Of a stretch of 64,000 nucleotides of DNA, positions 1-64,000 are shown one piece after another (position 1 is the first letter of the stretch; every line of letters begins with the position of its first letter). The stretch spans positions 1,364,001 to 1,428,000 of the forward strand of contig NZ_AP021861.1 in assembly GCF_009177095.1 (NCBI RefSeq), in the 5' to 3' direction. The position numbers were made by a program, and so were the translations under genes. The DNA is from Lacipirellula parvula (GTDB taxonomy: Bacteria; Planctomycetota; Planctomycetia; Pirellulales; Lacipirellulaceae). The notes beneath the pieces are model-generated. The model was not told where the DNA came from. It made no database searches and saw only the letters and a list, made by a program, of their open reading frames with translations.

Positions 1-458
1 GCCGCGAACTTTCCGCCAACGAACTCCGCCACAACAATGGTATCGCGATCGAAGATCGGCCATCGCGCGAGCGCAACGAATTCCGCGCTATCTCTCAGCA
101 GGCGTATGGTTATCGCACGCCCACTACCGAGCCGAAAGGTGAGCCCCAGCCGCACGCTATTGCATGGGCTGAAGACGCTCTTACGAGAGCGAGGTTCGCC
201 GGCAAGATGAGCGACGTAGCTATTGCGCAAAAGCAACTTGCCGCTGCGAGGGCCGGTGCGCCGCCCGCTAATCCCGCACACAACTACATGTTACCGGGCG
301 ACTCGGTTACGCGACTCACAGATATTCACGGTCGCGAACGCATCGCAATTCTTCGCCCTCGCGATGGCGAGAACCGTGTCATTCACTATTTCGACGCCGA
401 CACTGCACCGGCCGAAGTTGCAGCCCTTGCTACTAAGTTTGGAGAACCTACGAAGTGA
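1..458 (+). CDS. Phage-type hypothetical protein, 5' end outside window
   Basis: An open frame enters from the left edge (first full codon at base 3) and runs 151 residues to TGA at 456-458, so the start lies before the window. The visible part is charged and polar, then has an Ala-rich helix and a compact C-terminal domain. I do not recognise the family. It is the first of a chain of genes joined by 1-4 base stop/start overlaps up to the tape measure region, which is typical of phage structural operons. The ATG at 207 is in frame but is probably internal, because the frame upstream has the same coding character. Confidence 0.6.
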   Translation, partial: RELSANELRHNNGIAIEDRPSRERNEFRAISQQAYGYRTPTTEPKGEPQPHAIAWAEDALTRARFAGKMSDVAIAQKQLAAARAGAPPANPAHNYMLPGDSVTRLTDIHGRERIAILRPRDGENRVIHYFDADTAPAEVAALATKFGEPTK

Positions 459-688
459 CCAGTTCGCAAGCATTTGTCAGCCCACTTTCCGGTAGCCAGA
501 TCGGCTACGTCGAACAGATTTCCGGTGTGTCGTATCTCGCCGCAAACCCATCGAAGTCGGCGAGAGAAGCAGCACACCGGCAAGCCGTCGAAGCCTCGCT
601 GGCTCTCATCTTCCAACAAGACGGCGAGAGCATGCGGAGTCTTTCGCTCGTAGACCGTCAGAACCTTTACCGAGCGAGTCTGAACTAA
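455..688 (+). CDS. Small phage-type hypothetical protein
   Basis: This 77-residue protein starts at GTG 455, which overlaps the previous stop (GTGA), and its stop overlaps the next ATG (TAATG at 686-690). Such tight coupling implies translational linkage in one operon. It has a short N-terminal region followed by an amphipathic Ala/Gln-rich helical part (KSAREAAHRQAVEASLALIF). No family is recognised. Phage-operon membership is inferred from context and from the tape measure gene 2.7 kb downstream. Confidence 0.6.
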   Translation: MTSSQAFVSPLSGSQIGYVEQISGVSYLAANPSKSAREAAHRQAVEASLALIFQQDGESMRSLSLVDRQNLYRASLN

Positions 689-966
689 TGGGAAACCCAT
701 TCTTCTTTGCATCACATGCGCTTGACTCACGAAACTTCCTGAATCGCGAGGACATGTTCTTCGCGTTTCTTCTTCAGGTTTTTGCGGATGCTTACGATCT
801 GCTCCCGCAAGATGACCCCAGACGCGAATGGAAGTACCCAGACGATGCCGTAAGCGAAGTGTTTGCGAGGCTCAACGATTACCGTGACCGGCACTATCTC
901 ACCATTGAGAGAATTATGCATCGCTTCGGCGCTGGCGCTAAATACAGAGAGGTGTTGCCACGATGA
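688..966 (+). CDS. Small phage-type hypothetical protein
   Basis: This 92-residue protein starts at an ATG overlapping the previous TAA and ends in an ATGA overlap with the next gene. It is rich in aromatic and acidic residues (for example MFFAFLLQVFADAYDLLPQD) and is probably mostly helical. No conserved family is recognised. The consistent 1-4 base overlaps on both sides are the main evidence that it is real and part of the phage-like operon. Confidence 0.6.
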   Translation: MGNPFFFASHALDSRNFLNREDMFFAFLLQVFADAYDLLPQDDPRREWKYPDDAVSEVFARLNDYRDRHYLTIERIMHRFGAGAKYREVLPR

Positions 967-1238
967 ACCAACAAATTCTCTCGATGCCGCCCGAAGGAAC
1001 GCCGGAGTTCGCCGAACTCTGTAGGCGGCAAGACGCCATCTGCCGTGGAGTAGTCGGCGACCGCGCCGCACTCTTAGCAGATGGTGTTGGTCGCTATTAC
1101 GTCCCCGACCCGCCGACGCCGGTGGCTCGTCCGCGATTCACTCCAGAAGGCGTCGCCATCGTTGAACCGTCCATTTCTGTTAACTCACCAGCACGACCGG
1201 CGAAGCGTCGGCCTTGGTACCGGAGACTTTTCAAGTGA
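963..1238 (+). CDS. Small phage-type hypothetical protein
   Basis: This 91-residue protein starts at ATG 963 (ATGA overlap). Its N-terminal half contains a CRRQDAICRG segment and its C-terminal third is Pro/Arg-rich and basic (PAKRRPWYRRLFK), perhaps for nucleic-acid or membrane contact. No family is recognised. Its stop at 1236-1238 overlaps the GTG start of the next gene. Confidence 0.55.
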   Translation: MNQQILSMPPEGTPEFAELCRRQDAICRGVVGDRAALLADGVGRYYVPDPPTPVARPRFTPEGVAIVEPSISVNSPARPAKRRPWYRRLFK

Positions 1239-1507
1239 GATTCGAGACTACCAAAGTCCTGGTTGGCAGCGTGCCAACGCAACTCAGCATGATGGCGGCG
1301 CGCGAAGTGTGGGTACGACCATCACCAGAATGCGAAAGCATTCTGTATTTGTCCAACCGCCCGGACATCGGTGTGGATGGCTTCCCCATACCATCTGAGG
1401 GCATGCGCTTCGATGTAACGAAGAGCATGGATCACAACGTCACGTTCTACGTCGCGGCCGACAACGACTACGACGACAACCTTCTACACGTCCTGGTGCG
1501 AAGCTGA
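1235..1507 (+). CDS. Small phage-type hypothetical protein
   Basis: I place the start at GTG 1235 because it overlaps the previous stop (GTGA), matching the other junctions in this operon. A TTG at 1214 would give 97 instead of 90 residues. The protein looks like a compact beta-rich fold with alternating hydrophobics (REVWVRPSPECESILYLSNR) and an acidic stretch near the C-terminus (DNDYDDN). It may be a small virion or decoration protein, but that is only inference from position. Confidence 0.55.
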   Translation: MRFETTKVLVGSVPTQLSMMAAREVWVRPSPECESILYLSNRPDIGVDGFPIPSEGMRFDVTKSMDHNVTFYVAADNDYDDNLLHVLVRS

Positions 1508-1818
1508 TGACCTTGAGCAAACCTGCCCAAGTTCAAATCTTGGGCCATAACGTGGCGCAGATCACTGATACTAGCCAGCCACTCCCAGGCGTAGAGGCCG
1601 CGGTTGCCGCCGGCGCGCGCGGAGTCACCGTTCAGAGTCTCGACGTGGCAGGAGACCCACTCTGGATTGCACTGGACGGGTCTGATGCCGCCGTCGACTA
1701 CGCGATTCGCTTTGAGCCTCGCGGCGTGTGGATATGGTATCTCACCGATCTTGCGGCAGTTCGCGTCATTGCCACGCCGGGCAACTCGGCGAAGATCGGA
1801 GTTACATGGCTACGCTAA
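1507..1818 (+). CDS. Small phage-type protein, tandem paralogue A
   Basis: This 103-residue beta-rich protein overlaps its upstream neighbour by one base (TGATG). It shares the pattern T-x-S-Q-P-L-P-G-x-E-A-A-x-A-A-G-A-R-G-x-x-V-Q-x-L with the next gene, so the two arose by tandem duplication. The shared block lies at about residues 21-47. No named family is recognised. Its place upstream of a tape measure gene suggests a tail or virion accessory role. Confidence 0.6.
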   Translation: MTLSKPAQVQILGHNVAQITDTSQPLPGVEAAVAAGARGVTVQSLDVAGDPLWIALDGSDAAVDYAIRFEPRGVWIWYLTDLAAVRVIATPGNSAKIGVTWLR

Positions 1819-2105
1819 CGAAGGCAGCGGCCGTTACCGTGCTGTCTCACGCGACTGCCGTTGTAACGGCTAGCCAACCACTACCCGGAGCGGAGGCTGC
1901 GCATGCGGCGGGCGCTCGCGGTTTTTGGGTTCAGAATCTCGGTCTGGGTGAAGATGCGTGGCTTAATCTTGCGGGCGAAGCTGCCGTTGATTCGTCAGTC
2001 TTGGTCGAATGCTCGCCAATGGATGAGTTCATCATTCGCGACGTGCGAACTGCTCGCATCTTCGCTGCCAGCCCTGTTCTCGTATCAGTGAGCTATTTCC
2101 GATGA
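1806..2105 (+). CDS. Small phage-type protein, tandem paralogue B
   Basis: I choose ATG 1806 (99 residues), which overlaps the 3' end of paralogue A by 13 bases. The upstream in-frame ATG at 1728 would embed 26 residues in the other gene. It aligns with paralogue A over most of its length (SQPLPGAEAAHAAGARGFWV and following hydrophobic strands). The pair probably encodes two versions of one small structural protein. The stop overlaps the next gene's ATG. Confidence 0.6.
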   Translation: MATLTKAAAVTVLSHATAVVTASQPLPGAEAAHAAGARGFWVQNLGLGEDAWLNLAGEAAVDSSVLVECSPMDEFIIRDVRTARIFAASPVLVSVSYFR

Positions 2106-2608
2106 CACCAAAGAAAGGACGCGAAGACGAGTTCGCCGAGGTCCGTCAGCTCAAGGCGTCGGGAATGTCGAACGCGGAAATCTCACGACGGACAGGCGTC
2201 CCGCCCAACACGGTGACGCGCTGGTGTCCTGAGTACGTCAGGCATCGCGAACACCCGTATCGGAAAGACGAGATCATCGTCGACAACCCAGGCGACTCGC
2301 TACCTGAAATTCAGGTGTCCGAGGAAATGCTTGCCAAATTAATTGATGAGAAAACGCCCGCGCCCGTCATCATACAGATGGCTGTGCATGTCGCCAAACT
2401 TCGCAAGGAGTGGGAGGCCAGCCGCATTAGAGCCGGCGAGCTTCTGAGCAAAGAAGCCATCCAAAGATTCGGCATTGATCTTGTTGCAATCGTGACCAAG
2501 GAATTCCAGGACGTTCCCGACTGGGAAGAGCGAGCCGGCCGCATCGTTGCGTGGATTCAATCCTACCAGTACGGCAACACTCAGCGCGAGATTAACCGGT
2601 TCAAATGA
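2102..2608 (+). CDS. HTH-domain phage protein
   Basis: The N-terminal 45 residues form a resolvase/homeodomain-like helix-turn-helix (EVRQLKASGMSNAEISRRTG followed by VPPNTVTRWCPEYV). This is the kind found in terminase small subunits and in transposase or recombinase DNA-binding domains. The remaining ~120 residues are helical and charged, ending with a Trp- and Gln-rich segment. At 168 residues it fits a DNA-binding subunit. No large terminase is visible in the window, so the exact role is unclear. It is the last gene of the forward operon and is followed by a hairpin. Confidence 0.6.
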   Translation: MTPKKGREDEFAEVRQLKASGMSNAEISRRTGVPPNTVTRWCPEYVRHREHPYRKDEIIVDNPGDSLPEIQVSEEMLAKLIDEKTPAPVIIQMAVHVAKLRKEWEASRIRAGELLSKEAIQRFGIDLVAIVTKEFQDVPDWEERAGRIVAWIQSYQYGNTQREINRFK

Positions 2609-2611
2609 AAG

Positions 2612-2636
2612 ATGCCCCGCCGAAGCGGGGCATTTC
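2612..2636 (+). terminator. Hairpin terminator between convergent genes
   Basis: A perfect 9-bp stem (ATGCCCCGC / GCGGGGCAT) with a CGAA tetraloop lies 3 bases after the HTH gene stop and next to the stop of the convergent gene at 2639. The T-run is short. It could serve both directions. Confidence 0.7.
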
Positions 2637-2638
2637 CG

Positions 2639-3073
2639 TTAAGCAGCTAATGCCGCCGCCCGTTCTCGTATACCCATTTCCTCATCGAAGTCACTCTGGA
2701 TTTCCTGAATCCACTCACGGGAAATCTTGTCGGCTTCGGCCTGCCACTCGTCTCCGAGCCGGGATGCTTCTTGCATGTCTCCCCGCTCCCAGCATTCTTC
2801 CATTTTCTTGTAGAACCCAAATCGGTCGTCGGCTTCTCGTTCGACTCGATGGCGGAAGTTGCACGGAAGCGAGAGGTCGTAGTAGTCGAACTGCCTGACT
2901 CCCTTGATGCGAATGAAATCCTGGAAGTCCGTCTCCGGCGGCAACGTCGACAGCATGGCGAGGAATTGCTTCCAGCCTTTGGAGGACATGCGCTGCCGTG
3001 CTTTGCCGGTTAGCTCACGTAGGGCCGCCTGCCCTTGCTGGAATGTTGCGTACAGTGATTCTTTGTTGCTCAT
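2639..3073 (-). CDS. Hypothetical protein of reverse-strand cassette
   Basis: This 144-residue, mostly helical protein is highly charged and rich in Trp, Glu and Arg (for example FGFYKKMEECWERGDMQEAS). No family is recognised. It lies on the opposite strand to the phage genes on both sides. Its ATG (3071-3073) overlaps the TGA of a 57-residue gene immediately upstream on the same strand. The pair forms a compact inserted cassette, as expected for a phage moron or a regulatory unit. Confidence 0.55.
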   Translation of the reverse strand: MSNKESLYATFQQGQAALRELTGKARQRMSSKGWKQFLAMLSTLPPETDFQDFIRIKGVRQFDYYDLSLPCNFRHRVEREADDRFGFYKKMEECWERGDMQEASRLGDEWQAEADKISREWIQEIQSDFDEEMGIRERAAALAA

Positions 3074-3243
3074 GCTGCATTCTCCACGGTGTCAAATTCA
3101 GGAAACTCTTCATCCTCAAACGCATCGGCAAACGACGATGCGTGTTCCGCGATCGCCCGCAGATCAATGACGATGTCCTCAAAACAACGGGTTTGATCTC
3201 CGATCAGGCAGTTAATCTCGGTGCGAATCTTTTCGAGAGTCAT
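3070..3243 (-). CDS. 57-residue acidic protein, first gene of reverse cassette
   Basis: Reading the minus strand from ATG at 3243 gives a complete 57-residue acidic helical protein (begins MTLEKIRTEINCLIGD, ends TVENAA). It stops at a TGA (3070-3072) that overlaps the next gene's ATG. A good ribosome site (AGGAG) lies about 8 bases upstream of the start. This signal and the exact overlap make it a convincing gene despite its size. No function is recognised. Confidence 0.6.
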   Translation of the reverse strand: MTLEKIRTEINCLIGDQTRCFEDIVIDLRAIAEHASSFADAFEDEEFPEFDTVENAA

Positions 3244-3300
3244 GGGTGCGATCTCCTGGATGAGTGACGGAACACTACAAACATGCTAGCGCCGATGGTC

Positions 3301-3365
3301 GGCGCCAAGCGACTCTCAACAAAATTTCTACCGTCCAGGCGCCCGTTTATGGCGCCTTGGGCGCC
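3301..3365. promoter_or_regulatory. Cluster of four GGCGCC palindromes in a divergent intergenic region
   Basis: Between the reverse cassette and the tape measure gene, GGCGCC occurs at 3301, 3338, 3351 and 3360. Two of the copies continue as the direct repeat GGCGCCAA-(T)AGCGA. The spacing and position between divergent genes suggest operator sites, but no regulator can be assigned. Confidence 0.35.
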
Positions 3366-3379
3366 AATAGCGATAAATC

Positions 3380-5968
3380 ATGGAAATCATCAATAAACTA
3401 GGGTTCGACGCCTCGCAGGCGATTGCCGAACTCACCAAACTCGACAACGCCCTGCTGAACTTGCAGACCGCCTTGCAGAACACCGGTAAGACGGCGGGCC
3501 AGTTCGGCACCGCCAGTGCCAACATCGGTAAGCAACTGCAAAGGATCGGGGATTCGTCCACGACTGCCGCCAATCAGGTCGGACAGAACGTCCAACGCAT
3601 GACGACGAGCCTCGCGCTCTTGTCGCGCGTCGTGTTCACTCAGGCCATCGTGCGCGGCCTCAGTACGTTGCGAAACAGCTTCAAGGCGACGGCGAACGAC
3701 GCCGCTGACTTCCAGCGTTCGATCTCATTGATCCAGACGATTGATGACAGCCGACAATCGGCTGATGATCTCTCGAAGGCCGTTCGAGATTTGAGTAACG
3801 AGTTCAACATTCCGTTGCTTGAAGCGTCGGCGGGCGTCTATCAGGCCATCAGCAATCAAGTCGGCAGCGCCGCCGAGTCACTGGAATTCGCGGGAAAAAG
3901 TGCCGAGTTCGCCAAGGCAACGAATTCCTCACTGGCTAACAGTGTGGATTTGCTCTCCGGCGTCCTGAAGTCCTATAACTTGAACGTCTCCGAGACGGAC
4001 CGAATCAGCAGCGTTTTCTTCAAGACGATCGACTTGGGTCGTGTCGAAGCGAACGAGCTGGCGAACGCCTTCGGTCGTGTTGGTCCTCGCGCGAAGGACA
4101 TGGGGATTTCGACCGAAGAAACGGGCGCGGCCCTCGCTTCGCTTACCGTTCGTGGCCTCAAGACGAACGAAGCCATAACGCAGCTATCTGGAATCATGTC
4201 GGCATTGTCAAAGCCATCGGAAGCGATGAAGGAAGCCCTTCAGCGTCTAGGCGTCGACAGCGGCGAGGCTGCGATTCGTGCATTCGGACTGTTCGGGACG
4301 CTGGAACGGCTGAAGGGGGCGACAAGTGGAAGCGCAGCGGAAATGGCCAAGCTGTTCCCCAACGTCCGGGCGCTTGGCGGTGCAACCTCGTTGCTCGGCG
4401 ACGGCCTGAAGAGTGCAACGGCGAACCTTGCCGAAATGAATGCCGTCGGCCGGGACTTTGCTCACGGGCGGTACTTGCAGAGCATCGCAAATGATGGGGA
4501 GCGAGTCCGCAAGGAGTTCAACGAGATCAAGAACGTCTTCACTACGGAAATAGGCGGCGCACTCTTGGAATCGACGAAGCAATTCCTGGGTATGACGGAC
4601 GCCACTAGCAACCTAACGGATACAATCAAGTTCGCCACCCCGGCTGTGGGTAGCATCACTGCTGCTATCGGTCTCCTCATAGGACAACTCGCTGCCGCCA
4701 AGCTGGGTGCTGCGGGGTTGGCTACCGGTTTGGGAGCTTTGGCGCTCATCCCTGCCGCTATGGCAGGCGGCGAGCTAATCGGGGCGTCAATCAACGAGAC
4801 TCGAACCGAAGCGGCAATCGGTTCCATCAAAGCGCTGCACGACGCCAACGCGAAGGAAGTCGAGGATTTCCGAAAGGCGCAACAAAGCAAGGTAGACGCT
4901 GCTAACGCTGCCGATCAGGCTCGCGTCATCAGCGCTCGCACCGCAGCGGCACAGATTAGCGCCGCGCTGAGTGCGACGGAGATCGCTACCCAACTCGACT
5001 CCGATTCAGGGGTCACGGCATTGGAGGAAACGTTCGGCCGCCAAATCACGACAATGCGCGACTATGTCGCCGCGCTAGAAGTTGCCACGCAGAAGACGGC
5101 GGAATTCAGAACGCAGCAGGCCAATGCTGCCCTAGCTCAAAAGCAAACCGTGGAAATCCAGGAAGAGCTTGGGCACGCTCTGGATAGACTGGGCGACCGT
5201 GGCTTGACCGACGTTGCCGGGTTGGCGGTGTTCGGTGATGGCCTTCAGGCGGTGTCTCAGCTTCGCAACCAGATTCACGAATTAGCCAACAGCACGTCAG
5301 TCTCCGAAGAGCAGATGGAGTCGCTTCGGCAGCAGTTCCTGTCGTTCGTGCAATCCGTTGACTCTGCATCGGGCAAGCAGTTTTTCCTCGACGACGTACA
5401 GCAGTTGCAGCAAGCCTACCAATTGTTGCAGCAGTTGCAGCAGGCTCAGACTCAGAGTGTCGTCGATCCGAACCTTCCGATCTATCTGAGCAAGCTCGAA
5501 CAAACGCTCGCGCTTAACCCTGCTGGCCAATTCGGTCAGGCTACGCAGGCAATGAACCTAGCAGTTGGCCCGACAGCTGCAATTGCCGCGAACTGGGAAC
5601 GGGCAGCGGCAGCAGCAGAACGGGCTGCCCGAGCCGCTGCATCAGGTGGAGCGACGAACCAGGCGTTCGGCGGCATGATGCACCTGGCTGAAGGTGGCTT
5701 TGCTAGTCGTGGCGTCGACACGATCCCGGCGATGTTGTCGCCCGGTGAGTTCGTGGTGAACGCCCGATCGTCTCGGAAGTTCTTCTCTCAGCTTCAGGCA
5801 ATCAACGCTGGCCAGACGCCGAGCTTCCGTGAGAACGGCGGCAGTGTGACGAACGTTGGTGACACGACAATCAACGTCAATGGCGCTCGCGACCCGTCAG
5901 TCACGGGGAGCGAGGTCATCCGCCTGATCAATCGAACTCAGCGGCATGGCACCAATCGCATCCGCTAA
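3380..5968 (+). CDS. Phage tail tape measure protein, TP901 type
   Basis: At 862 residues it sets tail length and acts in genome delivery in tailed phages. Residues ~1-75 are heptad-like helices. Residues ~95-340 match the TP901 core layout (FQRSISLIQTIDDSRQSADD, then an SVDLLSGVLKSYNL-like block and TGAALASLTVRGLKTNEAIT). Near residue 425-470 is a Gly/Ala-rich hydrophobic stretch (two possible membrane segments). The C-terminal third is Gln-rich coiled coil, followed by a GGxxxFASRGVDTIPAMLSPGEFVV block often seen at the end of tape measure proteins. No Shine-Dalgarno is evident before ATG 3380. No other tail genes follow; a terminator sits directly downstream, so the element is partial or rearranged. 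Confidence 0.88.
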   Translation: MEIINKLGFDASQAIAELTKLDNALLNLQTALQNTGKTAGQFGTASANIGKQLQRIGDSSTTAANQVGQNVQRMTTSLALLSRVVFTQAIVRGLSTLRNSFKATANDAADFQRSISLIQTIDDSRQSADDLSKAVRDLSNEFNIPLLEASAGVYQAISNQVGSAAESLEFAGKSAEFAKATNSSLANSVDLLSGVLKSYNLNVSETDRISSVFFKTIDLGRVEANELANAFGRVGPRAKDMGISTEETGAALASLTVRGLKTNEAITQLSGIMSALSKPSEAMKEALQRLGVDSGEAAIRAFGLFGTLERLKGATSGSAAEMAKLFPNVRALGGATSLLGDGLKSATANLAEMNAVGRDFAHGRYLQSIANDGERVRKEFNEIKNVFTTEIGGALLESTKQFLGMTDATSNLTDTIKFATPAVGSITAAIGLLIGQLAAAKLGAAGLATGLGALALIPAAMAGGELIGASINETRTEAAIGSIKALHDANAKEVEDFRKAQQSKVDAANAADQARVISARTAAAQISAALSATEIATQLDSDSGVTALEETFGRQITTMRDYVAALEVATQKTAEFRTQQANAALAQKQTVEIQEELGHALDRLGDRGLTDVAGLAVFGDGLQAVSQLRNQIHELANSTSVSEEQMESLRQQFLSFVQSVDSASGKQFFLDDVQQLQQAYQLLQQLQQAQTQSVVDPNLPIYLSKLEQTLALNPAGQFGQATQAMNLAVGPTAAIAANWERAAAAAERAARAAASGGATNQAFGGMMHLAEGGFASRGVDTIPAMLSPGEFVVNARSSRKFFSQLQAINAGQTPSFRENGGSVTNVGDTTINVNGARDPSVTGSEVIRLINRTQRHGTNRIR

Positions 5969-5975
5969 ACGACAA

Positions 5976-6010
5976 GGCCCGGTAGCAATTGCTACCGGGC
6001 CGTTTTGTTT
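5976..6010 (+). terminator. Strong intrinsic terminator of the tape measure gene
   Basis: A perfect 11-bp stem (GGCCCGGTAGC / GCTACCGGGCC) with an AATT loop is followed by GTTTTGTTT, 7 bases after the tape measure stop. Confidence 0.9.
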
Positions 6011-6070
6011 CAACTAGGTCGCGACAGCCCTGTCAGCTAGGATTGAGTGCTGGCAGTGCTGGAATGCTTA

Positions 6071-6119
6071 TTGTCGGCAAACTGGGTCCAGTATATTGCG
6101 TTTCCGTAACGCATGCGTT
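6071..6119 (+). promoter_or_regulatory. Possible promoter and 12-bp palindrome before the cargo genes
   Basis: TTGTCG (6071) and TATATT (6092) resemble -35/-10 boxes with a short 15-base spacer. A perfect 12-bp palindrome AACGCATGCGTT follows at 6108-6119, just before the ribosome site of the 6150 gene. It could be an operator. This is inference only. Confidence 0.35.
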
Positions 6120-6149
6120 TACAATCCTGACCAGGGTAAGGAGACACAA

Positions 6150-6776
6150 ATGGTTCGTACATTGTTAGTTACTGTCGTCGGACTATTCGTATCGGCGACG
6201 GCCGCAGCAGAAGAGATTCCGCTCAAGAGTATCTGGGCGCTGGATATGCCCGGCACGCAGGACATTCGCAAATTAGACCCACCGCGCGAAAAGCAGCCTG
6301 AGTCGGTCCAAGAGTTCATTAAGAGCAGCTTGGTTGAACGAACGGCGCAGACGCTCAATTCCGACAAGCTAACACGAAATGGCGGCACTGGGCGGGGGTT
6401 TGTTGTCGCTGCAACTGGGGTTGAGGCACTAAAGCAATCCCATGACGTGTTAGCAAAAGAAGCGGAACGAGTTGATTCCGTCCCCGCAGGCGAAGAATTG
6501 TCATTGGTTTTTTACTCGTATTCCAGTGGGCAGTACGTCCACTTGGAACAAGTCGAACGCGATGGCGAAACTATCACCGTCAAGTACAGAAACGTACCGC
6601 ACCGCACATTGGATATGAGCCCTCATATTGCCTTGATACCACTTGGCGAACTATCTGCCGGCAAATATCGCGTGAAAGTCGAAGAGCTACCCCCGAAAGA
6701 GAAAACGGACACCCCACAAAAAACGCGGCATGTCGTGTGCGATTCGTTTTCTTTTGTTGTCTCGAAAACGGAGTAG
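6150..6776 (+). CDS. Secreted hypothetical protein
   Basis: I choose ATG 6150 because AAGGAG lies 7 bases upstream and a typical signal peptide follows (MVRTLLVTVVGLFVSATAAA). The mature ~190 residues are hydrophilic with a beta-rich C-terminal half. No family is recognised. It lies 6 bases upstream of the S8-type protease gene, so the two are probably co-transcribed. One possibility is a chaperone, inhibitor or substrate partner of the protease, but nothing in the sequence proves this. Base composition here is lower in GC than in the chromosome to the right. Confidence 0.6.
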   Translation: MVRTLLVTVVGLFVSATAAAEEIPLKSIWALDMPGTQDIRKLDPPREKQPESVQEFIKSSLVERTAQTLNSDKLTRNGGTGRGFVVAATGVEALKQSHDVLAKEAERVDSVPAGEELSLVFYSYSSGQYVHLEQVERDGETITVKYRNVPHRTLDMSPHIALIPLGELSAGKYRVKVEELPPKEKTDTPQKTRHVVCDSFSFVVSKTE

Positions 6777-6782
6777 AGAAGG

Positions 6783-8558
6783 ATGGCGGCAATGAGATTC
6801 CCTTTAGCGGCAGTATTTGTATTCTCGCTCTGCGGCTCTGCCTTTGCCGATCAAGATTCCATCGGCCCTGACGGCATTAAGTCAAAGGCAACTGGTTTGA
6901 CCGGGGCCGGAGTTCTCATCGGCCAAGTTGAGCCGGGTAGACCGGGACAACCGGGAGTTGATAACGGCATGTACACACACGCCCAAACGCAACCCTTTGC
7001 AGTATACGCGGGCAATGGGAGTGACAGCCCCAATTCCGCTCTTGTCCAAGGTGCAATAGGAGCCCACGCAACCGAAGTAGCTGGCGTTATGATCGCCAAG
7101 CCGACGCCGATCAACTTATATGAAGGCGTAGCCCCTAACGCGATTTTGCATGCGAACGGCGATTCAGGGGCGGGAGGGGATGAAGTATTCGCCGTGGCTT
7201 TGAATCGAATTGCTCGAATTCCCGGTATGCGCGCCATCAATATTAGTGAGGGGCGGGCGTTGCAGCCCTTCATTGAATCGCCGGACGGCAACACTATCAT
7301 GACGCAGATCGTCGACTGGACTGCTATTCGGTATGACGTTCTGAATGTTGTGGGCGGTGCGGAAGACAACGGCCCGGCTGCTGTACCTCAAGACAACTTC
7401 AATGGCATAACTGTCGGCGCTTCGCAAAAGGTACGCGATGGTGAAGGCAATCCCGTTGGCCAGTTTCGGCAGGTTGCGGATTTCAACTTATTTGACCCCG
7501 ACCTAGACGCCGTCGGCGTGCGAACATCCATCGACATATTAGCTCCCGGCGATGATATCTTACTCACTAGCAACAATAATCTAGGCCGCGTTCGCGACGG
7601 CACGAGCTTCGCCGCTCCGCACGTCACCGGAACGGCTGCACTACTACATGAGTATGCTACGACTCAAACGGGGTTGAGCGGTGCGCCGGGATGGGACTTG
7701 GACAATTCGCATCGACATGAGGTAATGAAGTCGATCATTCTCAACTCGGCAGACAAGATAAACGGCGTTCACGGGTCAACGCGAACAGTGGTCGATGAGT
7801 TTGACCAGAATTGGCTACAGCGTTCGGCAGGCACTAGCGATTTGATTGCGTTGGATGAGGATATGGGAGCCGGTCATTTGAACGCTGGTGCTGCGCTTAT
7901 TAACTTTCAACCCGGCGAACAAGAGCCCGGCACCGTCTCACGCATCGGGTGGGATTATGGCACTGTTGGGGCGCCTGGGTCATTCAACGATTATGTAATT
8001 GACCAGCCGATTTCCGGTTACGTTGCGATAACTCTTGCGTGGGACAGAAAGGTTGAATTACTTGAGGGCGACGAAACCTATACGTCGGGCGAGGAATTCA
8101 TCGGTCGCGACTTGAACGACTTAGATATCTACTTATTGCCAGCCAATTCGGACGACTTGGAGGCCGTGCCCCTCGGCATGAAGTCAATTACCTTTGACGA
8201 CAACGTAGAGCATATTTTCTTCGACGTTGGCGAGGGCGGGAACTACAAAATCAAAGTGGTCCATGCTGGCGGTCTAGGCGACGATCAAAACTACGGCCTG
8301 TCGTGGTGGATGGGCGATCCGCCTGATGACATTCCGGGCGACTTCAACGGCGACGGTCAAGTCGACGGAGCCGACCTACAGGAGTGGAAGGACGGCTTTG
8401 GCACGGATTACGATGGAAACGACTTCCTCACTTGGCAACGCAACTATGGGACGGGCGTGCCCGCCACCTCAGCATGGGCTGCCGTTCCTGAGCCATCTGG
8501 CTTGCTGCTGGCAGCTACGGGCTTGATGATTGGATGCTGCGTTCGAGGTAGAAGGTAA
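6783..8558 (+). CDS. S8 (subtilisin-type) secreted protease-like protein with dockerin and PEP-CTERM
   Basis: This 591-residue protein has a signal peptide and then a subtilisin-like domain: AGVLIGQVEPGRPG at the catalytic Asp position (Glu50 instead of Asp), AHATEVAGVM (His95), an Asn in GGAEDNGPAA, and GTSFAAPHVTG (Ser275). A beta-sandwich domain follows. Near the C-terminus is a dockerin-like calcium repeat (DFNGDGQVDGADL and a DYDGND half), then a PEP-CTERM signal (VPEPSG, hydrophobic helix, RGRR). It is probably exported and processed by an exosortase. The Asp-to-Glu change may lower or alter activity. ATG 6792 is an equally plausible start. Confidence 0.85.
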   Translation: MAAMRFPLAAVFVFSLCGSAFADQDSIGPDGIKSKATGLTGAGVLIGQVEPGRPGQPGVDNGMYTHAQTQPFAVYAGNGSDSPNSALVQGAIGAHATEVAGVMIAKPTPINLYEGVAPNAILHANGDSGAGGDEVFAVALNRIARIPGMRAINISEGRALQPFIESPDGNTIMTQIVDWTAIRYDVLNVVGGAEDNGPAAVPQDNFNGITVGASQKVRDGEGNPVGQFRQVADFNLFDPDLDAVGVRTSIDILAPGDDILLTSNNNLGRVRDGTSFAAPHVTGTAALLHEYATTQTGLSGAPGWDLDNSHRHEVMKSIILNSADKINGVHGSTRTVVDEFDQNWLQRSAGTSDLIALDEDMGAGHLNAGAALINFQPGEQEPGTVSRIGWDYGTVGAPGSFNDYVIDQPISGYVAITLAWDRKVELLEGDETYTSGEEFIGRDLNDLDIYLLPANSDDLEAVPLGMKSITFDDNVEHIFFDVGEGGNYKIKVVHAGGLGDDQNYGLSWWMGDPPDDIPGDFNGDGQVDGADLQEWKDGFGTDYDGNDFLTWQRNYGTGVPATSAWAAVPEPSGLLLAATGLMIGCCVRGRR

Positions 8559-8662
8559 GTCGTCGCCCTAAGCAAATTAGCCGGAAATCCAGAGGGCCCA
8601 CCTGTCAGTCTGTCAGAGGGTAGGACTGCGAATCACTGGAAAATCTCAAGACGTAAACTCTT

Positions 8663-9307
8663 ATGCAAGTCGCTAAGTGGATTGCTACTGCGGCGGCGGT
8701 ACTCTTGATTGGATCGGGAGTCTATCAACTCTTTCTAGTAACTCCTCGCCCTGCGACATTGGGCGTATCACTTGTTGTATCTGGGGCGAGCATTTTATAT
8801 GGTCGTTCGTGGGGATACTATATTGCTTATCTGTGTGCGTTTTCCAGTTTGATATCCCCGCAACGAACCTGGCTTATACCTGTTGCTTCCACAGTCCGTC
8901 GCTTCCTCTGGCTAAATACCGGCATCGAACCAGAGCTAATCAATGTTTTGCTTAGCCTTCTGCTTGTCGGTTTGCTTGGTTGGACGCACTACGTTCTGCA
9001 ACAAACACGCCAATTGGATTTACCAATGTCGTTAGCTATCCGCCGCTCTACTACCAAAGTCGCGCTCGGTATCAGTATCGCGATGATACTGATACCTGCT
9101 GCAAGTTTTATTTATCAATTGGCAATTGACCCGCCTAGGTCGGGAGTTCCTGCTACACCCGGGGGCGGATTCCGAGCATTATATGTTCTTTTCTATAGCT
9201 GGCCATTCGTACTTATCGGCCTCATTGGTAGCAGTGTTTGTTTGGTGATTCTCAAGCAACTGGGAACGAAAGCGGGCAGCGGCAGCGATAGCAGCGAGGC
9301 CTTCTAA
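8663..9307 (+). CDS. Multi-spanning membrane protein, unknown
   Basis: At 214 residues it has about five hydrophobic helices (near residues 5-25, 33-50, 95-112, 130-150 and 175-198). It lacks a signal sequence beyond the first helix and ends in a Ser/Gly-rich tail. No family is recognised. It is the last gene before the tRNA fragment that closes the element. The coding sequence is noticeably AT-richer than the chromosome to the right, as expected for recently acquired cargo. Confidence 0.6.
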   Translation: MQVAKWIATAAAVLLIGSGVYQLFLVTPRPATLGVSLVVSGASILYGRSWGYYIAYLCAFSSLISPQRTWLIPVASTVRRFLWLNTGIEPELINVLLSLLLVGLLGWTHYVLQQTRQLDLPMSLAIRRSTTKVALGISIAMILIPAASFIYQLAIDPPRSGVPATPGGGFRALYVLFYSWPFVLIGLIGSSVCLVILKQLGTKAGSGSDSSEAF

Positions 9308-9432
9308 CCGGCGTTGGCAAAACAGAGGCGGGCCGCTTGCCGGCCGCCAGTGAGTAGGGTTGCCATCCGGTAGGTTTTGCGCATTTGTCGCGCGTTTCGC
9401 ATTTCTAGGCGTTTGACGCAAATTCTGGCAGA

Positions 9433-9474
9433 CTCTTAATCAGTAGGTTCATGGTTCGAGTCCATGAGGGAGCA
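9433..9474 (+). other. tRNA-Lys(CTT) 3' fragment, attachment site
   Basis: The bases fold as the 3' half of a tRNA: anticodon loop CTCTTAA (anticodon CTT at 9435-9437), a 5-base variable loop, a perfect T stem (CATGG/CCATG) around TTCGAGT, the acceptor strand AGGGAGC and discriminator A. The 5' half is missing and CCA is not encoded. Such displaced 3' ends mark integration into a tRNA gene, so this is an element boundary (att site). The intact tRNA should lie to the left, outside the window. Confidence 0.85.
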
Positions 9475-10776
9475 CTGATTCTCTGCGAGATCCTCTGAGT
9501 TCTCGCGTTTTCCAGCCTGTGGCTGCACAGAAAACGACTCGCTGCCATCTCTTGCGGCTGAGTACTGCACCGGATTTTGCAGCGCTTTGCCCCCCGTTGG
9601 CTGGGTCGCGGCCCTCGCGAAGTCTTCTTCGGTCGTTCGCCAATAGAACGCTTGCGCGATCTCGATCGTGTGCCCAAGCCATTCGGACGCGACGTGCTGC
9701 GGATACTCCGCGACGATCTCCGTGGCGCGAGTCTGCCGCAAGTTCTGGAACAGCTTTGGCCATGGCGTGAGGCCTGCGCGAGCGATGATCCGCTCCAGCT
9801 GCGTTCGTAGGTTGGCGTTGGCGCCGCGGTAACGAGTGATCACGTAAGCCTTCGCCCGCTCCTTCGGCGGCATGGCATTGACGGTGGCCTCTACGATCGC
9901 CCATGCGTCTTCGAGGAACGGTCGGAGCTCAGGAAAGATCGGCAGCGGTCGAGAGGCGCCGCCGTGATGGTGCTCGGTCTTGGGACTGCGGACCGTGATG
10001 CGATTCGCTTGCCAATCGACGTCGACCCACCGGAGCGCGAGATGCTCTGACGGGCAACGCAGTCCACCGAAGCGACTCAGCGCGAACAGCAACCGCCACT
10101 GAGCATCCGGGCATGCGTCGAGAACCTTCGCAGCCTCCTCACGCGTCACGAAATAATCTCGCTCCCGATTGGATCGCACGGATACCCCCTTCATGCCAGC
10201 GAATGGATTCTCGGTGATGATTCGATCGCGAACGGCGGCGCGGAAGAACTGGCGGGCGAACCCGCACCGGCGCCGAACGGTGTTGTCGCCGAGCTTCTTC
10301 CGTACGACCGTCCCGTTCGCTCGCTTCTCGCCCGCAGCCAACCAACGCCGCCATTTGTCGGCATCTTCCGCAGTGACGTCAGCGAGCAGCTTCTTCGCCC
10401 CGAAGTACTCCAGCAAGCCTCGCTCCGTCGCGCGGTAGTTGATCGCGGTCGATTCCTTCACGTCGGAGCGGCCTTCGATGTAGGCCGCCAAGAACTCACC
10501 GAGAGTCGACGCACTCTTCGCGGACCTCGGCGGGAGCAGCCCCACCTTCGCCAGCTTGTCGTGGAGCGTCGGCGTCAGGTTGCGGACCCATTCCGACGTT
10601 TTGGCACTCCAGCTCGTCTGCGAGATCAGCGCTGCGATTAGCGCCTCCACATGGCCCTTGATGTTCTCGGCCTCCTTCTGCGGCATCTTGCCCAGGCGAA
10701 TCGATCGCCGTTTCTTCTCGCCCGCACTGAACTGGATCGTGCGATTGCCCTGTTTGTCCTTGCTCAGTGATGCCAT
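9436..10776 (-). CDS. int: Tyrosine recombinase / integrase
   Basis: At 446 residues it catalyses site-specific integration and excision. It has an N-terminal arm-binding part, a SAM-like core-binding domain (~90-195) and a catalytic domain (~205-395): Arg240 in FGGLRCPSE, Lys266, Arg347 in QNLRQTR, His369 in WLGHT and nucleophile Tyr378 in AFYWRT. The His of the usual HxxR box is Gln344. The last dozen codons (CSLMDSNHEPTD) are the antisense of the tRNA fragment, and the TAA lies within the anticodon loop, so the attachment site is inside the gene's 3' end. The FGGLRCPSE box is common in planctomycete integrases. Confidence 0.92.
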   Translation of the reverse strand: MASLSKDKQGNRTIQFSAGEKKRRSIRLGKMPQKEAENIKGHVEALIAALISQTSWSAKTSEWVRNLTPTLHDKLAKVGLLPPRSAKSASTLGEFLAAYIEGRSDVKESTAINYRATERGLLEYFGAKKLLADVTAEDADKWRRWLAAGEKRANGTVVRKKLGDNTVRRRCGFARQFFRAAVRDRIITENPFAGMKGVSVRSNRERDYFVTREEAAKVLDACPDAQWRLLFALSRFGGLRCPSEHLALRWVDVDWQANRITVRSPKTEHHHGGASRPLPIFPELRPFLEDAWAIVEATVNAMPPKERAKAYVITRYRGANANLRTQLERIIARAGLTPWPKLFQNLRQTRATEIVAEYPQHVASEWLGHTIEIAQAFYWRTTEEDFARAATQPTGGKALQNPVQYSAARDGSESFSVQPQAGKRENSEDLAENQCSLMDSNHEPTD

Positions 10777-11044
10777 CGGTCGGCGCCCTTTCCGTGTCGC
10801 TGCTCTGGCATGCGACGAGTTCGAGGTTGAGTTGAGCCGCGAGCAGATCGATCGCTCGCAGGCTGAGGCCGGATCGCGTTGAAGGATCCGCCGAGTTAAC
10901 GAATCGCGAAAGCGTTGCCTGGTCGATGCCCGTGGCTTTGCTGATCGCGTAGCGGCTATGAGGCGATGAACGAAGTGCGGCCCGCAGACGCGAGCTCAGC
11001 GTGCTTCGTGAATCATCGTCGGCTGTTGTGCGTGAATCAAGCAT
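10496..11044 (-). CDS. XRE-like helix-turn-helix regulator overlapping the integrase
   Basis: The first ~80 residues form an XRE-like DNA-binding domain (SRYAISKATGIDQATLSRFV and a second helix pair). GGAAC lies before the ATG. It is the likely control gene for the integrase downstream. After residue ~85 the frame continues for ~100 low-complexity, Gly/Glu/Arg-rich residues entirely within the integrase 5' region, overlapping it by 281 bases. That tail probably has no fold of its own and suggests loss of an earlier stop codon or a shortened original gene. Confidence 0.7.
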   Translation of the reverse strand: MLDSRTTADDDSRSTLSSRLRAALRSSPHSRYAISKATGIDQATLSRFVNSADPSTRSGLSLRAIDLLAAQLNLELVACQSSDTERAPTDGITEQGQTGQSHDPVQCGREETAIDSPGQDAAEGGREHQGPCGGANRSADLADELECQNVGMGPQPDADAPRQAGEGGAAPAEVREECVDSR

Positions 11045-11289
11045 GGTTCCAAAATAAAAACGAGTTGAGTGTCGTGTATGACGCCGCGGCCCGCGGCGTT
11101 TGAAGTGTGAATGTTCGAGTCTCGCGGCGACTGGTCTACGCGCGTGGCGTCACGAGCTTCGGACCTATTCTCGCCGTTGCTGTTGTGCTTGGCGTTAGCG
11201 ATTCGAGCAACTAAAGTCACTGGCGAGATTCTGCTTGAGAAGCCGAAATAGTGCATTCAAGATCGGCGACGCTACAGCCTTCAACACAG

Positions 11290-11510
11290 TTGGCTTAGCA
11301 TTCCGAGCGCCGGGAGATATTGCTACGTTCTTCTCCGTCAGCGAGTCTGAAGCTGCTTGAAGGAAACTCAGGCCCTCGAGATCGATCCGGCGACCGTGCT
11401 GCAGCATTCCATCGGCCGGCTGCACCTGATCAAGGAAGCCTGCCAGCGATACTCGCTCGGCAAGTATCAGCGGCTAGCGAGCCAAGCGATCGATCGCGCC
11501 GGCGTCTGAA
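11290..11510 (+). pseudogene. Truncated, frameshifted copy of the 21.75-kb gene
   Basis: From about 11345 the DNA is nearly identical to 21938-22098 (ending LGKYQRLASQAIDRAGV, then TGA). It has one extra G in CTGAAGCTGCTTGAAGG compared with CTGAAGCTCTTGAAGG, which breaks the frame. The upstream part is weakly similar, and no intact start remains. It is a decayed paralogue of a small island gene family. Confidence 0.7.
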
Positions 11511-11545
11511 TCGTTCAATCCTGAAGCACTTGTGCTAGCGGATGG

Positions 11546-11776
11546 TCACATGCCCCTATCGGGGATCAAGTGAACCCGTACGTGGTGTTCGCTGTAGATC
11601 ACGGCGAGCATGCGGATGGCGCCTTCGCGCTCGCTGGCGAAGCGACGCGCGGCGGTGAACTTACGATCGCAGACCGGGCAGAGATACTCCGCGGCGTACT
11701 CGCCTTCCTGCCTGACCATCGTGCATAAGTAATCAATCTCGCCCAACCGAAACCGGTGCTGACTGGTCGCCATCAT
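11546..11776 (-). CDS. CPxC/HH small protein, family copy 1
   Basis: This 76-residue protein starts at a double ATG just after GGAGGAG. A short beta region precedes EYLCPVCDRKF, and a helix ends in YSEHHVRVHL, so two Cys and two or three His could bind one zinc ion. The 13-kb gene at 12751 has the same layout (WYCPRC then AHHFYKHV). Each lies just downstream, on the same strand, of a four-CxxC miniprotein gene, so the two kinds occur as a pair twice. No named family is recognised. Confidence 0.6.
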   Translation of the reverse strand: MMATSQHRFRLGEIDYLCTMVRQEGEYAAEYLCPVCDRKFTAARRFASEREGAIRMLAVIYSEHHVRVHLIPDRGM

Positions 11777-11962
11777 CTCCTCCTGCCCTCAGTGTTTCGG
11801 CAGCGGAATCGGCGCCATTTAGCGGCGTGACGGGTGCTTTCAGGATATTAATGCACCACTGGCGAGCTATGGAATTTGCACTGCGCATTGAAAAGGCTCC
11901 GCGCGTGGTCAGCCGCTCGGAGCCTTCGTAACGACAGGCGATGTAACACTCTGTCGCTCCGG

Positions 11963-12136
11963 TCACTTCGCGACTAGCGCGGCGCTGCACTTAATACAGC
12001 GACCGCTAGAGAAGCACGCCTTGCAGGGGCGCCTCAGCGCGGGTTGGTTCTTGTCGGCAGACGGGAATGACCCAACCCCTTCGCAGTTTGGACAGCGACC
12101 GGAGTTGTGACACAACGAACAGGCGGGGTTGGCCAT
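11963..12136 (-). CDS. Four-CxxC zinc-ribbon miniprotein, copy A
   Basis: This 57-residue protein has four Cys pairs (CSLC, CPNC, CKAC, CIKC) in the pattern C-x2-C-x2-x-G-R-C-x2-C-x-G-V-G-S-F-P, then RR-x-C-K-x-C-x3-G-R-C-x-K-C. It resembles the DnaJ central zinc domain cut down to two half-ribbons. I chose the start at 12136 by alignment with copies at 13063 and 17748; 12175 is also in frame. It probably binds two zinc ions. Role unknown. Confidence 0.65.
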   Translation of the reverse strand: MANPACSLCHNSGRCPNCEGVGSFPSADKNQPALRRPCKACFSSGRCIKCSAALVAK

Positions 12137-12269
12137 CTTGGCTCGTGGGTAGAAGTGCGGGCGATCAAATGCCACTACCCATCATACGCACGTAGTTAGC
12201 GGGAAACTCACCTATCTAGGGGGAATTGAGGGCCGCGACGCGTATTCACCCTACCCGCAAGACGACGCC

Positions 12270-12389
12270 GTGCCGAAGGGGCAGCCTCGACACGGACGCC
12301 GACTTCGCGAAGTCGAAGCGATGCTGCCGAGCGAAGAAATGCAGCACCTCAAACAGTTAGTTGCGGATGCAGTGCAAAACCGCCATTGA
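12270..12389 (+). pseudogene. Possible gene remnant or 39-residue small gene
   Basis: From GTG 12270 a 39-residue helical frame (…REVEAMLPSEEMQHLKQLVA…) runs to TGA at 12387. The frame is open upstream to about 12150 without an ATG. It reads like the C-terminal end of a longer helical protein. The surrounding 12176-12434 stretch holds nothing else I can identify. Confidence 0.25.
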
Positions 12390-12434
12390 AAGCAACTAGT
12401 TTGGGGAATCAGCTGACATCAGGCCGCGGAAAGA

Positions 12435-12650
12435 CTAATGCGGTCGGCCGAGCCGATCTCTCAGAACCCTGATAGCATCCCTGGCTTCCCGCAGTTCGCT
12501 GATGGCCGCCACTTGCGCGGTTGTGGCGTCCGTGACGCCTTGGGTCGTCGCAATGAGCTTTGACATAGCAATGTCGATTCGGGACTCCGCGGCAATCAGC
12601 AGCGATAGTTCGTCATAATCTAAGTTGCGGCGGTGTTGCTCGGTTCCCAT
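12435..12650 (-). CDS. Small helical hypothetical protein
   Basis: I begin at the ATG at 12650 (71 residues), since the longer open frame upstream is low-complexity and antisense-like. The protein is an uninterrupted amphipathic helix (LIAAESRIDIAMSKLIATTQ … SELREARDAIRVLRDRLG), likely a coiled coil. Phage or plasmid accessory proteins of this kind are common, but no family is recognised. Confidence 0.45.
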   Translation of the reverse strand: MGTEQHRRNLDYDELSLLIAAESRIDIAMSKLIATTQGVTDATTAQVAAISELREARDAIRVLRDRLGRPH

Positions 12651-12750
12651 GTGCCTATCGTCGTGTGGATCGAAAGCAAACTGTAGTGAATCAGTCGCGC
12701 AGCCCACTCTAGGGGGTCGCACACATCCTGGACCACCCACCCTGCCAAAG

Positions 12751-13005
12751 TCAGTTGAGCCCTTCCCGCGGCGGCTCGCCCGGAACGTGCTTGTAGAAGT
12801 GGTGGGCGCCGATAGCATCGTAGGCGTCCTGCTTGGCGGAGTTCCACTCGTTGCAGGGAGTGGTTTCCGTCTGCGTGAGGCAGCGCGGGCAGTACCAAGC
12901 GGCGTGATATTTCTCCCGTTGGCGGAAGATTGTCACGTCATATTTGAAGCCGCCAGCCGTGTATTGGCAGCTTTCAATAGGGTACGCCTCATCGGAGTTA
13001 GCCAC
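12751..13005 (-). CDS. CPxC/HH small protein, family copy 2
   Basis: This 84-residue protein has the layout of the 11546 gene: a beta region (FKYDVTIFRQREKYHAAWYC), CPRC, a helix with AHHFYKHV, and a Pro-rich tail. Cys and His spacing suggests a single zinc site. It lies just downstream on the same strand of the four-CxxC miniprotein gene at 13063, repeating the pairing seen at 11.5-12.1 kb. No function is recognised. Confidence 0.55.
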   Translation of the reverse strand: MANSDEAYPIESCQYTAGGFKYDVTIFRQREKYHAAWYCPRCLTQTETTPCNEWNSAKQDAYDAIGAHHFYKHVPGEPPREGLN

Positions 13006-13062
13006 TTAGTCCTCGGTTCAGTAGGCAGGAACCGAAATCATAGGGCAAATCCGGGGGCGGCT

Positions 13063-13233
13063 TCAGGTTGGCGGCTTCGCGCTACACTTCATGCAGCGTC
13101 CGCTCGCGTGGCACTCCTTGCATGCGCGACGCTCGGCCGGTCTCTTCTTATCCTCAGAGGGGAACGATCCCACTCCTTCGCAGTTGGAGCAGCGGCTCGT
13201 TCCTGAACACGCTTCGCAAGTTTCCGTCTTCAT
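13063..13233 (-). CDS. Four-CxxC zinc-ribbon miniprotein, copy B
   Basis: This 56-residue protein starts at 13233, with a purine-rich GAAGAGAGAG directly upstream. Cys pairs CEAC, CSNC, CKEC and CMKC flank the shared CEGVGSFPSEDK block, and the second half is RRACKECHASGRCMKC. It is closest to copy A. The conserved core across three loci, with variable ends, argues for a functional zinc-binding miniprotein. The longer frame upstream to 13422 is not supported by the paralogues. Confidence 0.65.
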   Translation of the reverse strand: MKTETCEACSGTSRCSNCEGVGSFPSEDKKRPAERRACKECHASGRCMKCSAKPPT

Positions 13234-13390
13234 CTCTCTCTTCGGTGAGGGTGGGTGCAATTGGGTCGAAGAATACGCCGTCGCGACATAGCATAGCTGC
13301 GGCGTTCGTGAATTCCAGCCCACGAGAACGCCGCAGAACAGGGCGTCGAAGACGGATGCCCGCGCCGCGCCACTACTCGCGCGGCGCGGG

Positions 13391-13504
13391 CAACACGCTC
13401 GCTGGCTTGATCCTGAGATCAAAGATCGCGGGCTGCTGGATGATTTGATGCGGCCGTTGGCGGATGGGTCGCTTGAGGTGGAGGCGATGGGTGGGTTGTT
13501 CTAG
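13391..13504 (+). pseudogene. C-terminal gene remnant
   Basis: A frame ending at TAG 13502 reads QHARWLDPEIKDRGLLDDLM and on to MGGLF. The WLDP then LL..L.RPL pattern resembles the end of SRAP (YedK-type) proteins, but no start or catalytic Cys/His block precedes it. I treat it as a fragment of unknown origin. Confidence 0.25.
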
Positions 13505-13620
13505 CAGTCGGCTGTTGCTTTGAAGGCGGACCACGCCAAATGAATCAGCGTCAACAACACTGCGAGCAGCACCGTCGCGTACAGCAAAGACTCTAAGCTG
13601 TATCGGAAAGGTCGCTTCAT
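13501..13620 (-). CDS. 39-residue single-span membrane protein
   Basis: Reading the minus strand from ATG 13620 gives MKRPFRYSLESLLYATVLLA, continuing through one hydrophobic helix (to about residue 31) and ending TADC. The FRYSLESLL start resembles the F-S-L-R-x-L-L membrane motif common in planctomycete proteins (also in the 20583 gene). It may be a trimmed member of that type. Its TAG shares bases with the stop of the remnant on the other strand. Confidence 0.4.
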   Translation of the reverse strand: MKRPFRYSLESLLYATVLLAVLLTLIHLAWSAFKATADC

Positions 13621-13763
13621 GCCCCCACTATACCCGCTGGCGACGGACGGGGCGAAAGCGGATGGCACACCTCTGACGCGACTCAGTGGCGTCCGCGAAC
13701 AAATCGCCTCGCATACTCAGCGACGGCAGCGCCTAACACTGTGAACGCTGCGGCTATTAGAAG

Positions 13764-14015
13764 TTAAAGCAATGCCAGGAAGGCAACCACCTTACCCACA
13801 ACCTTTGCCACCTCGCCAACCGAATCTCCCCTACAGAGCTCGATGCCAGAACTGATCATCACCAGAGGCAGAAGAAAGCCAGAGCAGACGATCGCAAAAA
13901 CGCTTCCGAAGGCCACACCATACCTAGCACCTCGCCGGACGGAGTCGCGCAGGCTGATACTAGCGAGTAGCATTGAGGGCTGGATCGAGTCTCGGATGCG
14001 GCGGCGAATCACCAT
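13764..14015 (-). CDS. Small membrane protein, hypothetical
   Basis: This 83-residue protein has a basic N-terminus (MVIRRRIRDS), one clear membrane helix near residues 33-55 (VAFGSVFAIVCSGFLLPLVM), and a second weaker hydrophobic end (VVAFLALL). Translation of the opposite strand here is basic and repetitive, which supports the minus-strand reading. Unknown function. Confidence 0.4.
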   Translation of the reverse strand: MVIRRRIRDSIQPSMLLASISLRDSVRRGARYGVAFGSVFAIVCSGFLLPLVMISSGIELCRGDSVGEVAKVVGKVVAFLALL

Positions 14016-14080
14016 CGCCGCATTCTACTGCCCGCGCTCCCCAGCGAAAGCAGACCTAGCCGCCGGATTCTGGGGCGGAG

Positions 14081-14380
14081 TTAATCACCCTGCTCGGGCA
14101 ATTCCGAGTAAGGCGTTTCTGCCCTGTCTAACGAAGCAACGGACTCTGACCGTGTGCCCTGATCACTTACTAAGCCGCCGCCGCTGTCGTTGGCAGACCG
14201 ATGCAGCCAAGCGGAAATTGGTACTGTTGGAATTGCGAAGGCGAGAAGCACGCAGACGGCGATCAGTAGCGGCCGGCTGCCCGGGTTACGGTGCAGGATT
14301 TCCGCGACGGCGAAGAGTGCGATCCATACGGCAAGCGTCAGCCACCCGAAGATCGACTTCACTAAATCCATGCCGCCCAT
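14081..14380 (-). CDS. Two-span membrane protein, hypothetical
   Basis: This 99-residue protein has two membrane helices (about 10-27 and 36-55: PLLIAVCVLLAFAIPTVPIS) followed by a hydrophilic, acidic cytoplasmic or periplasmic tail (TPYSELPEQGD). No family is recognised. It is divergent from the membrane protein gene at 14492, with a 111-base gap that could hold two promoters. Confidence 0.5.
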   Translation of the reverse strand: MGGMDLVKSIFGWLTLAVWIALFAVAEILHRNPGSRPLLIAVCVLLAFAIPTVPISAWLHRSANDSGGGLVSDQGTRSESVASLDRAETPYSELPEQGD

Positions 14381-14491
14381 TCTAACCGCCGCCGAGTCGG
14401 GTTCCTACGCCACCAACATGCCCTTCCGTATGCTAGAGTTTCAGGTGAGAGGACATGTCTCGCCAGTTTGGCATGCTTCAGGACGGGTGCC

Positions 14492-14785
14492 ATGGTCCAA
14501 ACGTATCGCGTACCGATTGCCGTTACCGTTGTTTGGGCAACCACGGTGTTGCTCGCCGTGTGGTGCGGCAGCCTGTCCGCTTCCGCGGGAATCCTGCCCG
14601 ACCGGTGGATGGGCATCGGAATGGTCTTCGGCCTGGTGAACGTCGCCCTGGTAGTCGTTGGCGCGTGGTATCTGCCCGCGAGCATTCCTCGGATCATCGC
14701 TCGCCTTCTTCAGTTAGCTGGCATGGCTGGTGCGCTTTGGGCTGCAGGAACGCTCACACGAGCGATCTACGCGCTCACCGTCTGA
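14492..14785 (+). CDS. Three-span membrane protein, hypothetical
   Basis: I choose ATG 14492 over TTG 14468 because the membrane segment begins directly after it (MVQTYRVPIAVTVVWATTVL). The 97 residues contain three hydrophobic helices and a short basic loop (SIPRIIARLL). Small planctomycete membrane proteins of this size are usually of unknown function. Confidence 0.5.
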   Translation: MVQTYRVPIAVTVVWATTVLLAVWCGSLSASAGILPDRWMGIGMVFGLVNVALVVVGAWYLPASIPRIIARLLQLAGMAGALWAAGTLTRAIYALTV

Positions 14786-14980
14786 CCAGCCGGCGCGAAG
14801 GCTTTGCTCTGCGCATCGTCCGGCGTCATGTTGTCAAAACAGCCTAGTTTAGGTCGCGGTGACCAACTGTTCGTCGTCGAACTCAACCGCCGGCGCCGTC
14901 CACTCGCGCCGCATGCCGCCGCCTCCGCGCCCGGAGAGAGATCCGACGTCGCATGACAACTTGTCACTGGTCAGCCGAGG

Positions 14981-15340
14981 CTACTCCACCGCCAGTCCCG
15001 CCGCCTTCCACGCCTTGAAGCCCCCAGCCAGCGACGAGACATCCTCATAGCCCATTCGCTCGAGGCTCTCGACTGCCAGCGCGGATCGCTTGCCGCCACC
15101 GCAGTAGCAGGCGATCGGCCGGCTGACATCCGGCTCGACCTCTTCGATCTTCATCTCAAGAACCCCTCGCGAGAGGTGCTTGGCGCCGGCGGCGTGTTCC
15201 TTGGCGAATTCGTCGGCCTCTCGGACGTCGATCAGCAGCCCGCCGTTCACGGCAATCTCACCGGCCTCGGCCGCTGAAACTTCCTGGATGGTTTCCTGCA
15301 CCTCTGCCGCCAACTTCTCGAATCGTGGCCCGTGTGGCAT
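14981..15340 (-). CDS. Rhodanese-like sulfurtransferase domain protein
   Basis: This 119-residue single rhodanese domain transfers sulfane sulfur through an active-site Cys. It has the VNGGLLIDVREADEF CH2-type start, an AGAKHL strand and the active loop CYCGGGKRS (Cys80, with Arg five residues later), ending GGFKAWKAAGL. I start at 15340 because GAGGAGG lies 6 bases upstream of that ATG; the codon at 15355 would cover the ribosome site. A Cys two residues before the catalytic one is unusual but seen in CxC-type loops. Confidence 0.85.
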   Translation of the reverse strand: MPHGPRFEKLAAEVQETIQEVSAAEAGEIAVNGGLLIDVREADEFAKEHAAGAKHLSRGVLEMKIEEVEPDVSRPIACYCGGGKRSALAVESLERMGYEDVSSLAGGFKAWKAAGLAVE

Positions 15341-15462
15341 CTTCGGCCTCCTCATTGCTCGGGTTGCTCCGCCTAACGCTCAGTGGAGAGGAACGCTGGA
15401 GTTGCAGTAGGTTTCACCGCATCTCGTGACAGCTGCGCCTCAATACCGCAGTCGAGCGCCGC

Positions 15463-16227
15463 TTAGTATTTGATCGGATCACCGGTCGCAGTTTCGGCGA
15501 CGCCAGTTGGCTGTTGGCCCTGCGCGGGTCTAACCCCTGGGGCTGTTGGGGCGGCCGTTTGAGGCGATTGCTGAGTCTGTACCCGGTCCATTAGCGGCGT
15601 TTGGTAAAAGCGCCATTCACTGGCTTGCTGGTTCATCGCCTGAGCAACTGGCCTCGCAGCGTTGCTTGGAGTCGCCACCTGGTCCGCTCCTGGAACCGCG
15701 GCCCCAGTGTACCCCTGCACGTTCGTAGCATTGGCGGTGTCGTTGGAAGGTGAGCCACCGGCAGAGCTGGCTGCTCCCTCTCGCTGGGCCCCCGCAGCGG
15801 CCGGTTCAACGTCCATCCACCCGTAGTCACCGTCGAAGTCTTGTTGGCCAGTTAGCTGCCCTTGCTGCGCATTCGGATTCGCCGGATTGAAGTCGTTAGC
15901 CCCAATGCCATTAACGCTTCGCTGTTGCTGCGGAAGCATGGGGCCTCGGCCGCGTTGGTAGGGTTGAGCGCTGGACGTTCCTGCGCCTAGATAACCATTG
16001 CCTGCCCATGCCGCGTAGTTGCCCATAAAGCTCACCGCTCCGCCTGTCGGTTGTGGGCGCGTCCTTGGGCTCATCTGCCCAGCAGCGGCACCGCCAGGAC
16101 TGCTGAAGGGAAGGCGCGAGCGGAGGTTGCCTCGAGGGCCAACCGCGCTAGTGCTCTGCGCGTTGGCGCAGTTGTGGGCGAGTAGGGTTGCAAGTACGGC
16201 GAACGTGATTGTTGCTAGAGATTTCAT
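15463..16227 (-). CDS. Secreted low-complexity (Gln/Ala/Gly-rich) protein
   Basis: At 254 residues it has a signal peptide (FAVLATLLAHNCANA) followed by a mature region rich in Gln, Gly, Ala and Pro with little predicted structure. Short repeats such as QQG, QPTGG and GQQ are frequent. There is no membrane anchor. It may be a cell-surface or matrix filler. A strong sigma-54-type promoter lies upstream at 16271-16286, so expression may be activator-dependent. Confidence 0.7.
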   Translation of the reverse strand: MKSLATITFAVLATLLAHNCANAQSTSAVGPRGNLRSRLPFSSPGGAAAGQMSPRTRPQPTGGAVSFMGNYAAWAGNGYLGAGTSSAQPYQRGRGPMLPQQQRSVNGIGANDFNPANPNAQQGQLTGQQDFDGDYGWMDVEPAAAGAQREGAASSAGGSPSNDTANATNVQGYTGAAVPGADQVATPSNAARPVAQAMNQQASEWRFYQTPLMDRVQTQQSPQTAAPTAPGVRPAQGQQPTGVAETATGDPIKY

Positions 16228-16270
16228 GATCCGAAGCCTCCCGGTTAGGTAGTTGAGCCGTAGAATTCAC

Positions 16271-16286
16271 CGCAATGGGCGCGCCA
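16271..16286 (-). promoter_or_regulatory. Sigma-54-type -24/-12 promoter for the secreted protein
   Basis: On the minus strand the bases read TGGCGCGCCCATTGCG: GG and GC are 12 apart as sigma-54 requires, with 10 of 12 consensus positions matched (TGGCACG-N4-TTGCA). It lies 44 bases upstream of the 16227 start. Confidence 0.65.
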
Positions 16287-16742
16287 CTCCGAGCGTTCCA
16301 TGAGCCTGAGCACTTTATTGACGGCGAAAGTGTACGGCCCCTGTCAGCGGTGCGAGTATCTAGGCCTTCTGTAAGTTCGCTCTGCCGTCGTCAATAGACG
16401 GGCCGTAAATCGTCAAGCGGTAACAAATTGTCGCATGGCGGAACGCGGCACACCTTTCGCATGGAGGGTGGTGCTGCGCACATCAGGGGCGCCGCGAGCT
16501 TCCTCATTCACATACCCCTGGTACGGCGGTTCCTGCGACAGTTCTTAGCCTTACGGCCGCAGCGAACCCCGCGCCAGCTTTCCAATTGTTTCCAATTGCT
16601 ACGACTATGGTGGTCCGGATTAGGACCGCGCCGGTTGCAACCAATCCAATGCAATACGTCCTGCACATTGAAATCGGCGACGAAACTTTCGAGCCGCTGG
16701 AATACGTCGAGTGCCCTCCCATTGGTGCCTCTCGGGCGACTG
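16287..16742. other. Intergenic stretch, no supported gene
   Basis: Several overlapping open frames exist on both strands but none has a ribosome site and recognisable composition. A weaker sigma-54-like match (CGGCACACCTTTCGCA, 16446-16461, + strand, 9 of 12) is present. Confidence 0.3.
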
Positions 16743-16803
16743 ATGGTCGGTCCAGTTCAGGAAGCTCCGAGCGGGGGCTACTGGCTAGGCCGACTGTCGA
16801 TTC
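16743..16803. repeat. Dispersed 60-bp repeat, copy 1
   Basis: It starts ATGGTCGGTCCAGTTCAGGA, identical for 20 bases to the copy at 24401. It then diverges slightly and shares GGCCGACTGTC-ATT at its end. Arms related to GTCGGTCCAGT and its reverse complement are recognisable, less perfect than in copy 2. No coding or transposon link is seen. Confidence 0.55.
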
Positions 16804-16856
16804 TTCAATCACACACTCCACCGCCAGCCTCGAGCTCACAATACGAAAGCTAATCA

Positions 16857-17120
16857 ATGAGGATTACGACCACCTGCGGCTACGCCATCGCTGCGATGGC
16901 GCACATAGCCGCTCAGCCCTCCAGTTCCGCCGTTTCGAATGCGCGTATCTGCGAGGCGGCCATGCTCAATTGGCTACGCGAGTTCAACAGCTTCGCGACC
17001 GTTGAAGATGAAGCGGTCCGCAGCCTTCTAGCGAAATCGCTGCTGGTTCTCGAAAACTCAGCGGCGGTCGTTTCGCAGGCTGGCATTGAGTTGCTGGATA
17101 GCCACCCGTTCTTTTGGTAG
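16857..17120 (+). CDS. Rrf2-like N-terminal segment without winged helix
   Basis: The first ~35 residues (MRITTTCGYAIAAMAHIAAQ … ICEAA) align with the start of the full Rrf2 gene at 17287 (MKLSNSVAHALAAVVQVAAN … ICKIA). The DNA-recognition helix, wing and sensor Cys region are absent. Instead, ~50 different residues follow (LLAKSLLVLENSAAVVSQAG). It may be a truncated or hybrid regulator that only dimerises, or a decayed paralogue. It is co-directional with the full gene 166 bases downstream, with an inverted repeat between them. Confidence 0.5.
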   Translation: MRITTTCGYAIAAMAHIAAQPSSSAVSNARICEAAMLNWLREFNSFATVEDEAVRSLLAKSLLVLENSAAVVSQAGIELLDSHPFFW

Positions 17121-17125
17121 CCGTG

Positions 17126-17148
17126 AATTGCCATCGATCTTGGCAATT
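17126..17148. promoter_or_regulatory. 8-bp inverted repeat between the two Rrf2-type genes
   Basis: AATTGCCA and TGGCAATT are exact reverse complements with a 7-base spacer, just past the first gene's stop. It could be an operator of the Rrf2 protein or a weak terminator. Confidence 0.45.
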
Positions 17149-17286
17149 GTCTTACTTATACTCTCCCCGCAGTTGCCGCGTTTCTGTCGCTTGGCGGAGG
17201 GCGAATCGCCGGCTTATGCGCTCGTGCCGAACTGAGAGTCGCGAGCGAACATTCAAACGCCAAGCCAACGCCAGAATTTCAGAGCA

Positions 17287-17688
17287 ATGAAGTTAAGTAA
17301 TTCGGTCGCCCACGCCCTAGCAGCCGTTGTGCAGGTTGCCGCCAATAAGTCCTCGAAGCCTCTTGCGAATCCCGCGATTTGCAAAATCGCAAAGCTGCCA
17401 GAGAGGTATATTCTGCAACTCATGCGTCGCCTAGTGAAAGGCGGCGTACTGGAAAGCGTTCGCGGCGTCGCGGGCGGTTATAGACTTGCCCGCGCGGCGG
17501 ACCAGCTTACGCTCGCCGACATCATCGCGGCGCTGGACCCGATCGAAACCGAAGTTGGCTTGCTGTGCGAGTCGCTAGAGCCAGCTTCGCAACAAGTTGT
17601 GCGCCAAGCCTTCGAGGGATTGGAGGGCGACGCGAAACGGCGATTGGCTCAAATCCGCATCTCTGATTTAAGACCGGCGGGGGTGTAG
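17287..17688 (+). CDS. Rrf2-family transcriptional regulator
   Basis: This 133-residue protein has the Rrf2 winged-helix layout: N-terminal helix (SNSVAHALAAVVQVAA), recognition region (ICKIAKLPERYILQLMRRLV), wing (GGVLESVRGVAGGYRLARA) and dimer helix (LTLADIIAALDPIE). Rrf2 proteins respond to iron-sulfur, nitric oxide or redox signals, usually through a three-Cys cluster; here only one Cys (GLLCESL) remains after the wing, so a full Fe-S ligand set is not evident. Likely targets are nearby genes, including itself, through the upstream inverted repeat. Confidence 0.82.
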   Translation: MKLSNSVAHALAAVVQVAANKSSKPLANPAICKIAKLPERYILQLMRRLVKGGVLESVRGVAGGYRLARAADQLTLADIIAALDPIETEVGLLCESLEPASQQVVRQAFEGLEGDAKRRLAQIRISDLRPAGV

Positions 17689-17747
17689 GGTCTCACAACG
17701 CCACCACCATTCCGAGCAACGCCGCAACGACGCTCATTTTCGTTTCT

Positions 17748-17957
17748 TCATCGGCGGTCATGAATGCCCCCGATCAATCCCGTGCTGCTCGGAACCGTCG
17801 TCCCATGACATTTCTGACATTGCCCGTTGGCGTAGCACGCTTTACAGGCGCGACGGTTCGCGGGTTGCTGAGGGGCTTCAGGAGGAAAGGAACCGATCCC
17901 GGCACAGCGGGAACAGCGGCCGGTGCCATCGCACCAGTCGCAAGGCGTCGAAGCCAT
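17748..17957 (-). CDS. Four-CxxC zinc-ribbon miniprotein, copy C
   Basis: This 69-residue protein has Cys pairs CDWC, CSRC, CKAC and CQKC around the shared CAGIGSFPPE and RRACKACYANGQC blocks. It is the most diverged of the three copies, carries a longer Ser/Thr/Gly-rich tail and has no CPxC/HH companion. It keeps all eight Cys, so zinc binding is likely. It lies convergent with the Rrf2 gene. Confidence 0.6.
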   Translation of the reverse strand: MASTPCDWCDGTGRCSRCAGIGSFPPEAPQQPANRRACKACYANGQCQKCHGTTVPSSTGLIGGIHDRR

Positions 17958-18511
17958 TTGAAAGTGCCTACAGTGAAGGCGTGTGCTGAGCTTGACAGGC
18001 GATGAAAGGTCAAATCGGCCGGTGCGGTAAGAATCGGCTTAGGGAGCCAAGCGATTTCAGCGAGGACGGTCTCTAACATACGCCAACTTGCTTGAACTAC
18101 TACCCCACTAAACAACGATTTGGATGATTACGGCCTTATTTCGCATGCACTGTTCCGAATTTCGCAGAACATAGTGTCAGACTTGCAACTTTGTCGCTAG
18201 CGGCTTCAGACAACACGCCATACGGTGTAGGTATCGCGGTGAGAACTGCCGAGCCTAAGTCGACAGGTTGCGGCTGCTGCGAAGACAAATAGCGGCGTCG
18301 CGAGATCGGCCGAGCTTGCGACGCTTCTTATCTAATCTAAGTGCGTCGCTGCGCTAGTGGACGGCCTGCACGGCCTGCACGGTATGACTCGCCAGCGAGT
18401 CATTCATCTCACAAACAGACCGCTATTCTCGTAACTTACCGGTCCGCCACGCCAACCCGCCGCAGTGGTGTCAATCTTAAATGGGTTGGCGTGGTTTTCC
18501 GGCGTTGCCGG
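17958..18511. other. Intergenic stretch with a 12-bp inverted repeat at its end
   Basis: No convincing gene. A 12-bp perfect inverted repeat at 18447-18494 is described separately. The other frames are short or low-complexity. Confidence 0.4.
18447..18498 (+). terminator. 12-bp stem hairpin followed by TTTT
   Basis: CCACGCCAACCC (18447-18458) and GGGTTGGCGTGG (18483-18494) are perfectly complementary, with a 24-base loop and a TTTT run. This resembles a plus-strand terminator, although the loop is long and no gene precedes it. Confidence 0.4.
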
Positions 18512-18832
18512 TCAGTCGCTCATACTAGGCGACAGGAACTCTGAGAAGTGATGCAGGACGCCGCTGAGCAAGTCTTCTGGGCAGTCGTAATTGCTCACCG
18601 TGAATTCAATGATCGCGCCACGATCGTGCATGCCAAATTCAAAACCGCGATAGTCGAATACAATCCACGTGTCTCGATCTTCACCGGTGAATCTTACGAT
18701 TCGGCAGCCGTCTAACTGCTCAAGCTGGCTGAACATATCTTGCCAAGTTCGCGAGAACGGCAGTTCCGCGAACTTACGACGAGAGATGTGCGAATAGGGA
18801 GATTCCAGCAAGCCTTGGTAGTGCATTCTCAT
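18512..18832 (-). CDS. Small conserved hypothetical protein, paralogue of 19139 gene
   Basis: This 106-residue alpha/beta protein has a C-terminal half DTWIVFDYRGFEFGMH … VSNYDCPEDLLSGVLHHFSEF. It aligns with the gene at 19139 (VLVFDYEHYEF … VNDAECPDTVVDKVLRHFSTL). The conserved VFDY, CP and HF positions mark a shared fold. The two genes face each other from opposite strands, suggesting an inverted duplication. Function unknown; immunity-like or small enzyme-inhibitor roles are possible but unproven. Confidence 0.6.
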   Translation of the reverse strand: MRMHYQGLLESPYSHISRRKFAELPFSRTWQDMFSQLEQLDGCRIVRFTGEDRDTWIVFDYRGFEFGMHDRGAIIEFTVSNYDCPEDLLSGVLHHFSEFLSPSMSD

Positions 18833-19068
18833 CCTTGGTAAAAGCGAATTGCTTTAAACTCAATTCTTGGGTGAGAACTCGCCCAAAGACAGACAAAACT
18901 GCTAATTAAATCACTAATAAATATAGCGTGTACCCCGAAAGGGTCATTGCAATCTAAGAACAACTCAGGAGTGGAGCGGAAATACAGCGCGACGCTCGAG
19001 TAATGCGTCAGACTTGCGATTGGCGTGTTTGGTAGCAATTGACTCAATCTGAACGGAATTAGACACAT
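18829..19068 (-). CDS. Doubtful hypothetical protein
   Basis: This 79-residue frame ends in a 4-base overlap with the start of the 18512 gene and contains hydrophobic stretches (VHAIFISDLISSFVCLWASS). It has no ribosome site or known family, and its composition is not clearly coding. The overlap with a real start is the only support. Confidence 0.25.
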   Translation of the reverse strand: MCLIPFRLSQLLPNTPIASLTHYSSVALYFRSTPELFLDCNDPFGVHAIFISDLISSFVCLWASSHPRIEFKAIRFYQG

Positions 19069-19138
19069 CTGCGACGAGAGATGCCTAAGAATGGGAGTGC
19101 TACGCTGCCGCGATCATCTGGAATGGGAGAATTGTGTT

Positions 19139-19462
19139 ATGGACTTACTCCAATCCCGACTGCCTCCGTTATGGAAACGCCAGATTGGTCAATTAGGTTA
19201 CGCGCATTCCTTTCGAGCGATTCTGCCCCACACCGAGCTACTTCCTGGGGCGAATATTACCTTGTTCATGTCAGATGTATCCGAAACCGTTCTAGTTTTT
19301 GACTACGAGCATTACGAGTTCTGCATCGTTGGCGACGGGGCGGGTCTGAACTTAACTGTCAATGACGCCGAGTGTCCAGACACTGTGGTGGATAAGGTCT
19401 TACGCCACTTCTCAACCTTAAGCTCGTTAGAAAGTACTGAAGCAGGCGGAACGAGCGCCTGA
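19139..19462 (+). CDS. Small conserved hypothetical protein, paralogue of 18512 gene
   Basis: I choose ATG 19139 (107 residues), since GGGAG lies 9 bases upstream; 19091 has no such site. The C-terminal half aligns with the 18512 gene (see there), while the N-terminal halves differ more. Hydrophobic strand TVLVFDYEHYEF and terminal helix DKVLRHFSTL are the conserved parts. The inverted-pair arrangement is the main context clue. Unknown role. Confidence 0.55.
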   Translation: MDLLQSRLPPLWKRQIGQLGYAHSFRAILPHTELLPGANITLFMSDVSETVLVFDYEHYEFCIVGDGAGLNLTVNDAECPDTVVDKVLRHFSTLSSLESTEAGGTSA

Positions 19463-19766
19463 GCATAACTGTTGGACGGCGCACGTTCAGTTTGCGTCGA
19501 TCGGCACCACATTCTGTCGGACGCAATAACAAGACTAGGCGGTTGTTTTTCCTGGATGCGAGTTTCTCTACTCACGAGCCAGTCAACTAATAGCGGCATA
19601 AGCCTTGCACGCCTACGATCGTCCTGCCATTAGATCGATGCACGCAGCTATCGCCGACTTCTTCCAAAGACTTACAAGTCAGCGGCTGCGATTCAAGAAA
19701 GGTCTTTCTGCACACTTAATTGCGGGCATAGGCGCAAACCCTTCTGTTTCATAGAAAGAGTGTGAG

Positions 19767-20435
19767 ATGAGACTTAATTCGTTAATAGTAGTAGCTTTTT
19801 CATGTGCTTACGCCATCGCGTTCGCGCCCGTTTCCATCGCCGCAGAGGCGAAAGCTGGGAGCGGCGAAACAAACCTCGACCAACAAATCGCGACGTGCAT
19901 GCTTTTGGGAAACCGTGAAGAGATCGCACTCGCACAGTTCGCAGAGGAGCACGCTGAGCATCCTCAAGTAAAAGAATTCGCCAAAACGCTGGTTGCAGCT
20001 CACACCAAGGCGGTGGCAATGATCGAGAAGGCGGCACCTGAAGTCGCCAACTTGCAACTGTCGAGTGACAATCCAGCAAATGGCGGTGCAGACCGTTCGC
20101 AACCCATCGGACACTCTAAGAGTGCCACCGCACTCATGCAGGCAGTGAAGAGTGAGTGTTTGTCGCTAACTGAAAAGGAACTTGGTCAGTACAAGGGCGC
20201 GGAGTTCGACCAAGCCTTCATTGGGCAGCAGCTTGGAGCGCATGTGGGAATGTTGGCGCACCTTCGCGGCAGCAATTCGTTTGCTTCACCTGAGCTTCAG
20301 AAACTCATCGCTGAAGGCGAGAAGATGACAACTATGCACATGTCGGAAGCGAAGAAGATCATGGAGCAACTAAACGCCGCTCCGAAGACTGCAAGCACAA
20401 CGCAGCCTGCGACTTCACCGCAGTCTCGTAAGTAG
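19767..20435 (+). CDS. Exported DUF4142 protein
   Basis: This 222-residue protein has a signal peptide (cleavage near AIAFAPVSIAAEA) and a helical four-helix-bundle-like DUF4142 domain at about residues 35-200 (EIALAQFAEEHAEHPQVKEF, HTKAVAMIEKA, then MLAHLRGSNSFASPELQKLI and HMSEAKKIMEQL). DUF4142 proteins are periplasmic, His-rich helical proteins of unclear role that often appear near stress genes. The tail is Thr/Ser/Pro-rich. A strong terminator follows. Confidence 0.85.
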   Translation: MRLNSLIVVAFSCAYAIAFAPVSIAAEAKAGSGETNLDQQIATCMLLGNREEIALAQFAEEHAEHPQVKEFAKTLVAAHTKAVAMIEKAAPEVANLQLSSDNPANGGADRSQPIGHSKSATALMQAVKSECLSLTEKELGQYKGAEFDQAFIGQQLGAHVGMLAHLRGSNSFASPELQKLIAEGEKMTTMHMSEAKKIMEQLNAAPKTASTTQPATSPQSRK

Positions 20436-20443
20436 GGCTAGCG

Positions 20444-20482
20444 AGCCCGGTGCGGCAAATCGCTGCACCGGGCTTTCGCTTT
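20444..20482 (+). terminator. Intrinsic terminator of the DUF4142 gene
   Basis: AGCCCGGTGC and GCACCGGGCT form a 10-bp stem with an 11-base loop, followed by TTCGCTTTT. Confidence 0.85.
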
Positions 20483-20582
20483 TGGCTGAAAGCTTTGGAC
20501 CTGCGGTTAACCTCACACGGCACCAACCAATCGCGGTCGCCCAAAGTATGGCTTCAACGCGATTGCTGATGAAATCGTGAAG

Positions 20583-20996
20583 CTACAACGTAGCCACCAT
20601 CCCCAGCAGCACAGCGACGACGCTCATTCCCACCAACGCCGACCGCAGCGTGAACTGGCGACCGATGCGAATCGCCGCGACGGCGGCAACGGCGAAGACG
20701 AGCGCGGCGTACCAGAGGGGAAAATGAATCCCCCGATTTCTGTAGCCGACTCGACCGCTTGAGTTTGCTAACAAGTATCTCAGCACGGCTTGTCGGTAAA
20801 CTGGCACCGCTGTCTGTCTCACGCTGAGCATTGAAATCATCCCTTTGCCTCGCCACGCCTCCAAGCGTACTTCATGGGTCGCCGATGAGATCGCCAGGGT
20901 GCGAGGCTTTACGCCGTCGAACTGCCACAACGCCAAGCAGCCCACGCTCGCCGCAAGGAAAATCGCCGCCAAGGCGTAGCGGATAGCTTTCAGCAT
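20583..20996 (-). CDS. Membrane protein with planctomycete F-T-L-R-x-x-L motif
   Basis: At 137 residues it has an N-terminal helix (RYALAAIFLAASVGCLALWQ), a hydrophilic mid-section, a second span (WYAALVFAVAAVAAIRIG) and the terminal motif RQFTLRSALVGMSVVAVLLG. The latter is a C-terminal membrane motif shared by many planctomycete orphan proteins. It is a topological family, not a functional assignment. It probably shares transcription with the gene at 21010, which is 13 bases upstream. Confidence 0.65.
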   Translation of the reverse strand: MLKAIRYALAAIFLAASVGCLALWQFDGVKPRTLAISSATHEVRLEAWRGKGMISMLSVRQTAVPVYRQAVLRYLLANSSGRVGYRNRGIHFPLWYAALVFAVAAVAAIRIGRQFTLRSALVGMSVVAVLLGMVATL

Positions 20997-21009
20997 CTAG
21001 GAGCCGGTG

Positions 21010-21513
21010 TTAGTTGGTGATCTCTTCCAGTACTACTTCACCGTCCGGCTTGATCTCTTTAACGGTCATTTTTGGGAATTCGCTCGAATCCCAAAGTTGC
21101 GGTCGGTGCTGGAAACCCGGATTCTCTATTTTCTTGGAAATGATCGAAGCCAGTTCCGCTTGAAGCTTCGCGGCTGTCGCAAGGTCCATCTGCGCGGTCA
21201 GGGCCGTGAAGTTATGGGCTGGATCGTATAGCCGAAGCATCACTCGCGTATCCGGCAGATCATTGCCGTGAACGTCGACTCCCCGCCAGCTTGCTTCCAC
21301 GCTCCATTGATAACTGGATGGCACTTCAACCACGCCGGCTTTGTCTGCGTGAAGTTCACTGGTGTAGAGATAAAATGAGTTGCCCAGTGTCGACGCGATA
21401 TCAGCTGTAGGGGCAGTCGAGTCCTGGGCCGCCACCGCTTCGCGGCTCCAATCGACGTCCGAGGCGGCCCAACCAACAGCGACGCCAATGGCTAGCAGGT
21501 AGAGAGGTTTCAT
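21010..21513 (-). CDS. Exported hypothetical protein
   Basis: I start at 21513 because GGAG lies 9 bases before this ATG; the longer frame to 21651 lacks one. The 167 residues begin with a signal-like segment (MKPLYLLAIGVAVGWAASDV) followed by a beta-rich domain (YQWSVEASWRGVDVHG, VMLRLYDPAHNF). No family is recognised. It lies just upstream of the membrane gene at 20583 in the same direction. Confidence 0.6.
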   Translation of the reverse strand: MKPLYLLAIGVAVGWAASDVDWSREAVAAQDSTAPTADIASTLGNSFYLYTSELHADKAGVVEVPSSYQWSVEASWRGVDVHGNDLPDTRVMLRLYDPAHNFTALTAQMDLATAAKLQAELASIISKKIENPGFQHRPQLWDSSEFPKMTVKEIKPDGEVVLEEITN

Positions 21514-21753
21514 CGAGAAGCTCCGGGGGAAGAGAAGGTTTGGCTGGGATTGTAGCGGATCGGGTTGTTGGATTCGATGCAGGCGGGATTGAGAGATGAG
21601 GTAGGAAAATGCCCTTGCGAGCTGCCTCCTGCCGAAGTCTCTGCCCTGCAAAATTGCAGCGCCACGCAGCAGTCATCCCCTGAGCATAACCGCGGGAGTG
21701 CAAGCAGCCGTCAAGTAGAGATTTGCCTTTCGGCCCTATATCGCAGGGCGTCA

Positions 21754-22098
21754 ATGAGGTTAACGCTCATGACAAAAGGGCAAATTCGAACCCGGTTGCG
21801 AATTCAAGTCGACCCCGCCAAGATTGTGCGATTGCCCCAAGATCGCACCCCTGGAATAGCCGCTTTGTACGACAACTTCCCACCGCGCCAGATCTTCCTC
21901 GCTGGCCGCAACATCGTCTGCGCTTCGGCGGAGGACCTGAAGCTCTTGAAGGAAGCGCAGGCCCTCGAGATCGATCCGGCGACCGTGCTGCAGCATTCCA
22001 TCGGCCGACTGCATCTAATCAAAGAAGCCTGCCAGCGCTACTCGCTAGGGAAGTACCAGCGGCTCGCAAGCCAGGCGATCGACCGTGCCAGCGTCTGA
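21754..22098 (+). CDS. Small island protein, paralogue family member 1
   Basis: This gene of 114 residues (or 109 from ATG 21769, which has GAGG 10 bases upstream) has an N-terminal basic part and a conserved module IVCASAEDLKLLKEAQALEI … HLIKEACQRYSLGKYQRLAS. The module is repeated in the gene at 24111 and in the pseudogene at 11290. It looks like two short beta strands followed by helices. The name and function are unknown, but three copies in 13 kb show it is typical of this island. Confidence 0.6.
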   Translation: MRLTLMTKGQIRTRLRIQVDPAKIVRLPQDRTPGIAALYDNFPPRQIFLAGRNIVCASAEDLKLLKEAQALEIDPATVLQHSIGRLHLIKEACQRYSLGKYQRLASQAIDRASV

Positions 22099-22321
22099 GT
22101 GCGGCTGATGCTTGAGTGAAGTGCTCATAAGCCTACAATTGATTTCGCCAGACTGACTGGGCGGGTCTAGCGACGCAGAGAGGCGGAGGTCCACTCGCGA
22201 GAGGCTTCGTGCTTCTCAATTCCAGCTGGGGCAAGGACGGGGCGTCGATGTTCGTGGAGAGGAGCGACGCTCCGCTTTTTCAGCCGTTCTGCTCGGCTGA
22301 TCGCTCTCTCATCCTTCCGCG

Positions 22322-22337
22322 TGGCACGAGCATTGCA
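22322..22337 (+). promoter_or_regulatory. Perfect-consensus sigma-54 promoter before the J-like gene
   Basis: TGGCACGAGCATTGCA matches TGGCACG-N4-TTGCA at all 12 fixed positions, with GG and GC 12 bases apart. It lies 33 bases upstream of ATG 22371 and its GGAGG ribosome site, the right distance for a sigma-54 start at about 22348. Confidence 0.85.
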
Positions 22338-22370
22338 TCGGTCGCTAGTTACCCGCTCCTGGAGGATGTG

Positions 22371-22727
22371 ATGCTCAGATTGGACCTACCCCAGCTGACG
22401 ATCGTGGCAGCGATCGCCTTCGCATCGTTGGTGCTATTCAATGACATCCTACGGCGCTACCGGACAAGAATGCCGCCGGAGGTGATCAATCCAGCCGTAG
22501 AGCCAGTTATGAAAACAGGATCGCCAGGCCATTACGTGCCGAGCAGTTTCGAGGCCCTGGGACTTCACGCTGATGCCACTCCCGACGATGTGCTCGCCGC
22601 TTACCGATCGCTTGCAATGGAGGCCCACCCGAACCATGGCGGCGACCTGGAAGCGTTCACGCTGCTGCAGCAAAATTTCGAGCAGGCGATGACACACCCA
22701 GAGGGGCGAATCGCCCAAGCTTCTTAG
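22371..22727 (+). CDS. Membrane-anchored J-domain-like protein with HPN motif
   Basis: This 118-residue protein starts at ATG 22371 (GGAGG 6 bases before). One N-terminal membrane helix (LPQLTIVAAIAFASLVLFND) is followed by a linker and a J-domain-like C-terminus (FEALGLHADATPDDVLAAYR then AHPNHGGDLEAFTLLQQNF). The usual HPD tripeptide that activates DnaK is HPN here, so activity may be altered or lost. A perfect sigma-54 promoter lies upstream, so it may be induced under specific conditions. Confidence 0.65.
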   Translation: MLRLDLPQLTIVAAIAFASLVLFNDILRRYRTRMPPEVINPAVEPVMKTGSPGHYVPSSFEALGLHADATPDDVLAAYRSLAMEAHPNHGGDLEAFTLLQQNFEQAMTHPEGRIAQAS

Positions 22728-22829
22728 TGTCCACCTCCGGGCTCCTCGCGGCCTCCGAATCTATGGGCACGCCAATCGCTCGCAACGCAGTGAGCTCAGT
22801 CCAGTGCGATTGATTTTCGAGAAGAGCCC

Positions 22830-23036
22830 TCAGTCGTCGGTTTGATGATTCGGCAGCCGTTTCGTCGCTCGCTGGATCACGCGTTCGAGGTCATCACGGC
22901 TCATTGACCGCTGCTCGGCGAACTCGCGCCGCGTGATCCCTTCAGCTTTAGCTTCGCGCCAAGATCGGAGAATAGCGGCATCTTCGGCGTGAGTGTCTAG
23001 ATGAGGGCGGCCTGGCGTTCGACGCGGCATGTCCAT
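22830..23036 (-). CDS. Small putative DNA-binding protein
   Basis: This 68-residue basic protein has a helix-turn-helix-like stretch (WREAKAEGITRREFAEQRSM then SRDDLERVIQRATKRL). Similar short RxEFAxxxxxS proteins occur in planctomycetes and may be gene-associated regulators. It is preceded, on its own strand, by a strong sigma-54-type promoter at 23072-23087. Confidence 0.55.
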   Translation of the reverse strand: MDMPRRTPGRPHLDTHAEDAAILRSWREAKAEGITRREFAEQRSMSRDDLERVIQRATKRLPNHQTDD

Positions 23037-23071
23037 GACGATCCCTTCCGGAGTGTGGAGAATCGCGTAAT

Positions 23072-23087
23072 TGCAAGTACCGTGCCT
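23072..23087 (-). promoter_or_regulatory. Sigma-54-type promoter for the 22830 gene
   Basis: On the minus strand the bases read AGGCACGGTACTTGCA, matching TGGCACG-N4-TTGCA at 11 of 12 positions with correct GG-GC spacing. The start of the 23036 gene lies 36 bases downstream. Confidence 0.75.
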
Positions 23088-23432
23088 TGGTATCCACTGG
23101 CTTCCCTAGCGTCACGCTGGCTAGCCTGCCGTCGCTGACGGTGTAGCTTCGGCACGTCTTTCGCGTTGCGGTGTGACGCTGCATACAGCAGAGTCGCCGT
23201 GAGGTTCAGGTTACTGCCCAATACTGAGCCTTCGGCGGCTGCCTTCGACGCTCCGCGGATCAGAAATGCGGAACCTTTGCAGTCAAAGCGGTCGCGATCC
23301 ACTCAGGAGCCAACAACCCGCCGCGCCAATCGATTCATGGATGGGCAATTCGGAGGGGGATGGGCGCGGCGGCTGATTAACACGTTTTGCGGGCGATTCG
23401 CCCACCTGTTTGTTTCTCTTTTGAAAGGCTGA

Positions 23433-23618
23433 ATGATGAAACGCTATCTCTCGCTGGCTGTGCTGGCCGGCCTCATGTCTGTCGGCGGTTTGACCGGTTG
23501 TTCGGATAAGGCGTCGACGAAGACTGAAACGACCGTCAGTACGCCAGAGGGCGAAACCACCAGAACGACCGAGACGACGGTTGAGGAGTCGGGCGAGAAT
23601 CCCCCGCCGGCTAACTGA
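23433..23618 (+). CDS. Small lipoprotein
   Basis: This 61-residue protein has a signal peptide ending in a lipobox (LMSVGGLTGCS, Cys23), then a Thr/Glu-rich tail (TETTVSTPEGETTRTTETTV). It is a typical short anchored lipoprotein. The second ATG (23436) may be the true start. The weak sigma-54-like match CGGCACGTCTTTCGCG at 23150-23165 lies about 270 bases upstream, so its relevance is unclear. Confidence 0.65.
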   Translation: MMKRYLSLAVLAGLMSVGGLTGCSDKASTKTETTVSTPEGETTRTTETTVEESGENPPPAN

Positions 23619-23646
23619 TCGGCTTCGATTACCGACTGCGGCTCTG

Positions 23647-23685
23647 CCGCGGCGACCCGCTTTCCTGTTTGTCGGGCCGCCGCGG
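23647..23685 (+). terminator. GC-rich hairpin after the lipoprotein gene
   Basis: CCGCGGCGACCCG and CGGGCCGCCGCGG pair with one mismatch around a 13-base loop, but without a T-run. Confidence 0.45.
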
Positions 23686-23801
23686 TATCCGCTTCTCTCC
23701 TTGCGCTGACGAATCAACTGGCACGGCGGCCCCTCCGTTGTTATCAGCCTTTCAACCTGGGGTCGCCGTGTCAGCTTGTTGAGCGACCCAGGAGCATCGG
23801 C

Positions 23802-24074
23802 ATGTCCTTGAGACCCACCACTCGTGAGTATTTCGACGAAGTGCTTTCCCTGCCTCATGATCGCACCGCGCCGGCGGAACCAACGGCGTGGTACGCGACC
23901 GACGACGGGCGCGTCATCGCCGAAGTTGGGTTTGATCCTGTATCTGAGCGTTGGCTCGGCGTTGTCTACGCACAATCGCCTGAGGGCTGGCAGGAAGTCG
24001 ATCGTCACGGTGAGGGCTATTTTGATCTCGACGATGCCGAGCGAGCCATCGTGTCATCAGCAGCCGCTCTTTAG
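23802..24074 (+). CDS. Hypothetical protein
   Basis: This 90-residue acidic protein starts at ATG 23802 with AGGAG 9 bases upstream. It is an alpha/beta mixture (RVIAEVGFDPVSERWLGVVY and a terminal helix). No family is recognised. A TGGCACG box lies about 85 bases upstream but without a -12 partner, so I see no promoter there. It is followed within 40 bases by the next small gene. Confidence 0.55.
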   Translation: MSLRPTTREYFDEVLSLPHDRTAPAEPTAWYATDDGRVIAEVGFDPVSERWLGVVYAQSPEGWQEVDRHGEGYFDLDDAERAIVSSAAAL

Positions 24075-24110
24075 CCTGCAGACCCTTAATCCCGGTGTGG
24101 AGAGGTGACC

Positions 24111-24353
24111 GTGGATACCGAAAAGCTCTTCCCGCTTGAATACCAGGGCAAGATGATCGCCTGCAAATCGGCTGATGATCGGAAGCTACTGCAGTCGGCG
24201 ATTCTTCTCGACGGTCACCGGTCTGATTGCGACCAATACCCCTCCGCGGAGCTTCAGCAAATGAGCAAGGTCTGCGAGCAGTATGAGCTCACCTCGCTCG
24301 CGAAGCTGACCGCCGAACTAGCAAAACGTTGCGATGAGAGTGAACGCCCCTAG
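24111..24353 (+). CDS. Small island protein, paralogue family member 2
   Basis: I choose GTG 24111 since GGAG lies 8 bases upstream; GTG 24105 is an alternative. The 80 residues align with the 21754 protein: LEYQGKMIACKSADDRKLLQ … SKVCEQYELTSLAKLTAELA. The conserved pattern is C-x-S-A-D/E-D-x-K-L-L and a C-x-x-Y helix. Unknown function. Confidence 0.55.
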   Translation: MDTEKLFPLEYQGKMIACKSADDRKLLQSAILLDGHRSDCDQYPSAELQQMSKVCEQYELTSLAKLTAELAKRCDESERP

Positions 24354-24400
24354 CGTCTACCCTTGTTGCCTCGCCCTTGGGAATGGTGGCGGGGCAACCG

Positions 24401-24456
24401 ATGGTCGGTCCAGTTCAGGACGCTCTGGAGGGCTATTGACTGGGCCGACTGTCAAT
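24401..24456. repeat. Dispersed 60-bp repeat, copy 2
   Basis: It shares ATGGTCGGTCCAGTTCAGGA with 16743. It holds an imperfect inverted pair, GTCGGTCCAGT (24404-24414) and ACTGGGCCGAC (24439-24449). It lies 38 bases upstream of a sigma-54-type promoter, so it could be an activator site. Confidence 0.55.
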
Positions 24457-24493
24457 TACGCAGAACTCCGCACATTTTTTCGTTGCCCTTGGG

Positions 24494-24509
24494 CGGCACA
24501 TACCTTGCA
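24494..24509 (+). promoter_or_regulatory. Sigma-54-type promoter before the FAD-Rieske gene
   Basis: CGGCACATACCTTGCA keeps GG and GC 12 apart and matches 10 of 12 consensus positions. The gene's ATG is at 24556. Confidence 0.65.
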
Positions 24510-24555
24510 TGGGACTCGCTAGCTTTTCTCGCCATCTCTGAGCAGGGGTAGGACC

Positions 24556-26088
24556 ATGGAACGCATCTCACCGATCGCCACCGCGGAAAATGAATCGATA
24601 TGGGGAGCGACCGTCGAACTGCCTAGGTCGCGGCGGATCAACTCTGATCTTGACTGCGACGTCTGCGTCGTAGGCGGCGGCATTTCCGGACTAACTTCCG
24701 CATATCTGTTGGCGAAAGAAGGTCAACGAGTCGTCTTACTCGACGATGGGCCACTGGCCAGCGGCATGACGCACGTTACGACTGCGCACCTGTCGAATGT
24801 GATCGACGATCGCTTCGTCAACATGTTGAGTTGGCACGGCGAGTCAAACACGCGTTTGGCGACGGAGAGCCATGCATCGGCGATCGACTTCATTGAGCGA
24901 GTAAGTCGAGAACTGCACGTCGACTGCGACTTCGAACGGCTCGACGCTTACCTGTTTGCAGCGCCCGACCATAACGACGTCGATCTCCACGATGAGTTCG
25001 ATGCTGCCTTGTTAGCTGGCGTCGACGTGGAGTGGGAATCGCGGGCTCCCCTCACACTGCACGACACCGGCCCCTGCTTGCGATTCCCACGACAAGCGAG
25101 ATTCCATCCATTCAAGTATCTCGACGGCATGGTTCGTTCATTCAAGCGAGCCGGCGGCAAGGTTTTTACGAATACCCACGCTGATAAAGTCACGGGAGGA
25201 GAACGGGCCGCTGTCGAGATCGGCGAGCACCGCGTGCAGGCTAATGCGGTGATCGTTGCCACGAATTCGCCGATCAACGACATGTTTGCGCTACACACGA
25301 AGCAGGCGCCCTACATGACGTATGTCGTCGCGCTTCGCATTCCGCGCGGCAGTATTGAGGATGCGCTCTACTGGGACACGCTCGACGCGTACCACTACGT
25401 CCGCCTTCAGCCGCTTGATCACAGTCACGACTTGCTAATCGTCGGCGGCGAGGATCATAAGTCGGGACAAGCGACCGACACGGAAGAACGCCACCAGCGG
25501 CTAATCGACTGGGCTAGTAAGCGGTTTCCGATAGGCGTTGTCGAGTTCACCTGGGGCGGCCAGTGCATGGAGACGATCGATGGGCTAGCGTTCATCGGCC
25601 GTAACCCTCTTGATGCCGACAACGTTTACGTGGCGACGGGAGATTCGGGGATGGGGATCACTCACGGGACGATCGCCGGCATGCTACTGAGCGATCTCAT
25701 TCTCGGCCGCGAGAATCCGTGGGAGACGCTCTATTCACCGTCACGCAAAACGCTGCGTGCGGTGAGCGAGTTCGCCAAGGAGAACCTCAACGTTGCCAAC
25801 CAATACCTCGATTGGATTACGCCGGGCGAAGTAAAATCGACGGACGAGATCGAGCCTGGCGAGGGAGCCATTCTGCGTCGGGGAATGACGAAGGTCGCGG
25901 TTTGCCGCGACGACGACGGGAAACTCACCGAGGTGTCGGCGGTTTGCCCGCACCTGGGCTGCATCGTTCATTGGAACGGAGCGGAACGGAGCTGGGACTG
26001 CCCATGCCACGGGTCGCGGTTCCACGCAGACGGCGAGGTGATTAACGGTCCTGCAAACATCAACCTTGCGCCCTCAAGCAAAGAGTAA
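24556..26088 (+). CDS. FAD-dependent oxidoreductase with C-terminal Rieske [2Fe-2S] domain
   Basis: At 510 residues it begins with a Rossmann FAD site (VCVVGGGISGLTSAYLLAKE, ~36-55), and has a DAO-type (glycine-oxidase-like) substrate and FAD domain to ~400 (GDSGMGITHGTIAGMLLSDL near the end of it). A Rieske domain follows: CPHLGC (Cys464, His466) and CPCHG (Cys482, His485). Such fusions oxidise amines or alcohols and pass electrons to an iron-sulfur cluster; the substrate cannot be read here. It lies 64 bases upstream of the SDR gene, likely co-transcribed under the sigma-54-type promoter. Confidence 0.9.
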   Translation: MERISPIATAENESIWGATVELPRSRRINSDLDCDVCVVGGGISGLTSAYLLAKEGQRVVLLDDGPLASGMTHVTTAHLSNVIDDRFVNMLSWHGESNTRLATESHASAIDFIERVSRELHVDCDFERLDAYLFAAPDHNDVDLHDEFDAALLAGVDVEWESRAPLTLHDTGPCLRFPRQARFHPFKYLDGMVRSFKRAGGKVFTNTHADKVTGGERAAVEIGEHRVQANAVIVATNSPINDMFALHTKQAPYMTYVVALRIPRGSIEDALYWDTLDAYHYVRLQPLDHSHDLLIVGGEDHKSGQATDTEERHQRLIDWASKRFPIGVVEFTWGGQCMETIDGLAFIGRNPLDADNVYVATGDSGMGITHGTIAGMLLSDLILGRENPWETLYSPSRKTLRAVSEFAKENLNVANQYLDWITPGEVKSTDEIEPGEGAILRRGMTKVAVCRDDDGKLTEVSAVCPHLGCIVHWNGAERSWDCPCHGSRFHADGEVINGPANINLAPSSKE

Positions 26089-26151
26089 TGCGTGTCCGCC
26101 CTCCCCGGCTCGCGACGCAAACACCTGCTCAATAATTACTGGTTGTCATCT

Positions 26152-27045
26152 ATGGCGAACAAATCGAAGGTCGGCGGGAAAAGCAATAAACGAAACGTCA
26201 GGCCAGCGAAGACGCAGTCGCGACGGCCTGGGCGGCAGAGCGAGATGACTCCGCAGCCCGTTTCTATTGTCCCCGGCGTTCCCGGTTCCGGGCGCCTCGC
26301 CGGCAAGGTAGCGCTAATCACAGGCGGCGACAGCGGAATTGGTCGAGCTGTCGCGCTTCACTTCGCGCGAGAGGGCGCCAACGTTGCGATCGTATACCTC
26401 AGCGAAATGAAAGATGCGGAAGAAACAAAGCTAGGAGTAGAAGAGCACGGCGCTAAATGCCTGCTCCTCAAGGGCGATGTCGGCAGGGAAGCATTCTGCA
26501 AGCGATCGATCGATCAGTGCGTTTCTAAGCTCGGTCGACTGGATATACTCGTTAATAACGCAGCAGAGCAGCATCCCAAGGAGTCCCTCGACGAGATCGA
26601 TGAGAAGCAGCTGACGTCGACATTCCGAACGAACATCTTCTCAATGTTCTACTTGTCGAAAGCCGCTATCCCTCACCTGAAGAAGTCGCCCGAGACGAGT
26701 ATCATCAACACGACGTCCGTGACCGCTTACAGAGGTCACGAGACCTTGCTCGACTATTCTGCAACGAAGGGTGCGATTGTCAGCTTCACGCGATCGCTTT
26801 CACAAGTCCTCGCAAAGGATGGCATTCGAGTGAATGCCGTCGCGCCAGGGCCCATCTGGACGCCGCTAATTCCCTCTACGTTTCCTGCGGAGAAGGTGGC
26901 ATCGTTCGGAACAGATACCCCACTAGGAAGAGCGGGCCAACCTTGGGAGGCAGCGACCTCCTACGTGTTTCTGGCATCGGCTGAGTCGTCGTATATTACT
27001 GGGCAGGTCATTCACCCGAACGGAGGCGAGATTATCAACGGATAA
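26152..27045 (+). CDS. Short-chain dehydrogenase (general-stress type)
   Basis: At 297 residues it has a basic, disordered N-terminal tail (MANKSKVGGKSNKRNVRPAK), then an SDR domain: NAD(P) motif GGDSGIGRAV, NNAAEQ, active site YSATKGA (Tyr-x3-Lys) and terminal GQVIHPNGGEIING. The long tail and fold match the YghA-like group, which reduces aldehydes or acts on sugars during stress. A GTG start at 26092 is possible. A terminator follows at 27107. Confidence 0.88.
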   Translation: MANKSKVGGKSNKRNVRPAKTQSRRPGRQSEMTPQPVSIVPGVPGSGRLAGKVALITGGDSGIGRAVALHFAREGANVAIVYLSEMKDAEETKLGVEEHGAKCLLLKGDVGREAFCKRSIDQCVSKLGRLDILVNNAAEQHPKESLDEIDEKQLTSTFRTNIFSMFYLSKAAIPHLKKSPETSIINTTSVTAYRGHETLLDYSATKGAIVSFTRSLSQVLAKDGIRVNAVAPGPIWTPLIPSTFPAEKVASFGTDTPLGRAGQPWEAATSYVFLASAESSYITGQVIHPNGGEIING

Positions 27046-27106
27046 CTCGTCGAGCGGCCGCCCCAAACGAAGAGCAGTATCGCTCGCATTACACTGAAAG
27101 TAGAAA

Positions 27107-27132
27107 AGGCCCGGCCAAAGCTGGCCGGGCCT
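27107..27132 (+). terminator. Intrinsic-type hairpin after the SDR gene
   Basis: AGGCCCGGCCA and TGGCCGGGCCT form a perfect 11-bp stem with a 4-base loop. It sits between the convergent SDR gene and the 27172 gene and may serve both. Confidence 0.8.
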
Positions 27133-27171
27133 CACGAGAACCGATCGGGAGGCTAGATCAAACTGATCTAA

Positions 27172-27570
27172 CTACCTGGCGCATGACGCGGCGTCGGCCT
27201 TCCAGTTCTCTTCGGTTTCTTTCGAATTCTTGGTCAAATGGACGTGGCGATCGACGCGGGAAACCCAGCTGATTGGGACGAAGTGGTGCTGCCCGTCTCG
27301 ACTATCATTTTTCGTGAGCTTGATTGCATTGCCCTCGACGTGGTCGACGACGCCGACTTTCTTACCACACGAAGCGATAACTTCCATGTGGTCCTCGATG
27401 GCGGACACTCCACGGTCAGTTCCCCCGTCTGGACCGCTCATCCCGGTCTTCTCTTTCACGAAATCCACGGCATCCTCGGCGCCGGTAGCGATGCGCGATC
27501 CAACGTCCTTCGCCGCATTCGCAACGGCATTACCCGCGTTTGCGACGTTCTTCTTAATGCTGTCTGCCAT
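27172..27570 (-). CDS. DUF2171 protein
   Basis: This 132-residue protein starts at 27570 (AGGGGAA 6-10 bases upstream). Residues 1-55 are a helical, Ala/Asn-rich segment (NAGNAVANAAKDVGSRIATG) like stress-associated LEA/CsbD types. Residues ~65-115 form the DUF2171 beta-barrel-like fold (HMEVIASCGKKVGVVDHVEG). DUF2171 genes often lie in stress or desiccation clusters. A TGGCACG box lies upstream but has no correctly spaced -12 element. Confidence 0.75.
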   Translation of the reverse strand: MADSIKKNVANAGNAVANAAKDVGSRIATGAEDAVDFVKEKTGMSGPDGGTDRGVSAIEDHMEVIASCGKKVGVVDHVEGNAIKLTKNDSRDGQHHFVPISWVSRVDRHVHLTKNSKETEENWKADAASCAR

Positions 27571-27758
27571 GTTAGGTTCCCCTTGAGATTCGGCAGCGAT
27601 TACTGCCGTGCCATGTTGAAAAGTTACTAGAACTGGGCTCTGGCCATCACCTGTAATCACTGGCGGTTGCGCATGAGCACGCCAGCTGACAGGTTTTCAG
27701 ACTGGGGTGAATGCTTCGCGTCCCCCGGTGGCGTTGATGCGCGTACCCGCCCCACGCA

Positions 27759-27986
27759 TTACCGCTTCTTACCGCGTCCTCGTTGTGCCGCAGTGTCGCG
27801 ACCAGGGGTAGTTTCCCCAGTAGCACCGCCACCTGCGCGACCACTCGCCGGGCCAGTGCGAATCGGTACTTCGACTCTTTCGTCTTTGCCGACGCGTACA
27901 GCTTTCGTTGGAACTCCATGCTCAACTGCCGGCACGCCAACCCCAGGTTCGCCCTTGCCAACGAGTGGCTTCTTAGGCTGGGACAT
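27759..27986 (-). CDS. Small basic low-complexity protein
   Basis: The ATG at 27986 is preceded by AAAGGAGGATC, the best ribosome site in the island. The 75-residue product is Gly/Pro/Lys/Arg-rich (EHGVPTKAVRVGKDERVEV and an RGRGKKR end). It may be disordered and bind nucleic acid. A sigma-54-type promoter lies at 28028-28043. Confidence 0.6.
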   Translation of the reverse strand: MSQPKKPLVGKGEPGVGVPAVEHGVPTKAVRVGKDERVEVPIRTGPASGRAGGGATGETTPGRDTAAQRGRGKKR

Positions 27987-28027
27987 GATTGATCCTCCTT
28001 TTGGTGACTGTTGACTGTCTTTCCCAT

Positions 28028-28043
28028 TGCGATTGGCGTGCCG
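28028..28043 (-). promoter_or_regulatory. Sigma-54-type promoter for the 27759 gene
   Basis: On the minus strand the bases read CGGCACGCCAATCGCA (10 of 12). GG and GC are 12 apart and the start of the gene lies 42 bases downstream. Confidence 0.6.
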
Positions 28044-28049
28044 CTTGCA
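28034..28049 (+). promoter_or_regulatory. Overlapping sigma-54-type box on the plus strand
   Basis: TGGCGTGCCGCTTGCA also fits 10 of 12 positions. It overlaps the minus-strand box by 10 bases and points to the 28335 gene. Confidence 0.45.
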
Positions 28050-28075
28050 AGAAAGGAGAGAGTGTGTTGCAAGCG
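28042..28075. repeat. 9-bp inverted repeat next to the promoter
   Basis: CGCTTGCAA and TTGCAAGCG are exact reverse complements with 16 bases between them. The left arm overlaps the plus-strand box. It could be an activator site. Confidence 0.5.
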
Positions 28076-28334
28076 ACGCTAAGGAGGTTGAAAATCACCT
28101 CGAAAAGAGCGTACTAGCAACGTGAGCCGAAACGTCGTGCGACGCGGGCGGAGTGGAAAGCTGGCAGCCAATTGATAAAGATGGCTTGCGGGAGACCAGA
28201 GCGCGTTGAGTTGCCGCGAGATTCGGAACCTTTCGGCGGCTCCAGGCTACGTCGACGCTCGTTCGGCGATACACTTCGAACTGGTAAGCCCAGCGCGATT
28301 CTTATCCTACTCTCTGATCCTGTCGGAACTTCAA

Positions 28335-28670
28335 ATGCCAGTGCCTGTAATCATCGACTTGCCAAACGGCGACACACTTGAGGCGGGCGACCCAAGTTGG
28401 CCGGAGATCGCGTCAGCAAAGTGGAACCGTCCAAGTGACGACGGTTACATTGAGTGGACGCAGTCGATCTGCCGCCATTCTGATGGCCGCTTGCTGGCCT
28501 ACGTCGTCATGCTCCCGCCCAGCGGCATTCTCCGGACGGCGGGTGAGATATTGGCGGATGATTCGCTGCTGGTAGATACGATGGAGGCACTCGCTAAGAA
28601 GTTCGATGTGCCTACGAACGTCCCCTACTCTTGCATTCAACGTTACAAGAGAGTCGCGGGGAAGAAGTAG
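28335..28670 (+). CDS. Hypothetical protein
   Basis: This 111-residue protein starts at ATG 28335 without a clear ribosome site. It is an alpha/beta mixture (MPVPVIIDLPNGDTLEAGDP … GRLLAYVVMLPPSG), with a terminal basic helix. No family is recognised. The longer open frame upstream is not supported. Position downstream of the plus-strand sigma-54-type box suggests regulated expression. Confidence 0.5.
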   Translation: MPVPVIIDLPNGDTLEAGDPSWPEIASAKWNRPSDDGYIEWTQSICRHSDGRLLAYVVMLPPSGILRTAGEILADDSLLVDTMEALAKKFDVPTNVPYSCIQRYKRVAGKK

Positions 28671-28739
28671 TTTGTTGCTGCAAGCGGTGCGCGATCGATT
28701 GAAGCAGTAAGCGATTGCCTGCTAACTAGATCCCCTGTC

Positions 28740-29774
28740 CTACCGCCGCCCGCGACCTCTAGTCGGCTTCTCCAGCACCCATCGTGTGACCATCGACAAA
28801 TTGTCGTTGAAGTATCGCCACGATGACGGAAAGAACGTCAGGTAGCGGTTGTACGTCTGCACGTCCACCAACCGCAACGCCTCCTCTTTGTGCTCGACCA
28901 TGCGATCGAACCACGCCCGCAAAGTCGGACGGTAGTCGTGGATTGAGCAGTGCTTGATGCGAAAGCCGGCATCTTCCCATGCCTTCGCATGGAAGCGGTA
29001 GGGCGCGCCCATCGAACCGGGGAAGTAGATCTGCGAGCAGGCAACTGTGGCCGTGTAGTAATCGCTCACGCGGCAGAAGAAATGCTTTACAAGCCGTCCG
29101 CCAGGCTTCAGAGCCGCATAGAGTTTGTCGAGCAATTGCGGAATCTCATTTTCCCGTACATGCTCCCAGGCGCCGATCGAGTAGATTTTGTCGAACGCTT
29201 CACTGGGATAGTCGCGGGTAATGAAGTTGTCGAAGTCAACGTTGAAGTGATTGTGCTCGTCATTGTACGCCTTTTGCTCTTTCGAGAGCGTTAGGCCGTA
29301 GAGATTCTCACGCTCACCGGTAGCTTCTAAGATCCGTTTAAGCATCGGTCCCCAGCCGCAACCAAGCTCCATAATCTTCTCGCCCGGTTGCGGGTCGATC
29401 AGCTTCAAGATGAAGTCGGCCTTATGCTGCTGGGCCTCTTCGATCGTGTCGTCCGGAGTGTGGAAATCGGCGCATGTGTAGAACATGTATTTCCGATCGA
29501 GCCACAGTTTGTAGAAATCGTTCGAGACGTCGTAGTGCTCGGAGATACCTAGAACATGGTCCTGCTTCATCTTGGCTCGAATGATGAGCGGTCGTATCGG
29601 ACGAACAGGCCAAGTGGTGCGGATCCAGTCGGTGCCGAGCGGCATCTCCCGCGTGATCTCGTGCCACGTCTTCTCTGGATCGAGCGGTTGAGGTGAGCGA
29701 ATGAGGTTCTGGAGGAATGCGTATGACACGCCGTAAACGGCGGCTTCGACCGGGAATAAAGCGTGGCGAATCAT
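28740..29774 (-). CDS. Cyclopropane-fatty-acyl-phospholipid synthase family methyltransferase
   Basis: This 344-residue SAM-dependent methyltransferase adds a methyl or methylene group to unsaturated membrane lipids. The N-terminal ~80 residues form the membrane-lipid contact domain, followed by HYDVSNDFYKLWLDRKYMFY. The SAM motif is IMELGCGWGPML and the acidic loop YSIGAWEHV. YFPGSM and the Trp-rich end match the family. Membrane modification is a general stress response, in keeping with the island genes around it. Confidence 0.9.
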   Translation of the reverse strand: MIRHALFPVEAAVYGVSYAFLQNLIRSPQPLDPEKTWHEITREMPLGTDWIRTTWPVRPIRPLIIRAKMKQDHVLGISEHYDVSNDFYKLWLDRKYMFYTCADFHTPDDTIEEAQQHKADFILKLIDPQPGEKIMELGCGWGPMLKRILEATGERENLYGLTLSKEQKAYNDEHNHFNVDFDNFITRDYPSEAFDKIYSIGAWEHVRENEIPQLLDKLYAALKPGGRLVKHFFCRVSDYYTATVACSQIYFPGSMGAPYRFHAKAWEDAGFRIKHCSIHDYRPTLRAWFDRMVEHKEEALRLVDVQTYNRYLTFFPSSWRYFNDNLSMVTRWVLEKPTRGRGRR

Positions 29775-29813
29775 GCGAAGTCCGTTCGTGAAATGTCGTC
29801 ACCAATCGGCGAA

Positions 29814-30128
29814 CTACTTCCGTGGTGCAATCGCGATTGCGGGATTGCCAATACCAGTCGAATGCCCTCGACTGATGAGTGAAACTGCGATCAAGGTGGC
29901 TACAAAGAATGCTGCCATCACCCAACCAGCCCAACGGCGCTGAGCTTTGAGCATTCTTTCTTGGGCCGATTTATGTCCCTTCGTCGACTGACTGCAGTAG
30001 CGGCAGGCAGTCGAAGCGACCTCGACTTCGGCGTTGCAATGCGGACAGTGCCGCAGCCGTGGGGATGCGAGGACAACTGGTACGGGGTTGAGACAGAGGG
30101 CGCCTTCCACATCGGTCAGCTCGTCCAA
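29814..30128 (-). CDS. Zinc-ribbon membrane protein
   Basis: This 104-residue protein has a zinc ribbon (CPHCNAEVEVASTACRYC), a basic linker and one membrane helix (GWVMAAFFVATLIAVSLI). The zinc ribbon would lie in the cytoplasm. It lies 9 bases downstream of the coiled-coil lipoprotein gene and 39 bases upstream of the cyclopropane synthase, so the three may form an operon. Confidence 0.6.
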   Translation of the reverse strand: MDELTDVEGALCLNPVPVVLASPRLRHCPHCNAEVEVASTACRYCSQSTKGHKSAQERMLKAQRRWAGWVMAAFFVATLIAVSLISRGHSTGIGNPAIAIAPRK

Positions 30129-30137
30129 CGGGTTCCG

Positions 30138-31235
30138 CTACTCCACTGACGTCTCTTTCGCCACCGGCTGTTCGCTGATCTTAAGCGACGAGCGGCGCTC
30201 GGTCTCCCGAAGCTGCTCAAGCACGGCCGACACGTACCCGTTTGCTGAATCAGCCTCGTGGCGGGCGGCATCAGCTGAGACTTTGGCTTTCTCCGCCGCT
30301 TTCCGCTCGATGGAAGCTAGCGCCTTGGCCTGTTCCGCTGAACGACCGCTGATCTCCGCGGCTTCCTTCGCTGCGTCGAGAGCGGCCATCTGCTCGGCCA
30401 GAATGACTTGCTGGCGAGCAGCCTCGTTGCGCGCCTGGTCGGCGGCGAGCTTCTTGGTCTCCGCCTTTGCTAATTTCGCGTCTACGACTGCCAAGCGTTG
30501 GTCCGCGTCTTCGCGAGCCTCGGCGAGTAGTTGACGCTCCTGCTCAAGCAGCTTGCGATCGTTGACAATCTCCTGCTTCGCCAACTTGGTCGCCTCCAGA
30601 GCGTCAGCAGCGGCGTCCTTCTCGAGCCGAGCCGCGTCGACGGCCATGGCCGCAGCCAATTGCTCCTTCTCGGCGGCTTTACGTTCACCAATGGCGATGT
30701 CGCGAATCGCAGACGCCGTCGCGAGCGCCTTCTCAGCCTCCTCACGGTCTCGACGTGCATCGTCAGCTTGTCGTTGAACTTCGGCTTTCACGGAGCGAGC
30801 TACAGCTGCTTCTCCCTTTGCCACTTCCGCGTCCTTGAGCAACTGGCTTGCCGCCTCGATTCGCTCTTCCATTGCGAGACCGGCCTTTGCGTTAAGTGCG
30901 GCCAGTTCCTTCTCCGCTGTCAGCGCCGCGAAAGCATCGGATCTCGCCTTCAGCGCTGCGCGCTCAAGAGAATGAGCACGACCGAGACGGTCGCTCGATT
31001 TCGCGAGAGCTTCAGCCGCTTCTCGACTCAAGTGCTCTGCATACGCCAGTTTGCGTTGCGCGCTCTCCGTCGCCTCTTTGGCGGCGGCTTTGGCGTCAGC
31101 AGATTCCGCTGCGGCGATGCGTGCGGCTTTTTCATGCTTGCGCACTTCGGCGCGGAGTGAATCGATTTCAGAGGATCCGCAGCCGACTGCGAAGATGAGG
31201 CCCAGGGCAACGGCTAGATGGGGAAGGCGACTCAT
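30138..31235 (-). CDS. Lipoprotein with very long coiled coil
   Basis: I start at 31235, where AGGGA lies 7 bases before the ATG and the product begins with a lipoprotein signal (PHLAVALGLIFAVGCGS, lipobox Cys19). After it, ~330 residues form an almost unbroken Ala/Glu/Lys/Arg coiled coil (for example EAVARSVKAEVQRQADDARR-type heptads). It may be an outer-membrane-anchored spacer or scaffold. The longer frame to 31565 is not supported. First gene of a possible four-gene unit. Confidence 0.8.
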   Translation of the reverse strand: MSRLPHLAVALGLIFAVGCGSSEIDSLRAEVRKHEKAARIAAAESADAKAAAKEATESAQRKLAYAEHLSREAAEALAKSSDRLGRAHSLERAALKARSDAFAALTAEKELAALNAKAGLAMEERIEAASQLLKDAEVAKGEAAVARSVKAEVQRQADDARRDREEAEKALATASAIRDIAIGERKAAEKEQLAAAMAVDAARLEKDAAADALEATKLAKQEIVNDRKLLEQERQLLAEAREDADQRLAVVDAKLAKAETKKLAADQARNEAARQQVILAEQMAALDAAKEAAEISGRSAEQAKALASIERKAAEKAKVSADAARHEADSANGYVSAVLEQLRETERRSSLKISEQPVAKETSVE

Positions 31236-31451
31236 GGGGCGTCCCTTGTAACGGGAAAGTGAAGGGGCGTTTGTGTCACTTAACCCATCGACTAGAACGT
31301 TCGGGATGAGTGATCCGATCGCGTCGACTCGGAGCAGGCTGCACATCCTGAACAACCGTAAGACCACCCCGCGAGTCTCAGATGGGGGCATTTGCGCAAC
31401 GGACAACGGGCGCTTGAACGGCCGCGTTCTTGCATTGAGATTCTCAACATG

Positions 31452-31622
31452 ACCCCCAAGCGTGGAGCGCCGAAGAAGCCGCCTGAAGAGTTGAGGGGCG
31501 CGCCTATCCAGATCCGCCTGACGAAGGCGGAGCGTCAAGTGTGCGAAGATGCTGCGGCAAGCCAAACGCTACGAAGCCGATTGATGCGGCGGCAATCACC
31601 ACGCCGCCGGCAGACGCCGTGA
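31452..31622 (+). pseudogene. Truncated ribbon-helix-helix type gene
   Basis: From ATG 31452 the frame reads MTPKRGAPKKPPEELRGAPI and QIRLTKAERQVCEDAA, the N-terminal part of a RHH/planctomycete DNA-binding protein. Thereafter the reading turns basic and random, and no further helix is present. It seems cut near 31560, where the antisense membrane gene begins to overlap. Confidence 0.5.
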
Positions 31623-31752
31623 TCCACCAACGATCAACAATCTTCCCCGCAAACTCCCGTTCACCCGCCGTGCAACTGTCGCCTAAAATGCAACAGGCGA
31701 CAGCAAGTGACACGACGCCAAGCGACGCGACGGCAGTCGACCCACCGCTCAT
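31504..31752 (-). CDS. Two-span membrane protein, end joined to foreign DNA
   Basis: From ATG 31752, 82 residues contain two clear hydrophobic helices (STAVASLGVVSLAVACCILG and WWITASAGGVVIAAASIGFV). The last ~17 residues (LRTLDAPPSSGGSG) are antisense of the RHH fragment, so the original C-terminus has been lost. It supports a recombination junction near 31555. Confidence 0.4.
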   Translation of the reverse strand: MSGGSTAVASLGVVSLAVACCILGDSCTAGEREFAGKIVDRWWITASAGGVVIAAASIGFVAFGLPQHLRTLDAPPSSGGSG

Positions 31753-31954
31753 CGCCGTCCCGTTCGCGACGCCCGCGTTCACAGAGCCTGTGCAAAGTCC
31801 GCCGCGAGATCAAAGTCTCCGCCAGACAGACGCCAACGAGCGGCAGCGAGACCGCCAAGCCGCGAAACGACAGAAGGCCGCCAAGAAGCGTTCCGCCGCC
31901 AGTCGACGACGAAACGCCGCATAGATTCAACATGCAGTTAGACGAAAAGACTCC

Positions 31955-33025
31955 ATGCATCCATTGCTGAACAGACTCCGTCTCGAACGGCCGATCATCC
32001 AAGGCCCGATGGCCGGCGTCTCGACTCCGGCGATGGCGGCAGCGGTGTCGGCGGCCGGGGCGCTCGGTTCGATCGGCGTCGGCGCAGTCGATGCGGAAGC
32101 CACCCGCGCGATGATTCACGCGGTGCGCGAGCAGACCGATCGAGCGTTCAACGTGAACGTCTTTTGCCACCAGCCCGCGACGCCGAACGCGGCCAAGGAG
32201 CAGGCATGGCTTGCTCGGTTGGCGCCTGAATTCGCACACTACGGGGCAAAGCCGCCGAGCCGACTCACGGAGATCTACGCGAGCTTTCTCACCGATGATG
32301 CGAAGCTGGACGTGCTGCTCTCAGAAAAACCGGCAGTGGTTAGTTTTCATTTTGGCTTGCCGCGTCGCGAGCAGATCGAGGCGTTGCGAGCCGCCGGCAT
32401 TGTGCTAATCGCCACAGCGACAAGCTTGCTGGAAGCGCAGCAAGCAGTTGCCGCGGGAATCGACGCGATCGTCGCGCAGGGCTACGAGGCTGGCGGCCAT
32501 CGCGGAGCGTTCGATCCGCGCGGCGTCGATGATCGCCTCGGCACGTTTGCGCTGACGCGGCTGCTAGTGGAGAAGCTCGAAGTGCCAGTGATCGCCGCGG
32601 GCGGCGTTATGGACGGCGCGGGGATTGCCGCGGCGCTCGCGCTCGGGGCGACGGCCGTTCAACTGGGAACGGCGTTCATCGCTTGCCCCGAATCATCGGC
32701 CGACGCTGCCTATCGCGAGGCGCTTTTGGGCCCGCAGGCTAAACACACCGTGATGACCTCGGCGATCTCAGGCCGACCCGCACGTTGCCTGAGCAATCGG
32801 TTCACCGCATTCGGATCGCAGATTTCCGTCGAAGAGATTCCCGATTACCCGATCGCCTACGACGCCGGCAAAGCGTTGCATGCCGCTGCGAAGGCGAAGG
32901 GCGAGTTTGGTTACGGCGCCCAGTGGGCAGGGCAGGGGGCGCCGTTGGCGCGAGCGCTGCCGGCCGCGGAGTTGGTGGCTCAGCTAGCGCAGGAACTCGC
33001 CGCAGCCCAGCAGCGCGCCTGCTGA
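31955..33025 (+). CDS. Nitronate monooxygenase family flavoprotein
   Basis: At 356 residues it oxidises alkyl nitronates with FMN and oxygen, a detoxification step. The TIM-barrel layout is clear: [20 protein letters not shown] (FMN phosphate start), [31 protein letters not shown] (catalytic His region), [13 protein letters not shown] and [12 protein letters not shown]. The end is Ala-rich. The gene is convergent with a tautomerase, with a large inverted repeat between them. Confidence 0.9.
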
Positions 33026-33039
33026 TGTTAAGGCGTGTG

Positions 33040-33124
33040 ATAAAAGCCGCCGGCTCCGCCGGTGGACGTAGCTAGAGTACGACGGATTAGCAATTCGTCC
33101 ACCGGCAAAGCCGGTGGCTTTTAT
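33040..33124. repeat. REP-like inverted pair between convergent genes
   Basis: The 29-base arms (33040-33068 and 33096-33124) match as reverse complements at 26 of 29 positions. Each arm itself contains a small palindrome (CCGGCTCCGCCGG-type). A similar layout with other bases occurs at 47904. Probably a repeated mobile palindrome that also stops transcription from both sides. Confidence 0.7.
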
Positions 33125-33143
33125 GCTGACTCAACTACGAACC

Positions 33144-33365
33144 TCAATCGCCGTTCGGCTCGCTGCCCGTCTGCCGGCGAAACTCCTCAACCGGCAACCC
33201 AGCGACGCCCCAATCCGCCAGCTCCACCTCCTGAATGACGACGAACGTCAGCGCAGGCGGTTTGTTCAGCACCTCGCTCATGAGGTCAGTCGCCCCCTTG
33301 ATGAGCGCGGCCTTTTGCTCTGGCGTCGTTCCCTCGCGAGTGATTTGGATCGTGACGATCGGCAC
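33144..33365 (-). CDS. 4-oxalocrotonate tautomerase family protein
   Basis: I choose GTG 33365 because it leaves Pro as the first residue after Met (PIVTIQITREG), the catalytic base of the family, and AAGGA lies 8 bases before it. The 73 residues fit the ~62-76 of small tautomerases and include the TPEQKAALIKGATDLM helix. A longer start would bury the proline. It lies 19 bases downstream of the SDR gene in the same direction. Confidence 0.85.
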   Translation of the reverse strand: MPIVTIQITREGTTPEQKAALIKGATDLMSEVLNKPPALTFVVIQEVELADWGVAGLPVEEFRRQTGSEPNGD

Positions 33366-33384
33366 AGGTCGGTTCCTTGCAGTG

Positions 33385-34104
33385 TTACCAGTGGCCGGCA
33401 TGAGCGCCGCCGTCGACGTGGAGCGTTTCGCCCGTCACGAACTTCGCCCCTTCCAAGTACAGCACGGCCTCGACAATCTCGTCGACTTCCCCCATCCGTC
33501 TCACAGGATGCAGGCCGGCGAGAAAGGCGTGCGTTTCGGGGGCGTGCATTGGCGTGCGGATCACGCCCGGCGCCACGGCGTTCACGCGAATGCCGCGATC
33601 GGCATACTCGATCGCCAGCGACCGTGTGACGGCGTCGAGGCCCCCCTTGGTGAGCGAGGCCAAGGCCGACGGAACGCCTTTCACCGGCTGATTGACAAGC
33701 GTCGTCGTCATGTTGACGATGTGCCCGCCCCCCTGCGGCAGCATCTGGCGAATCGCACACTGCGAAACGTAAAAGAAGCCGGCGAGGTTCAGCGAGATCT
33801 TGGCGGCGAAATCGGCGGGCGTGTAGTCGACGAACGGCTTCGAAATGAACATTCCGGCGTTGTTTACCAGCACGTCGACGCGGCCGAACTTTTCGACCGC
33901 CATGCGAATCACGCGCTCGGCAACGGCCGGATCGGCGATATCGCCCGCGACGGCGACGACCTCTGGGAAGGTTTCGGCTGTAATCGACCGCGAATTGGCG
34001 AGAACCTGATAGCCGCGGTCGAGAAACCCGCGGACGAGTCCCGCGCCGATTCCTTGCGAGGCGCCGGTGATGACGGCGACTTTGCGTTCGCTAGACACAT
34101 CCAT
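33385..34104 (-). CDS. SDR-family protein without the canonical catalytic Tyr
   Basis: At 239 residues it has the SDR fold: GASQGIGAG cofactor loop, NNAGMF, and GGIRVNAVAPGVIRTPM-like region (RGIRVNAVAPGVIRTPM), ending VTGETLHVDGGAHAGHW. At the active site the usual YxxxK is replaced by SALASLTKGG, so Lys is kept but Tyr is missing. This atypical subgroup may use another residue or not be a classical dehydrogenase. It is flanked by the tautomerase and Ohr genes in the same direction. Confidence 0.85.
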   Translation of the reverse strand: MDVSSERKVAVITGASQGIGAGLVRGFLDRGYQVLANSRSITAETFPEVVAVAGDIADPAVAERVIRMAVEKFGRVDVLVNNAGMFISKPFVDYTPADFAAKISLNLAGFFYVSQCAIRQMLPQGGGHIVNMTTTLVNQPVKGVPSALASLTKGGLDAVTRSLAIEYADRGIRVNAVAPGVIRTPMHAPETHAFLAGLHPVRRMGEVDEIVEAVLYLEGAKFVTGETLHVDGGAHAGHW

Positions 34105-34173
34105 CTCCGCGATGCGTGGGCGTTGAGTTACGGCAGGCTTGTCGAAAGGACGAAGCGACGGGCGATGCGGCGC

Positions 34174-34590
34174 TCACAGCAGATTGATTTCGACGTCGAT
34201 GTTGCCGCGGGTGGCTTTCGAGTAGGGGCAAATCTGGTGAGCATCTGCGACGATCGCTTGGGCAACCTCGCGGTCGATGCCGGGCAGGCTGACGTTCAAC
34301 CTGGCGCGGAGGAGGTAACCGCCGTCGGTCATGCCGAGATCGACCTCGGCGTCGATGGCCGTTTCTGGCGGCAGGCGCAACTTCCGCTGCTGAGCCGCTA
34401 CCGCCATGGCGCCGATGAAGCAAGCCGACCAACCGCAGGCGAAGAGTTGCTCCGGGTTGGTCCCCGTGCCGGGCCCGCCTGGCGACGACAACTTAATATC
34501 GAGCCGCCCGTCAGAAGTGCGCGAGGCGCCGTCGCGACCGCCGGTGGTGTGAGCCTTGGCTGTGTAGAGAACTTTTTCGATGTGCAGCAT
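34174..34590 (-). CDS. ohr: Organic hydroperoxide resistance protein (Ohr/OsmC)
   Basis: At 138 residues it reduces organic hydroperoxides using a pair of Cys: Cys57 in ACGWSACFIGAM and Cys121 in ICPYSKATRGN. An extra Cys52 is present. The GTNPEQLF block and length are typical of Ohr. It lies 69 bases upstream of the SDR gene in the same direction, so the three genes (Ohr, SDR, tautomerase) may form a detoxification operon. Confidence 0.92.
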   Translation of the reverse strand: MLHIEKVLYTAKAHTTGGRDGASRTSDGRLDIKLSSPGGPGTGTNPEQLFACGWSACFIGAMAVAAQQRKLRLPPETAIDAEVDLGMTDGGYLLRARLNVSLPGIDREVAQAIVADAHQICPYSKATRGNIDVEINLL

Positions 34591-34683
34591 GCCAGCGTCC
34601 TCGCGAATGAATCGGCACGGAAACGTGAACTGATTCTATCGCAGTTAGAGCGCGGGATGTCAATCAGCGGAGGCGAACCCGCC

Positions 34684-37503
34684 TCATTGCGGCTGTGTCT
34701 GTTTGTGGCCGTGCTGCGGTTGGGCGGGATGGCCGTTTTGTTCATGCGCGGAGGCTTGCGTCGGACGATTCCGCTGAGCATACCCCGCTGTTCGCGGCGT
34801 GTGGAAATCGCGCAACATCGTCGCCACCAGCGCCGTCCAACCCGTTTGATGGCTGGCGCCGAGGCCGCGGCCATCGTCGCCGTGGAAGTATTCGTAGAAC
34901 AGCGGCAAGTCGCGCCAGTGCGGATCATTGGCGTAGCGCTCCTCCAAACCGTGGCAGGGGCGGCGGCCGGCGGCGTCGGGCAAGAAGAGCGAACTGAGCC
35001 GCCGCCGCAGTTCTTGCGAAGCTTCGAACAAGTTCAACATCCGGCCCGAACCGGTTGGGCACGGAATGCTCACCGAATCGCCGTAGAAGTGATAGTAACG
35101 CTCGAGGGCTTCGATGATGAGAAAGTTAATCGGAAACCAGATCGGTCCGCGCCAGTTCGAGTTGCCGCCGAAGATGCCGGTGGTCGACTCGCCGGGCGTA
35201 TAGTCGACGCGGTGCTCTTGCCCCTCGGCCCACAGGACGAAGGGATGTTCGCGATGGAATTGCGAGAGGGCGCGAATGCCATGGGGAGCCAGGAACTCTG
35301 TTTCGTCGAAGAGGTAGGTGAGCACCCGCTGGAGCCGCTCGCACGATGGGATCGCCAGCAGACGATGACCGGCGAAGTCGTCTCCGTGCTCATCGTCGTG
35401 TTCGACGCCGATGTGTGATTTCTCGCAATAGGCGATATGCCGTCCGAGGTCGGGTCGATGTTTGAGAAACCACTCCATTCGTTTGCGAAATCCGGGCAAG
35501 CGATCGATGTCGGCTTGCTCCAGCACCTCGACCGCGAAGAGCGGGATGATGCCGACGATCGACCGAATGCCGAGCGACGTGACGGAGTCGTCAACCTTCA
35601 GTTGGTCGTAGAAAAAACCGTCGACTTCGTGCCACAGTCCCATACCGCCGAGCGTGTTCATTGCGTCGGCGATGTGAACGAAGTGCTCGAAGAACTTCGA
35701 GGCGATGTCTTCGTACGTATTGTCGAATTGGGCGAGTTCCAGCGCCATTGCCAGCATCGTCGAGGCGTAAAACGCCATCCACGCGGTGCCGTCGGCTTGC
35801 TCCAAACGCCCGCCGCCAGGGAGCGGCTTCGAGCGATCGAACACCCCGATGTTGTCGAGCCCGAGGAAGCCTCCCGCGAACAGGTGATTGCCCGCAACGT
35901 CCTTGCGATTGACCCACCAGGTGAAGTTGAGCAGCAGCTTGGTGAACACCCGCTTGAGGAACGCCACGTCGCGCTCGCCGCGCGGGGCGGTCATCTTGTA
36001 GACGCGCCAGCAGGCCCACGCATGAACCGGCGGATTGACGTCGGAGAGGGCCCACTCGTACGCCGGCATTTGCCCGTTCGGGTGGAGGTACCACTCGCGG
36101 AGGAAGAGTTCGAGCTGGCTCTTCGCGAACTCGGGATCGACCGTGGCCATCGGAATCATGTGAAACGCCAAGTCCCACGCCGCGTACCACGGGTACTCCC
36201 AGGCGTCGGGCATCGAGATGACGTCACGGTTGAACAGATGAGGCCAATCGTGATTACGCCCGAACTGACGGACAGCGGGCGGCGCGGGTTGATCGGGATC
36301 GCCGGTAAGCCAATCCTTGACCACATAGTGGTAGAACTGCTTGCTCCACAGCAGCCCCGCGTAGGCTTGCCGAGCGACGTTGGCTTCTTCTGCGTTGCTA
36401 GAGTCGGGGATTCTCGAGGCGTAGAACTGATCGGCCTCGCGGATGCGAATTGCGAAGAGTTCGTCGAAGCCTGTGAACGGCTGCTCTTTCGCTTCGCTCG
36501 CGGCTGCAAGGCGCAGCCGCACGACGACTTGCTCGCCGGCAGGGATGTTCAAGCGGTAGATTGCCGCCGCCTTCGTGCCGTGCCGCTGCGGATTGATCGC
36601 CGCGGCCTCGCCTTGAATAAGATAGCGGTGGAACGCGTCTTTCACATAACGCTTGCTATCGTCGACGGCGAACGCCTGCTGTGCGTCAGTTTCGTTCTCG
36701 GTGAACACGAGCTCCACCGGCTCGGCGCCTGCCGGTTGCTCGACGTCGAGGCGGAACTCGCCCAGCGAAACATGCCGTGTCACGACGGCCGCGGGACCAG
36801 CCGCTTCGAGCCGCGGCTTCACTTCACACCCTTCGTGCGTGCAGCCCCAACTCCAGCTGTTGCGGAACCACAGCGTCGGCAGCAAGTGGATCGCCGCTGT
36901 CTCAGGACCGCGGTTGGCGATCGTCAATCTGATCAACAGGTCGTCTGGCGATGCCTTCGCGTACTCGGCGAACACGTCGAAGTAACGGCTCTCATCGAAA
37001 ATGCCCGTATCCGCGAGTTCAAACTCTGGATCCGCCTTCGTGCGGCGGCGGTTCTCTTCGGTCAGCTGGGCGTACGGAAACGCGCCCTGCGGATACTTGT
37101 AGAGCGCCTTCATGTAGGAGTGCGTCGGCGTCGAATCGAGATAGTAGTAGCACTCCTTCACGTCCTCGCCATGGTTTCCCTCGGGACCCGTCAGGCCGAA
37201 CAGCCGCTCCTTGAGAATCGGATCACGGCCGTTCCACAGCGCGAGCGCGAAGCAGAGCCGGCACTCGCGGTCGGTGACGCCAAGCAGGCCATCCTCGCCC
37301 CAGCGATACGCGCGGCTGCGAGATTGCTCGTGGGTGAAGTAGCCCCACGCTTCGCCGTCGGCGGAGTAGTCTTCGCGAACGGTGCCCCATTGCCGCTCGG
37401 CGAGATATGGCCCCCAACGCTGCCAGTTTTGCGCGCGGCTGCCCGACTCGCGCAGGCGGCGAGACTCGGCGTCGGTATGCGGTTCCGTCGACATCAACTT
37501 CAT
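34684..37503 (-). CDS. Large MGH1-like (GH63-type) glycoside hydrolase
   Basis: At about 939 residues it combines an N-terminal beta-sandwich domain with an (alpha/alpha)6 catalytic barrel, as in glucosidases and mannosylglycerate hydrolases. Recognisable parts are [20 protein letters not shown] at the start, [15 protein letters not shown] (likely general-acid Asp) and [16 protein letters not shown]. The C-terminal tail is Gln/His/Pro-rich. The start is uncertain: ATG 37494 is equally good and the longer frame to 37575 is unlikely. Confidence 0.85.
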
Positions 37504-37623
37504 CTGGTGCAGATTGCCGGCGTTTTGCCGGCGAGTAGGCAGTGCAAGTATATGTCGCTCTACGGATCGCTGCATGCCCGCAGTTCACGCGGCGAAAACC
37601 GGTCGATTCTCGAACCGACGCGA

Positions 37624-39234
37624 CTATGCGCGCAGCGGATCGAGCGCCTTCTTCAGACGCTGAATGTCGACCGGCTTCACCAGATGCTGATCGAATCCCG
37701 CGTCATGCGAACGCTTGCGATCCTCAGGCTGCCCGTAGCCGCTGATCGCGATGAGATGGATGTCGGCGAGGTCGGCCTCCGAACGGAGTTGGCGAGCGAG
37801 TTGGTAGCCGTCGTACTCGCCGGGCAACCCAATGTCCGACATGATCACGTCGGGTTTGCGCGACTTTGCCGCTTCGATGCCAGCCTTGCCGTCGGCGACG
37901 ACGTTCACCTCGTAGCCCATCAGTCCCAGCAGCACCTGCAGGCTGCGGGCGGCGTCGGCGTTGTCCTCGACGATGAGGATCCGCAGCTTGCCCGTCGCTG
38001 CCGCAGGGGCGACAGGCTTCTGTTCTACTTCGGGGACGTATTCGCCGGCGAGCAGCGGCAGCTTCAGCGTAAAGGTGGCGCCGCGGCCGGGGCCTTCGCT
38101 CTCAGCGTCGAGCGCACCGCCATGGAGTTCGGCGATGTTCCGCGCCAGCGCCAGGCCGAGCCCCAGTCCACCGCTCGCGCGATCGGCCCCCTGCTCTGCT
38201 TGGCTGAACGGTTCGAACAGCCGCGACTTCACTTCCGGCGATAAGCCGATGCCGGTATCGCTGACGACGATCGTGGCGAAGTCGCCCGCTGCGTCGCTGC
38301 TCGCGCTCACGCGCACACGGCCACCGGGAGGCGTGAACTTCGCTGCATTGTGGAGCAAGTTGCCGATTACCTGCGCGACGCGGGTCCGATCGGCATGGAT
38401 CGGCAGCGAAGACGCCACGTCGACCTCCAGCGTTGCCTTGGCCGCATCGATCGTTGCGCGGTAGTCTTCGGCCGTCTGCCGCAAGATCTCCGCGGCGTCG
38501 CAATGCTCGTTGCGAAGCTGGATCTTTCCGCGCGCGATTCGCGCGACGTCGAGCAGGTCGTCGATCAGGCGAGACATGTGGCTGACCTGCCGAGAAATGA
38601 TCTCGCGTGCCTCGCGCATCACTTGATTGGCTTCGTCGGAGTGCCGCAGAATCTCGATCGCGTTACGAACGGGCCCCAACGGATTGCGGAGCTCATGGGC
38701 CAGCACCGCGAGAAAGTCATCCTTGCGGCGGTCGGCCTCCTCCAGCGCCGAGGCATGCCGCTGGCTCTCTGCCAGTAGTCGGGCGTTCTCCGCCGTCGCG
38801 GCTTGCAGATCGTCGCGCTGCTGGGCGACTTCCTGCCGCTGGCGGAAGAGTTCGACGAACACGTCGACTTTGCTGCGGATGATGTCCGACTCGATCGGCT
38901 TCTGCAGGAAGTCGACGGCGCCCGCCTCGTAGCCGCGGAACTTTCGTCGCAAGTCGGCGTTGCCCGCCGTCAGAAAAATGATCGGTACGCGGCGGGTCCG
39001 TTCGGTCCCGCGCATCAGCTCGGCGAGTTCGAAACCGTCCATGCCGGGCATCTGCACGTCGAGAATCGCGAGCGCCACCTCGAATTGTAGCAGCAACTCA
39101 AGCGCATCGGAGCCGCTTTGCGCCTTGAGGATGGTCACCCCCTCGCGCCGCAGGAGCGCCTCGAGCGCGAGCAGATTCTCGTGCAGATCGTCGACGAGCA
39201 GTACGTTAACCGGGGTTGATGATTTCGAACTCAT
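37624..39234 (-). CDS. Hybrid histidine kinase: REC-HisKA-HATPase-REC
   Basis: At 536 residues it starts with a receiver domain (VLLVDD, phosphoacceptor Asp59 in ILDVQMPGMDG), then a coiled-coil link, a kinase dimer domain (His180 in AHELRNPL), an ATPase domain (N box NLLHNAAKF, G1 DTGIG, G2 GLGLGLA) and a C-terminal receiver (DIGLPGEYDGY). Receivers at both ends make it part of a phosphorelay. Its start overlaps the CheB-type gene by 4 bases, so it is the last gene of the CheR/CheB/kinase operon. Confidence 0.93.
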   Translation of the reverse strand: MSSKSSTPVNVLLVDDLHENLLALEALLRREGVTILKAQSGSDALELLLQFEVALAILDVQMPGMDGFELAELMRGTERTRRVPIIFLTAGNADLRRKFRGYEAGAVDFLQKPIESDIIRSKVDVFVELFRQRQEVAQQRDDLQAATAENARLLAESQRHASALEEADRRKDDFLAVLAHELRNPLGPVRNAIEILRHSDEANQVMREAREIISRQVSHMSRLIDDLLDVARIARGKIQLRNEHCDAAEILRQTAEDYRATIDAAKATLEVDVASSLPIHADRTRVAQVIGNLLHNAAKFTPPGGRVRVSASSDAAGDFATIVVSDTGIGLSPEVKSRLFEPFSQAEQGADRASGGLGLGLALARNIAELHGGALDAESEGPGRGATFTLKLPLLAGEYVPEVEQKPVAPAAATGKLRILIVEDNADAARSLQVLLGLMGYEVNVVADGKAGIEAAKSRKPDVIMSDIGLPGEYDGYQLARQLRSEADLADIHLIAISGYGQPEDRKRSHDAGFDQHLVKPVDIQRLKKALDPLRA

Positions 39235-39809
39235 GGGAGCCCTCCCGCTTCTTTCAGGAACTCGGCAATCTCAGGCAGGCTCATCGTCCGCGCGTCGTTG
39301 CACGTTTGGAGCGCCGCCAGCGGCATCGTGGAGGCGTATGCGTTATGGGGACGTTGAACGATGCAGCGGCCGCCTGCCTCGCGAATGGTTGCGAGGCCAT
39401 GGGCGCCATCTTCGTTGGCGCCAGTGAGGATGACGCCCACTAAACCAGGGCCAAAGGCGTCGGCGGCCGACTCGAAGAGCACGTCGATCGACGGACGCGA
39501 ATAGAGGACTGGCTCTTCGCTGGACAGCGAAAGCGTGCCATCTTTTTCGACCAGCATGTGGTAATCGGGCGGTGCAACGTAAACGACGCCCGCCGCGAGC
39601 GGCTCCTTGTCCTCGCCTTCTTTGACGGAGAGGCGGCATTTCATATCGAGCAGTTCGGCGAGGATGCTTTTCTTGTCCGCAGGAAGATGAACCACCGCCA
39701 GTAGCGGCAGCGGGTAGTCCGCCGGCAACGGCGTGAGTACTTGCGTGAGAGCGTCGAGCGCTCCTGCTGATGCTCCGATGACGATCGCTTCAATCGGGCG
39801 AGTGCTCAT
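39231..39809 (-). CDS. CheB-type methylesterase without receiver domain
   Basis: This 192-residue catalytic domain removes methyl groups or deamidates receptor residues. The triad is visible: Ser14 (GASAGA), His41 (VVHLP) and Asp134 (TGANEDGAHG). No receiver domain is attached, unlike classical CheB, so control must come from another protein, likely the hybrid kinases encoded next to it. It overlaps both neighbours by 4 bases. Confidence 0.92.
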   Translation of the reverse strand: MSTRPIEAIVIGASAGALDALTQVLTPLPADYPLPLLAVVHLPADKKSILAELLDMKCRLSVKEGEDKEPLAAGVVYVAPPDYHMLVEKDGTLSLSSEEPVLYSRPSIDVLFESAADAFGPGLVGVILTGANEDGAHGLATIREAGGRCIVQRPHNAYASTMPLAALQTCNDARTMSLPEIAEFLKEAGGLP

Positions 39810-40660
39810 GAGGCGCCTCGCTTTTGATAGATGCGGTCTTCCTTCGAGAATTCAATGAAGCGGTCGGCGTGCCGAGAGAAGCGGAGGTTCTCCTTCGCTC
39901 CGAGTCCCAAAAAGCCTTGCCGGCTGAGTGAATCGGCGAAGAGACCGATCGCGCGGTCTTGCAACTCGCGGTCGAAGTAGATCAGCACGTTGCGGCAGGA
40001 AATTAGCTGGACCTCGGCGAAAACCGTGTCGGAAACCAGGCTATGATCGGAGAAGACAACTCGCTTCCGCAGGGTTTTGTCGAAGACGGCGCCACCGTAG
40101 GCCGCGGTGTAGTAGTCGGAGAGCGATGACTTTCCGCCGGAGAGCTGGTGGTTCTCGGTGAACGCGGCGAGCCGATCAAGCTCGTAGACGCCTGCTTCGG
40201 CGCGTCGCAGCGCTTTCGGGTTGATGTCGGTGGCGTAGAACATCGTGCGGCTCTCCAGTCCCTCTTCACGAAAGAGGATGGCAAGCGAATAGAGTTCTTC
40301 GCCGCCACTGCAGCCGGCGACCCAGACTTTGATGGACGGGTACGTCTTGAGGAACGGAGCCACATGCTGGCGAATGCCGCGAAAGTAGGCAGGATCGCGA
40401 AACAGCTCGCTCACCTGCACGGTGAGATAGGTGAGAAGTTCCGGCATCACGGTCGGATCGTGCAGCACCTTGTCTTGCAGCAGCGAGAAGGTGCCGCAGC
40501 CGAACTTCTCGCGAGCGTGCAGCAACCGCCGCTTGATCGACGCCATCGAGTAGCCGCGAAAATCGTAGTGGTACTTACGAAAAATCGCGTCTAGCAGCAG
40601 GCGGAGTTCGATATCGTCGGTGTTGTCTGACACGATGAGATCTTTCAGCGGGGCATCCAC
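39806..40660 (-). CDS. CheR-type methyltransferase
   Basis: At 284 residues it methylates glutamates with SAM. The N-terminal helical domain includes [20 protein letters not shown], and the SAM domain has [35 protein letters not shown] and [10 protein letters not shown]. It overlaps the CheB-type gene by 4 bases and the 1154-residue kinase by 16 bases. The set matches a known arrangement with hybrid kinases, in which CheR/CheB act outside chemotaxis. Confidence 0.92.
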
Positions 40661-43600
40661 ACGCGGACGAGCGAGAGCAAGCGTTCCACGTCGATCGGCT
40701 TGGCCATGTAATCGTTGGCACCGGCGGCGAGGCAGCGCTCCTGATCATCCTTCATCGCCTTTGCAGTGAGCATGATGATCGGCAGCTTCTTCCATTGCGA
40801 ATTCTTGCGAATTTCCATCACGGCGGTGATGCCATCCATCTCGGGCATCATGACGTCCATCAGCACGAGGTCGATCGCCGCAGTCGAATCGCCGCCGCTG
40901 GCTTCGATGGCGCGGATCGCTTCGAGGCCGTTGCGAGCGATCTGCACGATGGCTCCGCGGGGCTCGAGGATGCTCGACAGGGCGAACACGTTGCGGACGT
41001 CGTCTTCGACCACCAGGATGTGACGACCTTCGAGGGCCGCATCGCGGCTGCGAGATTTCTCAAGCATCCGCTGTTGTTCGGGCGGGAGCTCCGAAACTAC
41101 TTGGTGGAGAAAGAGCGTTACCTCGTCGAGCAGACGCTCGGGCGATTTGGCGCCTTTGATGATGATCGACTTTGAGAACCGCCGCAGCCGCTGCTCTTCG
41201 TCGGCGGAAAGCTCGCGGCCCGTGTAAATGATCACCGGCGGGAACGAGTAGTTGTCTTCGCGGCTGAGCTTTTCCAGCAGGGCGAAGCCGGTCGAATCGG
41301 GGAGCGAGAGGTCGAGCACCATGCAGTCGAAGGTCGAGTCGCTGAGCAGCGCGAGGCATTCAGAAGCACTCGCGACGCCGACGGTTTCCACATCGTGCGA
41401 GCCGAGCAGCTTTTGCATGCTGTCGAGCTGCACGGCATCGTCTTCCACCACGAGGACGCGGCGCATTCGCTGGGTAAGCCGCGATTCCAGTTGCCTCAAG
41501 GCTTCGACGAGCTGTTCGCGATTCACCGGCTTCAGCATGTAGCCGACGGCGCCGAGCGACAGAGCCGTTTGGGCATGGTCGCCGGCCGAGACGACGTGAA
41601 CGGGGATGTGCCGCGTGCGGCGATCCTGCTTCAGCCGATCGAGCACCGAGAGGCCCGAGTGGTCCGGCAAGCCAACGTCGAGCACCACGGCGCTTGGCAG
41701 ATACTGTGCCGCGAGTGCGATCGCCTGCTCGGCATGCGTCGCGATGACGCACTGGAAGTTCAACTCGTGCGCCATATCTCGGAGGATCTTGGCGAACGGC
41801 TCGTCATCTTCGACAACCAAAATGACTCGCTGATTGCCGGTGAGCGACTCGCGATCGTCTTCGATCCGCTTCGGGACAAAGAATGAATCTGGCGTTGCTC
41901 CAGAGTCGCGGCGCGGGGCGTCGAAGTTTGCGGCGTGTGGCGGCACGACGGGCGGAGTGTGCCGGCCAATACCATTGGCGTCGACACGGCGATCGTGCAC
42001 CGGCACGGGGCGGTAGACCTGCGGCAGCGTGACGGTAAACGTGCTGCCCTTGCCTGGCTCGCTGGCGAGCTCGATACGTCCTCCCAGCAGCCGCGTGAGC
42101 TGGCGCGAGATCGACAGCCCCAGCCCGGTGCCGCCGTATTTGCGGTTGGTCGTGCCATCCGCCTGGCGGAACGCTTCAAAGATCATCGCCTGCTGATGCG
42201 AGGGGATGCCAATGCCGGTGTCGCTGACGGCGAACGCCGCCTCGCCCTGCCCTTGCGAGCTGATCGCGAGCGTCACTCTCCCCTTCTCGGTGAATTTCAG
42301 CGCGTTTGACAGGAGGTTTTTGAGCACCTGTTCTAGCCGCAGCGGATCGGTTTGAATCGTCTCGGGGGCGCCGGGCTGGATGGCGATGGTGAACTCCAGC
42401 TGCCGCTGATCGGCGATCGGCTTGAACATCCGCTGCAAGCCTTCGGCCAGCTGCGAAAGGCGAACTTCCTCGGGCTGCATCTCCATGTGGCCCGACTCGA
42501 TCTTCGAGAGATCGAGAATGTCGTTGATCAGTGTGAGCAAGTCGTTGCCGGCGCCCTGGATGGTCCTGGCGTACTCGACTTGTTCACCGCTGAGGTTGCC
42601 GTTTGGATTGTCGGCGAGGAGCTTGGCCAAAATCAGCGAGGAATTAAGCGGCGTCCGCAATTCGTGCGACATGTTCGCGAGGAAGTCGGACTTATACTGG
42701 CTGGCGAGTTCCAGGTCGCGAGCTTGGCGTTCGACTTCGTCCTTCGCTCGACTCACCTCGTCGCGCTGCGACTCAAGCTGTTGCGACTGCTCTTCGAGTT
42801 GCGCGTTCGTTTGCTCAAGTTCGGTCTGCTGATGTTCAAGCCGCGTTTGCGATTCGCGGAGCGCGCGGCTTTGTTCTTCCAGCTCTTCGTTCGAGACGCG
42901 TAGCTCTTCACCTTGAGCTTGCAGCTCCTCGGATTGCCGCTGCGTTTCTTCGAGCAGATTTTGCAGGTGCGTGCGGTAGTTTACCGATCGGATCGCGACG
43001 GCGATCGATTCGGAAATCATTGCGAATAGCTCGGTGATCGAATCGTCGACGCCTTCATTGAAACCAAGCTCGATGACGCCTTTCACTCCGTCTTCGTCCT
43101 GGACGGGGAAGATCGCGAGGCCCTTCGGGGAGCTCTTGCCCATCGCGGAGCCGAATGCAAGGTAGCCGTCAGGTACGTCGCGGACGATGAACGAACGGCG
43201 ATCGCGGATCGCTTGGCTCAGCAGTCCGTCGCCCGGCTCGATCCGCTTCGGAACGCCTCCTTCCGCTGGTACGCCGTACGTCGCGGCCAGGGCGAGCGCT
43301 CCCTCCTGAGTGAAGAGCGCCCCTGCAGTTGCGTCAACGTAATCGGCAAGGAACCCGAGGATATGGTCGCCCAACTCCTCCATTCGCTGGTCGCCGGTCA
43401 TGATCTTACTGAGCGTGACTTGCGCATGCTGCAGCCATTCCTGACGGCGGCGTACGAGCGCCGCGCGGCGGAGCAAGCCGGCGACGAGAATCGAGATTAG
43501 AATCCCGCACACCGTCATTGCGAGTCCGCTGGTCACCGCGACGTTGTACGCGCGCTCCATTTCAGCGAGGCGTTCTTGTCGCAGCGCTCGTTCCGCCTCC

Positions 43601-44109
43601 TGCATGCCGTCGATTTGATCGCGGATCGAGTCCATCGCAATCTTGCCGGCGTCGGAGCGGACCCGTTCTTGAGCCGCTTCGAATCCTTCTTCGCGCCGCA
43701 TCTCGATCGTCGCCGCCAACTCGTCGAGCTTCGTGGAGATTTGCCCCTTTAGTCGCGGGAGGCGTGCTTGCTGATTGGGATTGTCAGCGGTTAGTCGCGC
43801 CACGTCAGCCAACCGCAGGTCGACGCGATCAGTCGCGTTTGTGTAGGGGGCCAGGTAGGACTCGTCGCCAGTGATGACGTAGCCGCGCTGGCCGGTCTCG
43901 GCGTCTCGAAGTAACGAAAGGACGTCGTCGAGCGCGGTGAGCACCTCATGCGTATGCCGCACAAGAGTCGCGTCCTGGTCGAGAGTGCGCGTGTTGATGT
44001 ACGAGATGAGCCCGATCACGAAGAACAGCAGAATCGCGCCGGCGAGTCCTGCGGCGATATTTAGGCGAGTTTCGCGCTTAAGATCGAGAGGGTTCGTGGG
44101 TTTCTTCAT
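40645..44109 (-). CDS. Large hybrid histidine kinase: CHASE3-GAF-HisKA-HATPase-3xREC
   Basis: This 1154-residue protein has an N-terminal membrane helix, a CHASE3 sensor ([20 protein letters not shown]), a second membrane helix (~205), a GAF domain (~235-375) and a long coiled coil with Glu/Gln repeats. A kinase core follows with [10 protein letters not shown], an ATPase domain ([16 protein letters not shown]) and three receiver domains at about 775-890, 900-1010 and 1030-1150 ([33 protein letters not shown]). It heads the operon and probably integrates periplasmic and cytoplasmic signals. Confidence 0.93.
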
Positions 44110-44571
44110 TAATCAATACAGACGATGGAGGGATTCGACGGTGCGATCGCGATTTGAGAAGAGTCGTGGGAGGCTGAAAATCTCTAATTATACGACGCAA
44201 ACCGACGCCACAACCCAGCTGCGGCTAGACGGTGAGCGTGAACGTAACCCGCAAGCGTGAGGATGCGTTGCGATGAGCTGCTTGGAACGGCCGGCTCCCG
44301 GTTCTGCCTAGAGAGAGGCTTTGAGTTGGGGCCAAGCTGGGAAGAGCGGGCCGCGCCAGAGATTCTCAACATGCGTTAGCTCTGGAACTGGCCGTGGAGG
44401 ATGGAACTCGAACTTGGTCGGGTGGGAACCAACGGTTGGTCGTTGAGGAGCCATAGTGCGCACTGCTAGACCACCATCGCCGTGTCTGCGGCGGGCGCTT
44501 TAGTAGCTTTGCTAACGCCGTGCCAGAGGCCCGCTGGGCCGGCCAAAGTCATGCGGCCAATAGGGCGCGGC
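44110..44571. other. Intergenic stretch upstream of the kinase operon
   Basis: Presumed promoter region. Apart from the weak 48-residue frame at 44308, nothing is recognised. A tRNA-like look near 44400 fails when folded. Confidence 0.4.
44308..44454 (-). CDS. 48-residue possible small protein
   Basis: The minus strand from ATG 44454 gives a clean Pro/Trp-rich frame (MAPQRPTVGSHPTKFEFHPP then LWRGPLFPAWPQLKASL). The composition is coherent, but it lacks a ribosome site and known relatives. It could also be a fragment. Confidence 0.28.
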   Translation of the reverse strand: MAPQRPTVGSHPTKFEFHPPRPVPELTHVENLWRGPLFPAWPQLKASL

Positions 44572-45048
44572 TCAAAGATACTGCTCTAGGATCTCTTCGA
44601 CCTGCTCGGCATCAAGCGTTTCGTGAGCGAGCAAATGGTCCGCGATCGCCGCCAGCGCCGGCCAGAGATCGTCGCCTTGCAGTTGGCGGTGCAAAGCGAT
44701 TGAAACTTGCTCAATGTGAGCGACTCGCTTGCGCTCGTCGGGGATGAGCAGCTCGGCGGCCGCGAGGGCGCCCGCCCAATCCGCCGACCACTCCGCAATG
44801 AACGCGGGGTGATAAGGTTCGCCGGAGTAAATCATCTCGGCGACGGGCCCCGCCAAGTGCACTTGCACGCTCTTCACGGCGAACTCGCGGTCGCTCATCC
44901 GCGAACGCCGCCACAAGATCTGCGCATCGCCCGACCGGCGCGGGCCATCGTCGTCGTCGGGCTCGATCGTCACAAGTTGCACCTGGCCGCCGAGCAAGTG
45001 AGCCATGAGAGCATGGCCGGCTTCGTGGTAGGCGGTGAGTTCAGACAT
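44572..45048 (-). CDS. Stand-alone M41-like (FtsH-type) metalloprotease domain
   Basis: I start at 45048 (158 residues), directly before the zinc motif YHEAGHALMAHL (His8, Glu9, His12). The rest follows the M41 fold: the SDREFAVKSVQVHLAGPVAE helix with VAEMIY and late acidic metal-ligand candidates. The AAA ATPase domain is missing, so it cannot unfold substrates by itself. The longer frame upstream is divergent with the 45224 gene and unlikely. Confidence 0.8.
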   Translation of the reverse strand: MSELTAYHEAGHALMAHLLGGQVQLVTIEPDDDDGPRRSGDAQILWRRSRMSDREFAVKSVQVHLAGPVAEMIYSGEPYHPAFIAEWSADWAGALAAAELLIPDERKRVAHIEQVSIALHRQLQGDDLWPALAAIADHLLAHETLDAEQVEEILEQYL

Positions 45049-45223
45049 GGCGTTGAACGGGGTATCGCGAGAGTTCGAACAGACGGCGATCGGCGGAGAT
45101 TGTCCCCTCGCCGTCAGGTGGTTGCAACCGCGTCGCCAGCTGCCGTCCCCCAGAATAGCAGAGCAGGTATACTGTTGGTTGCCGTTTGAACCACTCTCCC
45201 TGTCACGGACTCGCGGAGCTTGC

Positions 45224-46270
45224 ATGGTCGCGTTACGCTGCCTCGTTGCCTGTTGTCTGCTCGGAGCAACCGCTAGTTGCTACGTCGAGGCGAAAGAGCA
45301 AATACCGCTCGTCGCGGGAGCGAAGTTCGCCGCGAAAGACACGCTCGATTGCGGCGAAGAGGCGAACGACGACGCCCGCGAATGCCTCGAAGCGCTCCGT
45401 TGGACGCCGGGCGAATTCTCCGTTGAACTGCAGCCAGCCGAACCGGGCTGCGGCGACTGGCTCGTGCGATTCCCCTCAGCGCGGCCGATCGGCAACGCCA
45501 TCAACGATCGCGTAGCGATGGAGTGGTTTGCGGCACGGGACGAGCAGGGCGCGGTTCGGAAAGCTCGTGCGGTGGTCGTCGTGCACGAATCGGGCAAGCG
45601 AATGACGGTCGGCCGCATCATTGCTCGCGGCGTCAACGCCCAGGGCTTGCATGCATTTCTGTTGCAGTTGCCGGGGTACGGCGCGCGGCGCGATGAGAAA
45701 CTGTCGGATGTGGAGCGCGGCCTCAACTCGATGCAGCAAGCGATCTCCGACGTGCGGCGGGCCCGCGACGCCGTCGCGGCGTTGCCGGTCGTCGATGATT
45801 CGACCGTCGCCGTGCAAGGTACCAGTTTGGGCGGCTTCGTGGTTTCGACCGTGGCGGGGCTCGACCATGGCTACGAGCGGGTATTCATCCTGCTCGCCGG
45901 CGGGGACTTGCAGGAGGTGATTTTCAACGGCGCGAAAGACGCCGCCAAAACACGACGGAAGTTGGCGGAGGCGGGCGTCACCGACGAGCAAATCAAGGAG
46001 CTAGCACGCCAGGTCGAGCCGCTACGGCTGGCTCACCGCATCGACCCCGCCGCGACGTGGCTCTACAGCGGCAAATATGACGACGTGGTTCCGCCCCGAT
46101 GCTCTGCGGCGCTGGCCGCGGCCGCCAAGCTGCCCGCGGGGCACCACGTCGAGATGGACGCCGACCACTACTCTGGCTTTATTCACTTGCCGAAAGTCGT
46201 CCGGGCAATTTGCGAGCAGACGGCGTCTCCGGCGGGGGATGTTGGCGGGCAGCCCTCCGACTTGCCGTAA
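45224..46270 (+). CDS. Secreted alpha/beta hydrolase
   Basis: I choose ATG 45224 with GGAG 6 bases before; the frame upstream lacks one. The 348-residue protein has a signal peptide (VALRCLVACCLLGATASCYV), a beta-sheet core with nucleophile loop QGTSLGGFV, an Asp in YSGKYDDVVPP and a His in DADHYSGFIHL, giving a complete Ser-Asp-His triad. The type is an esterase, peptidase or acyl transferase; the substrate is not evident. A Cys at the signal end might be lipidated. Confidence 0.8.
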   Translation: MVALRCLVACCLLGATASCYVEAKEQIPLVAGAKFAAKDTLDCGEEANDDARECLEALRWTPGEFSVELQPAEPGCGDWLVRFPSARPIGNAINDRVAMEWFAARDEQGAVRKARAVVVVHESGKRMTVGRIIARGVNAQGLHAFLLQLPGYGARRDEKLSDVERGLNSMQQAISDVRRARDAVAALPVVDDSTVAVQGTSLGGFVVSTVAGLDHGYERVFILLAGGDLQEVIFNGAKDAAKTRRKLAEAGVTDEQIKELARQVEPLRLAHRIDPAATWLYSGKYDDVVPPRCSAALAAAAKLPAGHHVEMDADHYSGFIHLPKVVRAICEQTASPAGDVGGQPSDLP

Positions 46271-46434
46271 GAGGCTGCGGGCGACCACAAGGGGCCCTCG
46301 CGCACCGCCATCTCAGAGCAGTTGCCGCCGTTCGCCAAAGAAACTCATTGCATCCTGGGGCCTGATCTGCGTCAATTAAGAGGAGCCGCCTGACGTGCGG
46401 CGAGACTTCTCTCGGGAACAGAATCGGCGCCACG

Positions 46435-47907
46435 ATGCACCAACGACGATACTTCACTTTGGCGTCTCTCTGCGCCACGCTCGGGGTAGTGGCCCTACCC
46501 ATCGCTGGCGAGCAAGCGGCAGCCTACGAGATTGTGAACCGTTGGTCGGCGACTCAGGTCGACGGTGGCGGGCTGCAGCGCGGCGACCCGGTGACGCTGC
46601 GGTGGAGCATCGTTCCCGACGGCGAGTCGTACTCGCGTTCCAGCAATAGTCAATTAGTGCAGTATCTCGACGATGGCTGGAACATTCCCGCGGCGCAGCG
46701 GACGCCCGACTACACCAATCGTTCGTGGTGGACGGTGATGAACACCGCCTACGCGCAGTTCGCACGCGTGTCGGGCATCAGGATGGAATACGTCGCTGAG
46801 AAGTTCGCTAACGGCGTCGATACTGGGCTGGCAGGGGACATTCAAATTGGCGGCGAGAACATCGACAGCACGCCCGGAGGCGCACTTGCGGACAATACCT
46901 TCCCCGACAGCGGCGACATGCGGATCGACACGACCCGCGAAACAAACGGTCAGCCGACGTTCTGGCATTCAACGGAAGCCGCCCTACGGAATCTGATGAT
47001 TCACGAAACAGGGCACGGCGTGGGGCTAGGGCATGCCCAGAACACTGGCGTCGCGGCGGTGATGGAAGGGGGCCTGCGAACTGATATCTGGGGCCTGCAG
47101 TTCGACGACGTCTACGCGCTCAATCGCCAGTACGGCGATCCGCTGGAGCGCAACGGCGGGAACGACATCGCCTCGAAGGCATCCCCGCTCGGCAGCTTTA
47201 CGACAGGGCAATCGATTTCACGGGGACGTGACGCCGTAGACTCGACCGTCAATCAGTTCGACAGCGATTGGCTGGGGATCGACGGGACGAGCGACGCCGA
47301 TTGGTTTCGTTTCACCACCGTGGGAACCGGGTTCGCGAACATCAAGCTGACGCCGATCGGTCCGAGCTACGTTTCGGTGCAGCAGGGGAATTTCAACGCC
47401 GCGGCGCAGAGCGATTTGACGCTGCAACTGTTGACTGCCAACCCGACGGTGAGCGAGATCAAGCGAGCGAACAACACCGGAATTGGCGGCGTGGAATCAA
47501 TCGGCGCCATGTTTCTATCCACCCCGGGCGATTACTTAATTCGCATTCGCGGCAACCAGGACGCGAACCAGTTCTACCAGCTAGACGTCTCTTTCACCGA
47601 AGCTCCCGCGACTGGAACTTCCGTGGATCTCAATCTCGACGGGGTCACGTCGAGGGCGGACTGGGAATTGTTTTTGACTTATTCGTATACGAATTTTCCC
47701 GGCCTGGGGCAGCGCGATGCGTTCGGTCGCGGCGATCTTGACTTCGACGGCGACAACGACGTCGCTGACTTTCGACTGTTCAAGTCGATCTTCAACAGCG
47801 TGAACGGCGCGGGAGCGTTCGAGAATCTTTTGCGCGTGCCGGAACCAAGCTCGCTGCTGCTGGCGGGCGCGTTCATCGGCGTGGCTGCGTCACGCAAGCG
47901 CCGTTAG
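46435..47907 (+). CDS. Secreted matrixin-type (M10) metalloprotease with dockerin and PEP-CTERM
   Basis: At 490 residues it has a signal peptide, a zinc-metalloprotease domain with HETGHGVGLGH (His190, Glu191, His194, His200), a beta-sandwich pre-peptidase-like domain (~260-400), a calcium dockerin-like repeat (DLNLDGVTSRADWELFL … DFDGDNDVADFRLFKSIF) and a PEP-CTERM anchor (VPEPSSLLLAG, then RKRR). It probably degrades extracellular protein. Signal sorting needs an exosortase not encoded in this window. Confidence 0.88.
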   Translation: MHQRRYFTLASLCATLGVVALPIAGEQAAAYEIVNRWSATQVDGGGLQRGDPVTLRWSIVPDGESYSRSSNSQLVQYLDDGWNIPAAQRTPDYTNRSWWTVMNTAYAQFARVSGIRMEYVAEKFANGVDTGLAGDIQIGGENIDSTPGGALADNTFPDSGDMRIDTTRETNGQPTFWHSTEAALRNLMIHETGHGVGLGHAQNTGVAAVMEGGLRTDIWGLQFDDVYALNRQYGDPLERNGGNDIASKASPLGSFTTGQSISRGRDAVDSTVNQFDSDWLGIDGTSDADWFRFTTVGTGFANIKLTPIGPSYVSVQQGNFNAAAQSDLTLQLLTANPTVSEIKRANNTGIGGVESIGAMFLSTPGDYLIRIRGNQDANQFYQLDVSFTEAPATGTSVDLNLDGVTSRADWELFLTYSYTNFPGLGQRDAFGRGDLDFDGDNDVADFRLFKSIFNSVNGAGAFENLLRVPEPSSLLLAGAFIGVAASRKRR

Positions 47908-47992
47908 CCCCGGGCTCCGCCCGAGAGCAGTATATCGCGCGAGAATGCGCACCGGATTCGTGACCAACCCCCCGGGCAGAGCCCGGGGCTAA
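47904..47992. repeat. REP-like inverted pair after the matrixin gene
   Basis: TTAGCCCCGGGCTCCGCCCG and the reverse complement of CGGGCAGAGCCCGGGGCTAA match at nearly every base, separated by about 45 bases. It begins within the matrixin stop codon and lies between convergent genes, as does the 33040 copy. Confidence 0.7.
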
Positions 47993-48008
47993 TGTTGTCG
48001 CGGCGATC

Positions 48009-50177
48009 TTAGGCGATGCGATACCGCCGCGCGAGGCAACCAACCGTTGCAAACGAACACAAGAGCAGCGTCACCGTTGCCGGTTCTGGCACAGCGGTCG
48101 TGACTGGCGCGGGCCCGGTGAATTCGCGCTGCCAGACGAGCAGGTCGGCGCCATCGACGGCGAGATCGCCGTTGGCGTCGCCTTGCGCGTTGGTGGCGTC
48201 GCCGACGAGGCCCATGTTGGTGCTCCAAATCGCCAGGTCGGCGCTGTCGACGAACCCGTCCATATTGAAGTCGGCGGGGGAGGGGGGCGGCACGAGCGTG
48301 CTGACTTGCAGCAGGCCGGCGCCCGTGATGAGCGGCGACGTAAATTCAGCGGCCGAGCCGATTGCGCCCCACGTGCCGACGCTCATCGAAACGCCGTCGA
48401 TGAACAGTGCTTCGATGACGTCGGTTCCCGCGAAGTTCAGGTCGAGGATGCCGCCGGTCGCGAGGCGAACATCGGCTCCGTTGGCCAAAAAGGCGCTGCC
48501 GATCCTGAGTGAACCTGCCTCGACGGACGTATCGCCGGCGTAAGTATTGACGCCGGTAAGAGCGAGGACGCCGGCGCCAGTCTTCGTGAGGCCGCCGTTC
48601 ACGATCAGCGTCGAAATGGTCAGATCCGTGGCGGCGGCGCCATTCGCGACGTTGATTGCACGATTGGCTCCTCCCAAATCAATCCGCCCAGCGAGGCCGG
48701 CGCCGCTGCCGTTGGCGATCAACGCGGCGGCGTCGGCAAGCGGAGTGAAATTAACGTCTCCCGCGAGCAAAATCTTGGCTGGCGTCGATGCGTGCGGTAT
48801 CAAGTTAATCTTGTTTGCCGTGAGATCCCCGCCATTGATCGTGAACGTCCGCGTCGCATCGACTTGCAGCGTATGAACGCTGAAATCGGCGCCGTTGGAA
48901 AGCGAGACGGCGCCGGAAAACTGAGCGCCGAACGGCGTGGAATCAGACGAAGGGACGTAATTAATGGTCAGCGAGCCGCCGGTGATGTTGAGCGTCTCGT
49001 TGACGTAAAGCTTGCGAATGTTGTGCGAGCCGCTGGACAAGGTGACGGTAATGTTGGCGTTCGGTCGATTGAGAACGACGGTGTCGTTCTGGCCGTCGAC
49101 GCCGCGAACCGTATCGTCGACGCCCGGAAGCCGCTGGGCGGGACGGGCGGGAACGGTTCCGGTCGTCCACGTGCCGCCGACGCGGGCGACTTGCCCGGGG
49201 CCTTGCGTCGGCTCGACGGGCGCCATGCCGCTGTTCCAATTCGAGAGCGTCGTCCACTCGCCGCTCGAGTCATTCATCCAGATCGCCGGAACGAGGTAGT
49301 CTTTGACGAACTCGATGCCGCCATTGGCGGCGTTCTTGTCAAGGTTGCCGCTGTACCCAGGAATGCCGCCGCTTGTGCTGTACTGCCAAAACTTCCAGGG
49401 GGCCGGCGTTGGCGTGTTCGGGTAGCTCGGGTTCCACACTCCGTAAACGTTCGGCAATCCAGAGGCGGCGGGAGGTTCGGTGGTGAGCGGATCGCCCGTC
49501 GTGGGACGAGCAATCCAAAGGTTGGGCATCGAGGCGGCGACGGAGGAGTTGACCTCGCTGTTCGCGTAGCTGCTGTTCACGTAGACGATCGGGCGAATGC
49601 CCATTGCTTGGAAAATGCGGTCGGAGAATGCGATCGACCAACTCGACAACGAAGCGGTGCTGTGTTGCTGGGCGCCGGCTTCAAGATCCAGCACCGGCAG
49701 CAAATAGCCCGGCCGCATCCACGCGCCCGCCATTTGGAGGAAGTGGTCGGCTTCGTCGGCGCCGGTGTTGGCGATGCCGTTCGAATTCAAGGTCGTCGTG
49801 GTGATATCTGCCCGGTTGAAGTGGTAAGAGCCGGTGAGGATTCCGGCCTTGGTCGCCCGGGTAATATTTTGGATGAAGTAGGGGTCATCGTAACGCTGCG
49901 AAAGCGTGTTGAGCCCGTCGCTGTTGTCGGAATCATTCTGGTTGTAGTAGCCGGTGGTGCCGCCGCGACTGGCACGCAGGAAGGCGAACTTGCGATTGGC
50001 CGTGGAGTAGAAGGTGTCCCACGTTGCTTGGGAGATATTCCCTTGCCACGCCGAGATGTCGACGCCCAAGGCACGCGTCTGAGCGAATGCTGAGGCTTGG
50101 CTCAGCAACAGAACGAACACGCCGGTTGCTAGGCGGAGCGTCAAGGAACCATTTCTAACGGAGAATGCGCGTACCAA
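48009..50177 (-). CDS. Secreted GH25 muramidase-type protein with beta-strand repeats, dockerin and PEP-CTERM
   Basis: At 722 residues it has a signal peptide (LATGVFVLLLSQASAFAQ), then a GH25 lysozyme domain at ~35-290: ALGVDISAWQG (Asp40), FAFLRASRGG, and VLDLEAG (Asp164, Glu166). The following ~330 residues resemble autotransporter-associated beta-strand repeats (ALTGVNTYAGDTSVEAGSLR). A dockerin-like calcium repeat (DFNMDGFVDSADL, DANGDLAVDGADL) and a PEP-CTERM (VPEPATVTLLLC) end it. It may attack peptidoglycan of other bacteria. Confidence 0.88.
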   Translation of the reverse strand: MVRAFSVRNGSLTLRLATGVFVLLLSQASAFAQTRALGVDISAWQGNISQATWDTFYSTANRKFAFLRASRGGTTGYYNQNDSDNSDGLNTLSQRYDDPYFIQNITRATKAGILTGSYHFNRADITTTTLNSNGIANTGADEADHFLQMAGAWMRPGYLLPVLDLEAGAQQHSTASLSSWSIAFSDRIFQAMGIRPIVYVNSSYANSEVNSSVAASMPNLWIARPTTGDPLTTEPPAASGLPNVYGVWNPSYPNTPTPAPWKFWQYSTSGGIPGYSGNLDKNAANGGIEFVKDYLVPAIWMNDSSGEWTTLSNWNSGMAPVEPTQGPGQVARVGGTWTTGTVPARPAQRLPGVDDTVRGVDGQNDTVVLNRPNANITVTLSSGSHNIRKLYVNETLNITGGSLTINYVPSSDSTPFGAQFSGAVSLSNGADFSVHTLQVDATRTFTINGGDLTANKINLIPHASTPAKILLAGDVNFTPLADAAALIANGSGAGLAGRIDLGGANRAINVANGAAATDLTISTLIVNGGLTKTGAGVLALTGVNTYAGDTSVEAGSLRIGSAFLANGADVRLATGGILDLNFAGTDVIEALFIDGVSMSVGTWGAIGSAAEFTSPLITGAGLLQVSTLVPPPSPADFNMDGFVDSADLAIWSTNMGLVGDATNAQGDANGDLAVDGADLLVWQREFTGPAPVTTAVPEPATVTLLLCSFATVGCLARRYRIA

Positions 50178-50366
50178 TGTCCCTTGCCTCTCACCACCAG
50201 ACCTGCCCCAAGAAGGCGCTCGTCGTTGCGAACGCTCATTGGAGTATAGGCAGCGCGGTTCCGAGCGACAACGAATCTGTGCGTCGTAAGTCCCTGTGGC
50301 GTCGATGTTTTCGCAAAAACGCGATCGACGTGCGCAGCTGTGTCGACCGGCTGCAGTCGCCGTCCG

Positions 50367-52160
50367 TTAGCGCTGCGATCGCGTCCGCACTCGGGTGAAA
50401 ATCGCCGCGACGCTAAGCAGCGCCAAGCCGAGCGAGTGGGGCTCGGGGACGGCATTCGCCGTCGACGTGTGGAATGTTGTTCCGGCGCCGAACGAACGCT
50501 GCCAGGCGAGCAAGTCTTGGCCATCGGTGACGCCGTCGCCGTTCGCGTCGCTGCCGGCGTTGACGCCGAAATCGGCTCGCCACTTCACGAGGTCGGCGGC
50601 GTTGACCATGCCGTTGTGATCGAAGTCGCCCGGAAAGCCCACGGTGAGGTACTGATTGACGGAAACGTCGTGCAGCGTCTGGCTGGTTCCGTCAGGCCAA
50701 AGAATGCGGAGCGTATCAATGATCGAGGCGTCGCCGAGACCAAAGTGGACCGGCAGATCACTCTGATTGAAGGTGCCCGGATTGGTGTTCGCTTCGCGGC
50801 GTAGGGTCCGCTCTTCGGGGGTGCCCTCGTTGATCGTCGCAAAGACCGAGGCGCCGATGGCGGTGGTGTTGTCGACCGTGCCGTCGAGGCGTAAGTAGAG
50901 CCAGTTGTTGCCGTTCGTCGACGTATCGCTGAGGAAGATGCGTTCGAGGTAGCCGGATCCCGTGGGTGCAATCAAGTCGAGGTCGCCGTCGCGATCGAGG
51001 TCGCCCCAGACGCTGTCGTACGCACCGGAATTCTGATAGGCGATGCCGACCGACTGCGTGACGTCGACAAAGTTCCAATTGCCGTCGTTGCGGTAGAGCT
51101 TGCGGGCCTGATCCGAGTTGTTCACTTGCAAATCGTCGTGCATGAACAGGTCAAGGTCGCCGTCGTTGTCGTAGTCGATGGCCCGACCGCCGTTGAGGTC
51201 GCCGCCGGTATCGCTCAGGAGGGAGTGGCCCAAAAGTTCCGCAACGTCCTGGAACTTGTTCCCGCCGAGGTTGCGAAAAATGCGCGTCGGTTCTTGATCG
51301 GCGCCCACCATGAAGAGGTCAAGCATGCCGTCGTCGTCGAAATCAGTGAATTCCGCGTGGTAGCTGTTCGGCATGTTTTGCGTGCCGTTCGTGTCGGCGA
51401 TGTCGACGAAGCTCAGGACGCCTGTTTGCGATAACTGGTTTTCGTAGAAGTTATTGCGGATATCGAAGGAGCTATTGCAGGTCGAGATGTAGATGTCGAG
51501 ATCGCCGTCGTTATCAGTATCGCCGACGGCAGTGCCGTAGGCTTTGGTGCCCCAATTTGCTTGGATGCCGGCCGCAGCGCCCACGGGCGTAAAGTGGCCG
51601 GTGCTGTCCTGTAGGTAGATTTCGTGCTTCTCCGGCCCTTCCATGCCAATCACGAGATCGAGTCGGTTGTCGTTGTTGATGTCGATCCAGCCGACGTTCT
51701 GATGGAAACCGGGGTCAGCCAATCCCACGGCCGAACTAACGTTGGTAAAGCTCGTGCCGCCGTTGTTCTTCAAGGCGGTGCCGGTGACGCCGGCGTTCGT
51801 TTGGCCGACGAACACGTCGACGAAGCCGTCGCCGTCGTAGTCGGCCCACGCAGCGCTCCAGGAATTGGAGAGGGTGTTGGGAAGCGTGCTCGAAATGTTG
51901 GTGAACGAGAGCACGCCTGACCCGACGAAATTGTTCTGCATTAGCCGCCGGTCAGCGGTTCCGGAGCCTTGGAAGAAAACGTCCAGATCACCGTCGTTGT
52001 CGATGTCGGCAAGAGACGCGCTGCGGGCGGTCAAGGAGAGGCCCTTGAAAATAGCAGTGCTCGCGTCGGTGAAGTGAGTCTCAGCCGAGACGCTCGCGGC
52101 GAGCGTTGCGGAGACGAACGTGGCCAGCAAAAACGGCCGCTGAAGGCGATCCCGACGCAT
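50367..52160 (-). CDS. Secreted FG-GAP/UnbV repeat protein with dockerin and PEP-CTERM
   Basis: I start at 52160, with GGAG about 10 bases before the ATG and a signal peptide (FLLATFVSATLAASVSAETH). The 597 residues contain seven-bladed FG-GAP/VCBS repeats with calcium loops (DIDNDGDLDVFF, DTDNDGDLDIYIS, DYDNDGDLDLFM, DLDRDGDLDLIAP). An ASPIC/UnbV domain follows (LYLRLDGTVDNTTAIGASVF), then a dockerin-like repeat and PEP-CTERM (VPEPHSLGL). Role likely in surface or matrix adhesion. Confidence 0.88.
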   Translation of the reverse strand: MRRDRLQRPFLLATFVSATLAASVSAETHFTDASTAIFKGLSLTARSASLADIDNDGDLDVFFQGSGTADRRLMQNNFVGSGVLSFTNISSTLPNTLSNSWSAAWADYDGDGFVDVFVGQTNAGVTGTALKNNGGTSFTNVSSAVGLADPGFHQNVGWIDINNDNRLDLVIGMEGPEKHEIYLQDSTGHFTPVGAAAGIQANWGTKAYGTAVGDTDNDGDLDIYISTCNSSFDIRNNFYENQLSQTGVLSFVDIADTNGTQNMPNSYHAEFTDFDDDGMLDLFMVGADQEPTRIFRNLGGNKFQDVAELLGHSLLSDTGGDLNGGRAIDYDNDGDLDLFMHDDLQVNNSDQARKLYRNDGNWNFVDVTQSVGIAYQNSGAYDSVWGDLDRDGDLDLIAPTGSGYLERIFLSDTSTNGNNWLYLRLDGTVDNTTAIGASVFATINEGTPEERTLRREANTNPGTFNQSDLPVHFGLGDASIIDTLRILWPDGTSQTLHDVSVNQYLTVGFPGDFDHNGMVNAADLVKWRADFGVNAGSDANGDGVTDGQDLLAWQRSFGAGTTFHTSTANAVPEPHSLGLALLSVAAIFTRVRTRSQR

Positions 52161-52445
52161 TGAGTTGTGCTCCAGAGAATAGAGGCGCCGCCAGCAAGAC
52201 CATAACCAGCGGCGACGGGCCTTGGCAACTGGAAAGGGCATGCGTTGCGTTGTGCGCTGGAACACGTGCGCAATTGCGAGCGTGCGGCGAGAGCAGGAGG
52301 GGTTGTAGGGTTTGTGTGCAGCAGTTGCAGGCGGGCGCTCGGCGGCTGCCGGCGTGCGGGTTACCACTGCGTTGAATCGCCCGTCGCCCGTAATTAGTCT
52401 GCAGTGAGAGGGCGTCTCTTTTCAATTCTTCTGGTGAGGTGAACC
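52161..52445. other. Intergenic stretch upstream of the FG-GAP gene
   Basis: Divergent promoter region for the FG-GAP gene and the 52446 gene. I see no convincing boxes or other gene in it. Confidence 0.35.
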
Positions 52446-52691
52446 GTGCAACAGCGTCGTACTCGTCAGTGGCGGATCGCGCTCGCCAGCCTCGGGGGCC
52501 TATTGATCTGCGGGATGACGTTTGTTCCGCAGGCGGCGTCGACGAGCGGTTCGCAACTTGCCGCTCGCTACCCGCAGCGTGGTCGCGTCGCACGATTCTA
52601 TGGCCGCGCGTCTGGGCGGGCCGCTACAGCACCACTTCAAACCGCACTCCCGGTGCAATGGAGTCGGGGTACACGCCCCCTGGGTTCGTGA
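52446..52691 (+). CDS. Small exported protein, possibly truncated
   Basis: GTG 52446 is preceded by GAGG. The 81-residue product has a twin-Arg, signal-like start (MQQRRTRQWRIALASLGGLL) and AASTSGSQ cleavage region, then an Arg/Gly-rich tail overlapping the porin 3' end by 68 bases on the other strand. The tail looks antisense, so the gene may have lost its original end. Confidence 0.4.
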   Translation: MQQRRTRQWRIALASLGGLLICGMTFVPQAASTSGSQLAARYPQRGRVARFYGRASGRAATAPLQTALPVQWSRGTRPLGS

Positions 52692-54108
52692 TGTACTGCA
52701 GGTCGAACTGCAGTGCGGTGAAGTCTGTGAGGTACGCCTTGTAGAAGACTTCCGTGGCGGTTTCGTACGTTGTGCCGAAAATCCGGCGGCTTGGCGTGCC
52801 GTAGAGGACGTTCGTGACGCCGAGGCCGACGACGTCGAGGTCTCGGCCGTCAATTGGGCCGCGGTAGAGGATGCCCCCGGCGTAGTGTTGGTCAACCTGG
52901 TTGCGGTCCTGAGGCGCCCAACCGAATTGGGCGAAGGCGCCGAGGCCTTGCTCGTCGCCGTCTTCGCCTGTTTCGTTGATGAGCATTTTGTCGACGGTCG
53001 CCCAAGCGCCGTAGTTGTCGCCGAGGAGTCGCGGGTGCGGATCGGCGACGATTTCTTCCGGGTTGCCGGAGTGATACCAAAAACCGAGCCGAATGGTTCC
53101 TGGCAGGCCGTTGCCGAACTCTTCTGGTTGGCGGAGCTCAAGTTGAGTTATTGAGAAGCAGCCGTTATCGCCAAGTCCGCTGAATCCCCATTGTCCGCCG
53201 TCGGGGAGGCCATCGTAGATGCCGCCGCTGATGAGGGCGTGCTCGTGCAGATGGCAGAAGCAAGCCAGGCCGAGACCCGGGTTGGGGAACGTCGGCAGCG
53301 GCACCGTCGGAATCTGCCCGAATGACGAATTAATGAAGTCGCCGCCGAGATCGGCGAAGGCGAAGTCGGCGTTCGCGTCTTGCTTGCCGGCTTTGAAGCC
53401 GAGATTACCGTCGCCAAAATCTTGGCGGTACCAGTACTCCGAAACCTGGGCGATTTCCGTCTTCGGCCAGGGATCGAAATTGCTCAACAGCTGGTAGTCG
53501 CCCACGTAATCTTCCGAAATCGACTTGCCGTGCGTCGATTGCCCATAGATGAAGAAGCGGCCGCCGTCCCAGAACTGCTGCTTGGCCGTGTCAATCTGCA
53601 CAACGAGGTCCAGGTTTCCTCGGTAATGGGGCGAGTGCGCCGTCGCGATGCCGCCGCGGGCGTTCATGAAGACTTCGCCGGTGTAGATGTACTCGCCGGT
53701 GACGCCGCCATACTCGCGCACAAGGAAAGGGCCGAGGAGGCCGTCGAGGGCCTCGTCTCCTGGCTCGTCATTAGCGACGGCCTCTTCCTCCTTTTCTTCC
53801 TCGCGCTCGGTTGCCGGCGGTTCGCTGAGAGCAGAGAGGTCGCGCGACTCGGGATGTGTGATGGAGTCGGCCGGCGATTGAGCCGACGGGTCGCGATGGA
53901 CTACGTCGGCGGTACGCCGCATTGGTTCGGCGGCGCGGCTGTTCGTCTCGCGCGGCGCTACGCTAGCTTGTTCAGGAACCAATCGGCCGGCGACGCGCAC
54001 GTGCCGCGATTGAGCGCACGCATTCGATGCGAAACTCCCCAGGCCGGCGATCGCCGCCGCGCAAGCTGCTAGCAAGAAGCCGCGTGCGCGCAGGGGAGCG
54101 ATCTCCAT
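52624..54108 (-). CDS. OprB-type carbohydrate porin
   Basis: I start at 54108, since the frame upstream codes for improbable residues. The 494-residue outer-membrane protein has a signal peptide (RGFLLAACAAAIAGLGSFAS), an acidic linker and a C-terminal barrel (~145-494) with alternating strands. It includes NLGFKAGKQDANADFAFADL, GTIRLGFWYHSGNP, ALQFDLQYITNPGG and ends in RFEVVL. Transport of sugars or related solutes is the family role; the substrate is not readable. It is close to the regulator at 54146. Confidence 0.85.
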   Translation of the reverse strand: MEIAPLRARGFLLAACAAAIAGLGSFASNACAQSRHVRVAGRLVPEQASVAPRETNSRAAEPMRRTADVVHRDPSAQSPADSITHPESRDLSALSEPPATEREEEKEEEAVANDEPGDEALDGLLGPFLVREYGGVTGEYIYTGEVFMNARGGIATAHSPHYRGNLDLVVQIDTAKQQFWDGGRFFIYGQSTHGKSISEDYVGDYQLLSNFDPWPKTEIAQVSEYWYRQDFGDGNLGFKAGKQDANADFAFADLGGDFINSSFGQIPTVPLPTFPNPGLGLACFCHLHEHALISGGIYDGLPDGGQWGFSGLGDNGCFSITQLELRQPEEFGNGLPGTIRLGFWYHSGNPEEIVADPHPRLLGDNYGAWATVDKMLINETGEDGDEQGLGAFAQFGWAPQDRNQVDQHYAGGILYRGPIDGRDLDVVGLGVTNVLYGTPSRRIFGTTYETATEVFYKAYLTDFTALQFDLQYITNPGGVYPDSIAPGVRFEVVL

Positions 54109-54145
54109 TCGTCGAGACGCCGTTGGGCGGGGGGGAAGAAAGACG

Positions 54146-54799
54146 CTACGCGCCCTTTTGCAGTTGCAGTTCTGTCGACAGAAACGAAACATCCGCCAGC
54201 TGGAGCAGATTCAGCAACTCGGTGAACGTCCCGACGTTCAGTCGCTCAAAAATCTCCTTCTTCCGCTTTTCGACCGTCCGCAGTGAAATATCGACGCGGG
54301 TGGCGATTTGCTTGTGAGGGCGGCAGTCGACGAGTTCCCGCAGGACGGCGCGGTGCCCGTCGGGCAGGGCGCCAATCGCCTCGCGAGCCGCATCGCGGTG
54401 ATAGAACGCTTTGAGCATCTCCAACCCGCGAATGCGTGCGAGCTCCACCTCGCTGCAGAGCTCTTCGATGCTGAATGGCTTCTCGACCACGGTGATTGCA
54501 CCTTGCCGCATCGCCTTGACCGTGAGCGTCGGCGTCAGGTGGCCGGAGATCAGGACTGCTGGCGCCGGCCACGCGACTTCATGCACATGGCGGATCAGGT
54601 CCATGCCGCTAGCTTCGCCAATGTGAAGATCGGCGACGATGCAGCCGGGCGAAGAGGTTTCGAGCTGCTCCTTGAACGCACTGACGCTTCCAAACGCCAG
54701 CGTCGCCCAACCGGCTCGGATGAAAGCCGCATCCAGGGACTCGAGAATTGACGCGTCGTCGTCAACGACCCACACGTCCATCGTCGGAGGCAGCTGCAT
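54146..54799 (-). CDS. LuxR/FixJ-type response regulator
   Basis: This 217-residue protein has a receiver domain (DVWVVDDDASI, phosphoacceptor Asp57 in IVADLHIGEASG, Lys near VVEKPFSIEEL) and a C-terminal LuxR-type HTH (CRPHKQIATRVDISLRTVEKRKKEIFERLNV split by recognition helix). It lies 38 bases upstream of the porin gene in the same direction, so porin control by this regulator is plausible. No cognate kinase sits beside it. ATG 54781 is an alternative start. Confidence 0.88.
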   Translation of the reverse strand: MQLPPTMDVWVVDDDASILESLDAAFIRAGWATLAFGSVSAFKEQLETSSPGCIVADLHIGEASGMDLIRHVHEVAWPAPAVLISGHLTPTLTVKAMRQGAITVVEKPFSIEELCSEVELARIRGLEMLKAFYHRDAAREAIGALPDGHRAVLRELVDCRPHKQIATRVDISLRTVEKRKKEIFERLNVGTFTELLNLLQLADVSFLSTELQLQKGA

Positions 54800-55393
54800 T
54801 TTTAATAACCCAAATTGCCATGGCTGTAGGGTGTTTATCCTATGCTAACCCAGAGATCGGAAATGGAACTTGCCGGGCTCCAGCTGTCTCGAATTTAAGC
54901 AAGGAGAATGCGGCAACGCGCAGGCGCGTTCGGTTCTCCGAACGGTGATTTGACTGCATAAACGCTCGAAATTCGGATGCGGGCGATGGAATTTTCGCCA
55001 TCCGTTGTCGTTGCGCTGTGCAAGAAGGCTAGAGGAGGCGAATGTCATCTGGGTGGCGCGCCGCTCAGATCACGACTCGTGGATTGTCATCCTAGCCCTC
55101 TAGCGAGGGGGGAGCATGGGGCAGTCCACCAATTCCATGCGATGACGCGGAGATGCGCAAAAAGGCACGCTCCTAATTGATTGACTACCCGTGTGGTGAA
55201 TGTATCGTTCGTTGCCTCCAGGTCCGGAAAGCTTCGGCAACCGTTCTATACCGACCGTGCGACTGCGGTCGGCGGAGCTAGCAAGACGCGTTGGATGCGA
55301 CCAGATATCGGTCCAGAGTATGTGAAATTTGGACCGGGTGCGGCCGTAAAACGGGCCGTTTCCGAGCGTAACGCCCTCAATTTGAGTTTCCCT
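54800..55393. other. Intergenic region upstream of the chemotaxis-type operon
   Basis: No supported gene; it holds the promoter candidate at 55181-55208, and the 5' leader of the operon would be about 170 bases. Confidence 0.4.
55181..55208 (+). promoter_or_regulatory. Possible sigma-70 promoter for the chemotaxis-type operon
   Basis: TTGACT (55181) and TATCGT (55203) are separated by 16 bases, in the long leader upstream of the 55394 gene. This is a moderate match only. Confidence 0.4.
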
Positions 55394-55777
55394 ATGGCCC
55401 ATCGAATTCTGATCGTCGACGACTCGCCGTCGATCCGTCGCATGATCGCGCAAGCCCTCTCTGCAGAGGGGTATGACGTTGCGGCATGCAGTTCCGGAGC
55501 CGAGGCGATCGGTGAAGCGAACCGGGAACGCGTCGACGTCGTCGTCACGGACCTTAACATGCCCGAAGTCGACGGGCTGGAGCTGACTCGCCAGTTGCGG
55601 AAGCTCCCCCACACCGCATCCTGCCCCATTTTAATTCTGACGACCGAAACGTCCCCTTCTCGCAAGGAAGACGCTAAACAGGCCGGGGCCAACGGTTGGA
55701 TCCTGAAGCCGTTCCAAGAAGAGACGCTTGTCCGCGCCATTCGCAGCGTTTGCCAACGCTCGGGAGCAACCGCATGA
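55394..55777 (+). CDS. CheY-like response regulator
   Basis: I choose ATG 55394 (127 residues) because the receiver begins at once (MAHRILIVDDSPSIRRMIAQ). The phosphoacceptor is Asp53 (VVTDLNMPEVDG), Thr at LILTTE and Lys in ILKPFQEET. It has no output domain and overlaps the CheA start by 4 bases, so it is likely a direct phosphate target or sink. The frame before 55394 is not supported. Confidence 0.9.
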   Translation: MAHRILIVDDSPSIRRMIAQALSAEGYDVAACSSGAEAIGEANRERVDVVVTDLNMPEVDGLELTRQLRKLPHTASCPILILTTETSPSRKEDAKQAGANGWILKPFQEETLVRAIRSVCQRSGATA

Positions 55778-57465
55778 ACATCGACTTAGAAGAATTCCAC
55801 GCAGCGTTTTTTGAAGAAGTCTCCGAGCATTTGACCGGCTTGGAAGACGGCTTGCTGCAGCTGGAATCGCGGCCGGAAGATGAAGAGCTGATTCACGGCA
55901 TCTTCCGGGCGGCCCATTCTATCAAGGGGACAGGCGGCGCCCTCGGGTTTACCGAGGTTGCCGGGTTTACGCATCATGTTGAAACCGTCCTCGACCACAT
56001 GCGTCAGCGCCAGCTGTCGACGACCAGCGAGCGGATTGAGTTGTTGCTGCAGGCGACGGATGCGTTGTCGTGCCTGATTGACTCCGCGAAGGATGGCTCC
56101 TCTGCGCCGGATAACTTGGACGAGCTGATCGATTCGCTGCGTCGCCAGATTGACCCCGACGCGGCGCCAGGAGCGGCGGCGAGTTGCCAACAAGAAGATG
56201 CCATCGACGGACTGATCTTGTTTGACGACGAGCCGGTCGCCTCCCCGCAGGCGGCCCGCGCGACTGCTAGCGGCGGCGAACCTCAGCGCAGCAAAGGCGC
56301 CAACAACGCCGAATCGATTCGCGTCTCGGTCGCCAAGGTCGAGGAACTAATCAACCTGGTCGGCGAGTTGGTGATCGCCAACTCGATGGTCCAGCAGGCC
56401 TATGCTAGCGAAGAGGCTGATGCTCAGAGCCTGCAAGAAGCGATCGCGGCGATGGACCTCACCACGCAGCAATTGCAAGAGCAGGTGATGGCGGTGCGGC
56501 TGATGCCGATCGCCAACGTGTTCCGCCGCTTCCCGCGGATCGTACGCGATCTCGCCGGCACGCTGGGCAAGAGCGTCGCCCTTGAAATGTCGGGCGAGGA
56601 AACGGAACTCGACAAGCAAGTGATCGAGGAAGTCAGCGATCCGCTCACGCACCTCATTCGCAACGCCGTCGACCATGGCTTGGAGTCGTCGGCCCAACGT
56701 ATCGCGGTCGGCAAGCCTGCCGAAGGACGCATCGACCTGCGAGCGTTTCACGAAGGCGGCAACGTCGTCATCGAGATTGCCGACGATGGCGCCGGCATCA
56801 ATGCGCAGCGCGTCCGGCAGAAGGCGATCGAACGCGGTTTGATCCCCGCCGATGCAGCGCTGACCGACGAAGAATCGTACAAATTGATCATGCTGCCGGG
56901 CTTCTCCACCGCGGAGAAGATCACCGATGTCTCCGGCCGTGGCGTCGGCATGGACGTCGTGAAGCGAAACGTCGAAGCCCTCAATGGCTCGATTAGCATC
57001 AGCAGTACGCCTGGCAAAGGTTCGTGCTTCCGCATTCGCCTGCCGCTGACGATGGCGATCCTCGATGGTTTGGCGATGCGGCTTGGCACGGACGTTTACG
57101 TGCTGCCGTTGCTCAGCGTCGTCGAATCTCTCCGTCCCGAACCGAAGCATATCGTTCGCGTCGCGGAGCGCGGCGAACTGTTGATGGTTCGCGGCGAGGC
57201 GTTGCCGCTGATCTACACGCATCGGCTGTTCAACGTGACCGGCCATGTCACCGATCCGTGCGATGGACTAGTCGTCATCGTCGAGCACCAAGGCCATAAG
57301 TACGGCATCGTCGTCGACGAGCTGATCGGCCAACTGCAAGTCGTGATGAAGAGCCTGGAAGCGAACTACGAACGCGTCGAAGGCGTCTCAGGCGCCACGA
57401 TTCTGGGCGACGGTCGCATCGCGATGATCGTCGACATTGCCGGCCTGATTCGCTTGGCCCTGTAG
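55774..57465 (+). CDS. cheA: CheA histidine kinase
   Basis: At 563 residues it carries the HPt domain (phosphoacceptor His48 in AAHSIKGTGG), the dimerisation domain (RVSVAKVEELINLVGELVIA), the ATPase domain (LIRNAVDHGLESS, DDGAGINAQR, TDVSGRGVGMDVVKR, TPGKGSCFRIRLPLTMA) and a C-terminal CheW-like domain. It is the central kinase that reads receptor signals and phosphorylates CheY and CheB. No separate P2 or CheW gene is present here. Confidence 0.95.
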   Translation: MNIDLEEFHAAFFEEVSEHLTGLEDGLLQLESRPEDEELIHGIFRAAHSIKGTGGALGFTEVAGFTHHVETVLDHMRQRQLSTTSERIELLLQATDALSCLIDSAKDGSSAPDNLDELIDSLRRQIDPDAAPGAAASCQQEDAIDGLILFDDEPVASPQAARATASGGEPQRSKGANNAESIRVSVAKVEELINLVGELVIANSMVQQAYASEEADAQSLQEAIAAMDLTTQQLQEQVMAVRLMPIANVFRRFPRIVRDLAGTLGKSVALEMSGEETELDKQVIEEVSDPLTHLIRNAVDHGLESSAQRIAVGKPAEGRIDLRAFHEGGNVVIEIADDGAGINAQRVRQKAIERGLIPADAALTDEESYKLIMLPGFSTAEKITDVSGRGVGMDVVKRNVEALNGSISISSTPGKGSCFRIRLPLTMAILDGLAMRLGTDVYVLPLLSVVESLRPEPKHIVRVAERGELLMVRGEALPLIYTHRLFNVTGHVTDPCDGLVVIVEHQGHKYGIVVDELIGQLQVVMKSLEANYERVEGVSGATILGDGRIAMIVDIAGLIRLAL

Positions 57466-57525
57466 TCGCTCGGTTGGCGCGAAGAATTTTTGAGTGAGTG
57501 CTTCAATACTTGAACTGAGCAACGC

Positions 57526-58374
57526 ATGTCGGTCGGAATTCAAACAATCTCAGAAGACGACTTTCAGGCGTTTCAGCACCTGATCTATACCGAGACCGGG
57601 ATTGCGCTCAACGATTCGAAGCGTTGCTTGCTCTCATCGCGACTCGCCAAGCGGCTGCGGGCGCTCCGGCTTAACGACTACATCGAGTACTACGATTACA
57701 TCCTGCAGCGCGACCCGAGCGGGACCGAGATGCAGGAGATGATCAACTGCATCACGACGAACAAGACCGACTTCCTGCGCGAACCGCACCACTTCGATTT
57801 TCTAACGTCGAACATTTTTCCGGCTGTTGCGCGGAAGGCCGCGACTGGCGGGCCGCGCAAATTGCGAATCTGGTGCGCTGCCTCGTCGAATGGGCATGAG
57901 CCTTACTCGCTGGCGATGACGGTGCGAGAATTCTCGGCGTTCGATGCGTCGTGGGACGTGAAGTTGCTCGCTTCCGACATTGACACCAACGTCCTCGCTC
58001 ATGCCGAGCAGGGTGTATTCGACGCCGAGGATTTGGCGCCTGTCGGCGATCTACGCACTCGGCGTTATTTCGATCGCGGTACTGGTTCGTTCGCCGGCAA
58101 AGTGCGTGCGAAGCGAACCTTGCGCGATCTGCTGACATTCCGACAGATCAACCTGATCGAGGATTCCTGGCAAATCAACGCCAAGTTCGACGTCATTTTC
58201 TGCCGCAACGTGATGATCTATTTCGACCTGCCGACCCAGCGCAAAGTCGTCGAACACCTCACGCGTTACCTGAAGCCGGGCGGGCACCTGATGTTGGGCC
58301 ACTCGGAAAGCATTCAGTGGACGCCAAACCCGCTGCGCTCGCTGGGCCACACCATGTTTCAACTTCCTGAGTAG
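57526..58374 (+). CDS. cheR: CheR methyltransferase
   Basis: At 282 residues it methylates receptors with SAM. N-terminal helices (YTETGIALNDSKRCLLSSRL), then the SAM domain with IWCAASSNGHEPYSLAM, LASDIDTNVLAHAEQGVF and CRNVMIYFD. The canonical CSTGEEPYS loop is CAASSNGHEPYS here. It lies 60 bases downstream of cheA. A second CheR-type gene is at 39806; this one belongs to the classical set. Confidence 0.93.
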   Translation: MSVGIQTISEDDFQAFQHLIYTETGIALNDSKRCLLSSRLAKRLRALRLNDYIEYYDYILQRDPSGTEMQEMINCITTNKTDFLREPHHFDFLTSNIFPAVARKAATGGPRKLRIWCAASSNGHEPYSLAMTVREFSAFDASWDVKLLASDIDTNVLAHAEQGVFDAEDLAPVGDLRTRRYFDRGTGSFAGKVRAKRTLRDLLTFRQINLIEDSWQINAKFDVIFCRNVMIYFDLPTQRKVVEHLTRYLKPGGHLMLGHSESIQWTPNPLRSLGHTMFQLPE

Positions 58375-58394
58375 CTAGCGAAGGGTTCGGCTCC

Positions 58395-58967
58395 GTGGAT
58401 ACATCGCCTTCCGCTTCGCTCCCGCAGCGCTCGATCATCGTCGGCGATGTTTTCGCCAGCGACCAACCGGCGCTCGTCGCGACGGTGCTCGGATCGTGCA
58501 TCGCAGCCTGCATGTACGATCCGGTGAGCCAGATCGGCGGCATGAATCATTTCATGCTCCCCGAGGCGAATCGCGAGACGACGAGCGCGGCGTTCGGCAT
58601 CCACGCGATGGAACTACTGATCAACAAGATCATGCGGCTTGGCGGCGATCGTCGCCGACTTCAGGCGAAGGTCTTCGGCGGCGCCAACGTGCTGGCTCTG
58701 CAGGGCGCCGAACTGCAGATCGGACAGCGGAACGTCGCCTTCGTTCGCCAGTTCTTGGCCGACGAAGGCATCACGCTCGCTGCGCAGCGCGTCGGCGGCA
58801 ACCAGGGGGTGAAGGTTTGCTTCTACACGGCGACCGGTCGGGCGCTCGTGAAGCCGCTCCCGAATCGTTTGCTCGACGAAACACTGCAACAAGAAGTGCA
58901 ATACTTGCGGCAGACCAAGACAAAAACCGCCGCCGCACCGGCCGCCGACGCCGTTACCTTGTTCTAG
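58395..58967 (+). CDS. cheD: CheD receptor deamidase
   Basis: At 190 residues it deamidates Gln residues of receptors. The catalytic pair is Cys35 (VLGSCIAAC) and His52 (GGMNHFMLP). The core includes KVFGGANVLALQGAELQIGQ and the C-terminal tail is Ala/Thr-rich. The start is GTG 58395. CheD often teams with CheC/CheX in bacteria with non-enteric chemotaxis. Confidence 0.92.
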   Translation: MDTSPSASLPQRSIIVGDVFASDQPALVATVLGSCIAACMYDPVSQIGGMNHFMLPEANRETTSAAFGIHAMELLINKIMRLGGDRRRLQAKVFGGANVLALQGAELQIGQRNVAFVRQFLADEGITLAAQRVGGNQGVKVCFYTATGRALVKPLPNRLLDETLQQEVQYLRQTKTKTAAAPAADAVTLF

Positions 58968-58986
58968 CAGGAAAGCACGCACTCCC

Positions 58987-60081
58987 ATGGCGAAGATCAA
59001 GGTACTGGTTGTCGACGATTCGGCGCTGATGCGCCAGTTGTTGACGAAGATTCTGACGCACGACCCAGAAATCGAAGTCGTCGGCGCCGCCGCCGATCCG
59101 CTGATCGCGTATCGCAAGATTCAAGAGCTGTCGCCTGACGTGCTGACGCTCGACGTCGAAATGCCGAAGATGGACGGCCTCACCTTCCTCTCGAAGCTGA
59201 TGGCCGTACGGCCGATGCCGGTCGTGATGGTTTCGTCGCTGACGGCCCGCGGGGCGGAGACCACGCTTAAGGCACTCGAACTCGGAGCCTTCGACTTCGT
59301 AACGAAGCCGTCGATCGACGTGACGAACGGCACCGCTCAGATCAGCGAAGACATCATCACGAAAGTTCGCGCAGCCGCGACGTCGCGCATCCGCCGCCGT
59401 GCGACGGGACCTGTCCTGGCTGGTCCGCCGCTGACGATCAAAGCGCCGAAGGGACTCGCCGAAGCGACCGACAAAGTGATCGCGATCGGTGCGTCGACGG
59501 GCGGCACCGAAGCGCTTGCCCGCGTGCTACCGGCTTTACCTGGCGATACGCCAGGGACTGTCGTCGTTCAGCACATGCCGAAAGCGTTTACCAGCGCGTT
59601 CGCACAGCGTCTGAACGGACTCTGCCGCATGCGGGTGAAAGAAGCTGAGAACGGCGACCGCATCATCCGCGGTACCGTACTCGTGGCGCCCGGCGACTAT
59701 CACATGGAAGTCGTCCGCCAAGGCGCCGCGTATTACGTCAAACTCAATCAGCAGCCGCAGGTGAACGGCTTTCGGCCTTCGGTCGACGTGCTGTTCCATT
59801 CGTGTGCGAACCAACTTGGCCCGCATGCGACGGCGGCGATTCTGACCGGCATGGGCCGCGACGGGGCCGCCGGCATGCTCGCCATGCGGGCCGTCGGCTC
59901 GTATACCGTCGCTCAGGACGAAGAATCGTGCGTCGTCTTCGGCATGCCGAAGGAAGCGATTGCCTGCGGCGGTGCGGTGCGGGTTGTATCGCTTGAGCGG
60001 ATTGCCGGTGAATTGATAGCTGGGGTTTCGGGAATGCGTAGCGGCGACGTACGAGAATCCACAAATTCATCGCGCCGGTGA
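58987..60081 (+). CDS. cheB: CheB receptor methylesterase/deamidase
   Basis: At 364 residues it has a receiver domain (Asp56 in LTLDVEMPKMDG), a linker and the methylesterase domain with Ser170 (GASTGG), His196 (VVQHMPKAF) and Asp292 (GRDGAAG). It is the full-length type, controlled by CheA. It lies 19 bases after cheD. Confidence 0.95.
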   Translation: MAKIKVLVVDDSALMRQLLTKILTHDPEIEVVGAAADPLIAYRKIQELSPDVLTLDVEMPKMDGLTFLSKLMAVRPMPVVMVSSLTARGAETTLKALELGAFDFVTKPSIDVTNGTAQISEDIITKVRAAATSRIRRRATGPVLAGPPLTIKAPKGLAEATDKVIAIGASTGGTEALARVLPALPGDTPGTVVVQHMPKAFTSAFAQRLNGLCRMRVKEAENGDRIIRGTVLVAPGDYHMEVVRQGAAYYVKLNQQPQVNGFRPSVDVLFHSCANQLGPHATAAILTGMGRDGAAGMLAMRAVGSYTVAQDEESCVVFGMPKEAIACGGAVRVVSLERIAGELIAGVSGMRSGDVRESTNSSRR

Positions 60082-60140
60082 AATCTTTGACCTACGTTTG
60101 ACTACTGTTTTGTCTCCTTCTGGATTGCGAGATTCGTGCC

Positions 60141-60500
60141 ATGAAAGTGCTTGTTGCCGACGACTCGGGCGTCATGCGTAAGATTATCATCCGCGCTCTC
60201 AACGCTTGCGGCGTGACGGAAATCGTCGAAGCCGGCGACGGGGCCGAGGCGATCGCCAAGTTTGCCGAAACGAGCGTCGATCTGGTCATGACCGACTGGA
60301 ACATGCCGAACAAGACCGGCCTCGATGTCGTGAAGGAAATTCGCGCTACCGGTTCGACCGTGCCGATTTTCATGATCACCACCGAAGCCGAAATGAGCCG
60401 CGTCAAGGAAGCGATCGCCGCCGGCGTCAACGACTACCTGGCGAAGCCGTTCGAAAACGACTTGCTGCGTCAGAAGATCGACAAGTTCGTTTGCGTCTAA
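60141..60500 (+). CDS. cheY: CheY response regulator
   Basis: This 119-residue receiver begins MKVLVADDSGVMRKI, has the phosphoacceptor Asp52 (VMTDWNMPNKTG), Thr in FMITTE and Lys in LAKPFEND. It differs from the 55394 receiver in length and surface, so it is probably the motor- or output-directed CheY. Confidence 0.93.
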   Translation: MKVLVADDSGVMRKIIIRALNACGVTEIVEAGDGAEAIAKFAETSVDLVMTDWNMPNKTGLDVVKEIRATGSTVPIFMITTEAEMSRVKEAIAAGVNDYLAKPFENDLLRQKIDKFVCV

Positions 60501-60610
60501 GCTCTGCATCGCATCGATTGCCGATGCGCCGCCAGCATTGTTCAACCTCGAGAAACTTATTTCCCACTGCCGACTGTTCGTCGTCTGCGGCTGCTTAAGA
60601 GGATAGACCG

Positions 60611-61111
60611 TTGAAAGCCGAGTATATCAACCCGTTCGTCTCCGCGGCGGCAGAAGTCTTTAGCACGATGCTTCAATGCGAACTGACGCGCGGCAAGCTG
60701 ACCATCGGCAACGGCGCTCAGCCGACGATGGATATTAGCGGCATCATCGGTTTGTCGGGTCGCGCTACAGGCACGGTGGTGTTGAGCCTCGACCGCGCCG
60801 TCGCGCTTTCGGCGACGGAGATCTTGCTCAGCCAGAAGTGCACGACGATCGACGGCGACGTCATTGACGCCGTTGGCGAGTTGACCAACATGGTGGCTGG
60901 CCGCGCGAAAGCTGGGCTGGAACACCTGGCCATGTCGCTTGCCTTGCCGACCGTGATCACTGGCAAGAATCACGTCATCAGCTTCGGTTCGGCGACCCAA
61001 ACGCTGGCGATCCCCTTCACGTGCGAGTGGGGCGGGCTGGTCTTGGAAGTTGGGCTCGTGGAAGAAGCAGAGGTCGCTCCCGCGGAACTCGCTGCCGCAT
61101 CGATGGCGTAA
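60611..61111 (+). CDS. cheX: CheX-type CheY phosphatase
   Basis: This 166-residue protein starts at TTG 60611 with AGAGGA 7 bases before. It follows the CheC/CheX fold: GIIGLSGRATGTVVLSLDRA, then the E-x2-N motif in VGELTNMVAGRAK, which removes phosphate from CheY. The C-terminal strand ends EWGGLVLEVGLVEE. With a CheD present, CheX/CheD complex formation is possible. Confidence 0.9.
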   Translation: MKAEYINPFVSAAAEVFSTMLQCELTRGKLTIGNGAQPTMDISGIIGLSGRATGTVVLSLDRAVALSATEILLSQKCTTIDGDVIDAVGELTNMVAGRAKAGLEHLAMSLALPTVITGKNHVISFGSATQTLAIPFTCEWGGLVLEVGLVEEAEVAPAELAAASMA

Positions 61112-61233
61112 TTGCGACGCGAATCTTTGCGTTGCATCTCGATCTTCTGACGGGCTGCAGGCCCGATGCAGAGTCGTTAAGCTAGGGGGACGCTCTTTCC
61201 TCGCTTTTCGCTCTCGTCAGGAGTCGGCTCCTC

Positions 61234-62256
61234 ATGTGTGTCTTGCGCTCTATCGCGGCTCAGTGCTTGAGGTATTGTGCGCTCAGTTCAATTTTCTTGA
61301 TAACACTGAGAGCAGAACATGCCCGCGCCGCCGAGGCGCCTGCTGCTGATAAGACGCAGCCAGTCGTCGCATCGCTCTCGGCCGACCGTGCGACGATCAC
61401 CGTCGCGGGCGAACCGTTCGCCGTCTATCAATTTCATAGCGGTCATCAGCCGGTCGTCTGGCCGATTGTTGGTCCCGCCGGTGAGGCGATGACGCGGCAG
61501 TATCCGTTCGACGCGAAGTTGCCGACGGAGCAGGACGACCACCCGCATCATCGCTCGCTTTGGTTCAACCATGGATCGGTGAACGGGCTCGATTTCTGGA
61601 TGGAGCCCGAAGCCGGCGACAAGGGGCCGCAAATTGTTCAGCGCACGATTGTGGTTCAGGACGATGCAGCCGACGATGCGAGCGCCTGCCTAGTCACGAC
61701 CAACGACTGGATGAACTCCGGCAAGAAGGTATGCGAGGACCTACGCCGGATTTGCTTCAGCACGGATGCAGAGGGACGCTGGATCGATTTCACCGTTACC
61801 GTGAAGGCGAGCGACGGCGAGCTGCTGTTCGGCGATACGAAAGAAGGCTCGTTCGGCATTCGCGTTCCCGGCGAGTTCGACGTCGACGCCAAACGAGGCG
61901 GCCAGATTCGCAACTCGCACGGGCAAGTCGACGGCGATGCGTGGGGCCGCTCGGCCGAGTGGGTTGACTATCACGGGACGATCGACGGCAAGCCCGCCGG
62001 CATCGTCGTGTTTGACATGCCCGATAGCTTCCGCCATCCGACCCGCTGGCATGTGCGAACCTACGGCCTGTTCGCGGCGAATCCGTTCGGCAACAGCGAC
62101 TTCCCCGCGGGCGACTCACCGCAGGGCGAGGTGCGACTCGCCCCGGGAGATGAGCTGACGCTTCACTACCGCGTGCTTTTCTACAGCGGCAAGCGAACAG
62201 CCGAGCAGATCGGCGCAATCTACCGCGAGATTACCGCCAAGCCAACGGCCCCTTAA
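61234..62256 (+). CDS. Exported DUF6807 (PmoA-like) protein
   Basis: At 340 residues it has a signal-like start and a beta-rich DUF6807 domain: DDHPHHRSLWFNHGSVNG, FGIRVPGEFDV and TRWHVRTYGLFAANPFGNSD. The His-rich motif may bind a metal. DUF6807 proteins are abundant in planctomycetes and are usually linked to polysaccharide use or oxidoreductases; the precise role is unknown. The start is unsure, since a shorter one would also leave a signal peptide. Confidence 0.8.
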   Translation: MCVLRSIAAQCLRYCALSSIFLITLRAEHARAAEAPAADKTQPVVASLSADRATITVAGEPFAVYQFHSGHQPVVWPIVGPAGEAMTRQYPFDAKLPTEQDDHPHHRSLWFNHGSVNGLDFWMEPEAGDKGPQIVQRTIVVQDDAADDASACLVTTNDWMNSGKKVCEDLRRICFSTDAEGRWIDFTVTVKASDGELLFGDTKEGSFGIRVPGEFDVDAKRGGQIRNSHGQVDGDAWGRSAEWVDYHGTIDGKPAGIVVFDMPDSFRHPTRWHVRTYGLFAANPFGNSDFPAGDSPQGEVRLAPGDELTLHYRVLFYSGKRTAEQIGAIYREITAKPTAP

Positions 62257-63356
62257 CTGCACATGCGGTCGAGTTCCCTCAGGTACTCAATCGCCTCTTC
62301 CAACTCGGAAGCAATGACGCCCGGCTTCCTGCCGCCGCGATCGCACTTGCCCAGCAGGATCAAATCGTCGTAGTGCTCGCTCTCTCGCAGACGCTTGTGG
62401 GCCCGATGGCCAATCGTCTGATCGGCAATGCCGTGCGCGAGCATGTGATGCTCGATCAGCCATCGCGTCCGTTCCGGGATGAAATCTTCGAGCGCTTCGA
62501 GTCCCGCTGCCACGTGGTCGTGCGGGTCGATCGCCTTACCAATGTCGTGTAGCAGCGCCGCCAGCAGAAACTCCTCATCGTAGGGCAATTCGTTGCGGGC
62601 ACGATCGAAGACCTGCAGGCTATGGTAGAGGGCATCGCCTTCTGGATGATACTTGAGATTCTGCTTGACGTTTTCGAGCGGCAAGAGCAACGCCTGATAA
62701 ACCTGAAAGCGATCAACCTGTTCGCGAGCCGCGTCGAGCGCTTCGTCGAGGTCGACGTCGGGATACTCCGCCGCCAGGAACTCGCGCAGTTCCGCGATGC
62801 TCGCCTTCTCGATCGGCTTGCCGGTGATCGAGCTCTTGAACACAAAGTGAGCTTCCTTCGTCGAGTAGATCGTCAGTTCGAACGTAAACTCCGCGTCGAC
62901 GTGAATGTGCGTGTAGGTGCGCGACTCATCATGCTTGCGGACGAGCTTGCGCTCGACCTCGTAGGGGAGGCCATGCTGTTCGAGGATATGCCCCACGCCC
63001 TCGACTGAATCGGCGAACAGATGAATATCAACGTCCGACCCTTGGCGCACGTGCCCTGTAAGGACGCTGCCGATTAGCCGCGGCCGGAATCGTTCGAGCC
63101 GCTCCATCATCGCGAGCGCCGAGAGTCGCATGTCACGCAGCCGATCGGTGCGCGACGCCCCTTCATGAACCCGGGCGAGCATTTGCACCTGGTCACGGAT
63201 CTCGGCGTTCGACGGCAAGTCGGCCGGCTTCGTCCAGCCGTGGCCGAGTCGCTCTGCCGCTTTGCGTTTGGCACGAAAGTACTCAGATTCTTGCCGCTCG
63301 TACATGAGGCGCGCGGCTTCCCAAGCGATCTGCTGTCGCAGCTTGGAGTTTGGCAT
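62253..63356 (-). CDS. Nucleotidyltransferase plus HD-domain protein
   Basis: I start at 63356 (367 residues), since residues before it are low-complexity. The N-terminal half has the nucleotidyltransferase signature SVLTGHVRQGSDVDIHLFAD, and the C-terminal half an HD phosphohydrolase domain (LLAALLHDIGKAIDPHDHV). The combination resembles tRNA-processing or (p)ppGpp-like enzymes, but the polymerase fold differs from CCA enzymes. It overlaps the 61234 gene by 4 bases, convergent. Confidence 0.8.
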   Translation of the reverse strand: MPNSKLRQQIAWEAARLMYERQESEYFRAKRKAAERLGHGWTKPADLPSNAEIRDQVQMLARVHEGASRTDRLRDMRLSALAMMERLERFRPRLIGSVLTGHVRQGSDVDIHLFADSVEGVGHILEQHGLPYEVERKLVRKHDESRTYTHIHVDAEFTFELTIYSTKEAHFVFKSSITGKPIEKASIAELREFLAAEYPDVDLDEALDAAREQVDRFQVYQALLLPLENVKQNLKYHPEGDALYHSLQVFDRARNELPYDEEFLLAALLHDIGKAIDPHDHVAAGLEALEDFIPERTRWLIEHHMLAHGIADQTIGHRAHKRLRESEHYDDLILLGKCDRGGRKPGVIASELEEAIEYLRELDRMCS

Positions 63357-63575
63357 GAGAGGTGCGCCGAATAGCCCGATGGATTGGCGCGGCGGGCGGG
63401 AACGAGGGAATGGAGACGGACGGAGAAGCATCCGTCTGACCTCGCTATTGTAGGCAGTCATTGGCTCAAGGGCCAATCCCGCTGTGAGATGCTACTCGGC
63501 GGGGCGCAGGTTCGTTAGAATCAGCCTTCGCGGATAGCCTTTTCTCCAAGATCCAGCAGGTATGCGGAGCTTCTG

Positions 63576-64000
63576 ATGTTGCAACGTCGATTTTTTTCTT
63601 CGGCAGTTCTCGCCTTAACGTGCGTCGTGATTGGAGTTGCAAACCACGCGATCGCCGCCGATGCCGAGAAACTAAAAGTGCTGATCATCGACGGCCAAAA
63701 CAATCACGAATGGCAGAAGACGACGCCGCTGCTCGATCAGATGCTGCAGAAGTCGGGCCGCTTCGTCGCCGATGTGACCACGGCGCCTAAGTCAGGCGAG
63801 GACATGAGGTCGTTCCACCCGAAATTCGCCGACTACGACGTCGTGGTGAGCAATTACAACGGCGACCGTTGGCCCAAGGAAACCGAAGCCGATTTCGTCG
63901 AGTACCTGAGGAACGGCGGCGGCTTCGTCAGCGTCCATGCCGCCGACAACGCATTCGCCACTTGGCCCGAGTACAACGAGGCGATCGGCCTCGGCGGCTG
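63576..64000 (+). CDS. ThuA-type protein, cut by window end
   Basis: From ATG 63576 (GGAG 6-7 bases upstream) a signal peptide is followed by the ThuA fold start (LKVLIIDGQNNHEWQKTTPL, YDVVVSNYNGDRWP, GGGFVSVHAADNAF). ThuA domains are like class I glutamine amidotransferases and are often tied to sugar metabolism in planctomycetes. The last 140 bases of the window lie inside this domain. Confidence 0.85.
   Translation, partial: MLQRRFFSSAVLALTCVVIGVANHAIAADAEKLKVLIIDGQNNHEWQKTTPLLDQMLQKSGRFVADVTTAPKSGEDMRSFHPKFADYDVVVSNYNGDRWPKETEADFVEYLRNGGGFVSVHAADNAFATWPEYNEAIGLGG

Follow-up and report, generated by a model that had tools for sequence, protein, structure and literature searches.

Predicted sigma-54 promoters in a Lacipirellula parvula island, a probable accessory branch of a Pirellulales-wide, general-stress-type regulon

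What switches on the genes of an accessory island that share a similar stretch of promoter DNA? The question is raised by the window studied here, the whole 64-kb stretch of the Lacipirellula parvula chromosome given above (G000:C1:1364001-1428000; host genome of 6.92 Mb, single contig), in which an earlier note had listed five boxes of the sigma-54 type before gene starts and had proposed an undescribed regulon carried by a mobile region. Sigma-54 works through a closed, silent polymerase complex that is remodelled by an AAA+ enhancer-binding activator, and its promoters can be scored against the consensus TGGCACR-N4-TTGCW, of which 12 bases count.

Sigma-54 boxes and genes of the island

All five boxes were recovered where the note had placed them, on the same strands and each with a GG-to-GC distance of 12 bases; the boxes at 16271, 22322, 23072, 24494 and 28028 scored 10, 12, 11, 11 and 10 of 12, respectively. 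By our gene calls all five are intergenic, with a start codon 33 to 46 bases further on. The box at 19594(+), upstream of a DUF4142 gene, was absent from the earlier list (Table 1).

Table 1. Predicted sigma-54 boxes, island genes and left-flank genes in the window
Feature	Position	Strand	Box sequence or family match	Remarks
Phage tail tape-measure-like gene	3380-5968			left of island
Tyrosine integrase	9436-10776			left of island
Weak sigma-54-like box	16271-16286	-	TGGCGCG-CCCA-TTGCG, 10/12	precedes secreted low-complexity protein (15463-16227)
Putative sigma-54 box	19594-19609	+	CGGCATA-AGCC-TTGCA, 11/12	157 bases upstream of DUF4142 gene
DUF4142 protein	19767-20435	+	Pfam PF13628, E 2.3e-15	signal-peptide-like start by eye
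Predicted sigma-54 box	22322-22337	+	TGGCACG-AGCA-TTGCA, 12/12	before J-like gene
J-domain-like protein	22371-22727	+	Pfam DnaJ, E 1.4e-5, under gathering score	
68-aa basic protein	22830-23036	-	no family above cut-off	84% paralog; converges on J-like gene
Predicted sigma-54 box	23072-23087	-	AGGCACG-GTAC-TTGCA, 11/12	before 68-aa gene
Predicted sigma-54 box	24494-24509	+	CGGCACA-TACC-TTGCA, 12/12 with Y first	before FAD-Rieske gene
FAD-dependent (DAO) oxidoreductase, C-terminal Rieske domain	24556-26088	+	Pfam DAO, E 3.4e-52; Rieske, E 6e-13	
SDR family oxidoreductase	26152-27045	+	NCBIfam PRK06701, E 5.7e-126, above cut-off	start codon chosen here
DUF2171 protein	27172-27570	-	PF09939, E 5.5e-26	three copies in genome
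75-aa basic protein	27759-27986	-	no family	84% paralog in L106
Predicted sigma-54 box	28028-28043	-	CGGCACG-CCAA-TCGCA, 11/12 with Y first	before 75-aa gene

The SDR gene lies on the same strand as the FAD-Rieske gene after a gap of 63 bases and is probably cotranscribed with it; the DUF2171 gene possibly shares an operon with the 75-aa gene. The J-like gene has three close copies in the genome with a 12/12 box before each: the convergent pair that it forms with the 68-aa gene is duplicated at 5.31 Mb, with a third J-like copy at 1.80 Mb. As a broad marker the 68-aa gene was rejected, given that a search of 117 genomes turned up, apart from its two host copies, just two weak matches.

Within the window, boxes of at least 11/12 numbered 5, against a mean of 0.68 in 40 dinucleotide shuffles. 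Between 15000 and 31000 (16 kb), if Y is accepted as the first base, there were 7 such boxes versus 0.52 expected (Poisson P ∼1e-6), the expectation coming from 740 kb of background sampled from this chromosome as 37 stretches of 20 kb, in which 24 boxes reached at least 11/12. The densest 12 kb of the window held 6 boxes, compared to a maximum of 3 in any background stretch, and after genome-wide correction by simulation six boxes in 12 kb had a P value of ∼0.0125. For two of the seven best boxes, those at 16446 and 30838, there was no convincing gene downstream.

The island was thus denser in boxes than its background locally, whereas the loose motif was not in excess over the genome, where a one-mismatch pattern gave 279 matches (in a listing without two exact sites that a separate search found) versus 338 for the reversed pattern. 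Since the loose motif is no commoner than its reversed control, most such matches are chance ones, and a score alone proves little. This applies to the box at 16271, which means little by itself because 10/12 boxes occur in the background at 0.26 per kb; the site is indistinguishable from that background, its support being its score alone.

Conservation of the boxes in diverged upstream DNA

We regard the conservation of the boxes, as read from alignments, as stronger evidence than their clustering. In a footprint test, identity over the 16 bases of the box was set against identity over 100 upstream columns, and five comparisons kept 12 to 15 of the 16 box bases while the upstream DNA was 42 to 52% identical. 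For the J-like gene the values were 15/16 and 42% between the window and the copy at L115; a further pair beyond these five, the copies at L026 and L115, gave 14/16 and 45%, and the window and L026 were left out because an RNA-like element, for which Rfam gave no overlapping match at E up to 1, keeps their whole upstream region conserved. The 68-aa gene and its paralog gave 14/16 and 48%, and the 75-aa gene and its L106 paralog gave 14/16 and 52%. The box at 24494 is also kept in FAD-Rieske orthologs of other species, at 12/16 with 44% upstream identity in G004 and at 13/16 with 43% in G003, the mismatches falling in the free spacer in both cases.

Other comparisons were less clean. The DUF4142 gene and its L107 paralog, which has an 11/12 box of its own, kept 11/16 with 55% upstream identity, both boxes lying 157 to 172 bases from the start codon, and the alignment of the FAD-Rieske upstream region with that of G005 suffered from a slip of the aligner. 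Between G004 and G003, 14/16 box bases were kept with 82% upstream identity, which makes the pair too close to tell. Taken as they stand, these alignments support well the assignment of the boxes at 22322(+), 23072(-), 24494(+) and 28028(-) as sigma-54 promoters, and the box at 19594 is perhaps another.

Boxes before gene families in other genomes

At E 1e-80 or better, the FAD-Rieske gene was found in 24 of 117 genomes (host included), giving 24 other loci, 22 of them testable. Within 200 bases upstream, a box of at least 10/12 was present in 14/22 loci and one of at least 11/12 in 10/22, compared to 5.1% and 1.3%, respectively, for random positions in those loci. The 8/22 loci without a 10/12 box include one from the same genus (L061, with 133 upstream bases available). 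A second set, drawn from named genomes, comprised 80 of at least 582 relatives, among the matches listed, some of its planctomycete loci overlapping the first set. Among these listed matches, a 10/12 box preceded 2 of 6 planctomycete loci (L151 and L204; not L150, L174, L194, or L225) and 4 of 74 loci outside Planctomycetota (L188, L191, L214, and L224).

Three further families were scanned. CsbD had matches in 63 of 147 genomes, and in 300 bases upstream of the 30 loci kept we found a 10/12 box in 20/30 and an 11/12 box in 12/30, with the reversed motif in 0/27. Ku, present in 27 of 117 genomes and missing from the host, was picked after one sighting (L098, itself in the set); of 30 loci kept, 29 were testable, with a box of at least 10/12 in 18 and of at least 11/12 in 13. 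For DUF4142, likewise with 29 testable of 30 loci kept and one of them a copy from the host genome, the counts were 12/29 and 7/29. As a control we took ordinary genes of at least 300 aa with 250 bases upstream: in the host, a 10/12 box preceded 16/249 and an 11/12 box 1/249, and in stretches of the relatives, all selected for lying around a FAD-Rieske or CsbD gene, the counts were 35/211 and 9/211. Against the pooled controls, Fisher P values at 11/12 were 6e-10 for FAD-Rieske, 1e-10 for CsbD, 5e-12 for Ku and 2e-5 for DUF4142, and at 10/12 they were 2e-8, 1e-11, 6e-10 and 7e-5. Several general-stress families were therefore seen under one promoter type, and 20 CsbD neighbourhoods (354 kb) held 49 boxes of at least 11/12 versus 15 reversed. 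The regulon of the earlier note is supported for four of its five sites, the one at 16271 having nothing but its score, and it extends into other Pirellulales.

Single or few boxes were also sighted before genes of DUF1328, DUF3309, catalase, PRC-barrel, topoisomerase IB and DUF1269 and before that of a DUF883-like protein, the family match of the last being below the cut-off.

Sigma-54 machinery and a candidate activator

The genome has one rpoN gene, with a 12/12 box 88 bases upstream of its start; its matches to the activator domain number 24, of which 20 are strong. Boxes of 11/12 also precede two genes that, judged by eye, resemble flagellar basal-body genes. At the host CsbD locus, L113, a receiver-AAA+-Fis activator (L113:12243-13700) adjoins a multi-PAS hybrid kinase; the GAFTGA loop is present in this activator as well as in that of L011. 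Relatives of the L113 activator (tblastn E 1e-20 or better) occur in 8 of 20 CsbD neighbourhoods, which comprise 19 of the 30 kept loci and G003, and were not seen in the remaining 12; a contig end cuts one of the eight. Two same-genus genomes have an activator 94% identical to that of L113, and in nine aligned copies the GITRGxLRxK positions of the Fis domain are invariant.

G024 has such a relative in the vicinity of its FAD-Rieske gene. This protein is 53.5% identical to the L113 protein and 52.3% identical to the host paralog L232; one-to-one orthology was dropped for this near tie, and our claim is limited to an activator subfamily. The host paralogs L232 and L235 are both close to the L113 activator, giving several possible partners.

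A search for the activator's binding site among dyads and k-mers left TGGTC-N7-GACCA alone standing out, with 21/50 hits at up to 2 mismatches versus 4.9 expected, in its own discovery set; with a spacer of 6 or 8 the dyad was not clearly in excess. Joined to a box, the dyad gave 7 matches in 396 genomes, one of them before a CsbD gene, and 0 for the reversed form. In held-out CsbD upstream regions it was weak (7/20 versus 20.6% expected), and a good copy is lacking before most of the window boxes. We treat it as a candidate activator site and as a lead only.

Proposed mechanism and alternatives

We consider it likely that the four supported boxes, and perhaps the one at 19594, are sigma-54 promoters and that the island forms an accessory branch of a Pirellulales-wide regulon of the general-stress type. 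RNA polymerase would be held closed and silent at these boxes until, under stress or starvation, a sensor kinase phosphorylates an AAA+ enhancer-binding activator, probably a receiver-AAA+-Fis protein like that of L113, which would then remodel the polymerase and switch the island genes on together. The regulon itself would be spread over the chromosome and the order Pirellulales, with CsbD, Ku, DUF4142, DUF1328, DUF3309, PRC-barrel, DUF1269 and catalase, all general-stress families, as further members. Transcription, the acting activator, the signal and the stress role of the regulon are what we infer. A broader proposal, for which we hold the case to be evenly poised, is that in Pirellulales the general stress response depends on sigma-54 together with a receiver-AAA+-Fis activator in place of RpoS, SigB or EcfG. 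The usual cargo, with CsbD, Ku, catalase, the FAD-Rieske oxidoreductase and DUF4142 among it, would then be under an all-or-none, ATP-driven switch, and islands such as this would add lineage-specific members.

The promoters could also be real sigma-54 promoters without any common general-stress control, their genes being divided among a number of unrelated regulons that each have a separate activator. The roughly 20 activators of the genome would provide for this, the window boxes share no activator-site motif, 12 of the 20 CsbD neighbourhoods have no L113-type activator, and another activator gene, flanked on either side by boxes, is located 12 kb to the left of the window. Separate regulons would have to account, however, for the same families bearing boxes in many genomes and for a single activator subfamily recurring in 8 of those 20 neighbourhoods, and we find this explanation unlikely, though a real contender. 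A different protein, such as a repressor with a site resembling the -24/-12 element, might bind the boxes, given that sigma-54 binding is here predicted from sequence, but the exact GG-N10-GC spacing, the 33 to 46 bases to the start codons, and the occurrence of the same box before rpoN and the two flagellar basal-body-like genes make this very improbable. Chance accumulation of motif matches would agree with the genome-wide counts, with a corrected P value of only 0.0125 and with the two boxes lacking a convincing gene, yet we give it hardly any credence because the boxes were kept while their flanks diverged and the families exceed both random positions and ordinary genes.

Of known systems, the EcfG/PhyR general stress response of Alphaproteobacteria comes closest to a common sigma-54 regulon of the general-stress type. 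Its sigma factor, EcfG, belongs to the ECF class and is freed by a partner switch, whereas the promoters here are of the -24/-12 type and require an ATP-driven activator. The direct EcfG targets reported for Sphingopyxis include csbD, catalases, mscS and ku-ligD (PMC7083833), and csbD, catalase and ku are cargo common to both systems; it is this match that led us to speak of a general-stress type. A further likeness is that an EcfG-type motif, GGAAC-N15-18-CGTT/C, precedes the FAD-Rieske gene in 4 of 80 loci among the matches listed, three from Bradyrhizobium and one from Nitrobacter (L200, L205, L207, and L208). Among the same listed matches it was found in none of the other alphaproteobacterial loci and in none of the three loci from Pirellulales.

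In silico predictions of sigma-54 promoters in Planctomycetia, published in 2025, concern the same class and the same promoter type and cover MscS, UspA, chaperone and ZraR-like genes (PMC12316311, which refers to previous studies of Pirellula strain 1), so that the novelty of the present regulon is lowered. They differ in that CsbD, catalase, "general stress" and "non-homologous" are absent from the main text of that paper, whose supplement tables could hold them. In the literature that we searched, no paper described a general stress response based on sigma-54 for planctomycetes. In Rhodopirellula baltica, rpoN is reported as not heat-regulated and as down at high salt, which by analogy would count against a stress regulon, and a sigma-54 promoter has been proposed for a stress-induced thioredoxin (PMC2754498). 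In the RpoN-RpoS cascade of Borrelia, sigma-54 likewise heads an adaptive programme, but there it acts via rpoS, while here the box would lie directly on the stress genes.

If our reading is true, the master regulator would have changed and the cargo would have been kept, and many small planctomycete genes of no known role could be interpreted as stress genes. A set of genetic tools has been published for this phylum (PMC11958385), and predictions of this regulon can therefore be tested.

Possible mobility of the island

The view of the island as a mobile region found partial support. No tRNA was found at the island, but a tyrosine integrase and a phage tail tape-measure-like gene lie to its left, and its GC content is on average lower than that of the window's right half. 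In four same-genus stretches of 8 to 20 kb around the FAD-Rieske gene, a search with 26 queries, two of them misframed, found none of the other island genes tested. Gene sets related to those of the island are present elsewhere in the chromosome, at 5.30-5.34 Mb and at 4.32-4.34 Mb.

Sigma-54 boxes at rpoN, an activator gene and further genes

The 12/12 sigma-54 box lying 88 bases upstream of rpoN itself suggests that this gene may be autoregulated. Outside the window, on stretch L011, the gene for an activator is preceded by a 12/12 box ∼380 bases upstream and followed by two 11/12 boxes, the second of which precedes the gene for a 59-aa basic protein. The small proteins encoded at window positions 18512 and 19091 form one family with a paralog on stretch L041, which has a box before it. 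In a Pirellulales genome (stretch L273), a palindrome and a sigma-54 box are followed by a gene for a rhodopsin-like protein, a likeness judged by eye.

Features and their coordinates (L numbers, compared DNA stretches with internal coordinates; boxes scored out of 12)
Feature	Location	Strand	Remarks
Box before rpoN	L016:7705	+	12/12
Box before small-protein paralog	L041:8166	+	11/12
Box before topoisomerase IB gene, L. parvula genome	L117:10154	+	12/12
Activator, 348 aa, without receiver domain	L011:7614-8660 = contig 1351614-1352660		12 kb left of window
RNA-like element, ∼160 bases	window 22133-22292	+	sequence features and alignment of copies
RNA-like element copy	L052:1545-1716	-	as aligned
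RNA-like element copy	L053:1498-1670	-	as aligned
FAD-Rieske relative, partial	L026:8459-9178	-	residues 269-510, 59%

An RNA-like element upstream of the J gene

The RNA-like element contains a -10-like box (TACAAT) and ends 3' in a hairpin followed by TTTTT, and mean column identity across the three aligned copies is 91%. Many shuffled sequences fold at least as well as the window copy (22/200), and a second copy folds better than nearly all of its shuffles (1/200). The element matched no Rfam family and gave no match in five same-genus genomes, mostly incomplete assemblies. Beside one copy, the J gene is absent.

Related and neighboring genes

The partial FAD-Rieske relative lies at 5.31 Mb, among the set of related genes located there. 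To the left of the island, window positions 3380-10776 encode together a tyrosine integrase, a subtilase and a phage tail tape-measure-like protein, and this segment is perhaps a prophage remnant.
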